Positions 1 through 64,000 of a stretch of DNA of 64,000 nucleotides are shown piece by piece. Position numbers and translations under genes: made by a program. Each line of letters starts with the position of its first letter. The first letter of the stretch is position 1. The notes below the pieces were generated by a model. That model searched no databases. It was not told the DNA's origin and saw only the letters and a program-made list of their open reading frames with translations. This stretch comes from Neoroseomonas lacus (GTDB taxonomy: Bacteria; Pseudomonadota; Alphaproteobacteria; Acetobacterales; Acetobacteraceae): assembly GCF_014644535.1 (NCBI RefSeq), contig NZ_BMKW01000009.1, forward strand, positions 62,001 to 126,000, given 5' to 3'.

Positions 1-86
1 GGAGAGGCTTTGCACCTCCAAGCCACCCACCAAAGGCCCGAGATCTTTGGAAACCGATACTTGGTGCACGGTGCCGCGGCCAGGAC
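1..86. repeat. Family-1 intergenic element, copy A (partial)
   Basis: The window opens inside a copy of the dispersed family-1 element. An imperfect GGAGAGGC/GCACCTCC hairpin is at 1-19, the CCAAAG...CTTTGG hairpin at 30-50, and then the conserved flank GGAAACCGATACTTGG and CGCGGCCAGGAC. Similarity to copies G (42454) and D (12329) fades after about 86, so this copy is truncated or decayed on the right and may extend left of the window. Confidence 0.75.
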
Positions 87-434
87 TAATGTCCTGAGCC
101 GGCTTTCCCACAAGCGACTTGAGGTTCCGGAAAAAAACCGCACCTCCCGACGAACTGCTGGAACCGCCTGAATGTTCGCGGTATGTTGGGAATATCAAGC
201 GACATCTACGAAGGCGGTCCATCGTGCTTGGTTGGATAAGAGATTAAAATCCTAAAATCTTAAAATTAACAACATCAACCGCTTGGCGCCATGCCGCGGC
301 CGCACGGCCCGGATTCTCGCGGTCGTCATGTTTGGCGCGCGTCGTCCTCCCGCCCAATCTCTCATGTCCTGCACCCGGTTCCGGCCGTCCAAGGTGTCCG
401 GCAACAGGTGAGGAACAATGGCGGCGAGAGGCTC
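87..434. other. Intergenic stretch with an AT-rich patch
   Basis: No convincing gene is seen. The overlapping short ORFs have the skewed Arg/Pro composition of shadow frames in GC-rich DNA. Positions about 241-275 are almost pure A/T, which stands out sharply from the rest of the window; this could be a promoter region or a remnant of transferred DNA. Confidence 0.5.
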
Positions 435-457
435 GGAGAGGGACCGCGCCCCTCTCC
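435..457 (-). terminator. Hairpin downstream of the M20 hydrolase gene
   Basis: Perfect 8-bp stem GGAGAGGG / CCCTCTCC with a 7-nt loop, about 18 bp beyond the stop codon of the minus-strand gene at 475. There is no T-tract, so it may be only a 3'-end hairpin. It resembles the outer hairpins of family-1 elements. Confidence 0.4.
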
Positions 458-474
458 AACGAACCGCGCCTACG

Positions 475-1644
475 TCAGCGCGGCATCTCCTGTTCCGCCA
501 GCCTGGCGAACAGCGACGACCCCAGCGGGATCAGGTCATCGTTGAAGTCGTAGCGCGGGTTGTGCAGCGACACGGAATGCCGCCCGCCATCCCCCTGCCC
601 GATGCCGATGAAGCAGCCCGGCCGCGCCAGCAGCATGTAGGAGAAATCCTCCGCCCCCATGCGCGGCGGCGCATGGCGCAGCACCTTCGCCTCGCCCAGC
701 ACGGCGGCGGCGGCCAGCGCGGCGCGCTCGGTCTGCGCGGCGTGGTTCACGGTGGGCGGATAGCCGCGCTGGAAGGACAATTCGGCCCTGGTGCCATGCG
801 CCTCGGCGGTGGCACGCACGATCTGGTGCAGCCGCGCCTCGACCATGTCCTGCACCTCCGGCTTGAAGGTGCGCACGGTCCCATTCAATTCCGCCACTTC
901 CGGGATGACATTGCCCGCCGAACCCGCATGGAACTGGCAGATGCTGATCACCGCGCTGTCCAGCGGATCCATCGACCGCGAGACGATCGACTGCACCGCG
1001 ACGACGATATGCGCGCCGACCAGCACCGGGTCGATGCAGGATTGCGGGCGCGAGGCATGCCCGCCCTTGCCATGCACGGTGATGTTGATGCGGTCGGCCG
1101 CCGCCAACACCGGACCGGCGACGATGCGTGCCTCGCCCAGCGGCAGTTCCGGCGTGTTGTGCATCCCATAGACGGCATCGCAGGGGAAGCGGTCGAACAG
1201 CCCTTCCTCGACCATCACCCGCCCGCCGCCGCCGCCTTCCTCCGCCGGCTGGAAAATGAAGTGGACGGTGCCGTCGAAATTCTTCGTCTCCGCGAGATAC
1301 CGCGCGGCGCCGAGCAGCATGGTGGTGTGCCCGTCGTGCCCGCAGGCATGCATCTTCCCCGCATTGGTCGAGCGGTAGGTGAAATCGTTGGTCTCCTCCA
1401 TCGGCAGGCAATCCATGTCGGCGCGGAAGCCGATGGAGCGCCCCGAGGACCCGTTGCGCAGCACGCCCACCAGCCCGGTGCCGGCGATGCCGCGATGCAC
1501 CTCGATCCCCCAGGCCTGCAGCTGCTGCGCTACCATCTCCGACGTGCGTTGCTCCTGGAAGCCGAGTTCCGGATGGGCGTGGATGTCCCGGCGCGTCGCC
1601 GTCAGCTCGGGGTGGAAATCAGCGATCCGATTGATGATGGGCAA
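475..1644 (-). CDS. M20 family amidohydrolase (hippurate hydrolase / aminoacylase type)
   Basis: Metal-dependent cytoplasmic amidohydrolase of the M20D group, predicted to release an acyl group from an N-acyl amino acid or similar amide. The 389-residue product starts at a TTG (1644-1642) with GGGGGAA about 7 nt upstream; the frame stays open further upstream but those residues look non-coding. HAHPELGF lies near residue 23, the metal-site Cys101-Gly-His103 in HACGHDGH, and the catalytic Glu pair in FQPAEEGGGG near 135; MGAEDFSYML near the C-terminus supplies a further metal ligand. Length matches the family. The class III aminotransferase next door is transcribed the same way about 100 bp upstream. 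The substrate cannot be told from sequence. Confidence 0.9.
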   Translation of the reverse strand: MPIINRIADFHPELTATRRDIHAHPELGFQEQRTSEMVAQQLQAWGIEVHRGIAGTGLVGVLRNGSSGRSIGFRADMDCLPMEETNDFTYRSTNAGKMHACGHDGHTTMLLGAARYLAETKNFDGTVHFIFQPAEEGGGGGRVMVEEGLFDRFPCDAVYGMHNTPELPLGEARIVAGPVLAAADRINITVHGKGGHASRPQSCIDPVLVGAHIVVAVQSIVSRSMDPLDSAVISICQFHAGSAGNVIPEVAELNGTVRTFKPEVQDMVEARLHQIVRATAEAHGTRAELSFQRGYPPTVNHAAQTERAALAAAAVLGEAKVLRHAPPRMGAEDFSYMLLARPGCFIGIGQGDGGRHSVSLHNPRYDFNDDLIPLGSSLFARLAEQEMPR

Positions 1645-1747
1645 GGTCGTTCCCCCGCATGAGGACGTTGTTATCCGCCAAAGGTGGCGTCGTTCGCGGC
1701 ATGCATCCAGCCCACCGCGATCGATAACCGCTATGTCGTGACGGCCG

Positions 1748-3079
1748 TCACACCCCGGCGATGGCGGCTTCCACCGCATCGCCGAACCGCTCGACGATCA
1801 TCCCGATCTCCGCTTCCGTCACCACATAGGGAGGCGCCAGGATCACGTGGTCGCCATGCTTGCCGTCGATGGTGCCACCCATCGGGTAGCAGGCGAGGCC
1901 ACGGTCAAAGGCTTCCTTCTTGATGCGCTCGTTCAGCGCCAGCGCCGGGTCGAACACCGCCTTGCTGGCGCGGTCGCGCACCAGCTCGATCGCCCAGAAC
2001 AGGCCGCGGCCGCGGATGTCGCCGATATTGGCGTGGTTGCCGAGCCGTTCGGTCAGCCCTTGTTCCAGCAGCGCGCCCATCGCCTTCACATTGTCGAGCA
2101 GCTTCTCGTCGCGGATCACTTCCTGCACCGCCAGCGCCGCCGCGCAGGCGACCGGATGCGCCTGGTAGGTGTGGCCGTGCTTGAAGGTGCCCGACCCCTT
2201 GGTCAGCGCCTCCATCACCCGGCCATGCACCAGGATACCGCCGATCGGCTGGTAGCCGCCGCCGAGCCCCTTGGCGATCACCTGGATGTCGGGCGTCACC
2301 CCTTCCTGTTCCCAGGCGTGCAGCGTGCCGGTGCGCCCCATCCCCGACATCACCTCGTCGAGGATCAGCAGCGCGCCATGACGTTCGCACACCGCCTTCA
2401 TCGCCGGGAAATACCCCGGCAGCGCGGTGGCGCAGCCGAGCGTCGCCCCCACCACCGTCTCGGCGCAGAAGGCGATGACGTTGTGTGGCCCGAGGCGCTG
2501 GAATTCGCCTTCCAGCTCCTCCGCCAGCCGCGCCACGTAGTCGGCGTCGGTCTCGTCGTCGCGCCGGTCGCGATAGGCATAGCAGGGCGAGACATGGCTG
2601 AAGGCATCCGACAGGATCGGCGCATAGGGCGCGCGCCGCATCGCATTGCCGCCCGCCGCCAGCGCGCCCAGCGTATTGCCGTGATACGACTGCCGCCGCG
2701 CAATGAACTTGGTCCGCGAAGGCTGCCCAACTTCGAGCGCCCATTGCCTGGCCATCTTCAGCGCGGATTCCATCCCCTCCGAACCCGACGACACGAAATA
2801 GGCATGGGTCAGCCCGCCCGGCGCATGGCCGACCAGCATATCGGCGAGGCGTTCGGCGCTCTCGGCGGTGAACAGCGCGGTATGCGCGTAGCACAGCTTG
2901 TCAATCTGGTCCTTCATCGCCTGGACCACATGTGGATGCCCGTGGCCAAGACAGGCGACGGCCGCCCCGCCCGACCCGTCGATCACCTCATGCCCGGAGG
3001 CGTCGCGCAGCCAGATGCCGCGGCCGGAGACGGCGATGGCGGGCGCCTCGCGCAGGTTGCGATGGACGACATGGGTCAT
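1748..3079 (-). CDS. Class III PLP-dependent aminotransferase
   Basis: 443-residue aminotransferase of the omega-aminotransferase group, using pyridoxal phosphate to move an amino group between an amine or omega-amino acid and a keto acid. The N-terminal GHGHPHVVQAM region, SSGSEGMESALKMARQ, ILDEVMSGMGRTGTLHA and the PLP-lysine motif VIAKGLGGGYQPIGG are all present in the usual order. The start at 3079 is set by GAAGGAG 7 nt upstream; a longer open frame exists but has no ribosome site. It is followed on the same strand by the M20 amidohydrolase, so the two may act in sequence on an acylated amine, but that is inference. Confidence 0.9.
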   Translation of the reverse strand: MTHVVHRNLREAPAIAVSGRGIWLRDASGHEVIDGSGGAAVACLGHGHPHVVQAMKDQIDKLCYAHTALFTAESAERLADMLVGHAPGGLTHAYFVSSGSEGMESALKMARQWALEVGQPSRTKFIARRQSYHGNTLGALAAGGNAMRRAPYAPILSDAFSHVSPCYAYRDRRDDETDADYVARLAEELEGEFQRLGPHNVIAFCAETVVGATLGCATALPGYFPAMKAVCERHGALLILDEVMSGMGRTGTLHAWEQEGVTPDIQVIAKGLGGGYQPIGGILVHGRVMEALTKGSGTFKHGHTYQAHPVACAAALAVQEVIRDEKLLDNVKAMGALLEQGLTERLGNHANIGDIRGRGLFWAIELVRDRASKAVFDPALALNERIKKEAFDRGLACYPMGGTIDGKHGDHVILAPPYVVTEAEIGMIVERFGDAVEAAIAGV

Positions 3080-3245
3080 GGGCTGGCTCCTTCGGGGCGC
3101 CATCCTGCCCCTCTCGCGGCAATCGGCAAGACGGGCCGGCGCGTCATTGCGCGGCCGCGCGAGAATTCTTCGCTCCGGTCGCGAATAAACCGCCACCCCG
3201 CCCGGTCTTCATGACGGACACCCCGAAACCGAAGGGATTACCGCC

Positions 3246-4169
3246 ATGGACGAACCCACGCGCCGCGACACGCTCGAGTGCATGCTCTGGGCCGGCACCG
3301 GCCTGCTCTGGAGCGTGGTGGGCGGCGTGCCCCGCGCCAGCCTGATCGGCACCGCCGAGGCCGCCACCGCCGCCGCCGCCGGCTTCACCTTCGCCCAGGT
3401 CAGCGACAGCCATCTCGGCTTCGCCACGCCGCTGTACAACGATGTCGCCGGCACCACGGCCGAAGCGCTGCGCGCGCTCGGCAGTTCGACGCAGCGGCCA
3501 TCGTTGGTCCTGCACACCGGCGACGTCACGCATCTGTCGAAGGCCGCCGAATTCGACGCCGCACAACAGATCTTCGGCGGCTCCGGCCTGGAGATGCGCT
3601 ACGTGCCCGGAGAGCACGACGTCATCGACGATGACGGCCGCGCCTTCCTCGAACGCTTCGGCCGCGGCGCCGGGCCTGGCGGCTGGTCAAGCTTCGATGC
3701 CGGCGGCATCCACTTCATCGGCCTGAACAATGTGGTGAACCTGCAGGCCGGTGGCCTCGGCCAGATCGGCGCCGCGCAGCTTGCCTTCCTCGAAGCCGAT
3801 CTGCGCGGGCGGTCCGCCAGCCAGCCCATCGTCGTCTTCGCCCATATCCCGCTATGGACGATCCACGCGCCCTGGGGCTGGGGCACCGAGGATTCCGAAC
3901 AGGCGATGCGCCTGCTCGCGCGCTTCGGCTCGGTCACCGTGCTGAACGGCCATATCCACCAGATCATCCAGAAGGTGGAAGGCCACGTCGCCTTCCACAC
4001 GGCACGGTCCACCGCCTTCCCGCAGCCCGCGCCGGGAAGCGCGCCCTCGCCCGGGCCGATCCGCAACCTGCCGGCCGACCGGCTGCGCAGCGTGCTCGGC
4101 GTCACCCGCGTCAGCCGGGTCGAGGGCAACCGCCCCCTCGCCATCATCGACACGCCGCTCGGCGCCTGA
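3246..4169 (+). CDS. Tat-exported calcineurin-like metallophosphoesterase
   Basis: Predicted periplasmic metallophosphoesterase of 307 residues. The N-terminus has a twin-arginine motif (TRRDTLECMLW) and a hydrophobic segment ending near an A-E-A-A site at about residue 40. The dinuclear-metal motifs follow in order: DSHLG, HTGDVTH, PGEHD (in place of GNHD), FAHIPLW and LNGHIHQ. AAGGGA lies 8 nt before the ATG. It heads a tight cluster with a cupredoxin (4-bp gap), a cytochrome b, an ECF sigma factor and an anti-sigma factor, so it is probably co-expressed with an envelope redox function. The substrate is unknown. Confidence 0.85.
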   Translation: MDEPTRRDTLECMLWAGTGLLWSVVGGVPRASLIGTAEAATAAAAGFTFAQVSDSHLGFATPLYNDVAGTTAEALRALGSSTQRPSLVLHTGDVTHLSKAAEFDAAQQIFGGSGLEMRYVPGEHDVIDDDGRAFLERFGRGAGPGGWSSFDAGGIHFIGLNNVVNLQAGGLGQIGAAQLAFLEADLRGRSASQPIVVFAHIPLWTIHAPWGWGTEDSEQAMRLLARFGSVTVLNGHIHQIIQKVEGHVAFHTARSTAFPQPAPGSAPSPGPIRNLPADRLRSVLGVTRVSRVEGNRPLAIIDTPLGA

Positions 4170-4173
4170 CGCG

Positions 4174-4509
4174 ATGTCCCTGCCCCCGATGCGCCGGCGC
4201 GAGCTGTTCGCCGGCGCCGCCCTCACGCTCGCCGTCATCCCGGCGGCGCGCGCCGCGACGGCGAGGATCGTCATCGACGACTACGCCTTCCAGCCGATGG
4301 AGCTGCGCATCGCCGCCGGCACCGCCGTCACCTGGGAGAACCGCGACAGCAGCCCGCACAACGTCGTCAGCAGCGCGACACCGCGCGTCTTCCGATCGCG
4401 CACCATGGGCACCGGCGAGGGCTTCAGCTTCACCTTCGCCGAACCTGGCACCTACCGTTATTTCTGCTCCCTGCATCCGCATATGCAGGCGGTGGTGATG
4501 GTCACATGA
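4174..4509 (+). CDS. Tat-exported cupredoxin (type I copper protein)
   Basis: 111-residue blue-copper protein. The N-terminus carries a Tat-type motif (RRRELFAG) and a short hydrophobic segment ending at AARA near residue 27. A plastocyanin-like domain fills the rest: the His ligand is in SSPHNV and Cys, His and Met are in FCSLHPHM, a complete type I copper site. It is probably a small periplasmic electron carrier. It overlaps the following cytochrome b gene by ATGA, so the two are translationally coupled and likely redox partners. Start ATG at 4174; Met at 4189, just before the twin arginines, is an alternative. Confidence 0.85.
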   Translation: MSLPPMRRRELFAGAALTLAVIPAARAATARIVIDDYAFQPMELRIAAGTAVTWENRDSSPHNVVSSATPRVFRSRTMGTGEGFSFTFAEPGTYRYFCSLHPHMQAVVMVT

Positions 4510-5069
4510 CGGCGGCGCAAACCCACAGCGCCGCCGCACGGGCGATGCATTGGGCCAGTGCCGGACTGATCCTGGTCGTCTTCGCGGCGATCTGGATGCC
4601 GGTCGATGAGGCCTCCGACACCGCCTACGCCGTCAAGCTGATGGTGCATCGCTCGGCCGGCGTGCTGGTCTGGCTGTTGACCCTGGTGCGGCTGGTCCGG
4701 CGCGGTGTCGGCCACAGCCCGGCCTTGCCGATGGATGTGCCGCGACTGCAACGCATCGCCGCGCGGTTGCATGCGGCGGCGCTGTATCTGCTGTTGCTGG
4801 CCCAGCCGCTGTTCGGGCTGATCGCCAGCCAGGCGGCCGGCAATACGGTGCGACCCTTCGGCCTCTTTGCCATCCCGACGCTGGTGGCGCGCGATCGGGC
4901 GCTCGCCCATGCCTGCTTCGGCCTGCACGAGGCGGTGGCGACATTGCTGCTGGTGTTCATCGGGGCGCATGTGGCGGCGGCGCTGCATCATCACTATCTG
5001 CGACGCGACGGCGTGCTGGTGAGCATGCTGCCCGGCCTGCGGCGGCTGGATGCGCGACACGGCAATTGA
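4506..5069 (+). CDS. Cytochrome b561 family membrane protein
   Basis: 187-residue integral membrane di-haem cytochrome b with about four hydrophobic helices. Candidate haem-ligand histidines are in AMHWASAG (helix 1), LMVHRSAGV (helix 2), ARLHAAAL (helix 3) and FGLHEAV with GAHVAAALHHH (helix 4), the pattern of the CybB/b561 family that passes quinol electrons across the membrane. The start codon overlaps the cupredoxin stop by ATGA, which suggests electron transfer from the cytochrome to the cupredoxin. Its 3' end is close to the ECF sigma gene. Confidence 0.85.
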   Translation: MTAAQTHSAAARAMHWASAGLILVVFAAIWMPVDEASDTAYAVKLMVHRSAGVLVWLLTLVRLVRRGVGHSPALPMDVPRLQRIAARLHAAALYLLLLAQPLFGLIASQAAGNTVRPFGLFAIPTLVARDRALAHACFGLHEAVATLLLVFIGAHVAAALHHHYLRRDGVLVSMLPGLRRLDARHGN

Positions 5070-5088
5070 GCGGAGGATCTCCGACAGC

Positions 5089-5631
5089 ATGCTTCCGCGA
5101 TCGGCCCCGCCGCCCGGGCTCGAGCAGGCCATCACCGGCAATCTGGACGCGGCGTTCAACCTCGCCCGCTGGCTCCTGCGCGACCCGAGCGCGGCGGAGG
5201 ATGTGGTGCAGGAATCCGCCCTGCGCGCGCTGCGCTATGCCGAGGGCTGGCGTGGTGGCGACGGTCGCGCCTGGCTGCTGCAAATCGTGCGCAACACCGC
5301 CTATGACTGGCTGTCGCGCCGCCGCGCGCGGGGCGAGGTCGCGCTGGAAGCCCCGGCCGGCGACGTCGCCGGTCCACTCGATGACCTGCCCGACCCCGCA
5401 CCCGATCCAGAAGCCGTCCTGGCCGAGACGCAGGCGCGCGAGGGTCTCGATGCCGCCGTCGCCGCGCTGCCGGTCGAGTTGCGCGAATGCCTCGTGCTGC
5501 GGGAGGTCGAGGAGATGTCCTACCGGGACATTGCCCGCACCACCGGCGTGCCGGTCGGCACCGTGATGTCCCGGCTGTGGCGCGCGCGCCGTGCGCTGGC
5601 GGGCGCCTGTGTGGAAGGAACGACGCCATGA
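5089..5631 (+). CDS. ECF-type RNA polymerase sigma factor
   Basis: About 180-residue group IV sigma factor. Region 2 includes AFNLARWLLRDPSAAEDVVQE and the segment ending AWLLQIVRNTAYDWL; a variable linker follows, then region 4 with LPVELRECLVLREVEEMSYRDIA and the helix-turn-helix TTGVPVGTVMSRLWRARR. ATG 5089 is preferred because GGAGGA lies 11 nt upstream; ATG 5050, inside the cytochrome gene, would add 13 residues. It overlaps the next gene, an anti-sigma factor, by ATGA. Such pairs usually control their own operon and an envelope-stress or redox regulon. Confidence 0.9.
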   Translation: MLPRSAPPPGLEQAITGNLDAAFNLARWLLRDPSAAEDVVQESALRALRYAEGWRGGDGRAWLLQIVRNTAYDWLSRRRARGEVALEAPAGDVAGPLDDLPDPAPDPEAVLAETQAREGLDAAVAALPVELRECLVLREVEEMSYRDIARTTGVPVGTVMSRLWRARRALAGACVEGTTP

Positions 5632-6380
5632 GCGAGCCCTGCGAGGACAGGATCCTGCTGCTGCAGGCCGACCACGATGGCGAGCTCGATGCCGGCCGCG
5701 CCGCCGAACTGGCGACGCATGTCGCGACCTGCCTGGGTTGTGCCGCGGCGCGGCGCGACCTCGCCGCGGTCTCGACGCGGTTGCGGCGGGAGCTGCCCTA
5801 CCATCGCGCGCCGGACCGCTTGCGCGCGGCGATCACCGCGCAGATGGCGCCCGTCGCCGCGCCGCCACCGCCACGACGTGCGCTGCTGCGTCGACAGATT
5901 CCGGCCTTCGTCGCCGGCATGGCGGCGGCGGCGAGCGTCGCGCTGGTCGTGCTGCCCCGTCGTGGCAGCGATGTCGCGGAGCAGGTACTGGGAAGCCATC
6001 TGCGGTCTTTGCAGGCGGCGCATCTGTTCGATGTGGCGTCGTCCGACCGGCATACGGTGAAGCCGTGGTTCGATGGCAGGCTGGATTTCGCGCCACCGGT
6101 GCGCGACCTGGCCGCGCAGGGATTTCCGCTGGAAGGCGGACGGCTCGACCATATCGAAGGGCGGGCGGTGGCGGCGCTGGTGTATCGGCGGGCGCGGCAC
6201 GTCATCAATCTGTTCCTGTGGCCGTCGCACAGCCTGCGGCCGAGCGAGCCGGCGGCGTCGACCATCTCCGGCTATCACCTGCTGCGCTGGAGGGAAGGCG
6301 ACATGGTGTTTTGGGCCGTGTCCGACGTGAACCTTGCGGAGCTGGAGGAATTTGTGCGGCTGTGGCGCGCGGCGACGTGA
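5628..6380 (+). CDS. Zinc-finger (zf-HC2) transmembrane anti-sigma factor
   Basis: 250-residue anti-sigma factor. The cytoplasmic N-terminus carries the HxxxCxxC zinc motif (THVATCLGC, about residues 31-39) of the ZAS/zf-HC2 group that clamps ECF sigma factors. One membrane segment follows (IPAFVAGMAAAASVALVVL, about residues 88-106), then a periplasmic domain of about 140 residues. GGAAGGA precedes the ATG, which overlaps the sigma stop codon, as is typical of co-regulated pairs. The start is fixed by this overlap rather than by the longer open frame. The inducing signal is not evident. Confidence 0.88.
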   Translation: MSEPCEDRILLLQADHDGELDAGRAAELATHVATCLGCAAARRDLAAVSTRLRRELPYHRAPDRLRAAITAQMAPVAAPPPPRRALLRRQIPAFVAGMAAAASVALVVLPRRGSDVAEQVLGSHLRSLQAAHLFDVASSDRHTVKPWFDGRLDFAPPVRDLAAQGFPLEGGRLDHIEGRAVAALVYRRARHVINLFLWPSHSLRPSEPAASTISGYHLLRWREGDMVFWAVSDVNLAELEEFVRLWRAAT

Positions 6381-6443
6381 TGCGTGTGCACGGCGCCGCT
6401 GTAGGTGCGGGGAAATTATACCGGCGACCCTTGACCTTGAATG

Positions 6444-6678
6444 GAGGAACCGAGAGGGGCGTTGCCCCTCTCGCGGTCTCCTCACCAAAGGCCTAAGGGC
6501 CCTTGGAAACCTCGACTTAGCGCTTTGCGTAGCGGTCAGCAGGGGTGGCGAAACCCGCCCTTGCGCACGAAGCGCGCGTCGCGGCTACAGGATGCGTTCA
6601 GTGCCCAGCGCAAAAAGAGGGCATTCCAAAGTGCACTGCACTTTGGCGGGGCGGTTTGGAGGGGCGGCGCCCCTCCAA
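6444..6678. repeat. Family-1 intergenic element, copy B (complete)
   Basis: Full-length copy of about 235 bp lying between convergent genes. Perfect hairpins are CGAGAGGGGC/GCCCCTCTCG at 6451-6473 (loop GTT), CCAAAGTGC/GCACTTTGG at 6626-6646 (loop ACT) and TTGGAGGGGC/GCCCCTCCAA at 6656-6678 (loop GGC). A near-perfect CCAAAGGCC-type hairpin is near 6485-6506. The core TTGCGCACGAAGCGCG is at about 6571. The middle stem differs from copies D and E but stays fully paired. Confidence 0.85.
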
Positions 6679-6715
6679 CCTTCCCCCTCCGGTCAACAGA
6701 CTGGGCCGCCGGCGT

Positions 6716-6757
6716 GAGTTTCCTGCCGGGATGCTCGAGGGGCGCCGCCCCTCGACC
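6716..6757 (+). repeat. Family-2 hairpin element
   Basis: GAGTTTCCTGCCGGGATGC is followed by the perfect stem TCGAGGGGC/GCCCCTCGA (loop GCC, 6735-6755). The unit abuts the stop codon of nupC at 6758, so on the minus strand it could act as its 3'-end hairpin. The same unit occurs at about 47195 (inverted) and 62815 (inverted), with a degenerate tandem repeat beside the latter. Confidence 0.7.
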
Positions 6758-8005
6758 TTACGGCGCCGTCAACACTCCCACCACCGCCCCGGTCATGCAG
6801 CAGGCGATGGTCGCCGAGATCAGCGACGGCAGCCCCAGCTTCACGATATCCTGCCGCCGTTCCGGGCACATCGCCGTCATCCCGCCGACCATAATCCCGA
6901 CCGAGCCAAGGTTGGAGAACCCGCACAGCGCATAGGTCAGGATCAGCCGCGAGCGATCAGACAGCCCCGCCCCGCCCGACTGCGCGAGGGCGAGGTAGGA
7001 GACGAATTCATTCACCACCATCTTCACACCGAGCGAGGCGCCGACTGTCGCCGATTCCGCCACCGGCACGCCCATCGCCCAGGCGACCGGCCACAGCACC
7101 CAGCCCATGATGGCCTGCAAGGTCAGCCCCGTGAGCGGTTCCAGGGCCAGGTTGATCAGCGCGACGATCGCGACGAAGACGATCAGTGACGCCATGATGC
7201 CGAGCAGCAAGTTCAGCCCATCCTGCGTGCCGCGCACCAGCGCATCCATCGAGCTGTCGTAAAGCCTTTCGGGAATGCCATCGCCGCCTTCGGTGGCGGT
7301 CTCGCCCGCCGCCGGCGGGATCATCAGCAGCGCGGCAAGGATCGCCGCCGGGGCGGAAACCAGCGACGCCGTCAGCAACTGCCCCGCCGCGTCGGGCACC
7401 ACGGGCGCGATGATCAGCGCATAGACCACCAGCGTATTGCCACTGATCGTCGCGAGCCCCGCCGTCATCACCACGAACATCTCGGAGCGCGTGAGCTTCG
7501 CCAGCCAGGCGCGGATCATCAGCGGCGCTTCGACCATGCCGACAAACACATTGGCCGCCACGCCAAAGCCAGCTGCGCCACCCAGGCCGAACAGCCGGCG
7601 CAGCACGCCTGCCATGCCCTTCACGATCGCCGGCAGCACCCCCCAGTGATACAGCACGGAGGAGAGCGCCCCGACCACCAGCACCAGCGGCAGCGCCTGG
7701 AAGAACAGGATGAAGGAAGCACCGGGGAAGGGTTCCGGAAACGGCAGCGGCCCGCCGCCGAGATAGCCGAATACCAGCGACGTGCCCGCCCTGGTCGCGG
7801 TGGCGAGCGCATTGACCCCATCGCCGATCACCGCAAAGACGCGGCGCGCCCAGGGGACGTTCAGTAGCACGGCCGCCAGCGCCAATTGCAGCGCCAGGCC
7901 TGAGACGAACACGCGCATCGGCACGCCGCGGCGGAAGCCACCCAACGCCCAGGCAAGAAGGGCCAGCAGCAGCAGGCCGATGGCGGATTGTGCCTGGAGC
8001 ATCAT
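6758..8005 (-). CDS. Concentrative nucleoside transporter (NupC/CNT family)
   Basis: 415-residue inner-membrane permease, predicted to import nucleosides by H+ or Na+ symport. Many hydrophobic helices are visible. The N-terminal segment is followed by a gate domain (LSSVLYHWGVLPAIV), then GAAGFGVAANVFVGMVEAPLMI, FVVMTAGLATISGNTLVVYA and a C-terminal ASLGVKMVVNEFVSY segment; these VEAP- and NEFV-type motifs line the substrate site in CNT proteins. Length fits the family. Its ATG overlaps the rmuC stop by four bases (ATGA), so rmuC and this gene are translationally coupled. Confidence 0.9.
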   Translation of the reverse strand: MMLQAQSAIGLLLLALLAWALGGFRRGVPMRVFVSGLALQLALAAVLLNVPWARRVFAVIGDGVNALATATRAGTSLVFGYLGGGPLPFPEPFPGASFILFFQALPLVLVVGALSSVLYHWGVLPAIVKGMAGVLRRLFGLGGAAGFGVAANVFVGMVEAPLMIRAWLAKLTRSEMFVVMTAGLATISGNTLVVYALIIAPVVPDAAGQLLTASLVSAPAAILAALLMIPPAAGETATEGGDGIPERLYDSSMDALVRGTQDGLNLLLGIMASLIVFVAIVALINLALEPLTGLTLQAIMGWVLWPVAWAMGVPVAESATVGASLGVKMVVNEFVSYLALAQSGGAGLSDRSRLILTYALCGFSNLGSVGIMVGGMTAMCPERRQDIVKLGLPSLISATIACCMTGAVVGVLTAP

Positions 8006-9507
8006 GATTCGTCGCCCTCGCCCGGGAGTTCATCCGCCTCGATCTCGAGCAACACCGCAGCGCGCGACCCGTCCACCGCATCGACGCCGCGCAGCTTGCG
8101 CGCCACCGCCCGCGTGCGGACTTGTGCCGCGTCGATGGTGTTGCCCACCGCGGCGACCTGCTTGCGGAGACGCACCAGCACCTCGTCCATCTTGCCCATC
8201 TCGGCCTTGGTGGCGCCGAGCAATTCCCGGACCATGTCGGCCTTCTCGCCGAGCGCGATCGTCACATGCCCCATCTGGATGGTGCGCAGCATGGCCGGCA
8301 GCAGCGAGGGCCCCAACACCAGCACGCGATGCGCCCGGCCGATATCCTCGATGGCGCCAGGAATGCGCGCGATTTCGGCATACAGCCCCTCGGTCGGCAG
8401 GTAGAGCACGGCGAATTCCACCGTCAGCGGCGGGCGGATGTATTTGGACGCGATCTTCGCCGCCTCGCCGCGCACACGCACCTCCAGGGCGCGGCGCGCG
8501 GCCTTTTCGCCATCGGCGTCGCCGGCCTCGGAGGCGATCACCAGCCGGTCCCAATCCTCGGTCGGGAATTTCGCATCGACGGCGAGGAAGACGTCGCGCC
8601 CGCCTTCATTCGGCATGCGGATGGCGAACTCGACGAGTTCGCTGCTGTCCTCGGAGAGCTTCTTGTTCGTTTCATACGACCCGGCCGGCAGGATGTCGTC
8701 GAGCAGCGCGCGCACCTGCGCCTCCCCCCAGCCGCCGCGCGTCTTCACATTCGAGAACAGCCGCTTGATGTCGACGATCTGCGTGGTGACGGCCTGCACA
8801 TCCGTCATCGCCTTCAGCACCTGGGTGAACTGGTCGGAAACGCGGGCAAAACTCTCGGTCATCTGCTTCTCGACGGCGGTCTGAAGCTGCTCATTCACCG
8901 TCTTCTGAATCTCGGCGAGGCGCGCCTCATTGCTCTCGCGCAGTTCCTTCAGCTTGGCGTCGAGCAGGTCGCGGCCGCGTGCATTCTCGGCCGCCTGCGC
9001 TTCCTGCAACTTCGCCAGGCCTTCCGCGAAGGCGAGGCGGATCTCCGCAATCCCCTGCGTCACGTCGCGGCGCAGCAGGGCGGTGTCGTCCTTGTGCTCG
9101 GTCAGTGCCTTGACCACGGCGGCGCGTTGTTCGGCCATGGCGCGGGCATCCTGCGCCAGGCGTTCGGTCAGCTGCGCGGCATCGGCGGCCAGGCGATCGA
9201 GCACCGCCTTTTCCTGCACCGAGAGCCGGTCGGCGATGCGGCCGATCCCCTCCCCCAGCGCCTTGGTCTGGTCGAGTGCCCCGTCACTGACGCGCTCACC
9301 AATCGCCGCCGCCTCACGCGACAGGCCGCGTTCGAATTCGGCGGGCAGCGCGGCGATGCGTTCGCCCTGCCGGTCCAGCACCGATTGCAGGTCGGTCAGC
9401 CGCTGCGCCAGCACCGGGTCCGTTGCCGGCCGGCGCAGCAGCAACGCCACCAGCAGCAGCACGACAAGCAGCAGGCCGCCCAGTGTCGCCAAATTCTCGG
9501 CCGCCAT
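8002..9507 (-). CDS. rmuC: DNA recombination protein RmuC
   Basis: 501-residue RmuC-family protein, implicated in limiting DNA rearrangement at inverted repeats and distantly related to PD-(D/E)xK nucleases. An N-terminal membrane anchor (LGGLLLVVLLLVALLL) is followed by a long coiled coil (about residues 30-230) and the conserved RmuC domain containing GGWGEAQVRALLDDILPAGSY, FLAVDAKFPTEDWDRL, VLYLPTEGLYAEI and LGPSLLPAMLRTI. It is the upstream member of a coupled pair with the nucleoside transporter, an unexpected partner. In a genome rich in hairpin repeats this function is of interest. Confidence 0.92.
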   Translation of the reverse strand: MAAENLATLGGLLLVVLLLVALLLRRPATDPVLAQRLTDLQSVLDRQGERIAALPAEFERGLSREAAAIGERVSDGALDQTKALGEGIGRIADRLSVQEKAVLDRLAADAAQLTERLAQDARAMAEQRAAVVKALTEHKDDTALLRRDVTQGIAEIRLAFAEGLAKLQEAQAAENARGRDLLDAKLKELRESNEARLAEIQKTVNEQLQTAVEKQMTESFARVSDQFTQVLKAMTDVQAVTTQIVDIKRLFSNVKTRGGWGEAQVRALLDDILPAGSYETNKKLSEDSSELVEFAIRMPNEGGRDVFLAVDAKFPTEDWDRLVIASEAGDADGEKAARRALEVRVRGEAAKIASKYIRPPLTVEFAVLYLPTEGLYAEIARIPGAIEDIGRAHRVLVLGPSLLPAMLRTIQMGHVTIALGEKADMVRELLGATKAEMGKMDEVLVRLRKQVAAVGNTIDAAQVRTRAVARKLRGVDAVDGSRAAVLLEIEADELPGEGDES

Positions 9508-9663
9508 CGCGAACTCCCCCGACTCGATGGGGAAAGTCTCGCATCACCGCCGCGCCGGGGCGAGGCTGCTCATGCCAACCGCACGAAGGATGCACCTTGG
9601 CGAGACTGCTACTCGAGCCTTGGCTTGGCGCGCGGGCCCAATCGACGGCCTGCGCACCATGGA

Positions 9664-10272
9664 TCAGGGGATCCGCGGTTCGCCCTGCGCCGGCACCAGC
9701 ACCAGCCGGCCCGTCGCGACGCCGAAATGCGCCCCGTGCAGCGTCAGCCGGTCGGAGGCGACGGCTTCCAGCACCCAGGGGAAGGTCATCAGATTCTCGA
9801 GCGAAATGCGCACCGCCTCATGCTCGGCGATCTCCTGGCGCTGCTCAGGCGCGTCGCAGCGCAGCGCCACGGTGCGTGCGCGCTGCGCGATACCCATCCA
9901 GCCGGCGACGAAGTCCTGCGCCTCAGGCGGCGCGCCGCCCAGCAGGGCGCTGATGCCGCCGCACAAAGCGTGGCCCATAACCACGACGCGCTCCACCTTC
10001 AGCACTCGAACGGCGAATTCCACCGCTGCCGAGGTGCCGTGGAACTGCGCATCCGGCATGTAGGGCGGCACCAGATTGGCCACGTTGCGGACAACGAACA
10101 ACTCGCCCGGGCCGGCCGAGAAGATCATCTGCGGATCAACGCGGCTGTCCGAACAGGCGATGACCATCGTGTGCGGGCGCTGGCCGCGGGCAGCGAGTTC
10201 CTCGAAGCGGGCGCGCTCGCGTGGCCAGGTCTCGGCGCGGAAGCGGCGGTAGCCGTCGATCAGGGCGTCCAT
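9664..10272 (-). CDS. Beta-class carbonic anhydrase
   Basis: 202-residue zinc enzyme interconverting CO2 and bicarbonate in the cytoplasm. Zinc ligands are Cys40 in ACSDSR, His101 and Cys104 in GHALCGG; the Asp42-Arg44 dyad is present, so the active site is complete. The start is placed at the methionine of MDALIDGYRRF, where family similarity begins; the open frame runs 15 residues further up without a ribosome site. Flanking genes (rmuC, purH) are unrelated; a family-1 repeat lies just upstream of the gene. Confidence 0.92.
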   Translation of the reverse strand: MDALIDGYRRFRAETWPRERARFEELAARGQRPHTMVIACSDSRVDPQMIFSAGPGELFVVRNVANLVPPYMPDAQFHGTSAAVEFAVRVLKVERVVVMGHALCGGISALLGGAPPEAQDFVAGWMGIAQRARTVALRCDAPEQRQEIAEHEAVRISLENLMTFPWVLEAVASDRLTLHGAHFGVATGRLVLVPAQGEPRIP

Positions 10273-10410
10273 GTGGCGGGTCCTGCGGTGGGGGGAGCGC
10301 CTTTGTCGGCAAGGCACGGAACTGGAGGGGATCTTTCCCTCAAGATCGCCCCTTCATGGTGCCGTCGACAATGCTGCGCATTGCCGATGGGATCCCGATA
10401 AAGCGGTGAC

Positions 10411-10589
10411 CTTTGGAATGCCATCCGTTGGCGATGAGCGCCGCAGTCAGAACGCCGGCCGGAATCTCCCGCTGCGCAAAGCGACTGCCCAAGTGCAGCA
10501 GAATGCCCGCATTGCCCTGCGCCAGGTATCGGTTTCCAAAGGCCCTTAGGCCTTTGGTGGGGTGGTCTGGAGGGGCGATGCCCCTCCAG
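10411..10589. repeat. Family-1 intergenic element, copy C (arms inverted)
   Basis: About 179-bp copy with arms in the opposite orientation to copies B, D and G. From the left: CTTTGGAATGCC, a core with CTGCGCAAAGCG, the reversed GGTATCGGTTTCC flank, the perfect stem CCAAAGGCC/GGCCTTTGG (10536-10557, loop CTTA), GGTGGGGTGG, and the stem TGGAGGGGC/GCCCCTCCA (loop GAT) ending 18 bp from the purH stop. It separates purH from carbonic anhydrase. Confidence 0.8.
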
Positions 10590-10606
10590 CTCCGGACCGT
10601 CGCCGA

Positions 10607-12184
10607 TCAATGCCGGAAATGCCGCATCCCGGTGAACACCATCGCCAGCCCGGCCTCATCTGCCGCCGCGATCACCTCGCCATCGCGCATCGACCCGCCT
10701 GGCTGGATCACTGCCGTGGCACCGGCGGCAGCGGCCGCCTGCAAGCCATCGGCGAAGGGGAAGAAGGCGTCGGACGCGACCACGCTGCCACGCGCCAGCG
10801 GCTCGGGCAGGTCGGCAGCCTTGGCGGCTTCCTCGCTCTTCCACGAGGCGATGCGGGCGCTGTCCACGCGGTTCGGTTGCCCGCCACCGACACCGACCGT
10901 CGCCTCGCCCTTGGCATAGACGATGGCGTTGGACTTCACATGCTTGCAGACGCGGAAAGCGAAGAGCAGGTCGCGCAGTTCCTGCGCGGAGGGCGCGCGC
11001 TTGGTCACCACCTTCAGCGTTTCGGCATTCACCTGCCCGGCATCCCGCGACTGCGCGAGGAAACCGCCTGAGACGGTCTTGAGGAACATCCCCGCCGCCG
11101 CCGGGTCCGGCAGACCGCCGGTCAGCAGCAGGCGGAGGTTCTTCTTCTTCGCGAAGATGGCGCGCGCGGCTTCATCGGCGTCAGGGGCGATCACCACCTC
11201 GGTGAAGATGGCGGCGATCCTCTCCGCCGCCGCCGCATCCAGCACGCGGTTCGCCGCGACGATGCCGCCGAAGGGCGAGACCGGGTCGCACAGGAAGGCG
11301 CGGTCCCAGGCGGTCACCAGATCCTCGGCAACGGCGACGCCGCAGGGCGTGGCGTGCTTGACGATGACGATGGCCGGGCGGTCGAACTCCGCGACGCATT
11401 CATAGGCCGCGTCGGTGTCGTTGATGTTGTTGTAGGACAATTCCTTGCCCTGGACCTGCGTCGCCGTCGCGACGCCGGGCCGGGCCGAACCATCGACATA
11501 GAAGGCCGCCTGCTGGTGCGGGTTTTCGCCATAGCGCAGCGACTGCCGCAGCACGCCCGCGACGGCGAGGCGCGGCGGGAAGTCCTGCTTCTCCTGCCGG
11601 GCGAACCAGCCGGAGATCGCCGCGTCATAGGCGGCCGTGCGGGCATAGGCGGCGGCGGCGAGGCGGCGCCGGGTGGCCAGCGTCGTGCCGCCCTGGGCTT
11701 CGATCTCGGCCTGGATCTCGGCGAAATGCGTTGGTTCGGTCAGCACCGCGACGCCGGCATGGTTCTTCGCCGCGGAGCGGATCATCGCCGGGCCGCCGAT
11801 GTCAATATTCTCGATGCAATCGTCGAAATCGGCGCCCTTCGCGACCGTCGCCTCGAAGGGGTAGAGGTTCACCGCCACCAGGTCGATCGGCGCGATGGCG
11901 TGTTCTTCCATCTGCGCCAGGTGCTCGGGCAGGTCGCGCCGGCCGAGGATGCCGCCATGCACCTGCGGCACCAGCGTCTTGACCCGCCCGTCGAGGATTT
12001 CGGGGAAACCCGTGTGCTCCGACACGTCCTTCACCGGCACGCCGGCTTCGCGCAACGCGCGGGCGGTGCCGCCGGTGGACAGGATCTCGACCCCTCGCGC
12101 GGCGAGGAAACGGCCGAATTCGATGAGCCCGGTCTTGTCCGAGACGGAGAGAAGGGCGCGGCGGAGGGGGAGGAGGTCGCTCAT
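10607..12184 (-). CDS. purH: Bifunctional AICAR formyltransferase / IMP cyclohydrolase
   Basis: 525-residue enzyme for the last two steps of IMP synthesis. The N-terminal IMP cyclohydrolase (MGS-like) domain has [38 protein letters not shown] and NLYPFE. The C-terminal AICAR transformylase domain has [61 protein letters not shown] and a final GVVFT-type [14 protein letters not shown]. The start is at [10 protein letters not shown] because the upstream open frame has no family similarity. Length is typical. Confidence 0.97.
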
Positions 12185-12328
12185 GGCGGGCGCATAGACC
12201 CGGCGGGGCCGGCCTGCAACCAAGGGCACCGGATGACGTCCATTCGGCACGATGGAAGAGGGTGCGAAGCCCCGCGCCCGGCATTGGTGCCCGAAGGGCC
12301 ATATACTGGCGGCTCATTGTCCTGACCG

Positions 12329-12564
12329 GTGGGAACGAGAGGGGCTTTGCCCCCTCTCGAGCTCTCCCCACCAAAGGCCTAAGGGCCTCTGGACACCAAT
12401 ACTTGGCGCCGGGCGCCCCGGTCAGGAACGACGCCGGGACCTGCTGCTGCACACGAAGCGCGTTGCGCGGGCGCAACATATGTTCTCCGCCCGGCACCAA
12501 TAGATGGCTTTCCAAATGACACTGTCATTTGGCGGGGTGGCTTGGAGGGGCGGCGCCCCGCCAA
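12329..12564. repeat. Family-1 intergenic element, copy D (complete)
   Basis: About 236-bp full copy between purH and nhaA. Left hairpin CGAGAGGGGC..CCCCTCTCG (12335-12359), then the CCAAAGGCCTAAGGGCCTCTGG hairpin (about 12371-12392), core CACACGAAGCGCG, the middle stem CCAAATGAC/GTCATTTGG (12512-12532, loop ACT) and a right hairpin TTGGAGGGGC/GCCCCGCCAA (12543-12564). The loop ACT matches copy B although the stem sequence differs. Confidence 0.85.
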
Positions 12565-12571
12565 TCTCCCT

Positions 12572-13774
12572 TCACCCCCCGCGCACCTGCTTCGGCATCG
12601 GCGCCAGCCGCAGCACCACCCACCCCAGCAGCCCGGCGACCAACGACCCACCCAGAATGCCGATCTTCACCCCCGCCTGCAGCTGCGGGTAATCGGCGAA
12701 GGCGAGCAACCCGATGAACAGGCTCATGGTGAAGCCGACGCCGCAGAGCAGTGCGACGCCCACCATGTGCGTCCACGAGCAGCGAAAGGGCAGTGTTGCG
12801 ACACCGAGCATGATGGCCAGCGCCGAGGCCCCGAACACGCCGACCAGCTTGCCGATAAGCAGCCCCAGCGCGACGCCCATCGGCAGGGGCTGGAGGATGG
12901 CGTCAAGGCCGAGGCCGGCAAAGGACACGCCCGCGTTGGCGAAGCCGAAGACCGGCACGATGAGGAATGCGACCGGCTTCTGCAGCGCGTGTTCGAGCAT
13001 GTGCAGCGGCGAATGTTCCGTTTCGTCCGGCTTGCCGGGCGCCGGCTGCAGCGGAATGGTCAACGCCAGCAGCACACCGGCGATCGTCGCGTGCACCCCC
13101 GAGCGCAGCACGAGGAACCACAGCGCGGCGCCGAGCAGCAGATACAGCCACACCCGCATGACGCCGGCGCGGTTCATCACCACCAGCGTCGCGAAAGTCG
13201 CCGCCGCCAGGCCGAGATTCAGCATCGAGATCTCGCCCGTGTAGAACAGCGCGATGATCACCACGGCGCCGAGATCGTCGATGATCGCCAGCGCGGCGAG
13301 GAACACCTTCAGGGCCGCCGGCACGCGCGGCCCGAGCAGCGACATCACGCCGAGCGCGAAGGCGATATCCGTCGCCGTCGGGATAGCCCAGCCGCGCGCC
13401 GTCTCGGGCGAGCCCGCATTGAAGGCGAGATAGATCAACGCCGGCACCAGCATGCCGCCGGCCGCCGCAATGCCGGGCAGGGCGCGGTTCGACCAGGATG
13501 CGAGCTGGCCATCGAGCATCTCGCGCTTGATCTCGAGCCCTACGAGCAGGAAGAACACCGCCATCAGCCCGTCATTGACCCAGTGGGAGACGTTCATCGG
13601 GCCGAGATAGGTGGCCAGCACGCCGAAATAGGTGGGCGCCAGCGCCGAATTGGCGATGACCAGGGCAATGGCGGCCGCCGCCATCAGGATCAGGCCGCCG
13701 GCCGCCTCGCTGCCCAGGAAGCCGCGCATCAGCGACATCGGGCGCCGGGCCAGGGACGTCACCGGCTTATCCAT
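12572..13774 (-). CDS. nhaA: Na+/H+ antiporter NhaA
   Basis: 400-residue sodium/proton antiporter for pH and Na+ homeostasis in the inner membrane. The family hallmarks are present: the N-terminal [50 protein letters not shown] and [17 protein letters not shown], which holds the adjacent transport aspartates. About 11-12 hydrophobic helices are visible. The start gives a normal cytoplasmic N-terminus. A family-1 element ends only 7 bp from its stop codon and may provide its 3'-end hairpin. Confidence 0.96.
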
Positions 13775-13950
13775 GGTGCGTCAGAGCCATGGCGTGGCGC
13801 GAAGCCAGGTTCGTCGGCATGAGGCTGGGTGGCACGGTCATGGGCGCGCATCTCCGATACCGGCGGCCCGACCGGCATGGAAAGCCTGCCCGGTCGCATC
13901 GCGCGGCCGAACACCCACGAACCATGTCGCATCGTGACGCCCGATCCGCA

Positions 13951-13966
13951 ACCCCGAAGCGGGGCT
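13951..13966 (-). terminator. Short hairpin after the TPR gene
   Basis: Stem CCCCG/CGGGG with loop AAG, about 10 bp beyond the stop codon of the minus-strand TPR gene. Position suits a 3'-end hairpin; there is no run of T, so factor-independent termination is uncertain. Confidence 0.4.
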
Positions 13967-13975
13967 GTCATGCGC

Positions 13976-15319
13976 TCAGTGCGGGATGATGCGCGCCGCC
14001 TCGGCATAACCGGCGCGTCGGTCGGGCGGCACAGGATGCCGGCCCGCCACGCGTTCGAGCAGCATGCGCGCATCCTCCTGCGCCCCCGCCTTCATCGCGG
14101 CATCGAGGAACAGCTGCTCCAGCACATCCTGCTGCGCGTGGCTGCCGCCCATGCGATGCATCACGCTGAGCGCCGGGCGCATCGCCGCGACCGCGCCGGC
14201 GTGGTCGCCCTGCGCATGGGCCAGTACCGCCTCGCAGACCGGGATCGCCGCGTCACGCAGGATGGGCGCGACAGTGCCCGGCTGCGTCGCCGCCTCGCGC
14301 ATCGCATCGAGCATGCGCGCGGCGGCCTGCGTACGGCCCGTCGCGGTCAGTGCCATCATCCAGTGCGGCAGGGTGAAGGTGGACAGGCAGTCGCCGATGC
14401 GCGCCTCGGCCTTGTCGGCAAGTTCGACCCAACGATCGCCGACATCGACGCCATGGCGTTGCAGGCGGAACAGCATCGAGGCCGCGTTCTGCACATCGAT
14501 GTACAGGTCAGGCATCGCCTGCAACAGCGCGCTGCCCTGGTTGCGGAAGCCGCGATCGTACAGGCCGAGCACCTCGCCATGCTCGCCGCGCTCCAGGTGA
14601 TACATGGCGCGGTGCCACCACAGATGGTGCATCAGGTTCGACCCGCCTTCCCAATGCGGCTCCAGCGTCTTCAGCCAGGCGATGCCCTCGCCGCGACGGC
14701 CCTGCATTTCCAGGATATGCGCCACGCCATGCGTCGCCCAGAGATCGCCGGGATCGAGCGTGACGGCGGCGCGGCCGGCTTCCTCGGCGACCTGGTAGTT
14801 GCCGCATTCCTCATTGGCGAAGCAGCGACAGGCGAGGATGGAGCCATAGCCCGGCATCGCCGCAGACCAGGCGGGCGCGACGGCATCGACGGCGCGCAGC
14901 ATCTGCCCGGCGCGGCCGAGCCAGAAGGCACAGAAGTGATGCAGCCGGAACGCCAGGATGTCGTGCGGATGCGCCGCCATGATGGCTTCCCACGCACCGA
15001 GCGCGCCCTCGACATCGCCGTCGGCCCACAGCGCGAGAGCGGCGGCATGCGCCCGTTCGCGGTCGGTGCCGGCATGGCGTGCGGCGGCGGAAGCGGCGGA
15101 CCGCGCGCGCGGCACCAGCGCGGTGTTGTAGGCGAGCATGAAAAAGACGCCGCCCAGCACCAGCCCCATCGGCATCTCGGGGTCAAGCTTCATCGCCGCC
15201 TTCAGCCGCTGCCCGGCATCGGCGCGATACTTCAGATAGGCCTCGACCACATCGTCATAGGCGACGACGGCGGCATCCGAGGCCGCGGTGATGGTCAGTC
15301 CCCGGGCATCAATGGCCAT
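13976..15319 (-). CDS. Tetratricopeptide-repeat protein, TTC38-like
   Basis: 447-residue helical-repeat protein resembling the TTC38 family found in animals and bacteria. Alpha-alpha repeats run through most of the sequence, with hallmark stretches FRLHHFCAFWLG, ATHGVAHILEMQGR, GSNLMHHLWWHRAMYHLE and LPHWMMALTATGR. No catalytic motif or signal peptide is seen, so it is probably a cytoplasmic scaffold or binding protein of unknown role. The start at 15319 has GGGAGGA 8 nt upstream; the longer frame begins without a ribosome site. It is monocistronic, with a hairpin after its stop codon. Confidence 0.8.
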   Translation of the reverse strand: MAIDARGLTITAASDAAVVAYDDVVEAYLKYRADAGQRLKAAMKLDPEMPMGLVLGGVFFMLAYNTALVPRARSAASAAARHAGTDRERAHAAALALWADGDVEGALGAWEAIMAAHPHDILAFRLHHFCAFWLGRAGQMLRAVDAVAPAWSAAMPGYGSILACRCFANEECGNYQVAEEAGRAAVTLDPGDLWATHGVAHILEMQGRRGEGIAWLKTLEPHWEGGSNLMHHLWWHRAMYHLERGEHGEVLGLYDRGFRNQGSALLQAMPDLYIDVQNAASMLFRLQRHGVDVGDRWVELADKAEARIGDCLSTFTLPHWMMALTATGRTQAAARMLDAMREAATQPGTVAPILRDAAIPVCEAVLAHAQGDHAGAVAAMRPALSVMHRMGGSHAQQDVLEQLFLDAAMKAGAQEDARMLLERVAGRHPVPPDRRAGYAEAARIIPH

Positions 15320-15462
15320 GCGATGGTCCTCCCTTTCCGCCCTTCGTTCGGGGCGCCGTCCAGAGCAGACCCGATCAGGTCGAAGCACCTGCGCGGGTGA
15401 AGATACTCGCAGAAACAACAGCCTGGAGAGGGCCCCGTGAGCCGGAGCGAACGGAGGCCTCC

Positions 15463-15912
15463 CTAGGTGCCAGTGGAGCCGAAACCCCCGGCGCCGCGCG
15501 CGCTGTCAGGCAATTCGGCTGCTTCGCGCCAGGTCGCACGCACCACCGGTGCAATTACGGCCTGGGCGATGCGCATGCCGCGCTCGACGGTGAAGGGCGC
15601 GTCGCCGCAATTCATCACGATGACACCGAGCTCGCCGCGATAATCCTCGTCGATCGTGCCGGGGCTGTTCGGCAGCACGATGCCGTTCTTCAACGCGAGG
15701 CCCGAACGCGGCCTCACCTGCAATTCATATCCGACGGGGATGGCGATGCGGAGCCCGGTCGGCACCAGCATGCGCGCCCCAGGCGGGATCACCATTGGCG
15801 ACATGACGGCGGCGAGCAGGTCCATTCCGGCCGCGCCCGCGGTGGCATAAGTTGGCAGCGCCAGCCCCTCGGCATGCGGCAGGCGGACGACGTCGATCAC
15901 CGGCGCGTTCAT
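15463..15912 (-). CDS. dut: dUTP pyrophosphatase
   Basis: 149-residue trimeric dUTPase hydrolysing dUTP to dUMP and pyrophosphate. The five motifs are recognisable: [41 protein letters not shown] and a C-terminal P-loop-like [10 protein letters not shown]. The ATG overlaps the coaBC stop by ATGA, so the gene is translationally coupled as the last member of ubiE-coaBC-dut, a common alphaproteobacterial arrangement. Confidence 0.96.
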
Positions 15913-17093
15913 GCCAGCGCCTCCGCGATGCGGGCGGCGAGGCGCCGCGCGACTTCTTCCTTCGCCATGCGCGGCCAATCCTCGACGCCCGCTTCGGTCA
16001 CCAGATGCACGGTATTCTCCGCCCCACCCATCACATCGCCGGACACGTCATTCGCCACGATCCAGTCGCAACCCTTGCGGGCGCGCTTGGCGACGGCGTT
16101 CTCGACAACCTTTTCCGTCTCCGCCGCAAAGCCGATGACGAGGCGCGGGCGTGCGGGGCCGGCGGCAGACAGCGTCGCCAGGATATCCGGGTTCAGCGCC
16201 AGCTCGAGCGGCGGCGGCACGGCGCCCGGCACCTTCTTCATCTTCTGGTCGGCGGCGCGCGCGGTGCGCCAGTCGGCGACGGCGGCATTGCAGATGGCGC
16301 CATCTGCCGGCAGCGCGGCCTGGCAGGCGGCGAGCATTTCCCTCGCGGATTCAACCCGCACCACCGTCACGCTGGGCGGGTCGGGCTGCGTCACCGGGCC
16401 GCTCACCAGCGTGACGCGGGCGCCCAGCGCGGCCAGCGCGCCGGCAATGGCATGCCCCTGCCGGCCGGAGGCGCGGTTGGCGATGTAGCGCACCGGGTCG
16501 ATCGGTTCATGCGTCGGCCCGCTGGTGACCAGCAGGTGGCGGCCGGTGAGCGGCCCGGCGACGAGCGTCGCGCGGATGGCCGCCAGCAGCTCGGCCGGTT
16601 CCATCAGCCGCCCTGGCCCGCTTTCGGCTTCGGCCATCGGCCCGTTGCCGGGGCCGGCGACCAGCACACCGCGGGCGCGCAACGCCGCCATGTTGGCCTC
16701 GGTCGCCGGATGCGCCCACATGGCAGGGTTCATCGCCGGCGCGACCATCACCGTCGCGCGGGTGGCCAGCAGCACGCAGGTGGCGAGGTCGTCGGTCAGC
16801 CCATGCGCCATCTTGGCCAGCAAGTCGGCCGAGGCAGGAACCACCGCGATCAGGTCGGGCCAGCGGGCGAGGCGGATATGACCAATCTCGGCCTCGGCGG
16901 CCCAGAGGTCGTCATGCACCCGTTCGCCGCTGATGGCCGCGAGCGCTTCCTTGGTGACGAAGCGCGCCCCGCCAGCGGTCAGGACGGCCATGACCGTTGC
17001 GCCGTCGCGGCGGAGCAGGCGCGTCAGCTCCAGCGCCTTGTAGGCGGCAACGGAACCCGAGACGATCAGCAGGATGCGGCGGCCGGCGAGCAT
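15909..17093 (-). CDS. coaBC: Bifunctional phosphopantothenoylcysteine decarboxylase / synthetase
   Basis: 394-residue CoA-biosynthesis enzyme. The N-terminal CoaC flavoprotein domain has [14 protein letters not shown], the catalytic-His segment [33 protein letters not shown] and the substrate-clamp PAMNPAMW. The C-terminal CoaB domain has [30 protein letters not shown] and KMKKVPGA. The gene lies 6 bp after ubiE and overlaps dut by 4 bp. In many alphaproteobacteria ubiB sits between ubiE and coaBC; here it is missing from that position. Confidence 0.96.
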
Positions 17094-17099
17094 CGGGCG

Positions 17100-17849
17100 C
17101 TAGAGCCGCCAGCCCGTATGGATCGCCACGATGCCGCCCGACAGGTTGCGCACCTCGACCCGTTCCAGCCCGGCATGGCGCATCATGCCCGCCAGCGTCT
17201 CCTGGTCGGGGAACATGCGAATGCTTTCGGCGAGGTATTCGTAGCTGTCGCGGTCCTTGGCCACTTTCTCGCCGATCGCCGGCAGCGCCTTGAAAGACCA
17301 GGCGTCGTAGAGCGGCACCAACGCCGCGATCTCGAGCTTGGAGAATTCCAGGCAATGAAACCGCCCGCCCGGCCGCAGCACGCGGCGTGCCTCGCGCAGC
17401 ACGGCGTCCTTGTCGGTGCAGTTGCGCAGGCCGAAGGCGATGGACACTTTCTCGACACTGCGGTCGGGCAGCGGAATGTGTTCGGCGTCCACCACCATGA
17501 AGTCGAGCCCGGCGGCGAGGCCACGGTCCAGCGCGCGCTTCCGCGCCACCTCCAGCATCGCCGGGTTGACGTCGGTCAGGATGACGCGACCCGCCCCCCG
17601 TTCCTTGGCAAGGAAGGCGATGTCGCCTGTCCCGCCGGCGAGGTCGAGCAGCGTCTCGCGCGCCGAACAGCCGATGGCATTGACGAAGATGCGCTTCCAC
17701 ACCCGGTGGATGCCGAGCGACATCAGATCGTTCATCACATCGTAGCGCGGGGCCACGCTTTCGAAGACCTCGCGGACCATGGACGCCTTCTCGGCGCGCG
17801 GGACGGACCGGAAGCCGAAATCGGCGCTGTCGTGGGGGCTGTCGCTCAT
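17100..17849 (-). CDS. ubiE: Demethylmenaquinone/ubiquinone C-methyltransferase UbiE
   Basis: 249-residue SAM-dependent C-methyltransferase of quinone synthesis. It shows VFESVAPRYDVMNDLMSLG, the SAM-binding motif LLDLAGGTGDIAF, VDAEHIPLPD, VSIAFGLRNCTDK and PGGRFHCLEFSK, all characteristic of UbiE. It is the first gene of ubiE-coaBC-dut and is divergent from mutM with a 44-bp gap that must hold both start regions. Length is normal. Confidence 0.96.
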   Translation of the reverse strand: MSDSPHDSADFGFRSVPRAEKASMVREVFESVAPRYDVMNDLMSLGIHRVWKRIFVNAIGCSARETLLDLAGGTGDIAFLAKERGAGRVILTDVNPAMLEVARKRALDRGLAAGLDFMVVDAEHIPLPDRSVEKVSIAFGLRNCTDKDAVLREARRVLRPGGRFHCLEFSKLEIAALVPLYDAWSFKALPAIGEKVAKDRDSYEYLAESIRMFPDQETLAGMMRHAGLERVEVRNLSGGIVAIHTGWRL

Positions 17850-17893
17850 CGTGAGACCACCATAGCGTGCCGGGCGCGAATACGGGAGTGACC

Positions 17894-18784
17894 ATGCCTG
17901 AATTGCCGGAGGTCGAAACGGTCATGCGCGGCCTGGCCGCCGTGCTGGAGGGCCACCGCATCACCGAGGTGGAACAGCGGCGGGCTGGCCTGCGCTTCCC
18001 CTTCCCTGAGAACCTGGTGCGCCGGGTCGAAGGAAAGCGCGTGCTGTCGTTCCGCCGACGGGCGAAATACATGCTGGTGCGGCTGGAGGGTGGCGAGAGC
18101 CTGCTGATCCATCTCGGCATGTCGGGGCGGATGGTGGCGCGCGAGGCCGGCGCGCCGGTGGTGGCCCGGCTTGGGCCGCAGGGGATGGCTTCGGACGCCC
18201 GCGGCCACAACGCCCCCCCCGAGGCACATGAACACCTGGTCTTCGCCACCGACCATGGCTGGCGGGTCGGCTTCGTCGATCCGCGTCGGTTCGGCTCGGT
18301 GGATCTGGTGGCGACCGAGGCGGAGGACGCGCATCGCCTGCTGCGGGGCCTTGGGCCGGAACCGCTGGATGAGGCCTTCACCGATACGGTGCTGTCCGCC
18401 GCGCTGGTGGGGAAGTTGACGCCGATCAAGGCAGCGCTGCTCGACCAAGGCGTCGTGGCCGGTCTCGGCAATATTTATGTATGCGAGGCGCTGTATCGTG
18501 CCGGCATCTCTCCCCGGCGCCTGGCGCATAGCGTCGCCGGGGCGCGGGCCGCGCGGCTGGTGCCGGCGATCAAGGCGGTGCTGGCGGAATCGATCGGCGC
18601 CGGGGGCTCCTCCCTGCGCGACTATGTCCGGGCGGATGGCGAACTCGGCCGCTTCCAGGAACGCTTCGCCGTCTATGGGCGGGAGGGCGAGGCCTGCCCG
18701 CATTGCGGCCCGGCCTGCCCGGGGATCGGGCGGATCGTGCAATCGGGGCGGTCGACCTTCTTCTGCGCCCGGCGGCAGCGTTGA
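17894..18784 (+). CDS. mutM: Formamidopyrimidine-DNA glycosylase (Fpg/MutM)
   Basis: 296-residue base-excision repair glycosylase/lyase removing oxidised purines. ATG 17894 is required because Pro2 of MPELPEVE is the catalytic nucleophile; GGGAG precedes it. The Lys of RRAKYMLV and the H2TH region with [16 protein letters not shown] are present. The C-terminal zinc finger is unusual: Cys268, Cys271 and Cys291 are in place but the fourth ligand position, normally Cys in CxxCQR, reads Arg294 (FCARRQR). An extra Cys275 might substitute. Start of a mutM-echA-rpsT-dnaA run conserved in alphaproteobacteria. Confidence 0.95.
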
Positions 18785-18842
18785 GGCGGCCACCTGGCTG
18801 GGCTACAGCCGAAGCACCAACCAAGGGCAAGGAACGCGGCGC

Positions 18843-19619
18843 ATGGCCTATGAGATGATCCTGACCGAGACCCAGGGGAAGGTAGCCATCATCCGGCTGA
18901 ACCGCCCCCAGGCACTGAACGCCCTGTGCGACCAGCTGATGACCGAGCTCGGCGACGCGTTGCGCGGCTATGATCGCGACCCAGCGATCGCCGCCATCGT
19001 GGTGACCGGCAGCGAGCGCGCCTTCGCCGCCGGGGCCGACATCAAGGAAATGAAGGACCGGACCTATCCGGCGGTCTATTTCAACGACTTCATCGGCGAA
19101 CGCTGGGAGACGGTGCTCGAGATCCAGAAGCCGGTGATCGCCGCGGTGGCGGGCTTCGCGCTCGGTGGCGGGTGTGAACTCGCGATGATGTGCGACCTCA
19201 TCATCGCTGCCGATACGGCGAAATTCGGCCAGCCCGAAATCAATCTCGGAATCATTCCGGGGGCGGGTGGATCGCAGCGTCTGACGCGGGCGGTCGGCAA
19301 GTCGAAGTCCATGGAAATGATCCTGACCGGGCGTATGATGGACGCGGCCGAGGCGGAACGGGCCAATCTGGTGACCCGCGTGGTGCCCGCCGCCGACCTG
19401 CTCGCCGAGGCCGTGAAGATCGGCGAGAAGATCGGTGCGCTGTCCGCCCCCTCGGTCGCCATGGCCAAGGAAGCGGTCAATGCCGCCTTCGAGAGCGGCC
19501 TGCGCGAGGGGGTGCGGACCGAGCGCCGGCTGTTCCTCAGCCTGTTCGCCACCGAGGACCAGAAGGAGGGCATGTCGGCCTTCGCCGAGAAGCGCAAGCC
19601 GGCTTTCCGCAACCGTTGA
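18843..19619 (+). CDS. Enoyl-CoA hydratase
   Basis: 258-residue crotonase-fold enzyme that hydrates 2-enoyl-CoA in beta-oxidation. [11 protein letters not shown] forms the first half of the oxyanion hole, [17 protein letters not shown] the second, and the two catalytic glutamates lie in GGGCELAM and [23 protein letters not shown] 18843 is chosen because family similarity begins at [15 protein letters not shown] lies upstream. It sits in its conserved location between mutM and rpsT near dnaA. Confidence 0.95.
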
Positions 19620-19654
19620 TGGCGGCCGGCATGCAGGGTCCGCGCGGCGAGTGC

Positions 19655-19683
19655 TTGACGCGCGGCGCCGCGCGGCATTAGAA
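19655..19683 (+). promoter_or_regulatory. Probable sigma-70 promoter for rpsT
   Basis: TTGACG (19655-19660), a 17-nt spacer and TTAGAA (19678-19683) resemble a housekeeping promoter, 72 bp before the rpsT start. The spacer is itself a GC palindrome (GCGCGGCGCCGCGC), which could be incidental or an operator. Confidence 0.55.
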
Positions 19684-19755
19684 ACCCGGCCTTCGCCGCA
19701 GTGGTCAGCCGCCGCGGCTCTTCGAACCATTTTGCATAGTTGAACCGGAAGCCCC

Positions 19756-20031
19756 ATGGCGAACACTGACTCCGCGCGCAAGCGCATCCGCCAGACCGAG
19801 AAGCGCACGGCGCGCAACAAGGCGCGGAAGTCCCGCGTGCGCACCTTCGTGCGCAAGCTGGAGGAGGCGATCGCCACGGGTGACAAGGCCGTGGCGCAGG
19901 AAGCGTTCCGTGCCGCGCAGCCGGAAATGCAGCGCGCCGTCACCAAGGGCACCCTGCACGCCAACACCGTGTCGCGGAAGATCTCGCGCCTTTCGGCGCG
20001 CGTGAAATCCCTGGGCGCCGCCCAGGGCTGA
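19756..20031 (+). CDS. rpsT: 30S ribosomal protein S20
   Basis: 91-residue basic protein of the small ribosomal subunit that binds the 5' domain of 16S r[37 protein letters not shown] and [15 protein letters not shown] are S20 signatures. It is expressed from its own likely promoter at 19655 and ended by a UUCG-capped hairpin at 20037. It sits directly upstream of dnaA, the usual alphaproteobacterial order. Confidence 0.97.
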
Positions 20032-20036
20032 ACCGT

Positions 20037-20052
20037 ACCGCCTTCGGGCGGT
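20037..20052 (+). terminator. UUCG-tetraloop hairpin after rpsT
   Basis: Perfect 6-bp stem ACCGCC/GGCGGT capped by TTCG, 5 bp after the rpsT stop and followed by a mildly T-rich stretch (GTCATTTCGTTCT). Probable terminator of rpsT. Confidence 0.6.
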
Positions 20053-20161
20053 GGCGTCATTTCGTTCTGAACCTGTTGTCCGCTATCGCGCGGCGCGCTC
20101 GTTTCGTGTGCGTCAGCGCTGTGCGTGCGCGCATGGAATCTCGTATTGCCGCGCGCGACTT

Positions 20162-20195
20162 TGTCGCTTGCGACAGTCATGTGACGCGGTAGTGT
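20162..20195 (+). promoter_or_regulatory. Candidate dnaA promoter with palindrome
   Basis: TTGCGA (20168-20173), a 16-nt spacer and TAGTGT (20190-20195) could be a promoter about 100 bp upstream of dnaA. Its -35 overlaps the perfect inverted repeat TGTCGC-TT-GCGACA (20162-20175), a plausible operator. No close match to the DnaA box TTATCCACA is seen in the rpsT-dnaA spacer. Confidence 0.4.
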
Positions 20196-20295
20196 TCTGA
20201 TCCTGGGGGCCGAAATCTCTTCCATCATGCCACCTGCGAGGCGGGGGCCGGCGACGATCGATAGCTCGCGTGGAAGAGTCGTTGAGGGGGTGGAC

Positions 20296-21729
20296 ATGGA
20301 GAAGCAGCCCGGGTCGGATACCGCGCGCTCTGCAGCATCCCTTCAGGAATCCTGGGCCCGCATCCGCGGTCGCCTGCGCGATGAAGTGGGTGAGGTCGAG
20401 TACCGCACCTGGCTGCGCCAGATGACGCTCGTCGGCATCGAGGATGACGAGGTCGTCGTCAATCTTCCCACACGTTTCCTGCGCGACTGGGTGCGCAGCC
20501 ATTACGGCGACCGATTGCGCGCGCTGTGGCAGCAGGAAGTCGCGGCCGTGCGCAGCGTCGATGTGCGCGTCGGCCCGCAGCCGCGCAGCGCGGTGCCGCC
20601 CGACCAGGACGCCGCGGCCAGCGCGCCGGCGGTGCGTGCGGGCTTGGCCGAAGCACTCGCACCGAGCCCGTCGCGCACTGTGGCCGCCGACCCGCGCGGT
20701 GAATGGTCCGCGCCGCTCGACCCGCGCTTCACCTTCGACACCTTCGTCGTCGGCAAGCCGAACGAATTCGCCTATGCCTGCGCGCGGCGCGTTGCCGAGA
20801 AGCCGGCGAGCCCCGGCTTCAATCCGCTGTTCCTCTATGGCGGCGTCGGGTTGGGCAAGACGCATCTGATGCACGCCGTCGCCTGGGCGATCCGTGGCGG
20901 CGAGCCGGCGCGCAACGTTGCCTACATGAGCGCCGAGAAGTTCATGTACCGCTTCATCTCGGCGTTGCGCAGCCAGTCGACGATGGAGTTCAAGGAAAGC
21001 CTGCGTTCGGTCGATGTGCTGATGGTCGACGACCTACAGTTCCTCATCGGCAAGGACAACACGCAGGAGGAATTCTTCCACACCTTCAACGCGCTGATCG
21101 ATGCCGGCAAGCAGATCATCATCAGCGCGGACAAGTCGCCTTCGGACCTCAACGGTCTCGAGGACCGGCTACGGACGCGGCTTGGCTGCGGCATGGTCGC
21201 CGACATCCATGCCACCACCTACGAACTTCGCCTGTCGATCCTGCAGGCCAAGGCGACCGCCGCGGCGGTACCGGTGCCGAAAAACGTGCATGAATTCCTC
21301 GCGCACAAGATCACCTCGAATGTCCGTGAGCTGGAAGGCGCGCTGAACCGGTTGATCGCGCATGCCAATCTGTTCGGCCGCGCCATCACGCTGGAATCCG
21401 CGCAGGATGTGCTGCACGACCTGCTGCGCGCGCATGATCGCCGCGTCACCATCGAGGAGATCCAGCGCAAGGTCGCCGAGCACTACAACATCCGGCTGAC
21501 AGACATGTCTTCGGCGCGCCGGGCGCGCAATGTCGCGCGACCGCGTCAGGTGGCGATGTATCTGGCGAAGCAGCTGACGTCGCGCTCGCTGCCCGAGATC
21601 GGGCGGCGCTTCGGTAATCGCGACCACACGACGGTGATGCACGCGGTGTCGCGCATCTCTGAGCTGATGCAGGCGGACAGCGCCTTCGCGGAAGACGTGG
21701 AGCTGTTGCGACGGATGCTCGAGACCTGA
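20296..21729 (+). CDS. dnaA: Chromosomal replication initiator protein DnaA
   Basis: 477-residue AAA+ initiator that binds DnaA boxes at oriC and opens the duplex. Domain I covers about residues 1-90 (EVEYRTWLRQM), a low-complexity linker about 90-140, and the AAA+ domain has Walker A GGVGLGKTHL, Walker B VLMVDDLQFL and sensor motifs. C-terminal domain IV carries the DnaA-box signature FGNRDHTTVMHAV. ATG 20296 has a GAGGGGG ribosome site; the frame opens 69 nt earlier. The next gene is dnaN, but a family-1 element occupies the spacer. Confidence 0.98.
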   Translation: MEKQPGSDTARSAASLQESWARIRGRLRDEVGEVEYRTWLRQMTLVGIEDDEVVVNLPTRFLRDWVRSHYGDRLRALWQQEVAAVRSVDVRVGPQPRSAVPPDQDAAASAPAVRAGLAEALAPSPSRTVAADPRGEWSAPLDPRFTFDTFVVGKPNEFAYACARRVAEKPASPGFNPLFLYGGVGLGKTHLMHAVAWAIRGGEPARNVAYMSAEKFMYRFISALRSQSTMEFKESLRSVDVLMVDDLQFLIGKDNTQEEFFHTFNALIDAGKQIIISADKSPSDLNGLEDRLRTRLGCGMVADIHATTYELRLSILQAKATAAAVPVPKNVHEFLAHKITSNVRELEGALNRLIAHANLFGRAITLESAQDVLHDLLRAHDRRVTIEEIQRKVAEHYNIRLTDMSSARRARNVARPRQVAMYLAKQLTSRSLPEIGRRFGNRDHTTVMHAVSRISELMQADSAFAEDVELLRRMLET

Positions 21730-21735
21730 GGAAGG

Positions 21736-21946
21736 TTGGAGGGGCGCTGCCCCTCCAAAGGGCCGGGCCCTTTGGAATGCCATTTTGGGCGCTGTGCGCC
21801 GCTGCCAGGCATGATGCCGAGACCCGCCGTTGCGCAAGACGCGTGCAGCGGGGCTGGCACGCCCACCGAGCCCTGCGCCAGATCGAGATTTCCAAAGGCC
21901 CTTAGGCCCTTGGCGGGGCGGCTTGGAGCGGGCAGCGCCCCTCCAA
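21736..21946. repeat. Family-1 intergenic element, copy E (between dnaA and dnaN, arms inverted)
   Basis: Copy of about 211 bp beginning 6 bp after the dnaA stop. Stem TTGGAGGGGC/GCCCCTCCAA (21736-21758, loop GCT) overlaps by four bases (CCAA) the stem CCAAAGGGC/GCCCTTTGG (21755-21775, loop CGG), so the two hairpins compete. The core GCCGAGACCCGCC-TTGCGCAAG follows, then the reversed flank and CCAAAGGCCCTTAGGCCCTTGG (21894-21915) and a final degenerate GGAGCGGGCAGCGCCCCTCC. The arms are inverted relative to copy G but the core is not. Confidence 0.85.
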
Positions 21947-22115
21947 TCGCGCGACCCGCTGGAATCCCGACCCTCTTCCCTTGCTTTCCCGCCTTTCCCC
22001 ACCCGAATCGCGCTGATATGGTGCGGCCCCCTCGGTATCCGGCCTTGCGGGCCGATTCGGCCCCGGCTGGACGTCGCTGGGACAGGGGGACATTGGCGGC
22101 CCTGCACCCGGCCCT

Positions 22116-22152
22116 TGCCGGGCCCAGCGGTGGCCGCCCCATGATCGGGGCG
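22116..22152 (+). promoter_or_regulatory. Hairpins in the dnaN leader
   Basis: A CCCGG-loop-CCGGG hairpin near 22117-22132 is followed by the stem CGCCCC/GGGGCG (22135-22152) with loop ATGATC, ending 10 nt before the dnaN ATG. The second stem contains the only G-rich stretch that could serve as ribosome-binding site, so it may limit dnaN translation. The rest of 21947-22115 shows no gene. Confidence 0.4.
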
Positions 22153-22162
22153 TCGGGCTGCG

Positions 22163-23293
22163 ATGAAGTTTACGGTGGACAGGGCGGTGCTGCTCAAGGC
22201 TCTGGCGCATGTGCAGAGCGTGGTCGAGCGTCGCAACACCATTCCGATCCTCGCCAATGTGCTACTCGATGCCAAGACCGAGGGCACCTTGACGTTGACG
22301 GCCACCGATATGGAAATCGCGGTGGTCGAGGAAGTGGCGGGCGTGACGGTGCCGCGCGGGGGCCGCACCACGGCGCCGGCGGCGACGCTGTACGAGATCG
22401 TGCGCAAGCTGCCGGATGGTGCACGCGTCGAGCTTGACCATGGCGGAGGCGATGGCCCGCTGACCTTGCGCGCGGGCAAGTTCAACACCGCGCTGTCGGT
22501 GCTGCCGGTGGACGATTTTCCGTCGATGACGGAAGGCAAGTTGCCGACCAAGTTCAGCATCAAGGCCGGCGTGCTGCGCGACCTGATCGACCGGACGAAG
22601 TTCGCGATCTCGACCGAGGAGACGCGCTACTACCTCAACGGCATCTACCTGCATGCCGCCGAGGCCGATGGCGCGCCAGTGCTGCGCGCGGTCGCGACCG
22701 ATGGCCACCGCCTGGCGCGCGTCGAGGAACCGCTGCCCGATGGTGCCAAGGGCATGCCGGGCGTGATCGTGCCGCGCAAGACGGTGAACGAAGTGCGCAA
22801 GCTTGCGGATGAGACGCAGGACGAGATCGAGATCCGCCTGTCGGACACCAAGATCCGTTTTGGCGTCGGCACCGTCTCGCTGACCTCGAAGCTGATCGAC
22901 GGCACCTTCCCGGAATACGAGCGTGTCATTCCGCGTGGCAACGACAAGAAGATGACCGTGCCGAAGAAGGATTTCGAGGAAGCCGTCGCGCGCGTCGCGG
23001 CGATTTCGTCGGAGCGGTCGCGGCCGGTGAAGCTGTCGATCTCGCGCAACAACCTGCTGCTGTCCGCCGCGAGCCCCGACCAGGGCCAGGCGCAGGAGGA
23101 ACTGGACAGCGACCTCGTCAGCTATGAAAGCACGCCGCTCGAGATCGGCTTCCAGGCGCGCTACCTGGCCGATATCACGGCGCAGATCGGCGAGAAGATG
23201 GAATTCATCTTCGCCGACGGCGCCGCGCCCACCATCGTGCGCGATGAGGCGAAGCCGGAAGCGCTGTATGTGCTGATGCCGATGCGGGTGTGA
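22163..23293 (+). CDS. dnaN: DNA polymerase III beta subunit (sliding clamp)
   Basis: 376-residue ring-forming processivity clamp with three repeated clamp domains. MKFTVDRAVLLKALAHVQSVVERRNTIPILANVLL opens domain 1, YYLNGIYLHA and ATDGHRLARV mark domain 2, and the C-terminus ends YVLMPMRV, the conserved end that forms the partner-binding pocket. Length is typical. It stands between dnaA and recF but is separated from both by unusually long spacers (433 and 306 bp), so each may have its own promoter. Confidence 0.97.
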   Translation: MKFTVDRAVLLKALAHVQSVVERRNTIPILANVLLDAKTEGTLTLTATDMEIAVVEEVAGVTVPRGGRTTAPAATLYEIVRKLPDGARVELDHGGGDGPLTLRAGKFNTALSVLPVDDFPSMTEGKLPTKFSIKAGVLRDLIDRTKFAISTEETRYYLNGIYLHAAEADGAPVLRAVATDGHRLARVEEPLPDGAKGMPGVIVPRKTVNEVRKLADETQDEIEIRLSDTKIRFGVGTVSLTSKLIDGTFPEYERVIPRGNDKKMTVPKKDFEEAVARVAAISSERSRPVKLSISRNNLLLSAASPDQGQAQEELDSDLVSYESTPLEIGFQARYLADITAQIGEKMEFIFADGAAPTIVRDEAKPEALYVLMPMRV

Positions 23294-23599
23294 GCGCGGG
23301 CGGCATCGGCCTTCCCGCGCGATGGAGAGAGGCGGCGCTTCTCCCCGCATCTCATCTGGCCGGGGGTTCCATTGACGTTGCCCGGCACCGAGAATGGGTG
23401 CCTGATGGCATGCTCGGCCGCCCATGCCGGGCTGCGCCATCGGTCCTGAAAGAGGCGTCCAGATCCCGCGGACGGCATTCCAACTGGCTCGGTCTCTTCG
23501 CAAATCCATCGGCCATGCCGGTCATTGTCGATGCGACCCTGACGGGTTGGTTTGGCGAGGCAAGGCTCCGCCACGCTGCTTCCTCTGGGCAGTGATACC
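23294..23599 (+). other. dnaN-recF spacer, no gene supported
   Basis: A 101-codon frame from a GTG overlapping the dnaN stop spans most of this stretch, but its composition is Arg/Ala/Gly-rich, it shows no recognisable fold or ribosome site, and it looks like chance coding. No repeat family member or strong hairpin is seen. Confidence 0.4.
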
Positions 23600-24741
23600 G
23601 TGCTCCGCCTCACCCGCCTCCGTCTGACCGACTTCCGATCCTGGCCTGCCCTGGAGGCGCCGCTCGACGCCCCCATCGTCGCGATCGCCGGCGAGAACGG
23701 CGCCGGCAAGACCAACCTGCTCGAGGCGATCTCCCTGCTTGGCCCCGGCCGTGGCCTGCGCGGCGCGCGCATGGGCGAACTCGGCCGCCGCACGGAGGGA
23801 GGGCAGCGTCCCTGGGCCGCCGCCGGCCGTTTCACGACGCCCCACGGCACCTTCGACATAGGCACGGGCTCCGACCCCGAAGGCACCTCCGACCGCCGCG
23901 TCTTTCGCCTGGATGGGCTTCCCGTGCGCACCCAGGCCGACCTCGCCGACCGCATCGCCGTCGTTTGGCTGACGCCGCAGATGGACCGGCTGTTCCAGGA
24001 AGGGGCCTCCGGCCGCCGCCGCTTTCTCGACCGCCTGGCCTGGGCGTTGGAGCCCACCCATGCGCGGGAGGTCGCCGCCCATGACAACGCCATGTCCCAG
24101 CGTAACCGCCTGCTGGCGGGCGGGCGCGCCGATCCGGCCTGGTTGGCGGGGCTGGAGGACGCCATGGCGCGTCACGCCGTTGCCGCCACCGCCGCGCGGC
24201 GCTCCCTGGCCACGAAGCTCAACCGCGTGATGGCGACGGGCAGCGCCACGGGGGCCTTTCCGGCGGCGCGGATGGACCTGCTTTGCCCGATCGCCACTGC
24301 CTTGGCCGACCAGCCTGCCCTGGCCGTCGAGGACGCCCTGCGCGCGGCTCTCGCCGCCGATCGCAGGCGGGATGCCGCGGCGGGCGGCGCGGCGCGCGGC
24401 GCCCATCGGGCCGACATGGCGCTGACCCATCTGCCGAAGAATCAGCCTGCTGAGATGTGTTCGACCGGCGAACAGAAGGCGCTGCTGATCTCGACAGTGC
24501 TAGCCCATGCCGCGCTGATCGCCGAGGCGCGGGGTTTCGCGCCCTTGCTGCTGCTCGACGAGGTTGCGGCGCATCTCGACTCAACGCGGCGGGAGGCGCT
24601 GTTCGCGGCGCTGGCGACGCTGCCCGCGCAATCCTTCCTGACCGGCACGGATGCCGAGGTTTTCCGCCCGCTCCAGGGTATCGCGCGCCGCTTTCGCGCC
24701 ACCCCGGGAAAGCTGCTGCCGGAGGACGAAACCGGGTCGCA

Positions 24742-24745
<4 letters not shown>
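23600..24745 (+). CDS. recF: DNA replication and repair protein RecF
   Basis: 381-residue SMC-like ATPase that helps load RecA at gaps. Walker A AGENGAGKTNLLE, the ABC-type signature MCSTGEQKALL and Walker B PLLLLDEVAAHLD are present in order. GTG 23600 is preferred because conserved sequence begins at VLRLTRLRLTDFRSW; ATG 23552 is in frame and would add 16 residues. Gene order dnaN-recF-gyrB is the ancestral one. Confidence 0.95.
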
Positions 24746-27241
<2,496 letters not shown>

Positions 27242-27871
27242 TCAGCCGCCTGCTGTCGCGCGATCCTTCGCCAACTGCGCGAGGATCGCCGGCAGGCGGT
27301 CCTGCGCCTGCTCCTGCAATGTATCGAACAGGCTGTTGCCGTGGGTGTCGATGCCGACGGTCAATGGCCCGAGGCCCCGCACCGCCAGCCGCACCAACCG
27401 GTAATGCGCGACGAGGTCGCTGTAGGCGACCTCCCTCACCGCCTCGATCGCCGCCGAATGCAGCGGCGCGCCACCGCCGAGGAAGGAAAGGTAGATGCAC
27501 CCCACCTCCTGCATCGCCTGGACGCAGTCGGCATCGAGGCCGCCCTTACCGCCCACCGCGGTCAAGCCGAAATGCCGGATCAGGCCGGGCATCAGCCGGT
27601 TGAACCGCGTGCTGGTGGTCGGGTTCATGTACAGGATTTCGAGCCCGCCATCGGCCGTGTCCTGCGAGTAGGAACCGAGATGCAGCAGTGATCCGCCATC
27701 AAGCGGGAAAGGAGGCGCACGGCCTTCCTCAGCGCAGGCGACCAAGCGCTGCACGGTCGGCAGCCCGGCGGTGATGACGATCTCGCCATCGACCAGTATC
27801 ATGTCGCCGGCGCGCAGGCTGCGCGCATCCTCGCGCGACATCGGCATGGTCAAGCGCCTGAACTCGCTCAT
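27242..27871 (-). CDS. Fumarate hydratase / L(+)-tartrate dehydratase type, beta subunit
   Basis: 209-residue C-terminal (beta) subunit of a class I iron-sulfur hydro-lyase. It shows LRAGDMILVDGEIVITAG, the substrate-loop region NPTTSTRFN and the conserved GKGGLDADCVQAMQEVGCIYLS, then a C-terminal TVGIDTHGNSLF. Together with the alpha subunit it should interconvert a hydroxy-dicarboxylate and its unsaturated product. ATG 27871 overlaps the alpha-subunit stop by ATGA, which fixes the start. The split form is shared by fumarases and L-tartrate dehydratases; the nearby organic-acid genes favour a catabolic role, but the substrate cannot be assigned. Confidence 0.85.
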   Translation of the reverse strand: MSEFRRLTMPMSREDARSLRAGDMILVDGEIVITAGLPTVQRLVACAEEGRAPPFPLDGGSLLHLGSYSQDTADGGLEILYMNPTTSTRFNRLMPGLIRHFGLTAVGGKGGLDADCVQAMQEVGCIYLSFLGGGAPLHSAAIEAVREVAYSDLVAHYRLVRLAVRGLGPLTVGIDTHGNSLFDTLQEQAQDRLPAILAQLAKDRATAGG

Positions 27872-28737
27872 TCGAAGCGCTCCACGCTGCCATCCGCGTG
27901 CAGTCGCGCCCGCGTCCGGCGATTGATCCAGCAATTGAAGCAGACCGCGACCGGCGTGTAGCCATGCCCTGCGGCGTAGTCGACATGCACGGCGAGCGCC
28001 GTGGTGTCGCCGCCCGTGCCCATCGGCCCGAAGCCCGTTGCATTCAGCGCGCGCAGCAGGCGTTCCTCCATGGCGGCCAGCACCGGCTCGTCATTGACAC
28101 TGCCGATGGGACGCATCGTCGCCTTGCTGGCGATGCGAGCGGCGACGTCGAAAGACCCGCCGATGCCGACGCCGATGATGACCGGCGGGCAATGCTGCGA
28201 CCCCGCCTGCAACACCACCTTCATCACATAGGCTTCGATCTCCGCCAGTGTGGGAAAGGAGAAAGTCTCGAGTGCCGCCCATCGGCCCGAGCCGAGTGCC
28301 TTCGGCTGGCACAGGATCTCAACCCAATCCGCCCCACTCGCGACATCCCAGGTCACCAGCGGCATGCCACGGCCCTTGTAGCCCCGCTCGTTGGTCAGCG
28401 GGTTCGTCACATGCTTCAGCAAGGGCGGGCTGATGCGCGCGACCAGCTCATCGAATCCATCCGAAATCGCGGCCTTGATATCGCCATCCAATCGTGCGGC
28501 GCTGCCAATCGTTACGTGATAGACCGGCACGCCGGCATCGGAGCAGACGAAGCGGTCTTCCTGCTCCGCCTTCTGCGCGCTGCCGAGCATCATGCGCAGC
28601 ACCTTGCGCGCGCCATCCTGCGTCTCGGTCTCGAGCGCCCGGCGCAGGCCATCCTTGGTGTCAGCCGGCACGGCGCGCAGCGACCAATCATACAGATTCG
28701 CGGATAGTGCCTTCACCGCGTCGTAGGTGATGGGCAT
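27868..28737 (-). CDS. Fumarate hydratase / L(+)-tartrate dehydratase type, alpha subunit
   Basis: 289-residue N-terminal (alpha) subunit carrying the [4Fe-4S] cluster of a class I hydro-lyase. Three cysteines sit where the cluster ligands are expected: Cys65 in FVCSDAG, one in GSQHCPPV and one in CFNCWINRR. GVGIGGSFDVAARIASKA and PIGSVNDEP are typical of the family. It is coupled to the beta subunit by a 4-bp overlap and is divergent from the GST-CoA-transferase operon across a 110-bp spacer, so both may answer to the GntR-type regulator at 35132. Confidence 0.85.
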   Translation of the reverse strand: MPITYDAVKALSANLYDWSLRAVPADTKDGLRRALETETQDGARKVLRMMLGSAQKAEQEDRFVCSDAGVPVYHVTIGSAARLDGDIKAAISDGFDELVARISPPLLKHVTNPLTNERGYKGRGMPLVTWDVASGADWVEILCQPKALGSGRWAALETFSFPTLAEIEAYVMKVVLQAGSQHCPPVIIGVGIGGSFDVAARIASKATMRPIGSVNDEPVLAAMEERLLRALNATGFGPMGTGGDTTALAVHVDYAAGHGYTPVAVCFNCWINRRTRARLHADGSVERFE

Positions 28738-28847
28738 GCCTTGGCCGTTCCTCTTTCCCTTGCGCGGGGGGCTTGTCGCCGCCGCGCGCTTCCGTAAAGA
28801 TCATACAACTGACCTAACGACACAAGAGGGAGGGGCGCCAAGCCCGC
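28738..28847. promoter_or_regulatory. Divergent control region between dehydratase and GST operons
   Basis: 110 bp serve two divergent transcription units. The stretch TAAAGATCATACAACTGAC is the least GC-rich part, with spaced ATACAA and ACACAA repeats at about 28803 and 28820 that could be regulator sites. AGAGGGAGGGG provides the ribosome site for the GST gene. No firm promoter hexamers could be assigned. Confidence 0.35.
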
Positions 28848-29465
28848 ATGTCGATGATGAAGCTGCATTGGTCCCCGCGCTCCCCCTATGTGCGCAAGGT
28901 GATGATCGCCGCGCATGAACTCGGTATGGCCGACCGCCTCCAGACGGTGCGCACCGTCGTCGCGATGGACAAGCCGGTGCCCGAGCTGATGGTCGAGAAT
29001 CCACTCAGCAAGATCCCGACGCTGGTCACCGAGGACGGCACCATCCTCTACGACAGCGTCGTCATCATGGAGTATTTCGACAGCCTGGTGGGCGGCGGGA
29101 AGCTGATCCCAACCGCGGGCCCCGCGCGCTTCATTGAGCTGCGGCGGCATGCGCTGGCCAACGGCTTCCTCGACGTGCTGATCTACTGGCGGACGGAACG
29201 CGGGCGCGAAACGCCGCTGGCGTCGATGCTGCAGACCTACGAGACGAAGCTGAACGCGATCCTGCCGGCGCTCGAGGCCGAGATCGACGCCATTGCGAAG
29301 ACGCCCGTCGGCATCGCGCAGATCACCCTCGCCGTGGCTGGCGACTACATGGATTTCCGCTTCCCCGACCTTGGCTGGCGTGACCGCGCGCCGCGCTTTT
29401 CCGCCTGGCAGTCGACATTCCGCGAAAGGCCCTCGATGCTCGCAACGCCAGTAGTCGACGGCTGA
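28848..29465 (+). CDS. Glutathione S-transferase family protein
   Basis: 205-residue cytoplasmic protein with an N-terminal thioredoxin-like GST domain (LHWSPRSPYVRKVMIAAHELG; NPLSKIPTLV with the cis-Pro; DSVVIMEYFD) and a helical C-terminal domain. The SPRSPYVRK motif places a Ser at the position that activates glutathione. It opens a tight run with a CoA-transferase and a CMD-like gene (2-bp and 1-bp gaps), so a role in organic-acid or thioester metabolism is possible. The likely start is MSMMKL; Met3 or Met4 are alternatives. Confidence 0.85.
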   Translation: MSMMKLHWSPRSPYVRKVMIAAHELGMADRLQTVRTVVAMDKPVPELMVENPLSKIPTLVTEDGTILYDSVVIMEYFDSLVGGGKLIPTAGPARFIELRRHALANGFLDVLIYWRTERGRETPLASMLQTYETKLNAILPALEAEIDAIAKTPVGIAQITLAVAGDYMDFRFPDLGWRDRAPRFSAWQSTFRERPSMLATPVVDG

Positions 29466-29467
29466 CC

Positions 29468-30673
29468 ATGGCGGGACCCCTGTCGCATCTGCGCGTCCTT
29501 GATCTCGGCCGCATCATGGCCGCGCCCTGGGCAACGCAGATCCTCGGCGACCTTGGCGCCGAGGTGATCAAGATCGAACGCCCCGGCGTCGGCGACGACA
29601 CACGCGGCTGGGGCCCGCCCTTCCTCAAGGATCGGGACGGCAATCCGACCAAGGATGCCGGCTACTTCCTCTCGGTGAACCGCGGCAAGCGTTCGGTCAC
29701 ACTCGACATCACCAAGCCGGCCGGCCAGGCGATCGCGAAACGCCTCGCGCAGGATTGCGACATCGTCATCGAGAACTTCAAGGTCGGCGCGCTGGCGCGC
29801 TACGGCCTCGATGCTGCCTCGCTGCGGGCGCTCAAACCCTCGCTGATCTATTGCTCCGTCACCGGTTTCGGTCAGGATGGCCCGCGTGCCGAACAGGCAG
29901 CCTACGACTTCATGATTCAGGCCATGTGCGGTTTGATGAGCATCACCGGCGAGGCCGAAGGCGCACCACAGAAGGTCGGCGTGCCTATCGTCGACCTGAT
30001 GACCGGGATGTATGCCGCCGTCGCCGTGCTCGCCGCCGTCGCGCGCCGCGCCGAGACCGGGCATGGCGAAACGATCGACCTGGCCATGCTCGATGTCGGC
30101 ACCGGCATCCTGGCGAACCAGGCAATGAACTACCTGGTGGGTGGTCGCGTGCCGCATCGCGCCGGCAATCGCCATCCGAACATCCAGCCGCAGGACGTGT
30201 TTCCCGCGAGCGACGGCGAGATCGTTCTCGCCGTCGGCAATGACGGGCAATTCGCCAAGCTCTGCGTGGCGATCGACCGTCCCGACTGGGCGACCGATCC
30301 GCGCTTCATCCGCAACGCCGACCGCGTCCGCCACAACGCCGCGCTGACGCCGTTGCTCGCCGCGCGCTTCCGCGATTTCACGCGGGCGGAACTCACATCC
30401 CGCCTTGATGCCGCCGGCGTCCCCTGCGGCCCCATCAACACCGTGCCGGACGTCTTCGCCGACCGCCAGGTCATCCATCGCGGTGTGCTCAGCCGCCGTC
30501 GTCATCCTGCCGGCGAGGTGCCGATGATCGGCAACCCCATCCGCATGGCCGAGGCGGAGATGCGCAATGACGGCGTGCCGCCGCTGCTCGGCCAGGACAC
30601 GGAGGCGGTGCTGGATTCAATCGGCATCGGCGTGGCGGAACGTGCGAGCCTCGCGGCCGAAGGGATCATCTGA
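29468..30673 (+). CDS. Class III CoA-transferase (CaiB/BaiF family)
   Basis: 401-residue family III CoA-transferase, moving CoA from one acyl-CoA to a free carboxylate. It shows VLDLGRIMAAPWATQILGDLGAEVIKIE, FLSVNRGKRSVTLD, VIENFKVGALARYGLD, the catalytic-Asp neighbourhood AAYDFMIQAMCGLMS and the C-terminal GVPCGPINTV. The GST gene ends 2 bp before its ATG and the CMD-like gene starts 1 bp after its stop, so this is one operon. The likely substrate is a small dicarboxylate or hydroxy-acid, given the neighbouring dehydratase and Bug receptors. Confidence 0.92.
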   Translation: MAGPLSHLRVLDLGRIMAAPWATQILGDLGAEVIKIERPGVGDDTRGWGPPFLKDRDGNPTKDAGYFLSVNRGKRSVTLDITKPAGQAIAKRLAQDCDIVIENFKVGALARYGLDAASLRALKPSLIYCSVTGFGQDGPRAEQAAYDFMIQAMCGLMSITGEAEGAPQKVGVPIVDLMTGMYAAVAVLAAVARRAETGHGETIDLAMLDVGTGILANQAMNYLVGGRVPHRAGNRHPNIQPQDVFPASDGEIVLAVGNDGQFAKLCVAIDRPDWATDPRFIRNADRVRHNAALTPLLAARFRDFTRAELTSRLDAAGVPCGPINTVPDVFADRQVIHRGVLSRRRHPAGEVPMIGNPIRMAEAEMRNDGVPPLLGQDTEAVLDSIGIGVAERASLAAEGII

Positions 30674-30674
30674 C

Positions 30675-31268
30675 ATGCCTCGCATCCCATTGCCCGCGAC
30701 GCGAGAGGACCTCGGGGACGACGCCCAGCGCGCCGTCTGGGACACGGTCGTCTCCGGCCCGCGCGGCCGCGTCATCGGCCCGCTGCGCGCGGCGATCCAT
30801 GCGCCGGTGCTCGCCCAGGCATGGTCCTCGCTGGGGGAGTCGCTGCGCTTCGGCACGTCGCTGGGCAAGCGCCTGTCGGAACTCGCCATCATCGTCACCG
30901 GGCGGCGCTGGTCGGCGCAGGTCGAGTGGTTCGTCCACGCCCAGGCCGCCGCCGATGCCGGGCTGGAAGCCATCGTCATCGACGCCATCCGCGATGGCCG
31001 GGCGCCGCCCTTCACCCAGCCCGACGATGCGCTGATCTACGATTATGCTCGCCTGCTGCTGCGCGACGGCAATGTTCCCGCCGCGCTGCATGCGCGCGTG
31101 ACGCAGCGCTTCGGCGTGAAGGGCGTTGTCGAGCTGACCGCCCTGGTCGGCTATTACTCGATGGTCGCCATGACCCTGAATGCGCACGAGGTTCCGCTGC
31201 CGGATGGCGCCGTCGCTCCGCTCGCCGCGCCGACGGAAGGCTTGTTCGACCAGCCGCCGCCCGGCTAG
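30675..31268 (+). CDS. Carboxymuconolactone decarboxylase family protein
   Basis: 197-residue all-helical protein with a CMD/AhpD-like domain: LSELAIIVTGRRWSAQVEWFVHAQAAADAGL carries the conserved Glu and His of the decarboxylase-type (not CxxC peroxidase-type) members. No CxxC is present, so AhpD-like disulfide reduction is unlikely. ATG 30675 directly follows the CoA-transferase stop. The family includes 4-carboxymuconolactone decarboxylase and many unassigned relatives; the precise reaction is unknown. Confidence 0.8.
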   Translation: MPRIPLPATREDLGDDAQRAVWDTVVSGPRGRVIGPLRAAIHAPVLAQAWSSLGESLRFGTSLGKRLSELAIIVTGRRWSAQVEWFVHAQAAADAGLEAIVIDAIRDGRAPPFTQPDDALIYDYARLLLRDGNVPAALHARVTQRFGVKGVVELTALVGYYSMVAMTLNAHEVPLPDGAVAPLAAPTEGLFDQPPPG

Positions 31269-31303
31269 CGGCACCACAAACAATGAATGGGAGGAAACCA
31301 ACA

Positions 31304-32272
31304 ATGATCACCAGAAGGACCGCACTCTCAGCCCTGGCGCTGCCCGCGCTGGCAGGCCGCGCCCATGCCCAGACCTTCCCCGACCAGCCGGTGCGTCTGG
31401 TCGTGCCCTTCGCCGCCGGCGGTCCGGCGGACCTGATCGCGCGTACCATCGGCCGCGTGATGGGCGAGAAGCTGGGCAAGCCCGTGGTCGTCGAGGCCCG
31501 CGCCGGCGCCAGCGGCCTGATCGGCATCGACTTCGTCGCGAAGTCACGTCCCGACGGCCAGACGCTGGTCCTCGCGAGCAGCGGCGGCATGGTCATCCTG
31601 CCGCATCTCCAGCCAAACATGCCCTATGATCCGCGCACCGACCTCTCGCCTGTCACGCAGGTGCTGGCAGTGCCGCAGATCGTCTCGATCGCGCCGGGAC
31701 TCGGGCCCAAGAACCTCGCCGAGCTGGTCGCGATGTGCAAGGCACGGCCGGGTGAACTCACTTACGGCTCCGCCGGAATCGGTTCGTCCCTTCACCTGGC
31801 AGGGGAGTTGTTCAAGCTGCGCGCCGGTATCGACATCGTGCACGTGCCGTTCCGCGGCGCTGCGCCGGCCGTGACGGAACTGCTGGCCGGGCGTATCCAG
31901 ATCCTCGCCGCGGATGTGCCCGCGCTGCTGTCGCATGTGCGTGCCGGCTCACTGCCGGCGCTCGCCATCACTTCGGAGGAGCGCCTCGACATCCTTCCCG
32001 ATGTGCCGACGGCGGTGGAGGCCGGCGTCCCCGGCTTCGTCAGCGAGACCTGGTACGGCGTGCTCGGCCCGGCCGGCATCCCGGCCGACCGCATCGCGAT
32101 CCTGCGCGAGGCGACGCATGCCGCGCTTCAGGATGAACAGACCCGCAGCGTGCTGCGTGCCCAGGGTGGTCGCATCGTCGACAGCAGCCCGGAGCAGTTC
32201 GCGTCCTTCATCCGCACCACCTACGACAGCTGGGGCGACGTCGTGCGCGCTACCGGCATGCGCCTGGAGTAG
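31304..32272 (+). CDS. Bug-family tripartite tricarboxylate transporter receptor (1 of 3 in tandem)
   Basis: 322-residue periplasmic binding protein. A twin-arginine-like N-terminus (TRRTALSAL) and AHAQ cleavage site near residue 26 precede the mature domain. Bug hallmarks are PVRLVVPFAAGGPAD, the PDGQTLVLASSG segment, YGSAGIGSSLHLAGELFK and the carboxylate-binding loop HVPFRGAAPAVTELLAG. A strong GGGAGGAAACC lies before the ATG. Such proteins capture small carboxylates or amides for TctAB-type permeases, none of which is encoded here. Confidence 0.93.
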   Translation: MITRRTALSALALPALAGRAHAQTFPDQPVRLVVPFAAGGPADLIARTIGRVMGEKLGKPVVVEARAGASGLIGIDFVAKSRPDGQTLVLASSGGMVILPHLQPNMPYDPRTDLSPVTQVLAVPQIVSIAPGLGPKNLAELVAMCKARPGELTYGSAGIGSSLHLAGELFKLRAGIDIVHVPFRGAAPAVTELLAGRIQILAADVPALLSHVRAGSLPALAITSEERLDILPDVPTAVEAGVPGFVSETWYGVLGPAGIPADRIAILREATHAALQDEQTRSVLRAQGGRIVDSSPEQFASFIRTTYDSWGDVVRATGMRLE

Positions 32273-32277
32273 CATCG

Positions 32278-33240
32278 TTGAACAGAAGAAACCTCCTTGC
32301 CGCCGCGGGATTGCTCGCGGCGGGACCGGCGGTCGCCGAGACGTGGCGGCCGACGCGACCGATGCGCATCATCGTGCCCTTCGCGCCGGGCGGCACAGCG
32401 GACACCATCGCGCGGCTGATCGCCGACCCGACGGCGGCGATCCTCGGCCAGCCCGTGCTAATCGAGAACCGCCCCGGCGGCAACGGCACCGTTGCTGCCA
32501 TCTCGGTGGCGCGCGGGCCGGCGGATGGGCTGACGCTGCTGTATTGCTCGCCCTCCATCCAGATTCTCAACCCGCTGATGATGCGCAGCATTCCCTACGA
32601 CGCGATGGCCGATTTTACGCCGGTCATCGCGCTGATGCGCGCACCGAAAATCCTCGTGGTGCGGCCGGACTTCCCGGCGCGCGACGTGGCGGCGCTGATC
32701 GCGCTCGCCCGCACGCGACCCGGCGGCATCTCCTTCGCCAGCGCGGGCGTCGGCTCCTCGGGGCATCTCGCCGGTGCACTGTTCGGGCAGATGGCCGGCG
32801 TTGAGCTGCTGCACGTGCCCTATCGCGGCACCGCGCCGGGCGTGCAGGACCTGATGGCGGGGCGGGTGGACATGGTGCTCGACACCGCCGCGGCGCTGCT
32901 GCCGCTGGTGCAGGACGGGCGGCTGCGCGCGCTCGCCGTCAGCACGCAGGAACCCTCGCCGCTCGCACCCGGCCTGCCGCCAATCGCGCTGACGCTGCCG
33001 GGCTTCGACGACGCCTCATTCAACTACCTGGTCGCGGCGGCACGGACCCCGCCCGAAGCGATCGCCGCCATCAATGCCGCGATCGGCCGCGTGCTCGCCG
33101 AACCCACCCTGCGCGCCCGGTTCGAGGCCCTGGGTGCCGAACCGCTGGGCGGCACGCCGGAACAACTCGCCGCCATGGTGCAGTCGGAGATCGCGCGCTG
33201 GCGTGGTGTCATCACAGCACAGGGAATTACGCTCGAATGA
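32278..33240 (+). CDS. Bug-family tripartite tricarboxylate transporter receptor (2 of 3)
   Basis: 320-residue periplasmic carboxylate receptor starting at TTG 32278 (GGAG about 8 nt upstream). The signal sequence begins NRRNLLAAAGLL and ends PAVAE near residue 20. The Bug motifs MRIIVPFAPGGTADTIARL, FASAGVGSSGHLAGALFG and HVPYRGTAPGVQDLMAG are intact. It lies 5 bp after the first receptor and overlaps the third by ATGA. The binding loop differs from its neighbours, suggesting a different ligand rather than redundancy. Confidence 0.92.
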   Translation: MNRRNLLAAAGLLAAGPAVAETWRPTRPMRIIVPFAPGGTADTIARLIADPTAAILGQPVLIENRPGGNGTVAAISVARGPADGLTLLYCSPSIQILNPLMMRSIPYDAMADFTPVIALMRAPKILVVRPDFPARDVAALIALARTRPGGISFASAGVGSSGHLAGALFGQMAGVELLHVPYRGTAPGVQDLMAGRVDMVLDTAAALLPLVQDGRLRALAVSTQEPSPLAPGLPPIALTLPGFDDASFNYLVAAARTPPEAIAAINAAIGRVLAEPTLRARFEALGAEPLGGTPEQLAAMVQSEIARWRGVITAQGITLE

Positions 33241-34199
33241 AGACCACCCGTCGCGCCCTGCTGGCGGCGCCCGCGGTGCTGGCCAGCCCGGCGCGCGCGC
33301 AATCCTTCCCCAACCGTCCACTGCGCCTGGTGGTGCCGTTCGCCGCCGGCGGCTCGGCCGACGCTTCCGCGCGCATGCTGGCCGAACCGATGGGCGCCGC
33401 GCTGGGCCAGCCGGTGGTGGTGGACAACCGTCCCGGCGGCGGGGCGACAATCGGCGCGCAGGCGGTGGCGCGGGCAACGCCGGATGGCCACACGCTGCTC
33501 TACGGCACCCCTGGGCCGCAGATCATCAACCCGCATCTGATGCGCAGCCTGCCTTATGACCCGGTGGCGGATTTCGCACCGGTCTCTGGCTTCAAGCGCG
33601 CGCCGAACCTGCTGGCGATCCATCCCTCGTTGCCGGCGCAGGATGTCGCCGGGCTGATCGCGCTCGCCAAGGCGCAGCCGGGACGGTTGACCTTCGCGTC
33701 CTCGGGCATCGGCTCCTCCTCGCATCTGGCGGGGGAATTGCTGAAGTTCATGGCGCAGATCGACATCACCCATGTGCCCTATCGCGGCACCGGGCCGGCG
33801 ACGACGGACCTGATCGCCGGCACGGTCAGCATGGCGCTCGACACCATGTCGATCCTGCTGCCGGCGGCGCGGGCGGGGTCTCTGCGCGCGCTCGCCGTCA
33901 CCACGCCGCAGCGTTCGGAGCAGGCCCCGGACCTGCCCGCCATCGCCGAGACACTGCCCGGCTTCGATGCCGCGCCCTTCAACTACATCGCGGCACCGGG
34001 CGGCACGCCGGCACCAGTCATCGCGCGGCTGAACAGCGTCATCGTCACGATCCTCAACGACCCGGCCTATCGCGCGCGCATGGTCGCGCTGGGGGAAGAA
34101 CCGACGCCCTCGACGCCCGAGGAACTCGCCGCCACCATCGCCGCCGAATCCGCGCGCTGGAAGCAGGTCATCAACAGCGCCGGAATCCACCTCGAATGA
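33237..34199 (+). CDS. Bug-family tripartite tricarboxylate transporter receptor (3 of 3)
   Basis: 320-residue periplasmic receptor with a TTRRALLAAPAV signal region and cleavage near ARAQ (residue 21). LRLVVPFAAGGSADASARM, FASSGIGSSSHLAGELLKF and HVPYRGTGPATTDLIAG are the diagnostic segments. Its ATG overlaps the previous stop and its stop overlaps the next ATG (a 2-hydroxyacid dehydrogenase), so receptor and dehydrogenase are translationally coupled, hinting that the ligand is a hydroxy- or keto-acid. Confidence 0.92.
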   Translation: MKTTRRALLAAPAVLASPARAQSFPNRPLRLVVPFAAGGSADASARMLAEPMGAALGQPVVVDNRPGGGATIGAQAVARATPDGHTLLYGTPGPQIINPHLMRSLPYDPVADFAPVSGFKRAPNLLAIHPSLPAQDVAGLIALAKAQPGRLTFASSGIGSSSHLAGELLKFMAQIDITHVPYRGTGPATTDLIAGTVSMALDTMSILLPAARAGSLRALAVTTPQRSEQAPDLPAIAETLPGFDAAPFNYIAAPGGTPAPVIARLNSVIVTILNDPAYRARMVALGEEPTPSTPEELAATIAAESARWKQVINSAGIHLE

Positions 34200-35122
34200 C
34201 CGAAACAGTCCTTCTGCTCTCCGCCATCCCGGCCGATCTGCGCGCGGCGCTGGCGGCGCGGTACACGCTGGTCGAGGACAAGCCCGCCGAGGCGCCGCGC
34301 CCGGGCATCCGCATCGCCGTGACCATGGCGTTGGCCGGCGCCACCGAAGCGCAATTCGCCCGCCTGCCCGATCTGCGCCTGCTGTCGAGCCAGGGCGCGG
34401 GGCTCGAACGCATCGACCTCGCCGCGGCGGCGCGGCGCGGCATCGCCGTCGCCTACACCCCGGACGTGATGACCGAGGATGTGGCGGATGCCGCCATCGG
34501 CCTGATGTACGCCGCCGCGCGCCGCGTGGCGGAGGCCGACCGCTTCGTTCGTGCCGGGCGATGGGCGCAGGAACGCATGGGCCTGGGCATCAGCCTGCAT
34601 CGCAAGGCGGCCGGCATCGTCGGCCTGGGGCGCATCGGTCAGGCAATCGCGCGCCGCTGCGCCGGTCTCGGCATGGATGTCGCCTGGACCGGACCGCGAC
34701 CGAAGCCGGACCAGCCCTGGCCCTTCCTCGCCGATATCCGCGCCCTGGCGGAGCGCTCGGACGTCCTGATCCTCGCCACACCGGGCGGGGGTGGGACGGA
34801 CCGCCTCGTCGATGCCGGCGTGCTGGCGGCGCTCGGGCCGCGCGGCGTGCTGGTGAACATCGCGCGCGGTTCGGTGGTGGATGAGGAAGCGCTGATCGTC
34901 GCCTTGCAGGATGGCACCATCGCCGCGGCCGGGCTCGATGTCTTCGCGCGCGAACCGGCGCTCGATGCGCGCTTCCTCGCGCTCGACAACGTCGTGCTGG
35001 CGCCGCATTCGGCCTCGCTGACGATCGAGACGCGCGCCGCGCTGGTCGCACGCATCCTTGCGGATATGGACGCCTTCCGCGACGGGCGAGCTTTCCTGGA
35101 CGCCGCCTCCGGCGCCGTGTAG
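34196..35122 (+). CDS. D-isomer-specific 2-hydroxyacid dehydrogenase
   Basis: 308-residue NAD(P)-dependent dehydrogenase of the glyoxylate/hydroxypyruvate reductase type. The Rossmann motif GIVGLGRIGQAIARR, the catalytic Arg in VLVNIARGSVVDEEAL, Glu in GLDVFAREPALD and His in VLAPHSASLT are all present, so the enzyme should be active. It is coupled to the third Bug receptor by a 4-bp overlap and followed 9 bp later by a GntR regulator. A role in reducing a keto-acid made by the cluster, or oxidising an imported hydroxy-acid, is inferred. Confidence 0.92.
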   Translation: MTETVLLLSAIPADLRAALAARYTLVEDKPAEAPRPGIRIAVTMALAGATEAQFARLPDLRLLSSQGAGLERIDLAAAARRGIAVAYTPDVMTEDVADAAIGLMYAAARRVAEADRFVRAGRWAQERMGLGISLHRKAAGIVGLGRIGQAIARRCAGLGMDVAWTGPRPKPDQPWPFLADIRALAERSDVLILATPGGGGTDRLVDAGVLAALGPRGVLVNIARGSVVDEEALIVALQDGTIAAAGLDVFAREPALDARFLALDNVVLAPHSASLTIETRAALVARILADMDAFRDGRAFLDAASGAV

Positions 35123-35131
35123 CGAGCGCGC

Positions 35132-35902
35132 ATGCCCCCTGCCGCCCCTCCCGCCGCCTCTGGGCCGCGCACCGCCATCGACCTGAACCGCAGTGCTGTC
35201 GCGCGCTACATCCAGCTCGCGACGCTCTTTCGCCGCAGAATCGAACAGGGCGCCTGGCGGCTCGACCAACGCATCCCGACCGTCGATGAACTGGCCGCCG
35301 AATGCGGCGTCGCGCGGGCGACGATCCGCCAGGCGCTGGACCTGTTGCAGCAGGACGGGTTGATCGAGCGCTTCCGTGCGAAGGGCACATTCGTGCGCGG
35401 TGCGCCCACCGAGAACCGCCTGTGGTGCGATGTCGAAACCGACTGGTCCGGCCTGCTGCGCTCCCGCGAGGGCGCCGAGATCGAGATCCTCGACGACCGC
35501 TCGGGCCTTTCCCCGGCCGCGTTGCCGACGGTCGAGATCGGTCGTCCGGCGCCGCTGTATCGCCACATCCGCCGCCGTCATTGGCGCGACGGGCAGCCCT
35601 TCCTGCTCGCCGATGTCTATCTCAACGAACGCCTCTCATTGAAGGTGACGGAAGAGGCGCTGCGCAGCCGCACGGCATTGAAGCTGGTCGCCGGCATCCC
35701 CGGCGTGCGCATTGCCGATGCGCGTCAGACGTTGACGATCGGTACCGCCGATGTGGAAACCGCCGCCGCCCTGCACCTTCCGCTGAACGCCCCGGTCGCG
35801 CTGGTGCGCCGCGCGGCGGTGGACCCGCGCGGCGTGCTGCTGATGGTGGCGGACGGGATCTATCGCGGCGACGTGGTGCGGATCGACATCAAGCTGCGGT
35901 GA
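35132..35902 (+). CDS. GntR family transcriptional regulator with UTRA domain
   Basis: 256-residue regulator of the HutC subfamily. The N-terminal winged helix (RIPTVDELAAECGVARATIRQALDLL and DGLIERFRAKGTFVRG, about residues 45-90) is followed by an effector-binding UTRA domain (IRRRHWRDGQPFLLADVYLN; VALVRRAAVDPRGVLLMVADGIY). It closes the operon of CoA-transferase, CMD, receptors and dehydrogenase and probably controls it in response to the imported acid. A candidate target is the divergent spacer at 28738-28847. Confidence 0.92.
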   Translation: MPPAAPPAASGPRTAIDLNRSAVARYIQLATLFRRRIEQGAWRLDQRIPTVDELAAECGVARATIRQALDLLQQDGLIERFRAKGTFVRGAPTENRLWCDVETDWSGLLRSREGAEIEILDDRSGLSPAALPTVEIGRPAPLYRHIRRRHWRDGQPFLLADVYLNERLSLKVTEEALRSRTALKLVAGIPGVRIADARQTLTIGTADVETAAALHLPLNAPVALVRRAAVDPRGVLLMVADGIYRGDVVRIDIKLR

Positions 35903-35914
35903 CGGGCGCGGGCT

Positions 35915-36715
35915 TCAACTTTCTGCAGTCGTCCACAGCTCTCGCGCATAGGCCACCAGCGCCGCCACCACGGCCTCGGGCTGTTCGGGCAGCAGCGCAT
36001 GTCCCGCGCCTTCCACCACCACGCGCTGCGCCATCGGTCCCAGCGTGGCCTTTAACGCTGCCTCGTCCGGTGGTGCGGCAATCGCGTCCTGCGCCGCGGC
36101 CAAATAGAGCAGCGGCTTGTGGTCGGCGACGCGCAGCCACGACTTGTCCGTGGTCGCTTCACGCGCGCGGCGTTGGGCGCGCGCCACCTCGGTGTGCCAG
36201 CCCGCCAGCCAGACACGCGCATCGCTGCCAGGCGCGAAGTAACCACGCTGCAGATGCGCCAGGCGCACATCGTCGGGCAGTGACGTGTCGAAGCTGCCGG
36301 CGATCGCCGCGCTGATCGCCGGATCGACGGTGGTACCCGTCACCGCGGCGAGCATCGCGACGCCCCGCACCAGGTCGGGCCGCAGATGCGCGATGATGCG
36401 CGCCACCCAATTGCCGGCGGCGTGGCCGGCGACGAGGGCGGTACGCACGCCATCCGCCTCCATCGCCGCAATCACGTCGCGCGCCATGTCGAACAGCGTC
36501 GCGCCTTCGCGCAGCGGGGCGGAGCGTCCGATGCCCCGCGGCTCCGGCCGGATCAGGCGCAGCCCGGCGGCGACCAGCATCGGCGCGATGCCATCGAAAT
36601 CCTCCTGCCCGCGACCGAGCGAGGGCACCAGCACCAGCGGATGCCCCTCGCCTTCAAGGAAGACTTCGAGTGGACCGTCCGGCAGGTCGAGCATGCGCGT
36701 CGTTGCAGTTGTCAT
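35915..36715 (-). CDS. Alpha/beta hydrolase-fold protein lacking the Ser nucleophile
   Basis: 266-residue alpha/beta-hydrolase-fold protein, convergent with the GntR gene. LVLVPSLGRGQEDFD and the RPEPRGIGRSA segment fit the fold, AAAQDAIAAP and EGAGHALLPEQPE provide the acid and His of a triad, but the nucleophile elbow reads Gly97-His-Ala99-Ala-Gly instead of GxSxG. With Ala99 the usual ester or amide hydrolysis is not expected. It may be a non-hydrolytic member or bind a ligand; I recall GHAxGN elbows in some related proteins but could not check. The start at 36715 begins MTTATTRML. Confidence 0.8.
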   Translation of the reverse strand: MTTATTRMLDLPDGPLEVFLEGEGHPLVLVPSLGRGQEDFDGIAPMLVAAGLRLIRPEPRGIGRSAPLREGATLFDMARDVIAAMEADGVRTALVAGHAAGNWVARIIAHLRPDLVRGVAMLAAVTGTTVDPAISAAIAGSFDTSLPDDVRLAHLQRGYFAPGSDARVWLAGWHTEVARAQRRAREATTDKSWLRVADHKPLLYLAAAQDAIAAPPDEAALKATLGPMAQRVVVEGAGHALLPEQPEAVVAALVAYARELWTTAES

Positions 36716-36800
36716 CGGCGTTCCTCCATGAGCCGCAGTGAACACGCCTCGACACGGACGCGCCATGCCCCCCAGGGGCGAAGCCTGAACGCCTGCCCCG

Positions 36801-36926
36801 CGCGGCACCCGGTATCGGTTTCCAAAGGCTTCGGGCTGAGGGCCTCCCATTGGTGTTGCTTCGCAACGTCAGTGGGTTCCCATGGTGGGGTGAGTTCGAG
36901 GGGGGCAAAGCCCCTCTCGTTCCGCG
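36801..36926. repeat. Family-1 intergenic element, copy F (arms inverted, rearranged)
   Basis: Short copy between divergent genes. The reversed flank GGTATCGGTTTCCAAAGGC (from 36811) is followed by an extra hairpin (GTTGC/GCAAC, 36855-36867, loop TTC) that interrupts the usual CCAAAGG stem, then CATGGTGGGGTG, the GAGGGGG..CCCCTC hairpin (about 36898-36918) and the CGTTCC end seen reversed in copies D and G. The H3/H4 half of the element is missing. Confidence 0.7.
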
Positions 36927-37258
36927 GCTCAGTTCCCGGCGCGTCGCGAGGCCACGCCCCTCCTCGATCAGATCCTGCGTGGTGTCCGGATCGCGCTGCC
37001 GTCGAAGAACTGCTTCCGGTCTGTCTCCGCGCGGTCACAGCCTGTCCAGGCCCGCTCACGAAGTCTTGCGCCAGTGCGCAAGCGGGCCAAGCATGTCGCC
37101 ATGCACGGACCGATCAGCCGCGAGGCACCTTGCCCGAGACGCCCATCCATCACCCGGCATGCGGTGTGCATTCCCGATGCCGGTCCGCTCCCCTTTCTCT
37201 GGCGCCGTTGCCCTCGGCAACACTGCCATCAACCAGCCGAAAAACCGGAGGCAATGAC
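36927..37258. other. Intergenic upstream of the fourth Bug receptor gene
   Basis: About 330 bp without a supported gene. A GTTGCCCTCGGCAAC hairpin lies near 37208-37222, and AAAAACCGGAGGCAATGAC provides the ribosome site for the gene at 37259. Small open frames here lack coding character. Confidence 0.4.
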
Positions 37259-38239
37259 ATGACAACGCTGCATCGCCGCACCCTGCTCGCCGCGGCCCTC
37301 GCAACCCCCGCCCTGCACGCCGCGCAGGCGCAGGCGCCCTGGCCCACGCGGCCGGTGACCTTGGTCAATCCGTGGGCGCCGGGTGGTTCGTCGGACACCA
37401 TGGCGCGGCTCTTCGCCCAGCGCTTCACCGAGATGTTCGGCCAGAACGTCGTCGTCGAGAACCGTGCCGGCGCGTCGGGCACCATCGGCCACAACTTCGT
37501 CGCGCAGCAGCGGCCGGATGGCTATGCTCTGCTCTTCGCCACCAACAGCACCTATGCGATCGCGCCGTATCTGATTTCGCCGCTTCCCTACGACAATCGC
37601 GCCGCCTTCACGGGCATCAGCCTCGTCGCGCGCACCGCGCAGGCGGTCTGCGTGCATCCGTCGGTGCCGGTGACGACGATCCAGGAATTCCTCGCCTATG
37701 TCCGGGCGCGGCCGGGTGAGGTCAATTTCTCCTCCGCCGGCATCGGCGCAACGAGCCACCTGGCGACGGAACTGCTGATGGCCGCGGCGGGGATCGACAT
37801 GGTGCACGTGCCCTATCGCGGCGGCGCGCCCTCGGCGCAGGCGGTGCTGGCGGGCGAGACCAAGATGTCCTTCATCGATGCCGTCACCGCCCTGCCGCAC
37901 CGCCAGGCGGGCATGTTGAAGATGCTCGCCGTCAGCACGGCGGAACGCACGCCGCTCGCCCCCGACGTGCCGACCTTGCAGGAAGCGGGGCTGGTGGGCT
38001 TCGAATCCTCGACCGACATGGCGCTGATGGCACCGGCCCATCTGCCGGCACCGATCGCCACGCGCCTGTCCGAGGCGGTACGGACGGCGCTGGCCGACCC
38101 TGCCTTCCGCGAGCGGATCATCGCCCTCGGCGCCGTGCCGGTCGGCGGTACGCCGGCGGAATTCGACACCTACTGGACGGCGGAAAGCGAGAAATGGGGC
38201 AACCTCATCCGCAGCCGCCACATCGTGCAGCCTACCTGA
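37259..38239 (+). CDS. Bug-family tripartite tricarboxylate transporter receptor (fourth)
   Basis: 326-residue periplasmic receptor. The signal has LHRRTLLAAALA and ends near AAQAQA (residue 24). VTLVNPWAPGGSSDTMARL, FSSAGIGATSHLATELLM and HVPYRGGAPSAQAVLAG are Bug motifs. GGAGG lies 7 nt before ATG 37259; an earlier ATG at 37254 runs into a stop after two codons. It stands alone, apart from the three-receptor operon, and overlaps the convergent GST-like gene by 8 bp. Confidence 0.92.
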   Translation: MTTLHRRTLLAAALATPALHAAQAQAPWPTRPVTLVNPWAPGGSSDTMARLFAQRFTEMFGQNVVVENRAGASGTIGHNFVAQQRPDGYALLFATNSTYAIAPYLISPLPYDNRAAFTGISLVARTAQAVCVHPSVPVTTIQEFLAYVRARPGEVNFSSAGIGATSHLATELLMAAAGIDMVHVPYRGGAPSAQAVLAGETKMSFIDAVTALPHRQAGMLKMLAVSTAERTPLAPDVPTLQEAGLVGFESSTDMALMAPAHLPAPIATRLSEAVRTALADPAFRERIIALGAVPVGGTPAEFDTYWTAESEKWGNLIRSRHIVQPT

Positions 38240-38864
38240 CTGGCGGCGCCGTCCCGCCCATGCCGGCGGGCGGGACGGTGCGCGCCACCGATGGGCGCGC
38301 CTGCGCCGCGTCGAACAGCGCGGCGAGCGCGGGCCTTCCCTCGCGCCAATCGAAAGCGGTGTGGCGTCGCGCGCAATAGCCGAGCGCCGAGATCAGCGCG
38401 AGCAGCGCGGCATCCATGGTCGCGAAGCCGCCGGCGGCCACCTCGGCGTCCAGCGCATCGGCGACGCGCGCGGCGCGCACCGCCTCCAGCGCGATGACGC
38501 CGGGCGAGCGTTCATGGACCGGCCGCCGCAATTCGCGGTTCCACACCGCGATGCCGTCCAACATGCCGAGCACCCGGCCATAGGCCGCCAGGGCCCGCGG
38601 CGCATCCGGCCCGGGCAGCAGGCGTCGCTCCGGCGCGACTAGGCTGTCGAGCACCATGAGCACGGGCGTGGTTTCGGTGATGGTGCTGCCGTCATCCAGC
38701 ACCAGTGAGGGCACCCGCCCCACCGGGTTGAACGGCAGCAGCACCGAGGCGGGGTCGCGCAAGGTCGCTTCCTCGACGGCGACACGATCCTCGAGACCGA
38801 GTTCGATCACCGCCATGCGTGTGATGCGGGCATAGGGGGAGCCGGGGGCATGGAACAGGCGCAT
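38232..38864 (-). CDS. Glutathione S-transferase-like protein
   Basis: 210-residue GST-fold protein. The N-terminal thioredoxin-like half shows MRLFHAPGSPYARITRMAVIELGLED, NPVGRVPSLVLDDG with cis-Pro and a TITETTPVLMVLD helix where the usual ES motif reads ET. The C-terminal half is helical (RAARVADALDAEVAAGG; ALLALISALGYCARRH). ATG 38864 is chosen because the GST fold starts there. Its 3' end overlaps the Bug receptor gene on the other strand by 8 bp. Substrate unknown. Confidence 0.82.
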   Translation of the reverse strand: MRLFHAPGSPYARITRMAVIELGLEDRVAVEEATLRDPASVLLPFNPVGRVPSLVLDDGSTITETTPVLMVLDSLVAPERRLLPGPDAPRALAAYGRVLGMLDGIAVWNRELRRPVHERSPGVIALEAVRAARVADALDAEVAAGGFATMDAALLALISALGYCARRHTAFDWREGRPALAALFDAAQARPSVARTVPPAGMGGTAPPVR

Positions 38865-38961
38865 GGCGTCGAGCCTATCGATCCTGGCGGACATACGCCA
38901 TGCGACGTGCCGAGGCATCTCGCCCGTTGACGTCGCCCGCCCGCCGGGCGAAGCGGGAGCC

Positions 38962-39399
38962 ATGAACGACGCGCCCGCCCCCACCCCCTTCGACCCCGCC
39001 GCCGCCGGCTGGGAGCAACTCCGCTGGCATGAGGATGGCTTCCCCACGCTGGTCGGCCCCTTCTGGTCGAAGAAGGGAGATGCCGGCTGGACCTATGGCC
39101 TGCTCGCCGAGGACAGGCATTCCAACGCCCATGGCATCGTCCATGGCGGCATGCTGGTGACCTTTCTCGACCAGATCCTCGGCATCACCTGCTGGGAAGC
39201 GGCGAAGCGCGACCCGGTGGTGACCATCCAGCTCAACACGCACTTCGTCTCCGCCGCCCGTGCCGGGGAGTTCATCGAAGCACGGGCCGAGGCCGTGCGC
39301 GCCACGCGCTCCGTGGTCTTCGTGCGCGGCCAGCTCACCTTCGGGGACCGGATCATCGCGACGGCGGATGGCGTGTGGAAGCGGCTGGGCGCCGCCTGA
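38962..39399 (+). CDS. PaaI-type hotdog-fold acyl-CoA thioesterase
   Basis: 145-residue single hotdog-domain protein. SNAHGIVHGGMLVTFLDQILGI carries the HGG motif with the catalytic Asp on the central helix, and VTIQLNTHFVSAARAGEFIEARAEAV forms the following strands, as in the 4HBT/PaaI thioesterases. GGGAG lies just before ATG 38962. It is the first gene of a pair with the thiolase, 47 bp downstream, and is divergent from the GST-like gene. It probably hydrolyses acyl-CoA in degradation pathways. Confidence 0.88.
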   Translation: MNDAPAPTPFDPAAAGWEQLRWHEDGFPTLVGPFWSKKGDAGWTYGLLAEDRHSNAHGIVHGGMLVTFLDQILGITCWEAAKRDPVVTIQLNTHFVSAARAGEFIEARAEAVRATRSVVFVRGQLTFGDRIIATADGVWKRLGAA

Positions 39400-39410
39400 C
39401 CGCTTCGCTA

Positions 39411-39442
39411 CCCTGACGGGAAGGAACCGTCAGGGAAGGAAG
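39411..39442 (+). promoter_or_regulatory. Hairpin abutting the thiolase ribosome site
   Basis: Perfect 9-bp stem CCCTGACGG/CCGTCAGGG (39411-39435) with loop GAAGGAA, followed at once by the real ribosome site AAGGAAG (39436-39442). The loop repeats the ribosome-site sequence. It could end paaI transcripts, stabilise thiolase mRNA or control ribosome access. Confidence 0.5.
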
Positions 39443-39446
39443 CGCC

Positions 39447-40649
39447 ATGCGCAGCGCCGTCATCGTCTCCACCGCCCGCACCCCGATCGGGCGCGCCTAT
39501 CGCGGTGCCTTCAACGACACCAATGCACAGACGCTCGGCGGCCACGCGGTGCGGGCCGCCGTCGACCGTGCCGGCCTCGACCCGGCTGAGGTTGAGGACG
39601 TCATCATGGGCGCAGCCCTGCAGCAGGGCTGCCAGGGCTCGAATGTCGGCCGCCAAGTCGCACTCGCCGCCGGCCTGCCCGACAGCGTGCCGGGCATGTC
39701 GCTCGACCGGCAATGCTCTTCCGGCCTGATGGCGATCGCCACCGCCGCGAAGCAGGTCATGCATGACGGCATGCAGGTCGCGGTGGGCGGCGGCCTCGAA
39801 TCCGTCTCGCTGGTGCAGAACGACAAGGCGAACTGGTATCGCCTGGCTGACCCGGCGCTGAAGGCGCGCATCCCCGCGCTCTACATGTCGATGCTGGAGA
39901 CGGCGGAGATCGTCGCTGACCGCTATGGCATCCCGCGTGAGGCGCAGGACGCATACGCCCTGCGCAGCCAGCAGCGCACCGCCGCCGCCCAGGCGCGTGA
40001 CGCCTTCGAGGACGAGATCGTCCCGCTCGCCTCGGTGATGAAGCTGGTTAATCGCGAGACCGGCGAAAGCAAGGACGTGCCCACCACGCTGGCGCGCGAT
40101 GAGGGCAACCGCGCCGATACCACGCTGGAAGGCCTGCAATCCCTCAAGCCGGTGTTCAAGGACGGCATGGTGGTCAAGCAGGGCCGCTTCATCACCGCCG
40201 GCAATGCCAGCCAGCTCTCTGACGGTGCCTCCGCCGCGGTGGTGATGGAGGAAGCCGAGGCATCACGCCGCGGGCTGCATCCGCTCGGCATCTATCGCGG
40301 CATGGCGGTGGCCGGCTGCGACCCGGGGGAGATGGGCATCGGCCCGGTCTTCGCCGTGCCCAAGCTGCTGAAGCAGCATGGTCTCACCATCGACGACATC
40401 GGGCTGTGGGAGCTCAACGAGGCCTTCGCCTGCCAGGTGATCTACTGCCGCGACCGGCTCGGCATCCCCGATGACCGGCTGAACGTGGATGGCGGGGCGA
40501 TCTCGATCGGGCATCCCTATGGCATGTCGGGGGCACGCATGGCCGGGCATGCGCTGATCGAGGGGAAGAAGCGCGGGGCGAAATTCGTCGTGGTGACGAT
40601 GTGCGTGGGCGGCGGGCAGGGGGCGGCCGGGTTGTTTGAGGTCGCTTGA
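39447..40649 (+). CDS. Acetyl-CoA C-acyltransferase (thiolase)
   Basis: 400-residue thiolase that cleaves 3-ketoacyl-CoA or condenses acetyl-CoA. The acyl-enzyme Cys90 is in [11 protein letters not shown], the second active-site region is [11 protein letters not shown], His is in [19 protein letters not shown] and the second catalytic Cys in [16 protein letters not shown]. All four blocks are intact, so it is active. It follows the thioesterase gene and a hairpin adjoining its ribosome site; an SDR of the 3-hydroxyacyl-CoA dehydrogenase type is encoded 3 kb downstream. Confidence 0.95.
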
Positions 40650-40652
40650 AGG

Positions 40653-40700
40653 TCGGGGGAGGGAACTCCCCCGAACCCCCTCCTTCTTTTGTCGGTTTTC
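40653..40700. terminator. Family-4 terminator between convergent genes
   Basis: Stem TCGGGGGA/TCCCCCGA (40653-40674, loop GGGAAC) followed by ACCCCCTCCTTCTTTTGTCGGTTTTC. It fills the 54-bp gap between the stops of thiolase and the opposing binding-protein gene and has a T-rich tail in the plus direction. The same sequence family recurs twice at 53045-53162. Confidence 0.7.
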
Positions 40701-40703
40701 GGG

Positions 40704-42311
40704 TCAGGCGACGCGGATGGGGGTCAGGTCCTGGTACCAGGATTGGGCCTGGGTGAATCCCGACAGTTTCCTTGACAGGCCGCGCGGGTTCACGTCGTGG
40801 ACCGCCCAGATCCACATCGCCTGGTCCACCAGGTGGCCGTGCAGTTCCGCGAGGATCGCGTTCTGCGCGGCCGGGTCGAAGGTCTGTCGGGCGCGCAGGC
40901 CAAGCTCATCGGCCCGCGCATCCTCATACCCACCCCAGTTGAAGCCGTTGCCGCCCGCCTTGGCGCTGACCGCCGGGCCGAGCAGGCCGATATCCGGGTC
41001 CCAGAAGGCCCAGGAATTGTTGATCGCGTGCAGGCCACGGTTCTCGGGCGCGCCGGCGCCGGCGCGACGGCGGGTCCGCAAGGCCTCCCAATCCATCACC
41101 TCGAAGTCCAGGTCGATGCCAACCTCGCGGTAGTTCTGCTGGATCAGCTCGTTCATCGGCAGCGGCTGCATCTGGCCCGAACCCGAGGGCGAGATGATGA
41201 ACTTCGTCTTCACCCGATTGTTCGGGCCAAAGCCCGCCTCGGCGAGCAGCGCGCGCGCGCGGGCCGGGTCGTAGGAAAGGTCCACCGTCGGCCGCCCGAA
41301 CCAGGGATGCCCCTCATTCACCTGCCCCTTGGCCGGCAGCGCCATGCCACCCAGCAGCCCGACCATCGCGGCGCGGTCGATCGCCATGTTCGCCGCCTGG
41401 CGCACCCGCAGGTCGCGGAACGGGCTGTCCGCCTGGAAGGAAAGCTGGTGGCACCAGATATGCGGATAGGCGTTGGTCACCACCGAATGCCCGGCCGCCT
41501 TGATGCGATCCGCGGCGTCGGGCGGCGGGGCCTCGATGAAATCCACCTGGTTCGACAGCAGCGCCGAGACGCGCGTCAGCGAATCCGGGATCGGCATCAG
41601 CACCAGGCGTTCATGTTGCGGACGACGGGCGGCATCCCAGTACTCGCCATTGCGCACGGCCTCGAAGCGCTGCCGCGGCACCAGCTTGTCGCCGATATAG
41701 GGGCCGGTGCCGGAAGGGCGTTCGGCGAAACGGTCCCAGTTGTTGCCGACCTCCGCATACCGCGCCGGCGACGAATAGAAGATGTTCGCCATGCTGTATG
41801 GAAACACGGCGTCGGGCGTCTTGGTCTCGATCTCGATGGTGCGCGCGTCCTTCACCTGCCAGCGCGCGATGTTGCTGGTGTACAGGCCGGCCTGGGCGGC
41901 TTGCTGGCGGTCGAAATGCGGCGCGTTGCGGTCGAGCAGCTTGGCCAGGTTCCACGCCACCGCATTGGCGTCGAAGTTGCTCCCGTCATGGAAGCGCACG
42001 CCGGGGCGCAGGTTGAAGGTCCAGACCTTCTTCGTGCTGTCATCCACCACCCAGCGTTCGGCGAGACCGGGGCGCAGGGCGGCGGCGCGATCTGCATGCG
42101 TCAGGTCCCAGGCAACCAGCGGGTCATACAGGGTGATACCGAGGAAGCGGTTGCCCTCGGCGCCCTGGTTCGGCTGGCCGGTGGTCAGTGGGATGTCGCC
42201 CGCGGTCATGCCCACGCGCAGCGTGCCGGACGGCGCGGATTGGCCGGAAGCGGGCGAGAACGGGGCGGCGGCGAGCGCGGCGGCGCCCGCGAAAAGGTCA
42301 CGGCGATGCAA
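40704..42311 (-). CDS. ABC transporter substrate-binding protein (SBP_bac_5, peptide/opine type)
   Basis: 535-residue periplasmic binding protein of the DppA/OppA family. A Tat-like N-terminus (HRRDLFAGAAALAAAP) precedes the mature lobe structure with LRPGLAERWVVDD, TFNLRPGVRFHDGS, RQAANMAIDRAAMVG and a C-terminal AMWIWAVHDVNPRGLSRKL. Binding is expected for di- or oligopeptides or similar solutes. No permease or ATPase gene is adjacent, so it is an orphan that must work with components encoded elsewhere. A family-1 element lies upstream. Confidence 0.9.
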   Translation of the reverse strand: MHRRDLFAGAAALAAAPFSPASGQSAPSGTLRVGMTAGDIPLTTGQPNQGAEGNRFLGITLYDPLVAWDLTHADRAAALRPGLAERWVVDDSTKKVWTFNLRPGVRFHDGSNFDANAVAWNLAKLLDRNAPHFDRQQAAQAGLYTSNIARWQVKDARTIEIETKTPDAVFPYSMANIFYSSPARYAEVGNNWDRFAERPSGTGPYIGDKLVPRQRFEAVRNGEYWDAARRPQHERLVLMPIPDSLTRVSALLSNQVDFIEAPPPDAADRIKAAGHSVVTNAYPHIWCHQLSFQADSPFRDLRVRQAANMAIDRAAMVGLLGGMALPAKGQVNEGHPWFGRPTVDLSYDPARARALLAEAGFGPNNRVKTKFIISPSGSGQMQPLPMNELIQQNYREVGIDLDFEVMDWEALRTRRRAGAGAPENRGLHAINNSWAFWDPDIGLLGPAVSAKAGGNGFNWGGYEDARADELGLRARQTFDPAAQNAILAELHGHLVDQAMWIWAVHDVNPRGLSRKLSGFTQAQSWYQDLTPIRVA

Positions 42312-42453
42312 GACGGGTTCCTCCGCTGCGTGAGCCGTGTGTGTCCCTGGCGAGCCTTATTGCGGCGCAGCATGGCGATGCCGGCCAAACCGCGCAAGGC
42401 GCCTGGCGGCGGCCCGCGGCGCCCGATACCGACGGCCCTATTGCTTGACGTGT

Positions 42454-42683
42454 GGAACCGAGAGGGCTCTGCCCCTCTCGGGCTCACCCCGCCAAAGGCC
42501 CGAGGCCTTTGGAAACCGACACTTGGTAGCGTGCGCCGCGGCCAGGACGGGTGCCGAGACCCACCCTTGCGCACGGAGCGCGCTCCGCGGGCGCAGAACG
42601 CATGCCACGCGCAGTGCCAAAAGATGGCCTTCCAAATGACCCCGTCATTTTGCGGGGTGGTTTGGAGGGGCGGCGCCCCTCCA
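42454..42683. repeat. Family-1 intergenic element, copy G (complete)
   Basis: About 230-bp full copy between the binding-protein and SDR genes. Segments: GGAACCGAGAGGG..CCCCTCTCG hairpin (42454-42480), CCAAAGGCCCGAGGCCTTTGG (about 42493-42513), GAAACCGACACTTGG, core GCCGAGACCC-TTGCGCACGGAGCGCG, the stem CCAAATGAC/GTCATTTTG (42632-42652, loop CCC) and TTGGAGGGGC/GCCCCTCCA at the right end. Confidence 0.85.
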
Positions 42684-42735
42684 TTCTTCCCGCCCACCGG
42701 TCATCCAACAGGGCCGCTGGAATAAGGCCGGGCGC

Positions 42736-43494
42736 TCAGGGCGGCAGGCGCAGCGCCGAATCAAGCCTCAGCGTGGTGCCGTTCAGCAGTGGATTGGCGC
42801 AGATCGCCAGCACCATCCGGGCGAATTCCTCCGGCCGGCCGAGCCGGGCGGGGAAGGGCGGCAGGGCGCGGATCGCCGCCTGGGCGGCTTCGGGCAGGCC
42901 GGCGAGCATCGGCGTCTCGAACAGGCCGGGGGCGATGGTCATGACGCGGATGCCGGATTTCGCCAATTCCCGCGCTGCCGGCAGGGTCAGCCCCATCACC
43001 CCAGCCTTGGAGGCGGCATAGGCGCATTGGCCGATCTGCCCATCCTCGGCGGCGATGGAAGCAGTGTTGACGATCACCCCGCGCTCGCCATCCGGCGCGG
43101 TGGGGTCGAGCGCCTGCATGCGTTGCGCCGCCAGCCGCAGCACGTTGAAGGTGCCGACCAGGTTGACGCGGATCGCGCGCTCGAACAGCGCGAGGTCATG
43201 CGCTCCACCCCGGCCGACCACGCGCGCGCCGGGCGCGATGCCGGCGCAATTCACCGCGAGGCGCAGTGGCCCGAGGCCAGCGGCGGCTTCGAGCGCCGTG
43301 GCGACATCGGCCTCGCTGGCGACATCGCCGGCCATCGGCGTGGCGTCGCAGCGCGCGGCCAGGGCGGCGAGGCCCTCGGCGTTCAAATCCATCGCCACCA
43401 CGCGCGCGCCGGCGGCGGCCAGCGCCTCGGCGGTGGCGGCGCCGAGGCCGGAACCGGCACCGGTCACCAGCACGGCGGCATCATTCAGCTGCAT
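42736..43494 (-). CDS. SDR family 3-hydroxyacyl-CoA dehydrogenase-like protein
   Basis: 252-residue NAD-dependent short-chain dehydrogenase closest in pattern to the type 2 3-hydroxyacyl-CoA dehydrogenase (HSD17B10) group. The cofactor motif VTGAGSGLGAATAEAL, VNCAG, the catalytic Ser in VIVNTASIAAEDG and the YAASKAG Tyr-Lys pair are present, as is APGLFETPML. The start at 43494 (MQLNDAAVLV) overlaps the trmB 3' end by 10 bp. With the thiolase and enoyl-CoA hydratase in this window it could complete beta-oxidation. Confidence 0.9.
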   Translation of the reverse strand: MQLNDAAVLVTGAGSGLGAATAEALAAAGARVVAMDLNAEGLAALAARCDATPMAGDVASEADVATALEAAAGLGPLRLAVNCAGIAPGARVVGRGGAHDLALFERAIRVNLVGTFNVLRLAAQRMQALDPTAPDGERGVIVNTASIAAEDGQIGQCAYAASKAGVMGLTLPAARELAKSGIRVMTIAPGLFETPMLAGLPEAAQAAIRALPPFPARLGRPEEFARMVLAICANPLLNGTTLRLDSALRLPP

Positions 43495-44228
43495 GGCGCA
43501 TCGGTCCTCTCGAAGGTCCAATACCGCGGCACGCGTCCCTCGCGGATCGCCTTCGCCTCATACCGCGTCGGGTGCCAATCCGCCGCCCGTTCGGTCACGA
43601 CGCTGCGCAGGGCGAAGAAGGGCTGCTCGGCGAACACTTCCTCGACCCAGGCCTGGTAGGTGGGGTCGTCGGAGGCGAGGCGCCACTCGCCGCCCTGCCG
43701 CAGCACGCGCGCGACCAGCGGCAGCATCGCCGCATGGACGAAGCGCCGCTTGGCGTGGCGCGATTTCGGCCAGGGGTCGGGAAACATCAGATACAGCCGG
43801 CCCAGCGCCGCATCGGGCAGCAGCGCGACCAGGTGCCGCGCATCCTCGGGCCACAGGCGCAGCCGGTCGGGGACCGGAGCGGTCGCCTCGGCCCCCTCGG
43901 GCACGATGCGGGTCAGCAGGGAACACAACCCGTTCTCGAAAACCTCGGAGGCGATCAGCCCGACGCCTTCATGGGCGGCGGCCAGCGCGAGAGCGTGTTC
44001 GCCGCCGCCGAAGCCCACTTCGAGCCACAGATCCTCGGCGCCGGGGAAGATGGCACGCGGGTGCGCGGCCTCCGCCGCGGTCAGTCGGAAGCGCGGCAGG
44101 GCGAGGTCGAGCAACCTCTCCTGCCGCGGGCGCAGCGGGTGTCCCCGGCGGCGGCCATAAAGCCGGTCGGGGATGCCCTCTGGCGTCAGCGAGGGCGCGC
44201 GATGCGGCAGAGTGTCCTCCGCCGTCAT
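43485..44228 (-). CDS. trmB: tRNA (guanine-N7-)-methyltransferase
   Basis: 247-residue SAM-dependent enzyme forming m7G46 in tRNA. LWLEVGFGGGEHALALA is the SAM motif, LIASEVFENGLCSLL follows, and LMFPDPWPKSRHAKRRF with DDPTYQAWVEEVF are TrmB signatures. ATG 44228 has GAGGAGGG five nt upstream and is preferred; a GTG at 44246 overlapping the metK stop is an alternative. metK immediately upstream supplies the SAM that TrmB uses, a common pairing. Confidence 0.95.
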   Translation of the reverse strand: MTAEDTLPHRAPSLTPEGIPDRLYGRRRGHPLRPRQERLLDLALPRFRLTAAEAAHPRAIFPGAEDLWLEVGFGGGEHALALAAAHEGVGLIASEVFENGLCSLLTRIVPEGAEATAPVPDRLRLWPEDARHLVALLPDAALGRLYLMFPDPWPKSRHAKRRFVHAAMLPLVARVLRQGGEWRLASDDPTYQAWVEEVFAEQPFFALRSVVTERAADWHPTRYEAKAIREGRVPRYWTFERTDAPCS

Positions 44229-44242
44229 GTCGCCCTCCTCGG

Positions 44243-45430
44243 TCACCGGCCGAAGGCGCGCTTCAGCTCATCCACCAGGTCGGTCTTCTCCCAGGTGAAG
44301 GTGCCGGCGTCCTCGTCCGGGGTGCGGCCGAAATGGCCGTAGGCGGAGGAAGGCACATAGATCGCGCGGTTCAGGTGCAGATGCTCCCGGATGCCGCGCG
44401 GCGAGAGGTTCACCAGGCCATCAATGACCTTGGCGAGCTTCACCTCATCCACGTCGCGCCCGCTGCCATGCAGGTCGAAATAGACCGACAGCGGCTTCGA
44501 TACGCCGATCGCGTAGGACACCTGCATGGTGCACTTCTCGGCGAGGCCCGCCGCGACGACGTTCTTCGCGACATAGCGTGCGGCATAGGCGGCCGAGCGG
44601 TCCACCTTGGTCGGGTCCTTGCCGGAGAACGCGCCGCCGCCATGCGGGGCCGCGCCGCCATAGGTGTCGACGATGATCTTGCGCCCGGTCAGGCCGCAAT
44701 CGCCATCCGGCCCGCCAATGACGAACTGGCCGGTCGGGTTCACGTACAGCTCGTTGTCGGGGCACATCCAGCCATCGGGCAGGCTGCTCTCGATGATCGG
44801 GCGAAGCAGGCGCTTGATCTCGGCCTGCTCCATGCCTTCCTCGTGCTGCGTCGAGACGACGACCGAGGTGGCACCGACCGGCTTGCCGTCGATGTAGCGC
44901 AGCGTCACCTGCGACTTGGCGTCGGGCAGCAGGCCCTTCACCGCGAGGTCGCTGGCGCGGCGCATTTCGCTGATCCGGCGCAGGATGAGGTGCGCGTAGT
45001 ACAGCGGCGCCGGCATCAGGTCCGGCGTCTCGGTGCACGCATAGCCGAACATGATGCCCTGGTCGCCGGCGCCTTCATCCTTGTTGCCGGCGGCATCGAC
45101 GCCCTGCGCGATATGCGCGGACTGGGCATGCAGGTGGCACGCGATCTCGGCATTCTGCCAGTGGAAGCCTTCCTGCTCATACCCGATGTCGTGGATCGCC
45201 AGACGCGTCAGGTGCATCAGGTATTCGGGCGTCACGGAGCCCGGGCCCCGGACCTCGCCCGCCAGTACGACGCGATTGGTCGTCACCAGGGTTTCGCAGG
45301 CGACCCGCGAATAGGGGTCGGCAGTCAGGAAGGCGTCCAGCACCGTGTCCGAGATGCGGTCGGCCACCTTGTCCGGATGGCCTTCGGATACGGATTCGGA
45401 TGTGAAGAGATATTCGCCGGTATCGCGCAT
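44243..45430 (-). CDS. metK: S-adenosylmethionine synthetase
   Basis: 395-residue enzyme making SAM from methionine and [23 protein letters not shown], the [13 protein letters not shown] hexapeptide region, [10 protein letters not shown]-type [37 protein letters not shown] and [27 protein letters not shown] are diagnostic. First gene of metK-trmB(-SDR). The 400-bp upstream region contains inverted repeats, but I could not recognise a known SAM riboswitch consensus in it. Confidence 0.97.
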
Positions 45431-45838
45431 GGCGTGGTTTGCCTCTTGTCGCGGGGATTTGCCGGCGGGGAGCCCCGGCAGGCTTGCGCCCAGAGGATCC
45501 GGGACGGGCGCGTATCGCGCGGGGGTGTGGCCGGGTCAAGGCAGGCGCCGCAGTTCCGGGCGAATTCCGGCATCAGGGCGCACTGATGGGTTGTGCTACT
45601 GCGTCCAATTTCCAATCCTTGCTATAGCGCAACGGCAAGGAATGAGACCGCGGCCGAACACGGGCTTGACCTGACGGGGACAGCCACCGCGATCGCGGCA
45701 ATCCAGGGTGCCGCCAAGCGGGTGGCGGGCACCGAGGCCTGATCCGGGCCGCGCTCAGAGGCCCTTTGGCAACGCGCCATCCGGAGCGTTGCCACGCCTG
45801 GCACCGGCCCCCACTCCAGCCCAGGCACAAGCAGCCTC
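45431..45838 (-). other. Long metK-dapB spacer with inverted repeats
   Basis: About 408 bp with no supported gene. Structures seen: TGCCGG...CCGGCA (45460-45480) close to the metK start, CCTTGC...GCAAGG (45617-45640) around CTATAG, and the perfect stem TGGCAACGC/GCGTTGCCA (45767-45794). The last lies about 45 bp beyond the dapB stop and may be its terminator; the first two are in the metK leader. Confidence 0.5.
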
Positions 45839-46621
45839 TCAGCGAATGCCGAGCACCTCGCCCATGCCATACAGGCCTGGCGTCCGCCCCGCCGCCCACA
45901 GCGCCGCCCGTACCGCGCCGGTCGCATAAACGCGGCGATCGAAGGACCGGTGCGTCAGGCTGATATGTTCCGACGCCGCGGCGAAGAGCAACGTGTGCTC
46001 GCCCACCACCTGCCCGCCACGCAGCGCCGCGAAACCGATCGTGCCGGTGCCGCGCGCGCCGCAATGCCCGTCCCGCCCGCTCTCGCGGCCGGCTTCCTCG
46101 AGCGTGGTGCCGCGACCGGCGGCCACCGCCCGGCCGAGCGCGACCGCCGTGCCCGACGGTGCATCCACCTTCTGGCGGTGATGCATCTCGACGATCTCGG
46201 CATCGTATTGCGCCGGCGGCAGCGCAGCAGCCATGCGCTCGGCGATGGCGAGGAACAGGTTCACGCCCGGTGCGAAATTCGCCGCATAGACGATGGGCGT
46301 GCGATGCGCAGCCTCGGCCACCGCCTCCTCATCTGTGACGGACAGGCCGGAGGAACCGAGGATCAGCACCGTGCCGGTCTCGGCCGCCGCCAACGCATGG
46401 GCGCGCGCCGTACGGGCGTGGGTGAAGTCGATCACCACATCCGAGGCCTCGCACAGGGCGACGATGTCGGTCATCACCGGCAGGCCCGGCGGCAGGGTGG
46501 CAAGCGCGGCACCGGGGCGGATCGTGCCGCCGGAGAGGGTCGCGCCGGCGGCGACGATTTCCTCGGCCAGAAGGCGCCCCATGCGGCCGGCGATGCCGGC
46601 AATGCCGATGCGGATGGTCAT
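45839..46621 (-). CDS. dapB: 4-hydroxy-tetrahydrodipicolinate reductase
   Basis: 260-residue NAD(P)H-dependent reductase of lysine and diaminopimelate synthesis. The N-terminal IGIAGIAGRMGRLLAEEI binds the cofactor, VIDFTHARTARAHA follows, and EIVEMHHRQKVDAPSGTAVALG holds the catalytic His and the Lys of the DapB signature. GEHTLLFAA and the final GLYGMGEVLGI fit the C-terminal domain. AGGAAAGGA precedes the ATG. Monocistronic. Confidence 0.96.
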   Translation of the reverse strand: MTIRIGIAGIAGRMGRLLAEEIVAAGATLSGGTIRPGAALATLPPGLPVMTDIVALCEASDVVIDFTHARTARAHALAAAETGTVLILGSSGLSVTDEEAVAEAAHRTPIVYAANFAPGVNLFLAIAERMAAALPPAQYDAEIVEMHHRQKVDAPSGTAVALGRAVAAGRGTTLEEAGRESGRDGHCGARGTGTIGFAALRGGQVVGEHTLLFAAASEHISLTHRSFDRRVYATGAVRAALWAAGRTPGLYGMGEVLGIR

Positions 46622-46643
46622 GGCGTGGTCCTTTCCTGTGGCG

Positions 46644-46686
46644 CCGCCGGCACCGGCGGGCTGCCTTGGCGCGGATCATCGCGCCA
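46644..46686 (-). promoter_or_regulatory. Two hairpins in the dapB leader
   Basis: CCGCCGG/CCGGCGG (46644-46659, two-base loop) lies a few bases before the dapB ribosome site; just upstream, TGGCGCG/CGCGCCA (46667/68-46686) encloses the loop ATGATC as read on the coding strand. The dnaN leader hairpin has the same hexaloop. Confidence 0.4.
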
Positions 46687-46802
46687 GGCGCCGTCACGGC
46701 AAAGGGCACCTCTCGCCATCGTCATGCGTCGGCACCGGTGGCCGCACAACCCTCGGCGCCGGCGCGCGTTCCTCTTTGGACAACCGCAATTGGAGGACAC
46801 CG

Positions 46803-47189
46803 ATGAACACGATCAACCCGCGCCGCGACGCCCGCCCCACCGCCAAGGACATGACCGCGCCGACCACGGGGCATCTGATTGCCGGCGGCAAGGTTGCCGG
46901 CACTGATGTCTATTCGCTGGAGGGCGAGCATATCGGCAGCATCGAGGACGTGATGCTCGACAAGTCGAGCGGCCGCGTCGCCTATGCGGTGCTGTCCTTC
47001 GGCGGCTTCCTCGGCCTCGGCACCAAGCACTTCCCGCTGCCGTGGGAGATGCTGCGCTACGACACCACGCTGGGCGGCTATGTCGTGAAAATCGACAAGG
47101 CCAAGCTGGAAGGCGCGCCGGTGATCGAGGCAGGCTGGGTCGACCGCCGCCGCATGGTGGATGATTATTGGGCGATGCCGGTGCTGTAA
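46803..47189 (+). CDS. PRC-barrel domain protein
   Basis: 128-residue small protein. A PRC-barrel domain occupies about residues 28-100: IAGGKVAGTDVYSLEGEHIGSIEDVMLDKSSGRVAYAVLSFGGFLG, then KHFPLPWEMLRYD and YVVKIDKAKLEGAP. ATTGGAGGACACC precedes ATG 46803. There is no signal peptide or membrane segment. Stand-alone PRC-barrel proteins are frequent in alphaproteobacteria and often stress-induced, but the molecular role is unknown. It is divergent from dapB. Confidence 0.85.
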   Translation: MNTINPRRDARPTAKDMTAPTTGHLIAGGKVAGTDVYSLEGEHIGSIEDVMLDKSSGRVAYAVLSFGGFLGLGTKHFPLPWEMLRYDTTLGGYVVKIDKAKLEGAPVIEAGWVDRRRMVDDYWAMPVL

Positions 47190-47194
47190 GGGAG

Positions 47195-47271
47195 GTCGAG
47201 GGGCACCGCCCCTCGAGCACCCGGCCAGGAAGCGAAGGTTACTGGACCGTCTGGCGATTGCCGCGCAATCG
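47195..47271 (-). repeat. Family-2 hairpin element (inverted) with IR tail
   Basis: TCGAGGGGC/GCCCCTCGA hairpin (about 47195-47215), then GAGCACCCGGCCAGGAAGC and a CGATTGC/GCAATCG hairpin (47255-47271, loop CGC). The same order recurs at 62820-62886. It lies just after the stop of the PRC-barrel gene. Confidence 0.65.
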
Positions 47272-47283
47272 GCGAGTGAGTTT

Positions 47284-47304
47284 GGGGAGGGCGGTGCCCT
47301 CCCC
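47284..47304. terminator. Strong hairpin between PRC-barrel gene and dnaJ
   Basis: Perfect 9-bp stem GGGGAGGGC/GCCCTCCCC with loop GGT, 8 bp beyond the dnaJ stop codon and between convergent genes; likely acts as the 3' end for dnaJ and possibly both. Confidence 0.6.
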
Positions 47305-47312
47305 AGCCTGCC

Positions 47313-48467
47313 TTAACGCGCCAGGCCGTCCCAGAATTCCTTGACCTTGGCGAAGAAGCCCTCGCTCTCCGGACTGGTCTTGCCACCGGTCACGGCCTCG
47401 GTCTCGAATTCCTCCAGCAGCTCGCGCTGCCGTGCCGTCAGGTTCTGCGGCGTCTCGACGCTCACCTGCACATACATGTCGCCCCGTGCGGCCGAGCGCA
47501 GCACCGAGAAACCCTTGCCGCGCAGGCGGAACTGGTCCCCGGTCTGGCTGCCGGCCGGGATCGTCACCCGTGCCCGGCCGCCATCGATGCTCGGTACTTC
47601 CACATGCCCCCCCAGCGCGGCCTGGGTCATGCGCAAGGGCACGCGGATGAAGATGTTCGAACCGTCGCGCTGGAAGATCGGGTGCGGCTTCACCGCGATA
47701 TCCACATAGAGGTCGCCTGCGGGCGCACCGCGCAGCCCGGCCTCGCCCTCACCCGTCAGGCGGATGCGCGTGCCGTCCTCGACTCCGGGCGGGATGGTGA
47801 CGTTCAGCGTGCGCTCACGCTGCACGCGGCCGGCGCCATGGCAGATCTTGCAGGGGTTCTTGATGGTGCGGCCCGACCCGCCGCAGGTCGGGCAGGTCCG
47901 CTCGATCAGGAAGAAGCCCTGCTGCGCGCGCACCTTGCCCGCCCCGTTGCAGGTGCCGCAGGTCTGCACGCCCGCGGCCGAGCCATCCTCCGCCCCGGTG
48001 CCCTTGCAGGCCTCGCAGGAAACCGAGGAGGGGATGCGGATATTCGTCTTGCTGCCCGCGAAGGCTTCCTCAAGGGTGATTTCGACCTGGGTGCGCAGGT
48101 CCTGGCCGCGCCCGGTGGCGCCACCGCGGCCACCGCGCCCGCCGCCACCGAACCGGCCGAACATCTCCTCGAAGATGTCCTCGAAACCGCCGCCGAAGGG
48201 GCCGCCCTGGAAGCCGCCGCCACCGCTGCCGGGCCCGCCCTGTTCGAAGGCGGCATGGCCGAAGCGGTCATAGGCCGCGCGCTTCTCGCTGTCCTTGAGG
48301 ACGTCGTAGGCCTCGTTCAATTCCTTGAAGCGCGGCTCGGCATCCTTGTCCCCGTGGTTGCGGTCGGGGTGGTACTTCATCGCGAGCTTGCGATAGGCCT
48401 TCTTCAGCGCGTCCTCATCGGCATCGCGGCCGACGCCGAGGACTTCGTAGTAGTCACGCTTAGACAT
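47313..48467 (-). CDS. dnaJ: Chaperone protein DnaJ
   Basis: 384-residue Hsp40 co-chaperone. The J domain (residues 1-70) has [32 protein letters not shown] with HPD; a Gly/Phe-rich linker follows (about 75-125). Four zinc-binding CxxCxGxG repeats are [24 protein letters not shown] and CKICHGAG, then the C-terminal substrate domains. It stimulates DnaK ATPase and delivers substrates. It lies downstream of dnaK on the same strand, separated by 267 bp holding a strong hairpin and a family-3 repeat. Confidence 0.97.
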
Positions 48468-48487
48468 TGCTCATGCCCTCAAACGAC

Positions 48488-48602
48488 GGGCGGCCGGCAT
48501 CCGCCGGCCTTGCCTTCGCGCCATGCACTGGTGCGTTGGCGACAACGGTCAGCCAGAGCGCGGTCGCGCCGTGCGCTCGCGGATCGCGGCTTGCCGCGAT
48601 CC
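48488..48602 (+). repeat. Family-3 structured element, copy 1 (dnaK-dnaJ spacer)
   Basis: About 115-bp element shared with 58891-59003 (opposite strand). It starts with hairpin GGCCGGC-ATCC-GCCGGCC (48492-48509), runs through the conserved TTCGCGCC.TGCA.TGG segment and GCGCGGTCGCGC..TGCGCTCGCGG, and ends with hairpin GGATCGCGG-CTTG-CCGCGATCC (48581-48602). Terminal stems differ between copies yet pair perfectly. Confidence 0.75.
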
Positions 48603-48674
48603 AACGAGTTGCCTGCACTGGCGCATCTGCTGCCGATCGGCGCGCATTCGTCACGACAGTAGTCCCGAAATAGG

Positions 48675-48706
48675 CGCCGCCCGACCCTCGTGGGAGTCGG
48701 GCGGCG
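48675..48706 (-). terminator. 11-bp hairpin after dnaK
   Basis: Perfect stem CGCCGCCCGAC/GTCGGGCGGCG with a 10-nt loop, about 29 bp past the dnaK stop. It is a good candidate for partial termination or for mRNA protection, which would set the dnaK to dnaJ ratio. Confidence 0.7.
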
Positions 48707-48734
48707 TTGCTCATGGTCGACGCAGATCGCCCGG

Positions 48735-50660
<1,926 letters not shown>

Positions 50661-50751
50661 CCGAGTACTCTCCTCTGCGGCAGGCGGGGACGGCCCGAAT
50701 AGTGGCGCCATGCCCGCCCCCTGTGCTGAACCGGCGGCGAGCGCCGCCGCG

Positions 50752-50783
50752 GATGGGGTGGTTGGGGGGCCCCGCGCAAGGCG
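50752..50783 (-). promoter_or_regulatory. Candidate heat-shock (sigma-32) promoter of dnaK
   Basis: On the minus strand CCTTGCG is followed after 16 nt by CCCCATCC, resembling the sigma-32 elements CCTTGAA and CCCCATNT. It would give a leader of about 85 nt containing the hairpin GGCGGC/GCCGCC (50733-50748). The -35 match is only partial. Confidence 0.4.
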
Positions 50784-50931
50784 AGGCAACGTGACAGACG
50801 GGATGTATTGATCCGCGAGGCTGCGGACAAGTCCCGGAAGGCCCCTGGATTCACGCGGAGGCGACGCGCCGTGTGCGCATGGGCACTTTGCGACGGATCA
50901 AGGCGCGCGGCAGGCCGGGGGTATCGTTGCC

Positions 50932-51627
50932 ATGACGACACAATGCCACTTATCCTCGGGTACGAATTCAACAGGGATTGTCGCGCCGATGCCGATCATC
51001 GAGGGGCTGATGCCCGTCAACAGCGACGCCCTGCATCTCTACGGCGCATTGATGAACAATGCGGCACTGGCGGCCGATGTCCGCGACACCTGCGTGGTCG
51101 CCCTGCAGGCGGTCGGCCGGTCGCGTTGGGACCAGCACCACCAGGACCTGGCCCTGGCCAAGCCCGGGGAAGGCGATTTTGACCGGGCGGTGAACTGCTA
51201 CGTCAGCGTCATCAAATGGGCCGTCATGTCGGGTGCGCTGTCAGTGCTGCGGGCGGGCCGATTCTGCCAGGAACTGTCGGACGCCGCGAGCTCGGTGGAT
51301 GGCGCCAACAAGACGGCGCGGCAACTCATTCACACGCTGATGCCAGTGCGCGGTTATGTGGCTGGGGACAACGTGCCGCTGGGCGCGATGGTCTATCACG
51401 GCGACCGCGACAACCCGATCGCGCATGTCACCCTGCATGTCGGCAACAACATGGTCGTCGGCTGCTGGGCCGCCGCCTACCTGCAGAGCGACGCGCTGCG
51501 TGCGCAATTCGAATCCCAGATCGACCGCGGCTGGCTCGGTGACACGATGCTGACACCGATCGACGCCTTCGGATCCAACCAGCTCGACTATTCGCTGAAC
51601 CCGTTCTGGCAGGACCTGCCGGTCTGA
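50932..51627 (+). CDS. Unknown protein with a possible NlpC/P60-like Cys-His core
   Basis: 231-residue protein I do not recognise. An N-terminal region of about 80 residues is followed by FDRAVNCYVSVIKWAVMSGAL, with Cys89 at the start of a helix, and by VPLGAMVYHGDRDNPIAHVTLHVGNNMVVGCW, where His165 opens a strand. This Cys-helix then G-x-V...HV-x-hhG order resembles NlpC/P60 and related papain-fold hydrolases. No signal peptide is seen from ATG 50932; ATG 50989 is an alternative. The stop overlaps the next ATG (TGATG), coupling it to a Tat-exported amine oxidase. The catalytic assignment is a guess. Confidence 0.6.
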   Translation: MTTQCHLSSGTNSTGIVAPMPIIEGLMPVNSDALHLYGALMNNAALAADVRDTCVVALQAVGRSRWDQHHQDLALAKPGEGDFDRAVNCYVSVIKWAVMSGALSVLRAGRFCQELSDAASSVDGANKTARQLIHTLMPVRGYVAGDNVPLGAMVYHGDRDNPIAHVTLHVGNNMVVGCWAAAYLQSDALRAQFESQIDRGWLGDTMLTPIDAFGSNQLDYSLNPFWQDLPV

Positions 51628-53042
51628 TGGGCGACGCTAGAGGCTCTGCCGGCGAAGGCATGGCGCTGGCGCCGGGCTTCGGCCGCCGGTCATTGCTGCG
51701 GCTGCTCGCGGCCGCTGCCGCCGCGCCCATCCTGCCCGGCGCGGCCGACGCCCAGGCGCCGGCGCGGGCCCTCAACGTCATCGTCATCGGTGCCGGCCTG
51801 TCCGGTCTCGGCGCCGCCCGAGCCCTGGCCGATGCTGGTCATCGCGTCACCGTGCTGGAAGCCCGCCCGCGCACCGGTGGCCGCCTGCACACGGTCGACT
51901 TCCGCGGCGTCCGCCTCGACATGGGCGGCGCCTGGATCCACGGGCCGGAGGGCAACCCCCTCACCCCCCTGGCCGACGCTGCCGGCATCCGCCGCATGCC
52001 GACCTACGACGCCCGCTCCATCATGGCCGATGCCGATGGCCGGCGCCTGACCGAGGCCGAGACCACCGCCATCTTCGACACGGTCGGCCGGCTGATCGCC
52101 CATGACAGCCCCTATGCCTATGCCGGCGCGCGCGACGTCTCGTTGGCCGAGGCGGTGCCGATCCTCGACCCCACCACCCGAACCACGCCCTACGACCAGC
52201 GTGTCGCCGCCTGGCTGTCCTCCTACGTCGCCGGCTATGCCGGAGGCGATGCGGCGGAGGTCTCCGCCCAGGGCTGGTTCGGGGGCGAGGGTGAGATCCC
52301 GGAGGAGAACCACCTCCTCGCCCAGGGCTACAACGCCATCACCGATCTGCTGGGTCGCGGCCTCGACATAAAGTTGCGCCAGGTGGTGCGCTCGGTGCGG
52401 TTGACCGGGTCCGGCGTGGTGGTGGCGACGGCAGACCAGGCTTATTTCGCTGACCGCGTGGTGGTGACGCTGCCGCTTGGCGTGCTCAAGCGCGGCGATG
52501 TCGCCTTCGACCCGCCGCTGCCCGCCGCCCATCAGGGCGCCATCGCGCGCATCGGCAATGGCCTGCTGAACAAGATCGTGCTGGCCTTCCCCCGCCCCTT
52601 CTGGCCGGCCGAGGTGCATTACCTGCGCAGCCTGTCCGCCACGCGGGACAATGTGGCGCCCGAGATCGTCTCTCTCCAGCCGCATCTGGGCGTGCCGGTG
52701 CTGGTGGCGCTGGTCGGCGGGTCCGCCGCGCAGCGTATCGAGATGCTGCCTGATGCCGCGCAGGTCGACCTGGTGATGGAGGTGCTGCGACGGATGTTCG
52801 GCACCGGCATTCCGCGCCCGGTGGACAGCCGCGTCACCCGCTGGTCGCGCGATATCCACGCGCGCGGGGCCTATTCCTTCCTGCCGGTGGGGGCGTCGAT
52901 CGGCGACCACGCCGCGCTGTCGCGCCCGGTGGCGGGGCGGATCTTCTTCGCGGGGGAGGCGGCGACGACAGAGTGGCCGTCCTATGCGCATGGGGCGCTG
53001 TTGGGCGGGCGGCGGGCGGCAAGGGAAGTGGCGGGAAGTTGA
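51627..53042 (+). CDS. Tat-exported flavin monoamine oxidase family protein
   Basis: 471-residue FAD-dependent amine oxidase. Arg20-Arg21 (GRRSLLRLLAAAAAAP) and ADAQA near residue 42 form a Tat signal. The FAD motif VIVIGAGLSGLGAARALADAG ends in GGR, GGAWIHGPEGNPLTPL lies in the flavin site, VVVTLPLGVLKRGDV and the C-terminal IFFAGEAATTEWPSYAHGALLGG complete the family pattern. It probably oxidises amines in the periplasm. It is coupled to the unknown Cys/His gene upstream, implying joint function. Followed by paired terminator-like repeats. Confidence 0.92.
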   Translation: MGDARGSAGEGMALAPGFGRRSLLRLLAAAAAAPILPGAADAQAPARALNVIVIGAGLSGLGAARALADAGHRVTVLEARPRTGGRLHTVDFRGVRLDMGGAWIHGPEGNPLTPLADAAGIRRMPTYDARSIMADADGRRLTEAETTAIFDTVGRLIAHDSPYAYAGARDVSLAEAVPILDPTTRTTPYDQRVAAWLSSYVAGYAGGDAAEVSAQGWFGGEGEIPEENHLLAQGYNAITDLLGRGLDIKLRQVVRSVRLTGSGVVVATADQAYFADRVVVTLPLGVLKRGDVAFDPPLPAAHQGAIARIGNGLLNKIVLAFPRPFWPAEVHYLRSLSATRDNVAPEIVSLQPHLGVPVLVALVGGSAAQRIEMLPDAAQVDLVMEVLRRMFGTGIPRPVDSRVTRWSRDIHARGAYSFLPVGASIGDHAALSRPVAGRIFFAGEAATTEWPSYAHGALLGGRRAAREVAGS

Positions 53043-53044
53043 AG

Positions 53045-53162
53045 GCGGGGGAGGAACACCTCCCCCGAATCCCCCTCCGTTTTCTATCTGTTGGGGACTG
53101 ACTTCCGTGGCCGTCGCCAATAGCCAGAAAAGGAGGGGGGCCGGGGGGAGTTCTCTCCCCCG
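53045..53162. terminator. Two inverted family-4 hairpins between convergent genes
   Basis: CGGGGGAGG/CCTCCCCCG (53046-53067, loop AACA) followed by AATCCCCCTCCGTTTTC serves the plus strand. An inverted copy, GGGGGAG/CTCCCCC (53144-53161) preceded by GAAAAGGAGGGGGG, serves the minus strand. They fill the gap between the amine oxidase and grpE stops and look like back-to-back terminators; both resemble 40653-40700. Confidence 0.75.
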
Positions 53163-53172
53163 ACCTTGCCTT

Positions 53173-53718
53173 CTACTTCCCGGCCACCACCACCATCGCC
53201 GGCTTCAGCAAACGCCCGTTCAGCGTCCAAACCGGCGTCCAGCACGCCACCACGGACCCGGGTGCGACCCCTTCGGGAGCCGGCTGCTCGGCCATCGCCT
53301 GGTGCATCTCGGGGTCGAATGGCTTGCCCGTCGGGTCGTCCCGCTTCACCCCGTTGCGTTCCAGGACGCCGAGGAAGGAGCGTTCCACCCCTTCTATCCC
53401 GTCGCGGATCTTGGTCAGCACCTCGGGTTCGCCGGCGGCCTGCCCGGGCAGGGCGTCGAGGCCGCGGCGCAGGTTCTCCGCCGCCTCGACCGCATCGCGG
53501 GCGAATTTCTGGGTGGCGTAGGCGCGGGCTTCCTGCACGTCGCGCTGGGTGCGAGTGCGCAGGTTCTGCATCTCCGCCTCGGCGCGCAGCCACTTGTCCT
53601 TGAAGCTGGCGACCTCGGCCTCGAGGGCGGCGATGCGCTCCTCCGGCGTGGCTTCCGCCACGGGCACGGGCACGGGGGCCTCGGCCTCGGTGTCGGGGAT
53701 ATCCTTGTCGTCTGTCAT
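53173..53718 (-). CDS. grpE: Nucleotide exchange factor GrpE
   Basis: 181-residue co-chaperone that releases ADP from DnaK. An acidic N-terminus leads into a long coiled coil (ERIAALEAEVASFKDKWLRAEAEMQNLRTRTQRDVQEA, about residues 27-65), then ENLRRGLDAL, a GVERSFLGVLERNGV helix and the C-terminal beta domain with FDPEMHQAM and NGRLLKPAMVVVAG. The segment before NGRLL (VVACWTPVWTL) departs from the usual TVVxVLQxGY-type sequence. Same strand as dnaK but separated by the two-gene unit on the other strand. Confidence 0.95.
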   Translation of the reverse strand: MTDDKDIPDTEAEAPVPVPVAEATPEERIAALEAEVASFKDKWLRAEAEMQNLRTRTQRDVQEARAYATQKFARDAVEAAENLRRGLDALPGQAAGEPEVLTKIRDGIEGVERSFLGVLERNGVKRDDPTGKPFDPEMHQAMAEQPAPEGVAPGSVVACWTPVWTLNGRLLKPAMVVVAGK

Positions 53719-53844
53719 GGTACTGATTTGCGTCTCACGTCGCGGGCGCGGCCCGAGGGCCGCGGAAGGCTCTTCACCTAGGCTGCCGGACGGCCCGGGG
53801 CAAGGCGCCCGGGCCGAGCCAACCGCGACGAAGCGTGCTGGCGG

Positions 53845-54204
53845 CTACCAGCGCCGGTCGTCGTGCCGCCGGTCCCGATGGTCCTCATGCCGACGCTGCT
53901 CGTAGCGCGTCGGGCGCGGCGCGCCCCAGCCATGGTCGCCGCGCGGCGGCGGGCCACCCCAGCCACGCGAGGGCGGCGGCCCCGCCCAACGGGCCGGCGG
54001 CGCCTGCCAGCCCCAGCGTGGCTGCGGCTGCTGCCAGCCCCAGCGCGGCGGCGGCGGCTGCCAGCCGCGCGGCGCGGGCCGCTGGTACCAGACCTGCGTC
54101 GGCGCCGGACCCCAGCCCTGCTGATAGGGCTGCTCATAAGCGCAGGCGGGAGCGACGGTCAGGGTGGCAAAGATCAGTGTCACGGCGCGAAGCAGGCGGG
54201 TCAT
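53845..54204 (-). CDS. Exported Pro/Trp/Gln-rich low-complexity protein
   Basis: 119-residue predicted secreted protein. The signal peptide is TRLLRAVTLIFATLTVAPACA (residues 2-22). The mature part contains tandem PRWGWQ-type repeats (GWQPPPPRWGWQQPQPRWGW...), Gly/Pro-rich stretches and a basic His/Arg/Asp tail (YEQRRHEDHRDRRHDD). GGGAGA precedes the ATG at 54204, so translation is plausible. No family recognised; cell-surface or polymer-binding roles are speculative. An open frame extends upstream but lacks a signal. Confidence 0.6.
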   Translation of the reverse strand: MTRLLRAVTLIFATLTVAPACAYEQPYQQGWGPAPTQVWYQRPAPRGWQPPPPRWGWQQPQPRWGWQAPPARWAGPPPSRGWGGPPPRGDHGWGAPRPTRYEQRRHEDHRDRRHDDRRW

Positions 54205-54322
54205 GGCGCATCTCCCTATGACAGGAAGCAGCAAACCATTGCAGCCGGGCAACGGCGCGGCGTCTTCATGGCGACGGCGCGGCGGCGCGAGGTCAATTGT
54301 GGCGGCAGGCGCCGCCCGCCGG

Positions 54323-54880
54323 TCAGCTTTCCTCGGCCGACAGCTTCGCCATGGCGGCGCGGTAGGTGGTGTCGAACAGCGCATCGAGCGCCGGATTCAC
54401 CCCCCGCAACCCCGCCGCGACGCGCCCCGCCCAGCCGACATATTCGACGCGCCGCGCATGGATCCAATTGGCCGGCGGGCTCTCGGCGATGGCGACCAGG
54501 TTCGAGATCTTGTCGGCCAGCTTGAGCTGCTTCGCCCCATCCGACTTCTTCGGCGCCTGGCTGACCTGCAGCCCCTTGCGGATATCCTTGGGCAGAGAGG
54601 TGTCGTCGGTCGCCTCGGCCACCAGCCCGGCGACCTCCGCCCCGAAGGCGGCGACCAGGTCGGCATGGGTGACCTCGGTGTCCTCCACCGTGTCGTGCAG
54701 CAGCCCGGCCAGCACCACGGGCAGCGGCGCGCCATGGGCGGCGAGGATCTCGGCGACCTCGATGACGTGGTTGACGTAGGGCTCGGCCGCCGCGCCCTTG
54801 CGCGTCTGGCCGGCATGCGCGCGCGCGGCGAACAGGGTGGCGCGCAGGATCTCGGCGCCAGGGTCCGTGCTGGGTTTCAT
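54323..54880 (-). CDS. MESH1-like HD-domain hydrolase (putative small alarmone hydrolase)
   Basis: 185-residue single-domain HD protein resembling the hydrolase half of RelA/SpoT and animal MESH1. AHAGQTRKG, PYVNHVIEVAEIL (His38), GLLHDTVEDTEVT (His62-Asp63), RKGLQVSQAPKKSDGAKQLKLADKISNL (Asp123) are the expected metal-site and (p)ppGpp-pocket segments. No synthetase, TGS or ACT domain is present. It probably removes pyrophosphate from (p)ppGpp, or acts on NADPH as MESH1 does. Monocistronic, divergent from two small ORFs. Confidence 0.85.
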   Translation of the reverse strand: MKPSTDPGAEILRATLFAARAHAGQTRKGAAAEPYVNHVIEVAEILAAHGAPLPVVLAGLLHDTVEDTEVTHADLVAAFGAEVAGLVAEATDDTSLPKDIRKGLQVSQAPKKSDGAKQLKLADKISNLVAIAESPPANWIHARRVEYVGWAGRVAAGLRGVNPALDALFDTTYRAAMAKLSAEES

Positions 54881-54933
54881 GGCTCCTCCAATGGGGGTGT
54901 CATAGCCTGCCGCACAAGAGCGCAGGAGTGACG

Positions 54934-55098
54934 ATGTCCGGCCGGATCGACGGCAAGCGCCGCCGCGTGCTGCTGCTCACGTCGCTGTTGCTCGCCCAGG
55001 CGCCGCCGCCGGATGCCGCAGAGGTCATCGACCAGCTGGATGTCGCCCGCGCGATGCTCTGCGGCGACTGCGACAACGACCTGGAGGGGGGGGCATGA
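54934..55098 (+). CDS. Small ORF (54 aa), function unknown
   Basis: 54-codon frame with an excellent ribosome site (GCAGGAGTGACG before ATG). The product has a basic N-terminus, a short hydrophobic run (VLLLTSLLLAQA, residues 12-23) and a C-terminus with CGDCDND, a possible metal or redox CxxC. Its stop overlaps the next ATG by ATGA, indicating coupled translation. No homologue recognised. Real translation seems likely; function cannot be given. Confidence 0.5.
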   Translation: MSGRIDGKRRRVLLLTSLLLAQAPPPDAAEVIDQLDVARAMLCGDCDNDLEGGA

Positions 55099-55460
55099 AC
55101 CGCCCTGCCCGCCGTTCGATGATCGGGTCCGACAAGCTGGTCACGGCGCGCGAGATGCTCGACGAAGCGCCCGGCCTGGCCGGTGCCGCCGCGGCGCTGG
55201 GTCACATCTCCCGCGCGCTGGAACACCTCGAATCCTGGGACGAGGCGGTGGCGATCGGCGCCATCGAGGCCGGATGGAGTTGCTGCGGCGCTGAACGCGC
55301 CTTCAGCGCCGCCCGCCGGCCCGGAAGCACGGGCTCGCCCGAGCGAAGTCGCGCAATGCCGGCGGTAGTGGTGCGACGCGGTCGCCGGCGGCCAGCCGCG
55401 CCCGGCCCTCGCTGGACCATCGTGCCGGCGCGATGGAAGGGTCGGCGAAGGACCCGCTGA
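55095..55460 (+). CDS. Small ORF coupled to the preceding one, overlapping asmA
   Basis: 121-codon frame whose ATG overlaps the stop of the 54-aa ORF. The first 65 residues look protein-like: a helical ARRSMIGSDKLVTAREMLDE, LGHISRALEHLESWDEAVAIGAIEAGW and CCGAERAF. The C-terminal half is Arg/Pro-rich and lies antisense to the last 158 bp of the AsmA gene, so the true protein could be shorter through a frameshift or this end is accidental. No family recognised. Confidence 0.4.
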   Translation: MNRPARRSMIGSDKLVTAREMLDEAPGLAGAAAALGHISRALEHLESWDEAVAIGAIEAGWSCCGAERAFSAARRPGSTGSPERSRAMPAVVVRRGRRRPAAPGPRWTIVPARWKGRRRTR

Positions 55461-57183
55461 CCCGCACCGGAATGTCGAGGGCGAAGTCGGAGGTCGTCTC
55501 GCTCTGGCTGCCGATCACCAGGTCGAGCTGCTTGCGGTTGAGGTCGAAACTCGCCAGCCCGCTGATCGTCCCGGTGCCGGCGCGGATACGCAGCGGCGCG
55601 GCCTCGCCCTGGCCGGCGCGGAGATCCACCACGGCCAGCAGGCAGGTCAGCGACGTATTGCCCTGCGCGGTGCGGAACAGGGCGCGCAGGTCGGTCGAGG
55701 CCATCTCGATCACCTCCCGCGCGATGGAACCGCTGCGCATGGACACCACAGCCGAGACATTGGCGCGGCGCGTCGCGGCATTCATCGTCTCGCCCTCGGC
55801 GGTGACGGCGACGCGGGATTCCATCGGGCCCTGCGCCGGCAGGGAGCGGATGCCGAAGGCGCGGCGCAGCGTGTCGAGATTGCCCTCGCGCATCGCCGCC
55901 TCGGCGGCGACCCGGCCGCCACGCGGGGAGGGTTCCAGCGTGCCCGAGGACTCAATGCGCGCGCCAAAGGCCCGCAGGTTGAAGGTCTCGACCTTGATCA
56001 GGCCAGGCTCTGCCGAGGCGACCAGACGCACCTCGGTGGCGTCGAGGTCGGCATAGGACAGTTCCCGCGCCGTGGCGTGCACGCGCAGTTGCGGGTCGGG
56101 CGCCACGGCGAAGGTCAGCGGCATGTCCGCATCGCCATGTTCGCCACCGGGGTGGTCGGGCGGCGCGCCGAACATGGCGTTGAGGTCGAGCCGGGTGAAG
56201 TCGATCTCGGCCAAGATCGCATCCGGCTGGCCGGAGGCGCCTTCGGTGAGTTGCAATTGCGGTGCGGCGAAGGCGGCGTCGCTGATTTCGCCGCTGGCCT
56301 CGATCAGACGCCACAGGTCGCCAGCGTGATGGAAGGTGCCGGCGAGTTTGACCGGGATTGCCGGCCCGGGCCCGGCGCCGGCCATCGACAGGATGGCGCC
56401 GGGCGACTCCGCGTCAAGCGAAAGGCGGCCCTCCAGGCGGTCGGCATTCAGCGGGTCGGTCGAGGTGCCCTCGAAGGTCACCACGGTGCCGGAGGCCACC
56501 GCGCGAAACGGAAGGGGGAAGGGCGTACGCCCGTCGCGCAGCTGGTTCGGCGTGCCGAGCGTGCCGGTCAGGGTGACGGGCACGGCGTTGTAGGCACCCT
56601 CGACGTGCAAGGTGAGCGGCTGGTCGGCGCCCGGGGCGGCGATGGTGGTGGTGGTAATCTCGCTGCGCAGGGCATTGCCGCTGCTGGTGCGGAAGACGAT
56701 TTCGCTGCGCGCAAGGCGCACATCGAGGATCAGCGGCAGGCCGCTGCGGTTGGGCGGTTCGGCGGCGAAGGGTGCGGAGGGGCCGGCCGGATCGGCGCTG
56801 CCGAACCGCCAGTTGCGGCGCTTCTCGGCGTCGCGTTCGAGCAGCAGGGAGAAGCCTTCCGCCCGCACCTGGCGCAGTACCACCTCACCGCGCAGCAGCG
56901 GCAGCAGGTCGAGCACGGCGGTGGCGGTCTCGAGCGTTGCCATCTGCGGCGCGCTACCGCCCTCGATATTGGCGAGGCTCGCGCCGCGAATGTCGACGGT
57001 GGTGGTCAGGCCGGGGGTGATGCGCAGCGCTTCGATGGTGACAGTGCGGCCGAGGGACGCGGTGGCGCGCGCTGCGGCGTGGGCGGCGAGGTCGAGACGC
57101 GGCAGGATGACGAAGGTCGCGGCAATGGCGAGCAGCGGGACGGCCAGCAGCACGCCGAGGATGATCTTGGTTCGGCGTCTCAT
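55303..57183 (-). CDS. AsmA family protein
   Basis: 626-residue envelope protein of the AsmA/YhdP group, thought to bridge membranes for phospholipid transport or outer-membrane assembly. A single N-terminal anchor (KIILGVLLAVPLLAIAATFVIL) is followed by the conserved chorein-like start with GRTVTIEALRITPGL and repeated beta-rich segments. The C-terminal domain has MRSGSIAREVIEMASTDLRALF, GNTSLTCLLAVVDLRAG and IPVRVSGSFADPSIAP, typical of AsmA. The last residues are antisense to the small ORF at 55095. Confidence 0.9.
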   Translation of the reverse strand: MRRRTKIILGVLLAVPLLAIAATFVILPRLDLAAHAAARATASLGRTVTIEALRITPGLTTTVDIRGASLANIEGGSAPQMATLETATAVLDLLPLLRGEVVLRQVRAEGFSLLLERDAEKRRNWRFGSADPAGPSAPFAAEPPNRSGLPLILDVRLARSEIVFRTSSGNALRSEITTTTIAAPGADQPLTLHVEGAYNAVPVTLTGTLGTPNQLRDGRTPFPLPFRAVASGTVVTFEGTSTDPLNADRLEGRLSLDAESPGAILSMAGAGPGPAIPVKLAGTFHHAGDLWRLIEASGEISDAAFAAPQLQLTEGASGQPDAILAEIDFTRLDLNAMFGAPPDHPGGEHGDADMPLTFAVAPDPQLRVHATARELSYADLDATEVRLVASAEPGLIKVETFNLRAFGARIESSGTLEPSPRGGRVAAEAAMREGNLDTLRRAFGIRSLPAQGPMESRVAVTAEGETMNAATRRANVSAVVSMRSGSIAREVIEMASTDLRALFRTAQGNTSLTCLLAVVDLRAGQGEAAPLRIRAGTGTISGLASFDLNRKQLDLVIGSQSETTSDFALDIPVRVSGSFADPSIAPARWSSEGRARLAAGDRVAPLPPALRDFARASPCFRAGGRR

Positions 57184-57327
57184 GAATGGCGTCTCCCCTT
57201 GGCTGGCGTCGCCCGGCCCGGCCGCGACAATAATGCGTGGCCGCCGCGCCGGGGAAGCGCGGCGGCTCCGAGCGATACTGATCGGCTGTTCATCGCGTCG
57301 CGCCGACGGTGCGCGACGACCGCCGGA

Positions 57328-58602
57328 TCAGGTGTTCATCGCGTCGAAGAAGTCCTGGTTCGTCTTGCTGTACTTCAGCTTGTCGGTCAGGAATTCCATC
57401 GCGTCCTGCGTGCCCATCGGGTTCAGGATACGGCGCAGCACCCACATCTTCGACAGCGTGCCGCGATCCACCAGCAGCTCCTCCTTGCGGGTGCCCGACT
57501 TGGTGATGTCGATCGCCGGGAAGACGCGCTTGTCGGACAGCTTGCGGTCCAGGATGATTTCGCTGTTACCGGTGCCCTTGAATTCCTCGAAGATCACCTC
57601 GTCCATGCGCGAGCCGGTATCGATCAGCGCGGTGGCGATGATGGTCAGCGAACCGCCTTCCTCGATGTTGCGGGCCGCGCCGAAGAAGCGCTTCGGCCGC
57701 TGCAGCGCGTTGGCGTCCACACCACCGGTCAGCACCTTGCCCGACGACGGCACGACGGAGTTGTAGGCGCGGCCGAGACGCGTGATGGAATCGAGCAGGA
57801 TGACGACATCGCGCTTGTGCTCGACCAGGCGCTTGGCCTTCTCCAGCACCATCTCCGTCACCTGGACGTGGCGCGTCGCCGGCTCGTCGAAGGTGGAGGC
57901 GACGACTTCGCCCTTCACCGTGCGGGCCATGTCCGTCACTTCCTCGGGCCGCTCGTCGATCAGCAGCACGATCAGGAAGACTTCAGGGTTGTTCGCCGAG
58001 ATCGACTTGGCGATGTTCTGCAGCATCACCGTCTTGCCGGTGCGTGGCGGGGCGACGATCAGCGCGCGCTGGCCCATGCCGATCGGCGCGATCAGGTCGA
58101 TGACGCGATGCGTGTTGTCCTTGGCCGGGCCCTTGGCGACGGATTCGACCTCGGGGTTCTCCATCTTCAGCCGGCGGCTGGGATAGAGCGGCGTCAGGTT
58201 GTCGAAGTTGATGCGGTGCTTGAGCGCCTCGGGCTGCTCGAAGTTGATGCTGTTGACCTTCAGCATCGCGAAATACCGCTCGCCATCCTTCGGCGCGCGG
58301 ATCTGGCCTTCCACCGTATCGCCGGTGCGCAGGCCGAAGCGGCGCACCTGGGCGGGGGAGATGTAGATGTCGTCAGGCCCGGGCAGGAAGTTCGCCTGCG
58401 GGCTGCGCAGGTAGCCGAAGCCGTCGGGCAGGATCTCGAGCGTGCCCTCCCCGTAGATCGCCTGCTCATTCTCGGCGAGCGTCTTGAGGATGCCGAACAT
58501 GATGTCCTGCTTGCGGAGCGAGGACGCGTTCTCGACGCCCACCTCCTCGGCAAAGGCGAGAAGGTCGGCGGGGCTTTTGGCCTTGAGTTCGGAAAGGTGC
58601 AT
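57328..58602 (-). CDS. rho: Transcription termination factor Rho
   Basis: 424-residue hexameric RNA helicase. [19 protein letters not shown] starts the helix bundle; the cold-shock-like primary RNA site includes [22 protein letters not shown]; Walker A is [10 protein letters not shown], Walker [17 protein letters not shown] and the Q/R loops include [23 protein letters not shown]. The start at 58602 fits family length; no good ribosome site is seen, and the open frame continues 139 codons upstream through a structured leader, suggesting translational or Rho-dependent autoregulation. Confidence 0.97.
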
Positions 58603-58890
58603 GGGTGCTGGACGCGGTCCATAGCAGGGGATTGGCCGGGACGTTCCCAAGGGCCGCATGCGCACGGAGGAACCGCGCGTCGCGGCCTGCTCACCCAGGC
58701 CCGCGCCAGGGTCTGGCGCGACGGGTGAAGTCCCGAAAGAAAGGAAGGAAGTGGCGGCGCCTGGCGCGGAACGCCCCGCACCGCAGGCGGGAAGCGGGCG
58801 AACCCTATGAAGCCGTGAGCCGCTCGTCAACCGGAGATATGCGGTCCGGGCCCCTGATTTCAAGGGCGAACACGGCTGGCAATCCTCTTC
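58603..58890 (-). promoter_or_regulatory. rho leader with long hairpin
   Basis: No gene is supported. The stretch holds a nested hairpin at 58691-58728: TCACCC...GGGTGA outside and the perfect CGCGCCAG/CTGGCGCG (58702-58720, loop GGT) inside. It lies about 100 nt before the rho ATG and may be part of an autoregulatory leader, as known for rho in other bacteria. Confidence 0.4.
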
Positions 58891-59003
58891 GGCCCGAGGC
58901 TTGCCTCGGGCCGCGAGCGCAAAGCGCGACCGCGCCCAGACCGTCCGCGGCCGCCAGCGCTCCAATGCAGGGCGCGAAAGCCAAGCGCGCGGATGCGCGC
59001 GCC
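58891..59003 (-). repeat. Family-3 structured element, copy 2 (rho-hemJ spacer)
   Basis: Minus-strand homologue of 48488-48602: hairpin GCGCGC-ATCC-GCGCGC (58985-59000), conserved TTCGCGCC.TGCA.TGG and GCGCGGTCGCGC..TGCGCTCGCGG, and end hairpin GGCCCGAGG-CAAG-CCTCGGGCC (58891-58912). Both end stems are rebuilt with different bases compared with copy 1, while the first loop (ATCC) is unchanged. Confidence 0.75.
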
Positions 59004-59027
59004 CGGAATTTGTGGGCAAGGCAAGGC

Positions 59028-59064
59028 TGATACGGGCGGTCGGAGCATTCGACTGCCCGTATCA
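59028..59064 (-). terminator. Hairpin containing the hemJ stop codon
   Basis: A 15-bp stem: TGATACGGGC/GCCCGTATCA, one G-T pair, then GTCG/CGAC around a 7-nt loop. The first three bases of the minus-strand stem are the hemJ TGA. Likely a terminator or mRNA-stabilising hairpin; no T-tract follows. Confidence 0.65.
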
Positions 59065-59514
59065 AAAGGGCTTCACGATCACCATCACCACGATCAGGAT
59101 CAGCGCCAGCGTCGGCACCTCGTTCATCATCCGCCAGGCGCGTTCGCTGCGGGTATTGGCATCCCGTTCGAAGCGCTTACGGGCGATGGACAGGTCATGG
59201 TGCAGCCAGGTCATGGTCAACAGGCCGAGCATCTTGCCGTGCCACCAGCCCGCGCCCCAATCCACCACCCCCGGCGTCAGCACCAGCAGCGTGCCGAAGC
59301 ACCAGGCCCAGATCATCGCCGGGTTCATGATGGCGCGCAGCAGGCGGCGTTCCATCACCTTGAACAGCTCCGACTGCGCCGAACCAGGCACCACCTGGCA
59401 GTGATAGACATACAGCCGCGGCAGGTAGAACAGCCCCGCCATCCAGGCGAAGACCCCGAGCAGATGCGCCGATTTCATCCACAGGTACCAGGGCGCGAGC
59501 GCCTCGATGGTCAC
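59062..59514 (-). CDS. hemJ: Protoporphyrinogen IX oxidase HemJ
   Basis: 150-residue four-helix membrane protein oxidising protoporphyrinogen IX to protoporphyrin IX in haem synthesis. WYLWMKSAHLLGVFAWMAGLFYLPRLYVYH carries the conserved His and Arg/Tyr, followed by MERRLLRAIMNPAMIWAW, WWHGKMLGLLTMTWLHH and FERDANTRSERAWRMMNEVPTL, all HemJ hallmarks. The ATG overlaps the DUF1330 gene stop by 4 bp. HemJ rather than HemG/HemY is usual in alphaproteobacteria. Confidence 0.95.
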   Translation of the reverse strand: MTIEALAPWYLWMKSAHLLGVFAWMAGLFYLPRLYVYHCQVVPGSAQSELFKVMERRLLRAIMNPAMIWAWCFGTLLVLTPGVVDWGAGWWHGKMLGLLTMTWLHHDLSIARKRFERDANTRSERAWRMMNEVPTLALILIVVMVIVKPF

Positions 59515-59804
59515 GCCGACCAGCCCTCGACCAATGCGACCGAACCATCTGCCGCCGCCAGCCGCAGCGCCAGCAGGGGGGCGTAGTCCGGGCTGTCGTA
59601 GAAGGCGCGCGCCGCGGGCATGTCGGGGAATTCCAGGATGATGAGCCGCTGCAGGCCGGGCTCGCCTTCCTTCACCTCGACCGCGCCGCCGCGCACCAGG
59701 TAGCGCCCGCCGAAGCGCGCGATGACCGCCGGCACGGCCTGGCGGTAGGCCTCGAAGGCCCTGGGGTCGCGGATCGTCAGGTTCGCGAGGAGATAGGCGG
59801 CCAT
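59511..59804 (-). CDS. DUF1330 family protein
   Basis: 97-residue small ferredoxin-like-fold (dimeric alpha/beta barrel) protein of the DUF1330 family. AAYLLANLTIRDPRAFEAYRQAVPAVIARFGGRYLVRGG, LIILEFPDMPAARAFYDSPDYAPLLALR and a final SVALVEGW are its signature segments. ATG 59804 follows GGAGAC. Coupled by ATGA overlap to hemJ downstream. Function of the family is unknown; it may be a small stress or monooxygenase-like protein. Confidence 0.88.
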   Translation of the reverse strand: MAAYLLANLTIRDPRAFEAYRQAVPAVIARFGGRYLVRGGAVEVKEGEPGLQRLIILEFPDMPAARAFYDSPDYAPLLALRLAAADGSVALVEGWSA

Positions 59805-59905
59805 GGCGGGTCTCCGATTGCGGTCGTTTCCGTCATGGGGCCAGCACGCCGGTCCGGCAAGGAGAACCGACCCGCCAGACGTCGGCGCGCGCCGTCCGGC
59901 ACGGT

Positions 59906-60796
59906 CTATCCGGCCGCCACTAATCCCCGCGCCCGCAGGAAGGCGCCCGCCGAGGCCAGCGACTGCCGCCCTTCCGCCAGCCGCCCCGCCCACAACATCC
60001 AGGCATGGATCATCTGCGGCCAGACCTCGAGCCGCACCGGCACCTCCGCCGCGCCGAGCCGGCCGGCGATGCGCACGGCGTCGTCCAGCAACGTCTCCGC
60101 CGAGCCCACCTGCACCAGGATCGGCGGCAGGCCGCCGAGCTCCGCCCGCAACGGGGAGACCAGCGGATGGTCCGCCGATGCCGCGCCGCGATAGGCAGCC
60201 GCCAGTTCCTCCAGATAGCCGCGATGGATCAGCGGATCGACGGCGTCCTTGCTGTCCATCGTCGCCCCTGTCATCGCGAGGTCAATCCAGGGCGAGACCA
60301 GCCAGCCGCAGCCCGGCAACGGTCGCCCGGCATCGCGCAGCGACACCATCAGCGCCAGCGTCAGCCCACCGCCGGCGCTGTCTCCGCCGACCGCGATATC
60401 GACCGGCGCGATGCCCTCGGCGAGCAGCGCCTCATAGGCAGCGCGCGCATCGTCGAGCGCGGCGGGAAAGGGGTGCTCGGGTGCGAGGCGGAATTGCAGC
60501 GCCAGCGCCCGCATCCCGGCCGCCTGGCCGGCACGCGAGACCAGCCCGCGATGGCTGACGATCGACCCCGAGCAATACCCGCCGCCATGCAGGTACAACA
60601 GCACGCGCCGCGCATCCGCCATCGGCGCCGTGGACCATTCGGCGGGGATGCCAGCGATGGTCGTGGAGGTGAAGGCAATCTCGGGCGGCGGCGCGTCGAC
60701 GGCGGCGACCTGTTCGATTCGCGCCCGGCGTTCTGCCCAGCCGACCGGGCGTGGGAGGCCGGTCAGCAGGCCACGAACCTTGTCAATCTCGGCCAT
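59906..60796 (-). CDS. HSL-family alpha/beta hydrolase (esterase/lipase)
   Basis: 296-residue carboxylesterase of the hormone-sensitive-lipase family. The oxyanion-hole motif is LYLHGGGYCSGS (His70-Gly-Gly-Gly), FRLAPEHPFPAALDDARAAYEAL follows, Ser140 lies in GGDSAGGG, and the catalytic His is in MIHAWMLWAG near the C-terminus with an Asp in the preceding LLDDAV/EVW region. The triad is complete, unlike that of the hydrolase at 35915. Probably cytoplasmic; acts on short-chain esters. Confidence 0.92.
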   Translation of the reverse strand: MAEIDKVRGLLTGLPRPVGWAERRARIEQVAAVDAPPPEIAFTSTTIAGIPAEWSTAPMADARRVLLYLHGGGYCSGSIVSHRGLVSRAGQAAGMRALALQFRLAPEHPFPAALDDARAAYEALLAEGIAPVDIAVGGDSAGGGLTLALMVSLRDAGRPLPGCGWLVSPWIDLAMTGATMDSKDAVDPLIHRGYLEELAAAYRGAASADHPLVSPLRAELGGLPPILVQVGSAETLLDDAVRIAGRLGAAEVPVRLEVWPQMIHAWMLWAGRLAEGRQSLASAGAFLRARGLVAAG

Positions 60797-60856
60797 CGCG
60801 GCATCCTTCTGCCGGGTCGGGAACGGGGCGGCGGCAGCGCGCCGCCCCTCCCTGTT

Positions 60857-61969
60857 CTACAGCGCGTGCATCGGCGCCGCGATATCCGTGTCCATCGCCA
60901 GCTTCGCCAGCGCGTTCCAGCCGCGTTCATACTGCGGCGGCACGCCGAGCGTATCGCTGCGCCCGAGTTCCACGGCCGCCCGCAGCGGCCAGTACGGCTC
61001 GCGCAGAAGCACCCGCGCGAGCAGTATCAGGTCGGCCTTGCCCTCGGTCAGGATGGCCTGCGCCTGCGCCGGTTCGGTGATCATCCCGACCGCCGCGACG
61101 GGCATGTCGGCGCCATGCTTCACCGCATCCGCCCCCGGCACCTGGTAGCCTGGCCCGAGCACGATCTTCTGCCCGGCATCAAGCCCGCCCGAGGAGACGT
61201 CGATCAGGTCGACGCCCAGCGCCTTCACCCGCCGCGCCAGTTCGACGCTCTCCTCAGTGGTCCAGCCGCCCTCGACCCAGTCGGTGTGGGAAATGCGCAG
61301 CGCCAGCACCACCTCCTCGGGGATCACCGCGCGCACCGCGGTCGCGACTTCGCGAATGAAGCGGGTGCGGCCTTCGAAATCGCCGCCCCAGGAATCGTTG
61401 CGGCGGTTGCTGATCGGGCTGCAGAACTGGTGGCCGAGATAGCCATGCGCGCCATGGATCTCGATGAAGCGATAGCCCGCCTTCACCGAGCGCTTCGCGG
61501 CTTCGGCGAAGGCGGAGATGGTGTTGGCGATATCCGCCTCGGTCATCGCCTGCGGCACGGCGAAGCCCTCGAAGGCTTCGGCGGAGGGCGCCATGCAGGT
61601 CCAGGACGGCACCGCCGGCCCATGCACCCACGGCGCGGCCCGCGACGCCTTGCGCCCGGCATGGGCGATCTGGATGCCGGCGACCGAACCCGTGGCATGG
61701 ATCGCCGCGACGATGCGCGCATGAGCGGCCATCTGCGTGTCGTTCCAGATGCCAACATCGGCGGGGGTGATACGCCCCTCCGGCACCACGGCCGAGGCCT
61801 CGGTGATGACCAGCCCGGCGCCGCCCACCGAGCGGCTGACCAGGTGCTGGATGTGCCAATCGGTCGGCACGCCGTCATCGCGGCACGAATACATGCACAT
61901 CGGCGACACGCCGATGCGGTTCTTCAGCGTGACGCCACGCAAGGTGAAGGGCGAGAAAAGGTCGCTCAC
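60857..61969 (-). CDS. NADH:flavin oxidoreductase, Old Yellow Enzyme (YqjM/XenA type)
   Basis: 370-residue FMN enzyme reducing activated C=C bonds. LKNRIGVSPMCMYSC has the conserved flavin-proximal Cys of the thermophilic-like OYE branch, GIQIAHAGRKAS, the substrate-binding HGAHGYLGHQFCSPISNRRND, DLIDVSSGG, PVAAVGMI and ADLILLARVLLREPYWPL complete the TIM barrel. Its ATG overlaps the upstream DUF2272 lipoprotein stop by ATGA, which couples them, an odd pairing of envelope and cytoplasmic proteins. Confidence 0.93.
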   Translation of the reverse strand: MSDLFSPFTLRGVTLKNRIGVSPMCMYSCRDDGVPTDWHIQHLVSRSVGGAGLVITEASAVVPEGRITPADVGIWNDTQMAAHARIVAAIHATGSVAGIQIAHAGRKASRAAPWVHGPAVPSWTCMAPSAEAFEGFAVPQAMTEADIANTISAFAEAAKRSVKAGYRFIEIHGAHGYLGHQFCSPISNRRNDSWGGDFEGRTRFIREVATAVRAVIPEEVVLALRISHTDWVEGGWTTEESVELARRVKALGVDLIDVSSGGLDAGQKIVLGPGYQVPGADAVKHGADMPVAAVGMITEPAQAQAILTEGKADLILLARVLLREPYWPLRAAVELGRSDTLGVPPQYERGWNALAKLAMDTDIAAPMHAL

Positions 61970-62811
61970 GGGGCAGAACCCTCATTTTGGAATGGCGAGA
62001 ACCATGGGGGCAGGCGCCCCAGCCGGTTCTCAAGGATGGCGAACCATGTGGGTTCGCCGGCCGCGCGGGGAAGAAGTAACCCCGCCGAATCGGTGCGGAA
62101 GCGGGACAGGGTCACGGCATCGCGCACATTGCCGCCCACCGCCTCGACCTGGCCAGGGCGCACGCGGACCACGATGTCGCAATGCATTGGCCGGAACCGG
62201 CCGCGTTCGGAGATGCGGTCGCGCCACGACGCCAGCGGCGCCGCCGAGCGGTCGGCGCAGACCAGGTCGCCTACCCGCGGCGCGCGTTCGGTCACCTCAT
62301 GCGGAATGAAGGGCGCGGTGGCCGGGAAGCGTTGGGAATCCGTGATCAGCGCATCGACGTAGAAGGCATGCGCGGCCGAGGACGGAAATTCCCGCCCATC
62401 CACCCCGGCCCCACGCATCACGAAGGAGATGAAGGCCGCCGACCAGGCCGGTTCCTGCCACAGGCCAGGGTCGCCGTCGCGATACCGCACGCGGTTGCGC
62501 GCGATCGGCGCCGCGCCATCCGGCACGGCCCGCCAATAGGCCAGCACGCGGGGGAAATTCGCCACATCGGATTCCTGGCCGCGCGGCGGGGCGGCTGCAT
62601 CCTGGCGGCCCCAATCCTCCCACTCGGCCATGGCGATGCGCAGCATCCGCTCGCGCGCGGCGGGGGGGTAGGAGAGCGGCGGCTCAGGGGGCGGCGGGGC
62701 GACGGCGCAGGCGGCGAGAGACATCAGCAGTGCCAGGGCCAGGAGGCAGGCCGAGGGGCGCTGCTTCGCGAGAAGCGCGGCAGGAAACTCGGTTTGCGCA
62801 TGTCGTGACAT
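61966..62811 (-). CDS. DUF2272 domain lipoprotein
   Basis: 281-residue predicted lipoprotein. The hydrophobic signal LLALALLMSLAAC ends at a lipobox Cys near residue 35. The DUF2272 domain follows: RMLRIAMAEWEDWGRQ, VLAYWRAV, WQEPAWSAAFISFVMRGAGV and a C-terminal part with DLVCADR, HCDIVVRV and VEAVGGNV that resembles Cys/His hydrolase folds. The only methionine giving a full signal is at 62811, and the first 20 codons lie within a degenerate copy of family-2 repeat sequence. Coupled to the OYE gene by 4 bp. Confidence 0.75.
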   Translation of the reverse strand: MSRHAQTEFPAALLAKQRPSACLLALALLMSLAACAVAPPPPEPPLSYPPAARERMLRIAMAEWEDWGRQDAAAPPRGQESDVANFPRVLAYWRAVPDGAAPIARNRVRYRDGDPGLWQEPAWSAAFISFVMRGAGVDGREFPSSAAHAFYVDALITDSQRFPATAPFIPHEVTERAPRVGDLVCADRSAAPLASWRDRISERGRFRPMHCDIVVRVRPGQVEAVGGNVRDAVTLSRFRTDSAGLLLPRAAGEPTWFAILENRLGRLPPWFSPFQNEGSAP

Positions 62812-62886
62812 CGAGCGGCGCTGCCCCTCGAGCACCCCGGCAGGAAACTCAGTTTCCTGCACCTTCGGGCGATTGCTGCGCAATCG
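62766..62886 (-). repeat. Family-2 element, tandem pair overlapping a gene start
   Basis: On the minus strand GAGTTTCCTGCCGGGGTGC plus a TCGAGGGGC..CGCTCGA hairpin (62812-62854) is followed by a degenerate second unit GAGTTTCCTGCCGCGCTTC..CAGCGCCCCTCG inside the DUF2272 gene. Upstream are the perfect stem GCAGGAAAC/GTTTCCTGC (62840-62860, loop TCA) and CGATTGC/GCAATCG (62870-62886, loop TGC), the latter as at 47255. Confidence 0.65.
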
Positions 62887-62989
62887 ATCGGCGCGGGAAC
62901 GGTGGGTAGAAGGCGGCCTCTGTACGGGCTGTCCGCAAAGGATGCGCAGCGACGCGACAGCCCACGCGACCGTCGATCGCCACCCCGCC

Positions 62990-63164
62990 ATTGGAAACCG
63001 ATATTTAGCACGGGCCACGACGGCGGGATTCGATGCCAAGACGCGTTCCCCTGCCCCAAGCGACTTTCGCTGCCGCGAACCCCCTTCGCGCCCGACACCC
63101 AGTATCGGTTTCCAAAGGCCTCGGGCCTTTGGTGGGGTGGCTTGGAGGGGCAAAGCCCCTCCAA
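62990..63164. repeat. Family-1 intergenic element, copy H (mirror-ended)
   Basis: Copy of about 175 bp in which the ATTGGAAACCGATA flank occurs at the left end (62990) and, inverted as CAGTATCGGTTTCC, at the right (63100-63113). The right part has the perfect stem CCAAAGGCC/GGCCTTTGG (63112-63132, loop TCG), GGTGGGGTGG and TTGGAGGGGC..GCCCCTCCAA (63142-63164). The left hairpins are absent, so it resembles two H2 arms facing each other. Confidence 0.75.
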
Positions 63165-63323
63165 TCGGTCTGGCGGAAGCAGCAACGAAATCAGGCCGAC
63201 CCTTGGGCCGTTCCCTCGGGGCGCGAGCGAGTGCCTCGCGCGGCGGGGGAAAAGCCCTCTCCGGTTTCGCCGCCGGTCGGCACGATCCTGACGCATACGG
63301 GGCAAGGCTTTTCCCCGTCCACG

Positions 63324-63998
63324 TCATCCCGCCACCCGCGCCATGGCCCCTTCCGGCGGCACCAGCGCGGCCAGCGCCGCCGCCTGCGCCGAGACCGTCC
63401 CATCCACGATCAGCGCATCCCCTTCCGGCCGGATCCGCGCCTGTAGGAAACGCAGCGCCAGGTCGGCGAGGAAGGCCAGGCGTCGCGCCTCCGCTTCGGG
63501 CATCGTCAGCGTGCCGAACACCCGCGCCGCCTGCGCCGCCCGCAGCGCGCGCAGCACATGCGCCAGCGCCTCGGTGTCCGCCGCCGGCGTCGCCGGCAGG
63601 GTGATGGTGTCGACCGGGCCGGGCAGGGTGATCAGCGCCAGCGCCGCGATGCCGCGCCGCAGCGCCTCGCCGACCGGCTCTGCCGCGCCGAGCGCCAGGC
63701 GCCGCGCCAGCGCCAATAGCGCGGCCGCATGCTCGGCCACGGAAGCGACGGCGCCGCCGGGTTCGCGGAACACGCCGTCGCCGGCCTGGGTCGCCAGCAA
63801 TCTGGCGACAAGCCCGTTGATCCGCGCCCGGTCCTCGGCATCGCGGGTGATGCGGAACAGCGCCTCGCTCGCCATCAGCGCATGGGCCAATTCGCCGGGG
63901 GTGGTTTCGTCCCCAGGCAATGCCGCCAGGATGCGCCGGACCGCCGCCGACAGGGCCTCGGCACGTTTCCCGTCCCCGAAGACGAGTTGGGTGGCCAA
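63324..63998 (-). CDS. Unknown helical protein, partial at the window edge
   Basis: At least 224 residues, running off the right edge; a TTG at 63998 is the outermost in-window start and the gene may begin beyond. The sequence is rich in Ala/Leu/Arg helices with paired-helix periodicity (ALMASEALFRITRD, AEHAAALLALARRLALG, EALAHVLRALRAAQAARV), suggesting an alpha/alpha barrel or helical-repeat fold. No motif or family recognised. About 160 bp before the element H. Confidence 0.5.
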   Translation of the reverse strand: MATQLVFGDGKRAEALSAAVRRILAALPGDETTPGELAHALMASEALFRITRDAEDRARINGLVARLLATQAGDGVFREPGGAVASVAEHAAALLALARRLALGAAEPVGEALRRGIAALALITLPGPVDTITLPATPAADTEALAHVLRALRAAQAARVFGTLTMPEAEARRLAFLADLALRFLQARIRPEGDALIVDGTVSAQAAALAALVPPEGAMARVAG

Positions 63999-64000
63999 CG

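Follow-up and report, generated by a model that had tools for sequence, protein, structure and literature searches.

What is the hairpin-rich sequence at positions 6444-6678 of this stretch, and why does it recur between genes across the 64,000 nt analyzed here (hereafter, the window)? The initial annotation described a dispersed composite element with covarying stems and offered three identities for it: a non-autonomous mobile element, a terminator module or an RNA. The explanation that we favor, at a probability of about two in three (0.68), is that the family consists of non-autonomous, MITE-like fold-back mobile elements built from two-hairpin modules and served by a DDE-type transposase in trans. 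Copies are dispersed and symmetric, have sharp ends in Neoroseomonas eburnea, are in part flanked by 3-bp TNA duplications, occupy spacers that are filled in some genomes and empty in others, and conserve local pairing.

Direct inspection showed that the eight sites named in the initial annotation all hold copies of one repeat and that, as claimed, they lie between genes: none overlaps any called gene by more than 10 nt (genes were called with our own codon-based caller). The quoted stems of the CCAAA hairpin were also exact, namely CCAAAGTGC/GCACTTTGG in copy B, CCAAATGAC/GTCATTTGG in copy D and CCAAAGGGC/GCCCTTTGG in copy E. The extent given for copy B was too short, however, as the unit continues about 25 nt further left and about 36 nt further right. 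Copy B thus spans 6419-6714 on the plus strand as a full composite element between outer inverted repeats, its ends being set by analogy with the sharp ends of N. eburnea copies; its flanking triplets differ (TTA at 6416-6418, TGA at 6715-6717). On the same strand follow one another hairpin 1 (6451-6473, CGAGAGGGGC/GCCCCTCTCG), hairpin 2 (6485-6506, of the CCAAAGGCC type with one mismatch), a core (6507-6625) with a stem adjoining hairpins 2 and 3 (TTGGCGCC/GGCGCCAA type in the consensus) and TTGCGCACGAAGCGCG, the covarying hairpin 3 (6626-6646, CCAAAGTGC-ACT-GCACTTTGG) and hairpin 4 (6656-6678, TTGGAGGGGC/GCCCCTCCAA).

Two further plus-strand copies are full: copy D (12304-12565; modules at 12340-12396 and 12507-12559, with the CCAAATGAC hairpin 3 at 12512-12532) and copy G (42427-42722; both outer ends recognizable, modules at 42464-42517 and 42630-42680). 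Copy A (1-55, plus strand) is cut by the window start and retains one two-hairpin module (module HMM match 4-55, E 1e-6). The remaining four lie on the minus strand. Copy E (21731-21945, outer limits approximate) has modules at 21740-21780 and 21888-21942, and no more than about 10 nt separate its left end from the stop codon of a gene ending at 21729. Copies C, F and H each have one better preserved and one degenerate half: copy C (10411-10590) has an intact module at 10531-10585, copy H (62985-63165) has one at 63107-63160 next to a divergent core and a degenerate other end, and copy F (36801-36940), which lies between divergent genes, is degenerate with a partial module at 36883-36915 and a hairpin 2 interrupted by another hairpin (GTTGCTTCGCAAC). 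Inserts inside hairpin 2 were seen elsewhere as well: a GTTGC..GCAAC hairpin in copy F and locus L024, about 105 nt in L010 and about 260 nt in L009 (BLAST coordinates).

Within the window, CCAAAN{9,13}TTTGG matches seven times against 0.04 expected from shuffles and AGGGGCN{3,4}GCCCCT eight times against 0.05 expected, two of the latter matches (6738 and 47199) belonging to another hairpin family. A third hairpin family, in which a CGAGGGGC hairpin adjoins CAGGAAACTCAGTTTCCTG, was noted at 6715-6762, 47196-47271 and 62748-62886. The window also contains an nhaA-I riboswitch on the minus strand at 13858-13916 (Rfam RF03057, 42 bits) and, at 31304-38239, several related genes that presumably resemble TctC-type binding proteins, with direct repeats at 31822, 32793, 33752 and 37786.

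The series of hairpins originally described stands with one correction: hairpins 2 and 3 mirror each other within a single inverted-symmetric element, the right half of which is the left half inverted, and the whole folds back on itself. A complete element measures about 290 nt (285-300 nt), with hairpins 1 and 2 on one side of the core, hairpins 3 and 4 on the other and an outer repeat at each end. The outer terminal inverted repeat begins with TACC and is present in part of the copies, the core is mostly 90-140 nt long, and on each side of it sits a two-hairpin module with the GGGGC hairpin outermost and the CCAAA hairpin inside. When 30 copies from the own genome were aligned in one orientation, a hairpin 1 of the GAGAGGGGC type was followed by CTCTCCCCA and the CCAAAGGCC hairpin 2; the ends of the core, which carries TTGCGCACGAAGCGCG, pair with each other (TTGGCGCC/GGCGCCAA type); and the right half consists of hairpin 3 (CCAAA and a variable tip), GGGGTGG, hairpin 4 (GGAGGGGC) and the outer inverted repeat. 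Hairpin 2 is CCAAAGGCC in 48 of 55 copies, whereas hairpin 3 varies widely at its tip. Seven of the 30 BLAST loci (L009, L010, L012, L013, L021, L023 and L024) are absent from the alignment used for pairing statistics (A1) because one half is missing or interrupted. Folded as single-stranded DNA, copy L183 of N. eburnea pairs end to end (z -10.7) and copy B reaches z -4.8; the RNA fold of one copy has z -3.7.

Scans with profile HMMs and blastn, which undercount very degraded copies, recovered further copies both in the own genome and in relatives. At least 45 BLAST matches were found in the own genome (40 of 283 candidates scored), and 0.79 Mb of stretches fetched from it contain 94 two-hairpin modules (profile HMM, E<1e-3), arranged as 32 facing inverted pairs and 30 singles. 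C9 (310,778 nt) holds 42 modules and 400,000 nt of C6 hold 33, giving 75 in 0.71 Mb, or about one per 9.5 kb; C6, C21 and C15 had been chosen after BLAST matches there, and C21 and C15 were left out of this density. The predicted hundreds of copies per genome are thus an extrapolation, the density giving about 530 (from C6) to 860 (from C9) modules per 6.4 Mb if uniform.

Outside the own genome, the element was matched in 28 of 34 other genomes of the genus and in none of 24 genomes beyond it (29 of the 59 sampled, the own genome included). The module alone reaches further, with matches at E<=1e-8 in 54 of the 395 genomes sampled from the order; every one of these belongs to the own family, and together they represent 14 of 84 genera. 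Its exact pattern occurs in 43 stretches of named genomes across several genera, among them Neoroseomonas alba, eburnea, terrae, oryzicola, soli and marina, Siccirubricoccus phaeus and soli, Belnapia arida, Paracraurococcus ruber and an uncultured Rhodospirillales MAG. In other species, inverted module pairs surround different cores (L075, L077, L083, L084 and L099; by eye). Plasmids and phages gave no match to one N. eburnea copy used as query. In nine relatives (L087-L094 and L096), the same short gene has a module after its 3' end, and the sequence beyond the module differs between genomes (by eye), an arrangement that is possibly an island boundary.

The clearest sign of mobility comes from the ends of the element. 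Among eight closely similar copies of N. eburnea (G003), similarity stops sharply at TNA/TACC on one side and GGTA/TNA on the other (by eye). Both ends could be recognized with at most two mismatches in 25 of 92 distinct copies, and in this set, which includes doubtful end matches, the flanking triplets are identical in eight copies against 2.8 expected (p=0.0045), compared with zero to one of 25 for control triplets at shifted positions. Ten of the 25 are G003 copies, of which four have identical triplets and nine agree at the middle base. As the identity is direct rather than mirrored (TGA...TGA, TCA...TCA), it reflects a duplication and not a longer inverted repeat. Intact ends are unevenly distributed: both match with at most one mismatch in 9 of 15 copies of G003, 4 of 48 of the own genome (G000) and 1 of 29 of N. 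alba (G001), and neither end carries the outer repeat in 35 of 48 copies of G000 and 25 of 29 of G001. The mobile-element reading is therefore supported for those copies that keep intact outer ends, on the strength of sharp boundaries, inverted repeats, 3-bp duplications and filled or empty spacers. When duplications were sought blindly at unaligned ends, no clear signal emerged, probably owing to indels, and ends were anchored on the inverted repeat instead; the ends of G001 copies could not be delimited.

A second dispersed repeat of G003 (L211-L220 and L275-L294) has the same outer ends. It reads TGATACCAGCGGCACGAG...GCGGCCGCTGGTATGA, measures 138-194 nt in 15 of 17 copies and has identical flanking triplets in 11 of 17. 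The common end pattern GATRCCARYGGCMCG, with one mismatch allowed, occurs at 110 places in G003 for both families together, against eight for the reversed control pattern. Such ends would be recognized by a DDE-type transposase supplied in trans, which would insert the element at TNA. Three-bp TNA duplications are typical of IS5-type elements (IS1031 group), and the duplications seen here fit that trait; the element ends, however, match none of the 11 DDE_Tnp_1 transposase loci scanned in G003 and G000, a comparison that covers few families in draft genomes. An autonomous partner with the same end pattern was found neither in G003, among the 100 of 110 places listed, nor in four genomes, drafts that may miss one. 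A 1.17-kb candidate end pair in C8 of G003 (L201) was rejected, as its left end resembles the second repeat and the rest appears, by eye, to be ordinary coding sequence.

Orthologous spacers provide a second view of turnover. At site D, the element is present in G000 and G001, and no module lies between the same two genes in G014 and G012. Site B is a less clean case: of the six relatives read, five lack a module and G003 carries a single one, but in the relatives a different gene adjoins the site on the left. Site C carries a partly degraded hairpin element in seven of eight genomes read, with differing cores (by eye), and coincides with a contig break in G014. Among 71 ortholog pairs of gene ends compared between G000 and G001, a module is present in both for three, only in G000 for six, only in G001 for three and in neither for 59 (p=0.024); the 31 pairs compared between G000 and G003 give one, three, two and 25, respectively (p=0.35). 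The occupation of gene ends shared by G000 and G001 and the persistence at site C exceed what pure turnover predicts. At three orthologous gene ends (C9/90, C21/6 and C21/8), one genome has another hairpin family where the other has the present module. The GGTCGGGGGAGG...CCTCCCCCGA type of hairpin, which is followed by C/T-rich tails at 40649-40691 and 53125-53167 of the window, is the occupant at C9/90 and C21/6.

A preference for TNA has a particular consequence in GC-rich genomes, where TGA is both a TNA site and the usual gene end (551 of 700 called genes). Insertion at a TGA stop would duplicate the stop codon and leave the gene intact, and such events, combined with the purging of deleterious insertions, would leave some copies immediately downstream of genes. 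Consistent with this, outer ends lie exactly after an in-frame stop codon (six TGA, one TAG) in seven of the 68 end matches that have an upstream gene call (out of 91 distinct ends), many of the 68 being chance matches, and in 6 of the 31 with at most one mismatch. Stop codons make up 14.5% of TNA sites outside coding sequence in G000 and 17.8% in G001 and G003 together. The 6 of 31 are not in significant excess of 14.5% (p=0.29), and TNA targeting combined with selection can thus account for the present family. The second G003 repeat falls exactly on a gene's stop codon in 7 of 20 cases, as judged with a self-set coding-score cut-off (>6 over >=40 open codons), which is borderline above TNA targeting plus selection (17.8%, p=0.05); for an earlier, partly overlapping set, the shifted-frame control gave zero, compared with 9 of 17 in frame.

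Covariation was tested in alignment A1, where 94.8% of stem cells are paired across 23 copies. Doubly changed cells number 48, against 18.3 after shuffling (none of 500 shuffles as high), and 13 pairs show a double change against 7.5 (1 of 500); further pair types are no more numerous than in shuffles (352 of 500). The covariation first claimed is thus real, mostly in hairpin 3, which contains 33 of the 48 doubly changed cells at four pairs; hairpins 1, 2 and 4 are nearly invariant. Across several genomes, the inner hairpin could be called in 229 of 263 distinct modules: 150 stems are perfect and include 13 different types, 66 have one mismatch and 13 have two. One-sided changes most often leave an A-C mismatch as read on the gene-sense strand (CCAAAGGCC/GGCCTCTGG in 27 modules, CCAAAGGCC/GGCCCTTGG in nine), which argues against a strict requirement for pairing in RNA from that strand. 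Of 65 copies, 33 have inner hairpins that disagree with each other at two or more of nine positions; in copies with differing inner hairpins, local pairing reaches 8.5 of 9 compared with 6.3 of 9 for arm-to-arm matching, local scores being somewhat inflated by a stem finder that favors local pairing. As local pairing is kept while arm-to-arm matching drops, what is maintained is less the long inverted repeat than the local hairpin. Stem type tracks a core tree of 49 of the 92 distinct copies, in which 27 of 46 inner branches are weak (37 copies were dropped for want of a usable core or both stems and six for unusual core length): 13 changes are needed, against a minimum of four and 21.4 after shuffling (none of 200 as low). 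Independent events are therefore far fewer than copies. The assertion that compensatory change implies selection on folded DNA or RNA holds in so far as local pairing is kept, but stem types follow subfamilies and a mutational mechanism could yield the same pattern. Under selection, local hairpins would be kept since the element needs them to spread or be tolerated, and subfamilies would differ by compensated stems, with single copies decaying afterwards.

How, then, do the other explanations fare? In quasi-palindrome correction, template switching copies one palindrome arm onto the other, and rewriting of this kind would preserve pairing without selection. It is a possible if doubtful source of the covariation: it would account for changes confined to blocks of about 4 bp in the tip half of hairpin 3 and for the prevalence of A-C among one-sided changes, which selection for RNA pairing on the gene-sense strand would not favor, yet the 79 of 229 stems that keep one or two mismatches indicate that correction is not efficient, and the clustering of stem types with the core tree (13 against 21.4) is what subfamilies would produce. 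That the family is a REP/BIME-type repeat moved by a RAYT (IS200/IS605-like) transposase, the form of mobile element first suggested, we consider extremely improbable. Extragenic palindromes, inverted pairs and a preference for convergent and codirectional spacers in G000 all recall such repeats, but the own genome has no Y1_Tnp (PF01797) match in a search that was positive in 5 of 14 control genomes, the hairpin bases of copy B carry no GTAG or CGTC tag (by eye), and the repeat has outer inverted repeats and 3-bp duplications, which are not expected of the RAYT mechanism. Some double changes in the core stem and closing pairs and the RNA fold of one copy would suit a structured non-coding RNA family in many copies. 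This part of the original proposal is very unlikely, as the cores differ at orthologous site C and in other species and the four matches to Rfam 15 are weak and all fall short of the gathering score.

The 3' bias of the G000 copies raises the alternative that the elements are host-selected modules, kept because their outward hairpins stop transcription in the absence of a U tract or shield the 3' ends of mRNAs. In G000, none of 32 inverted pairs lies between divergent genes, as compared with 39 of 168 spacers of at least 200 nt (p=0.001; two of 30 single modules at contig edges were dropped and two of the 32 pairs run into a called gene), 15 of the 19 pairs that occupy codirectional spacers sit closer to the 3' end (p=0.019), and within 80 nt of a gene boundary 60 modules lie at stops and nine at starts. 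The alternate hairpin families at three orthologous gene ends and the retention of a hairpin element at site C in seven of eight genomes would also fit. In the stretches of G001 and G003, however, modules within 80 nt are equally frequent at stops and starts (15 and 15), so the bias of G000 is not general; divergent placements exist in other genomes and at copy F; and selection against other insertions would yield the same 3' bias. Of the modules within 80 nt of a stop, 56 have hairpin 1 on the side of the stop and four are reversed, a bias that follows from the outward position of hairpin 1 in pairs. In codirectional spacers, single modules are not oriented (hairpin 1 on the stop side in 10 and on the other side in six in G000, three to three and five to six elsewhere), and an oriented terminator is therefore not supported. 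A terminator scan of window positions 1-20000 found eight sites against 8.7 after shuffling, none of them any of the four hairpins of copies B, C or D, and one weak terminator-like site within the core of copy D (12462-12477). Of the terminator module proposed at the outset, U-tract terminators at the element hairpins are thus not supported in this part of the window, whereas a looser 3'-end function is compatible with the data. On balance, host selection of this kind appears unlikely. We hold it quite improbable, too, that a transposon-borne outward hairpin pair lands on stop codons and then serves as the transcript 3' end, with the fold rather than the letters being selected and non-homologous hairpin families being interchangeable at the same gene ends.

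Among known systems, the preferred reading as a non-autonomous fold-back element brings the family closest to the bacterial MITEs, which include RUP, NEMIS, ERIC and YPAL and measure 70-300 bp with 15-30 bp inverted repeats, according to PMC3733652. Like these, the present copies are short, non-coding, dispersed and gene-adjacent, with target duplications, presence or absence at orthologous sites and, for 9 of 15 G003 copies under strict matching (4 of 48 in G000, 1 of 29 in G001), sharp-ended terminal inverted repeats; MITE transcripts are said to fold. Unlike these, the element has two further local hairpins per arm and compensated stem types, its module is common to several genera, and no parent IS with the same ends was found in the few families and draft genomes scanned, an absence that weighs little. 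REPs are high-copy extragenic palindromes that favor codirectional and convergent spacers (PMC3733652), a likeness set against the much longer unit, the TNA duplication and the want of both a RAYT in the own genome and a GTAG/CGTC tag in copy B. The Caulobacter intergenic repeats (CIR; PMC2229807) are likewise intergenic and alphaproteobacterial and consist of two linker-joined arms, each an inverted repeat, with a mobility mechanism that is called unresolved there; the present element differs in showing a terminal inverted repeat and TNA duplication in part of its copies. Modular construction is found here as it is in BOX elements. BOX and the terminator-like SPRITE elements of Streptococcus pneumoniae also insert into one another (PMC10969869), another likeness; the present hairpins differ in that no U-tract terminator was seen at them, in their inverted-symmetric composite form and in their unrelated host.

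Our search of the literature on Acetobacteraceae found no report of such dispersed repeats, and the family described here adds a dense repeat system to a group for which we found none. Two questions find a natural test in it: how palindromes remain paired through changes in their sequence, and how an element specific for TNA establishes itself, partly on stop codons, in a genome rich in GC. Should the hairpins also act at transcript ends, transposons would be supplying 3' ends to many genes.
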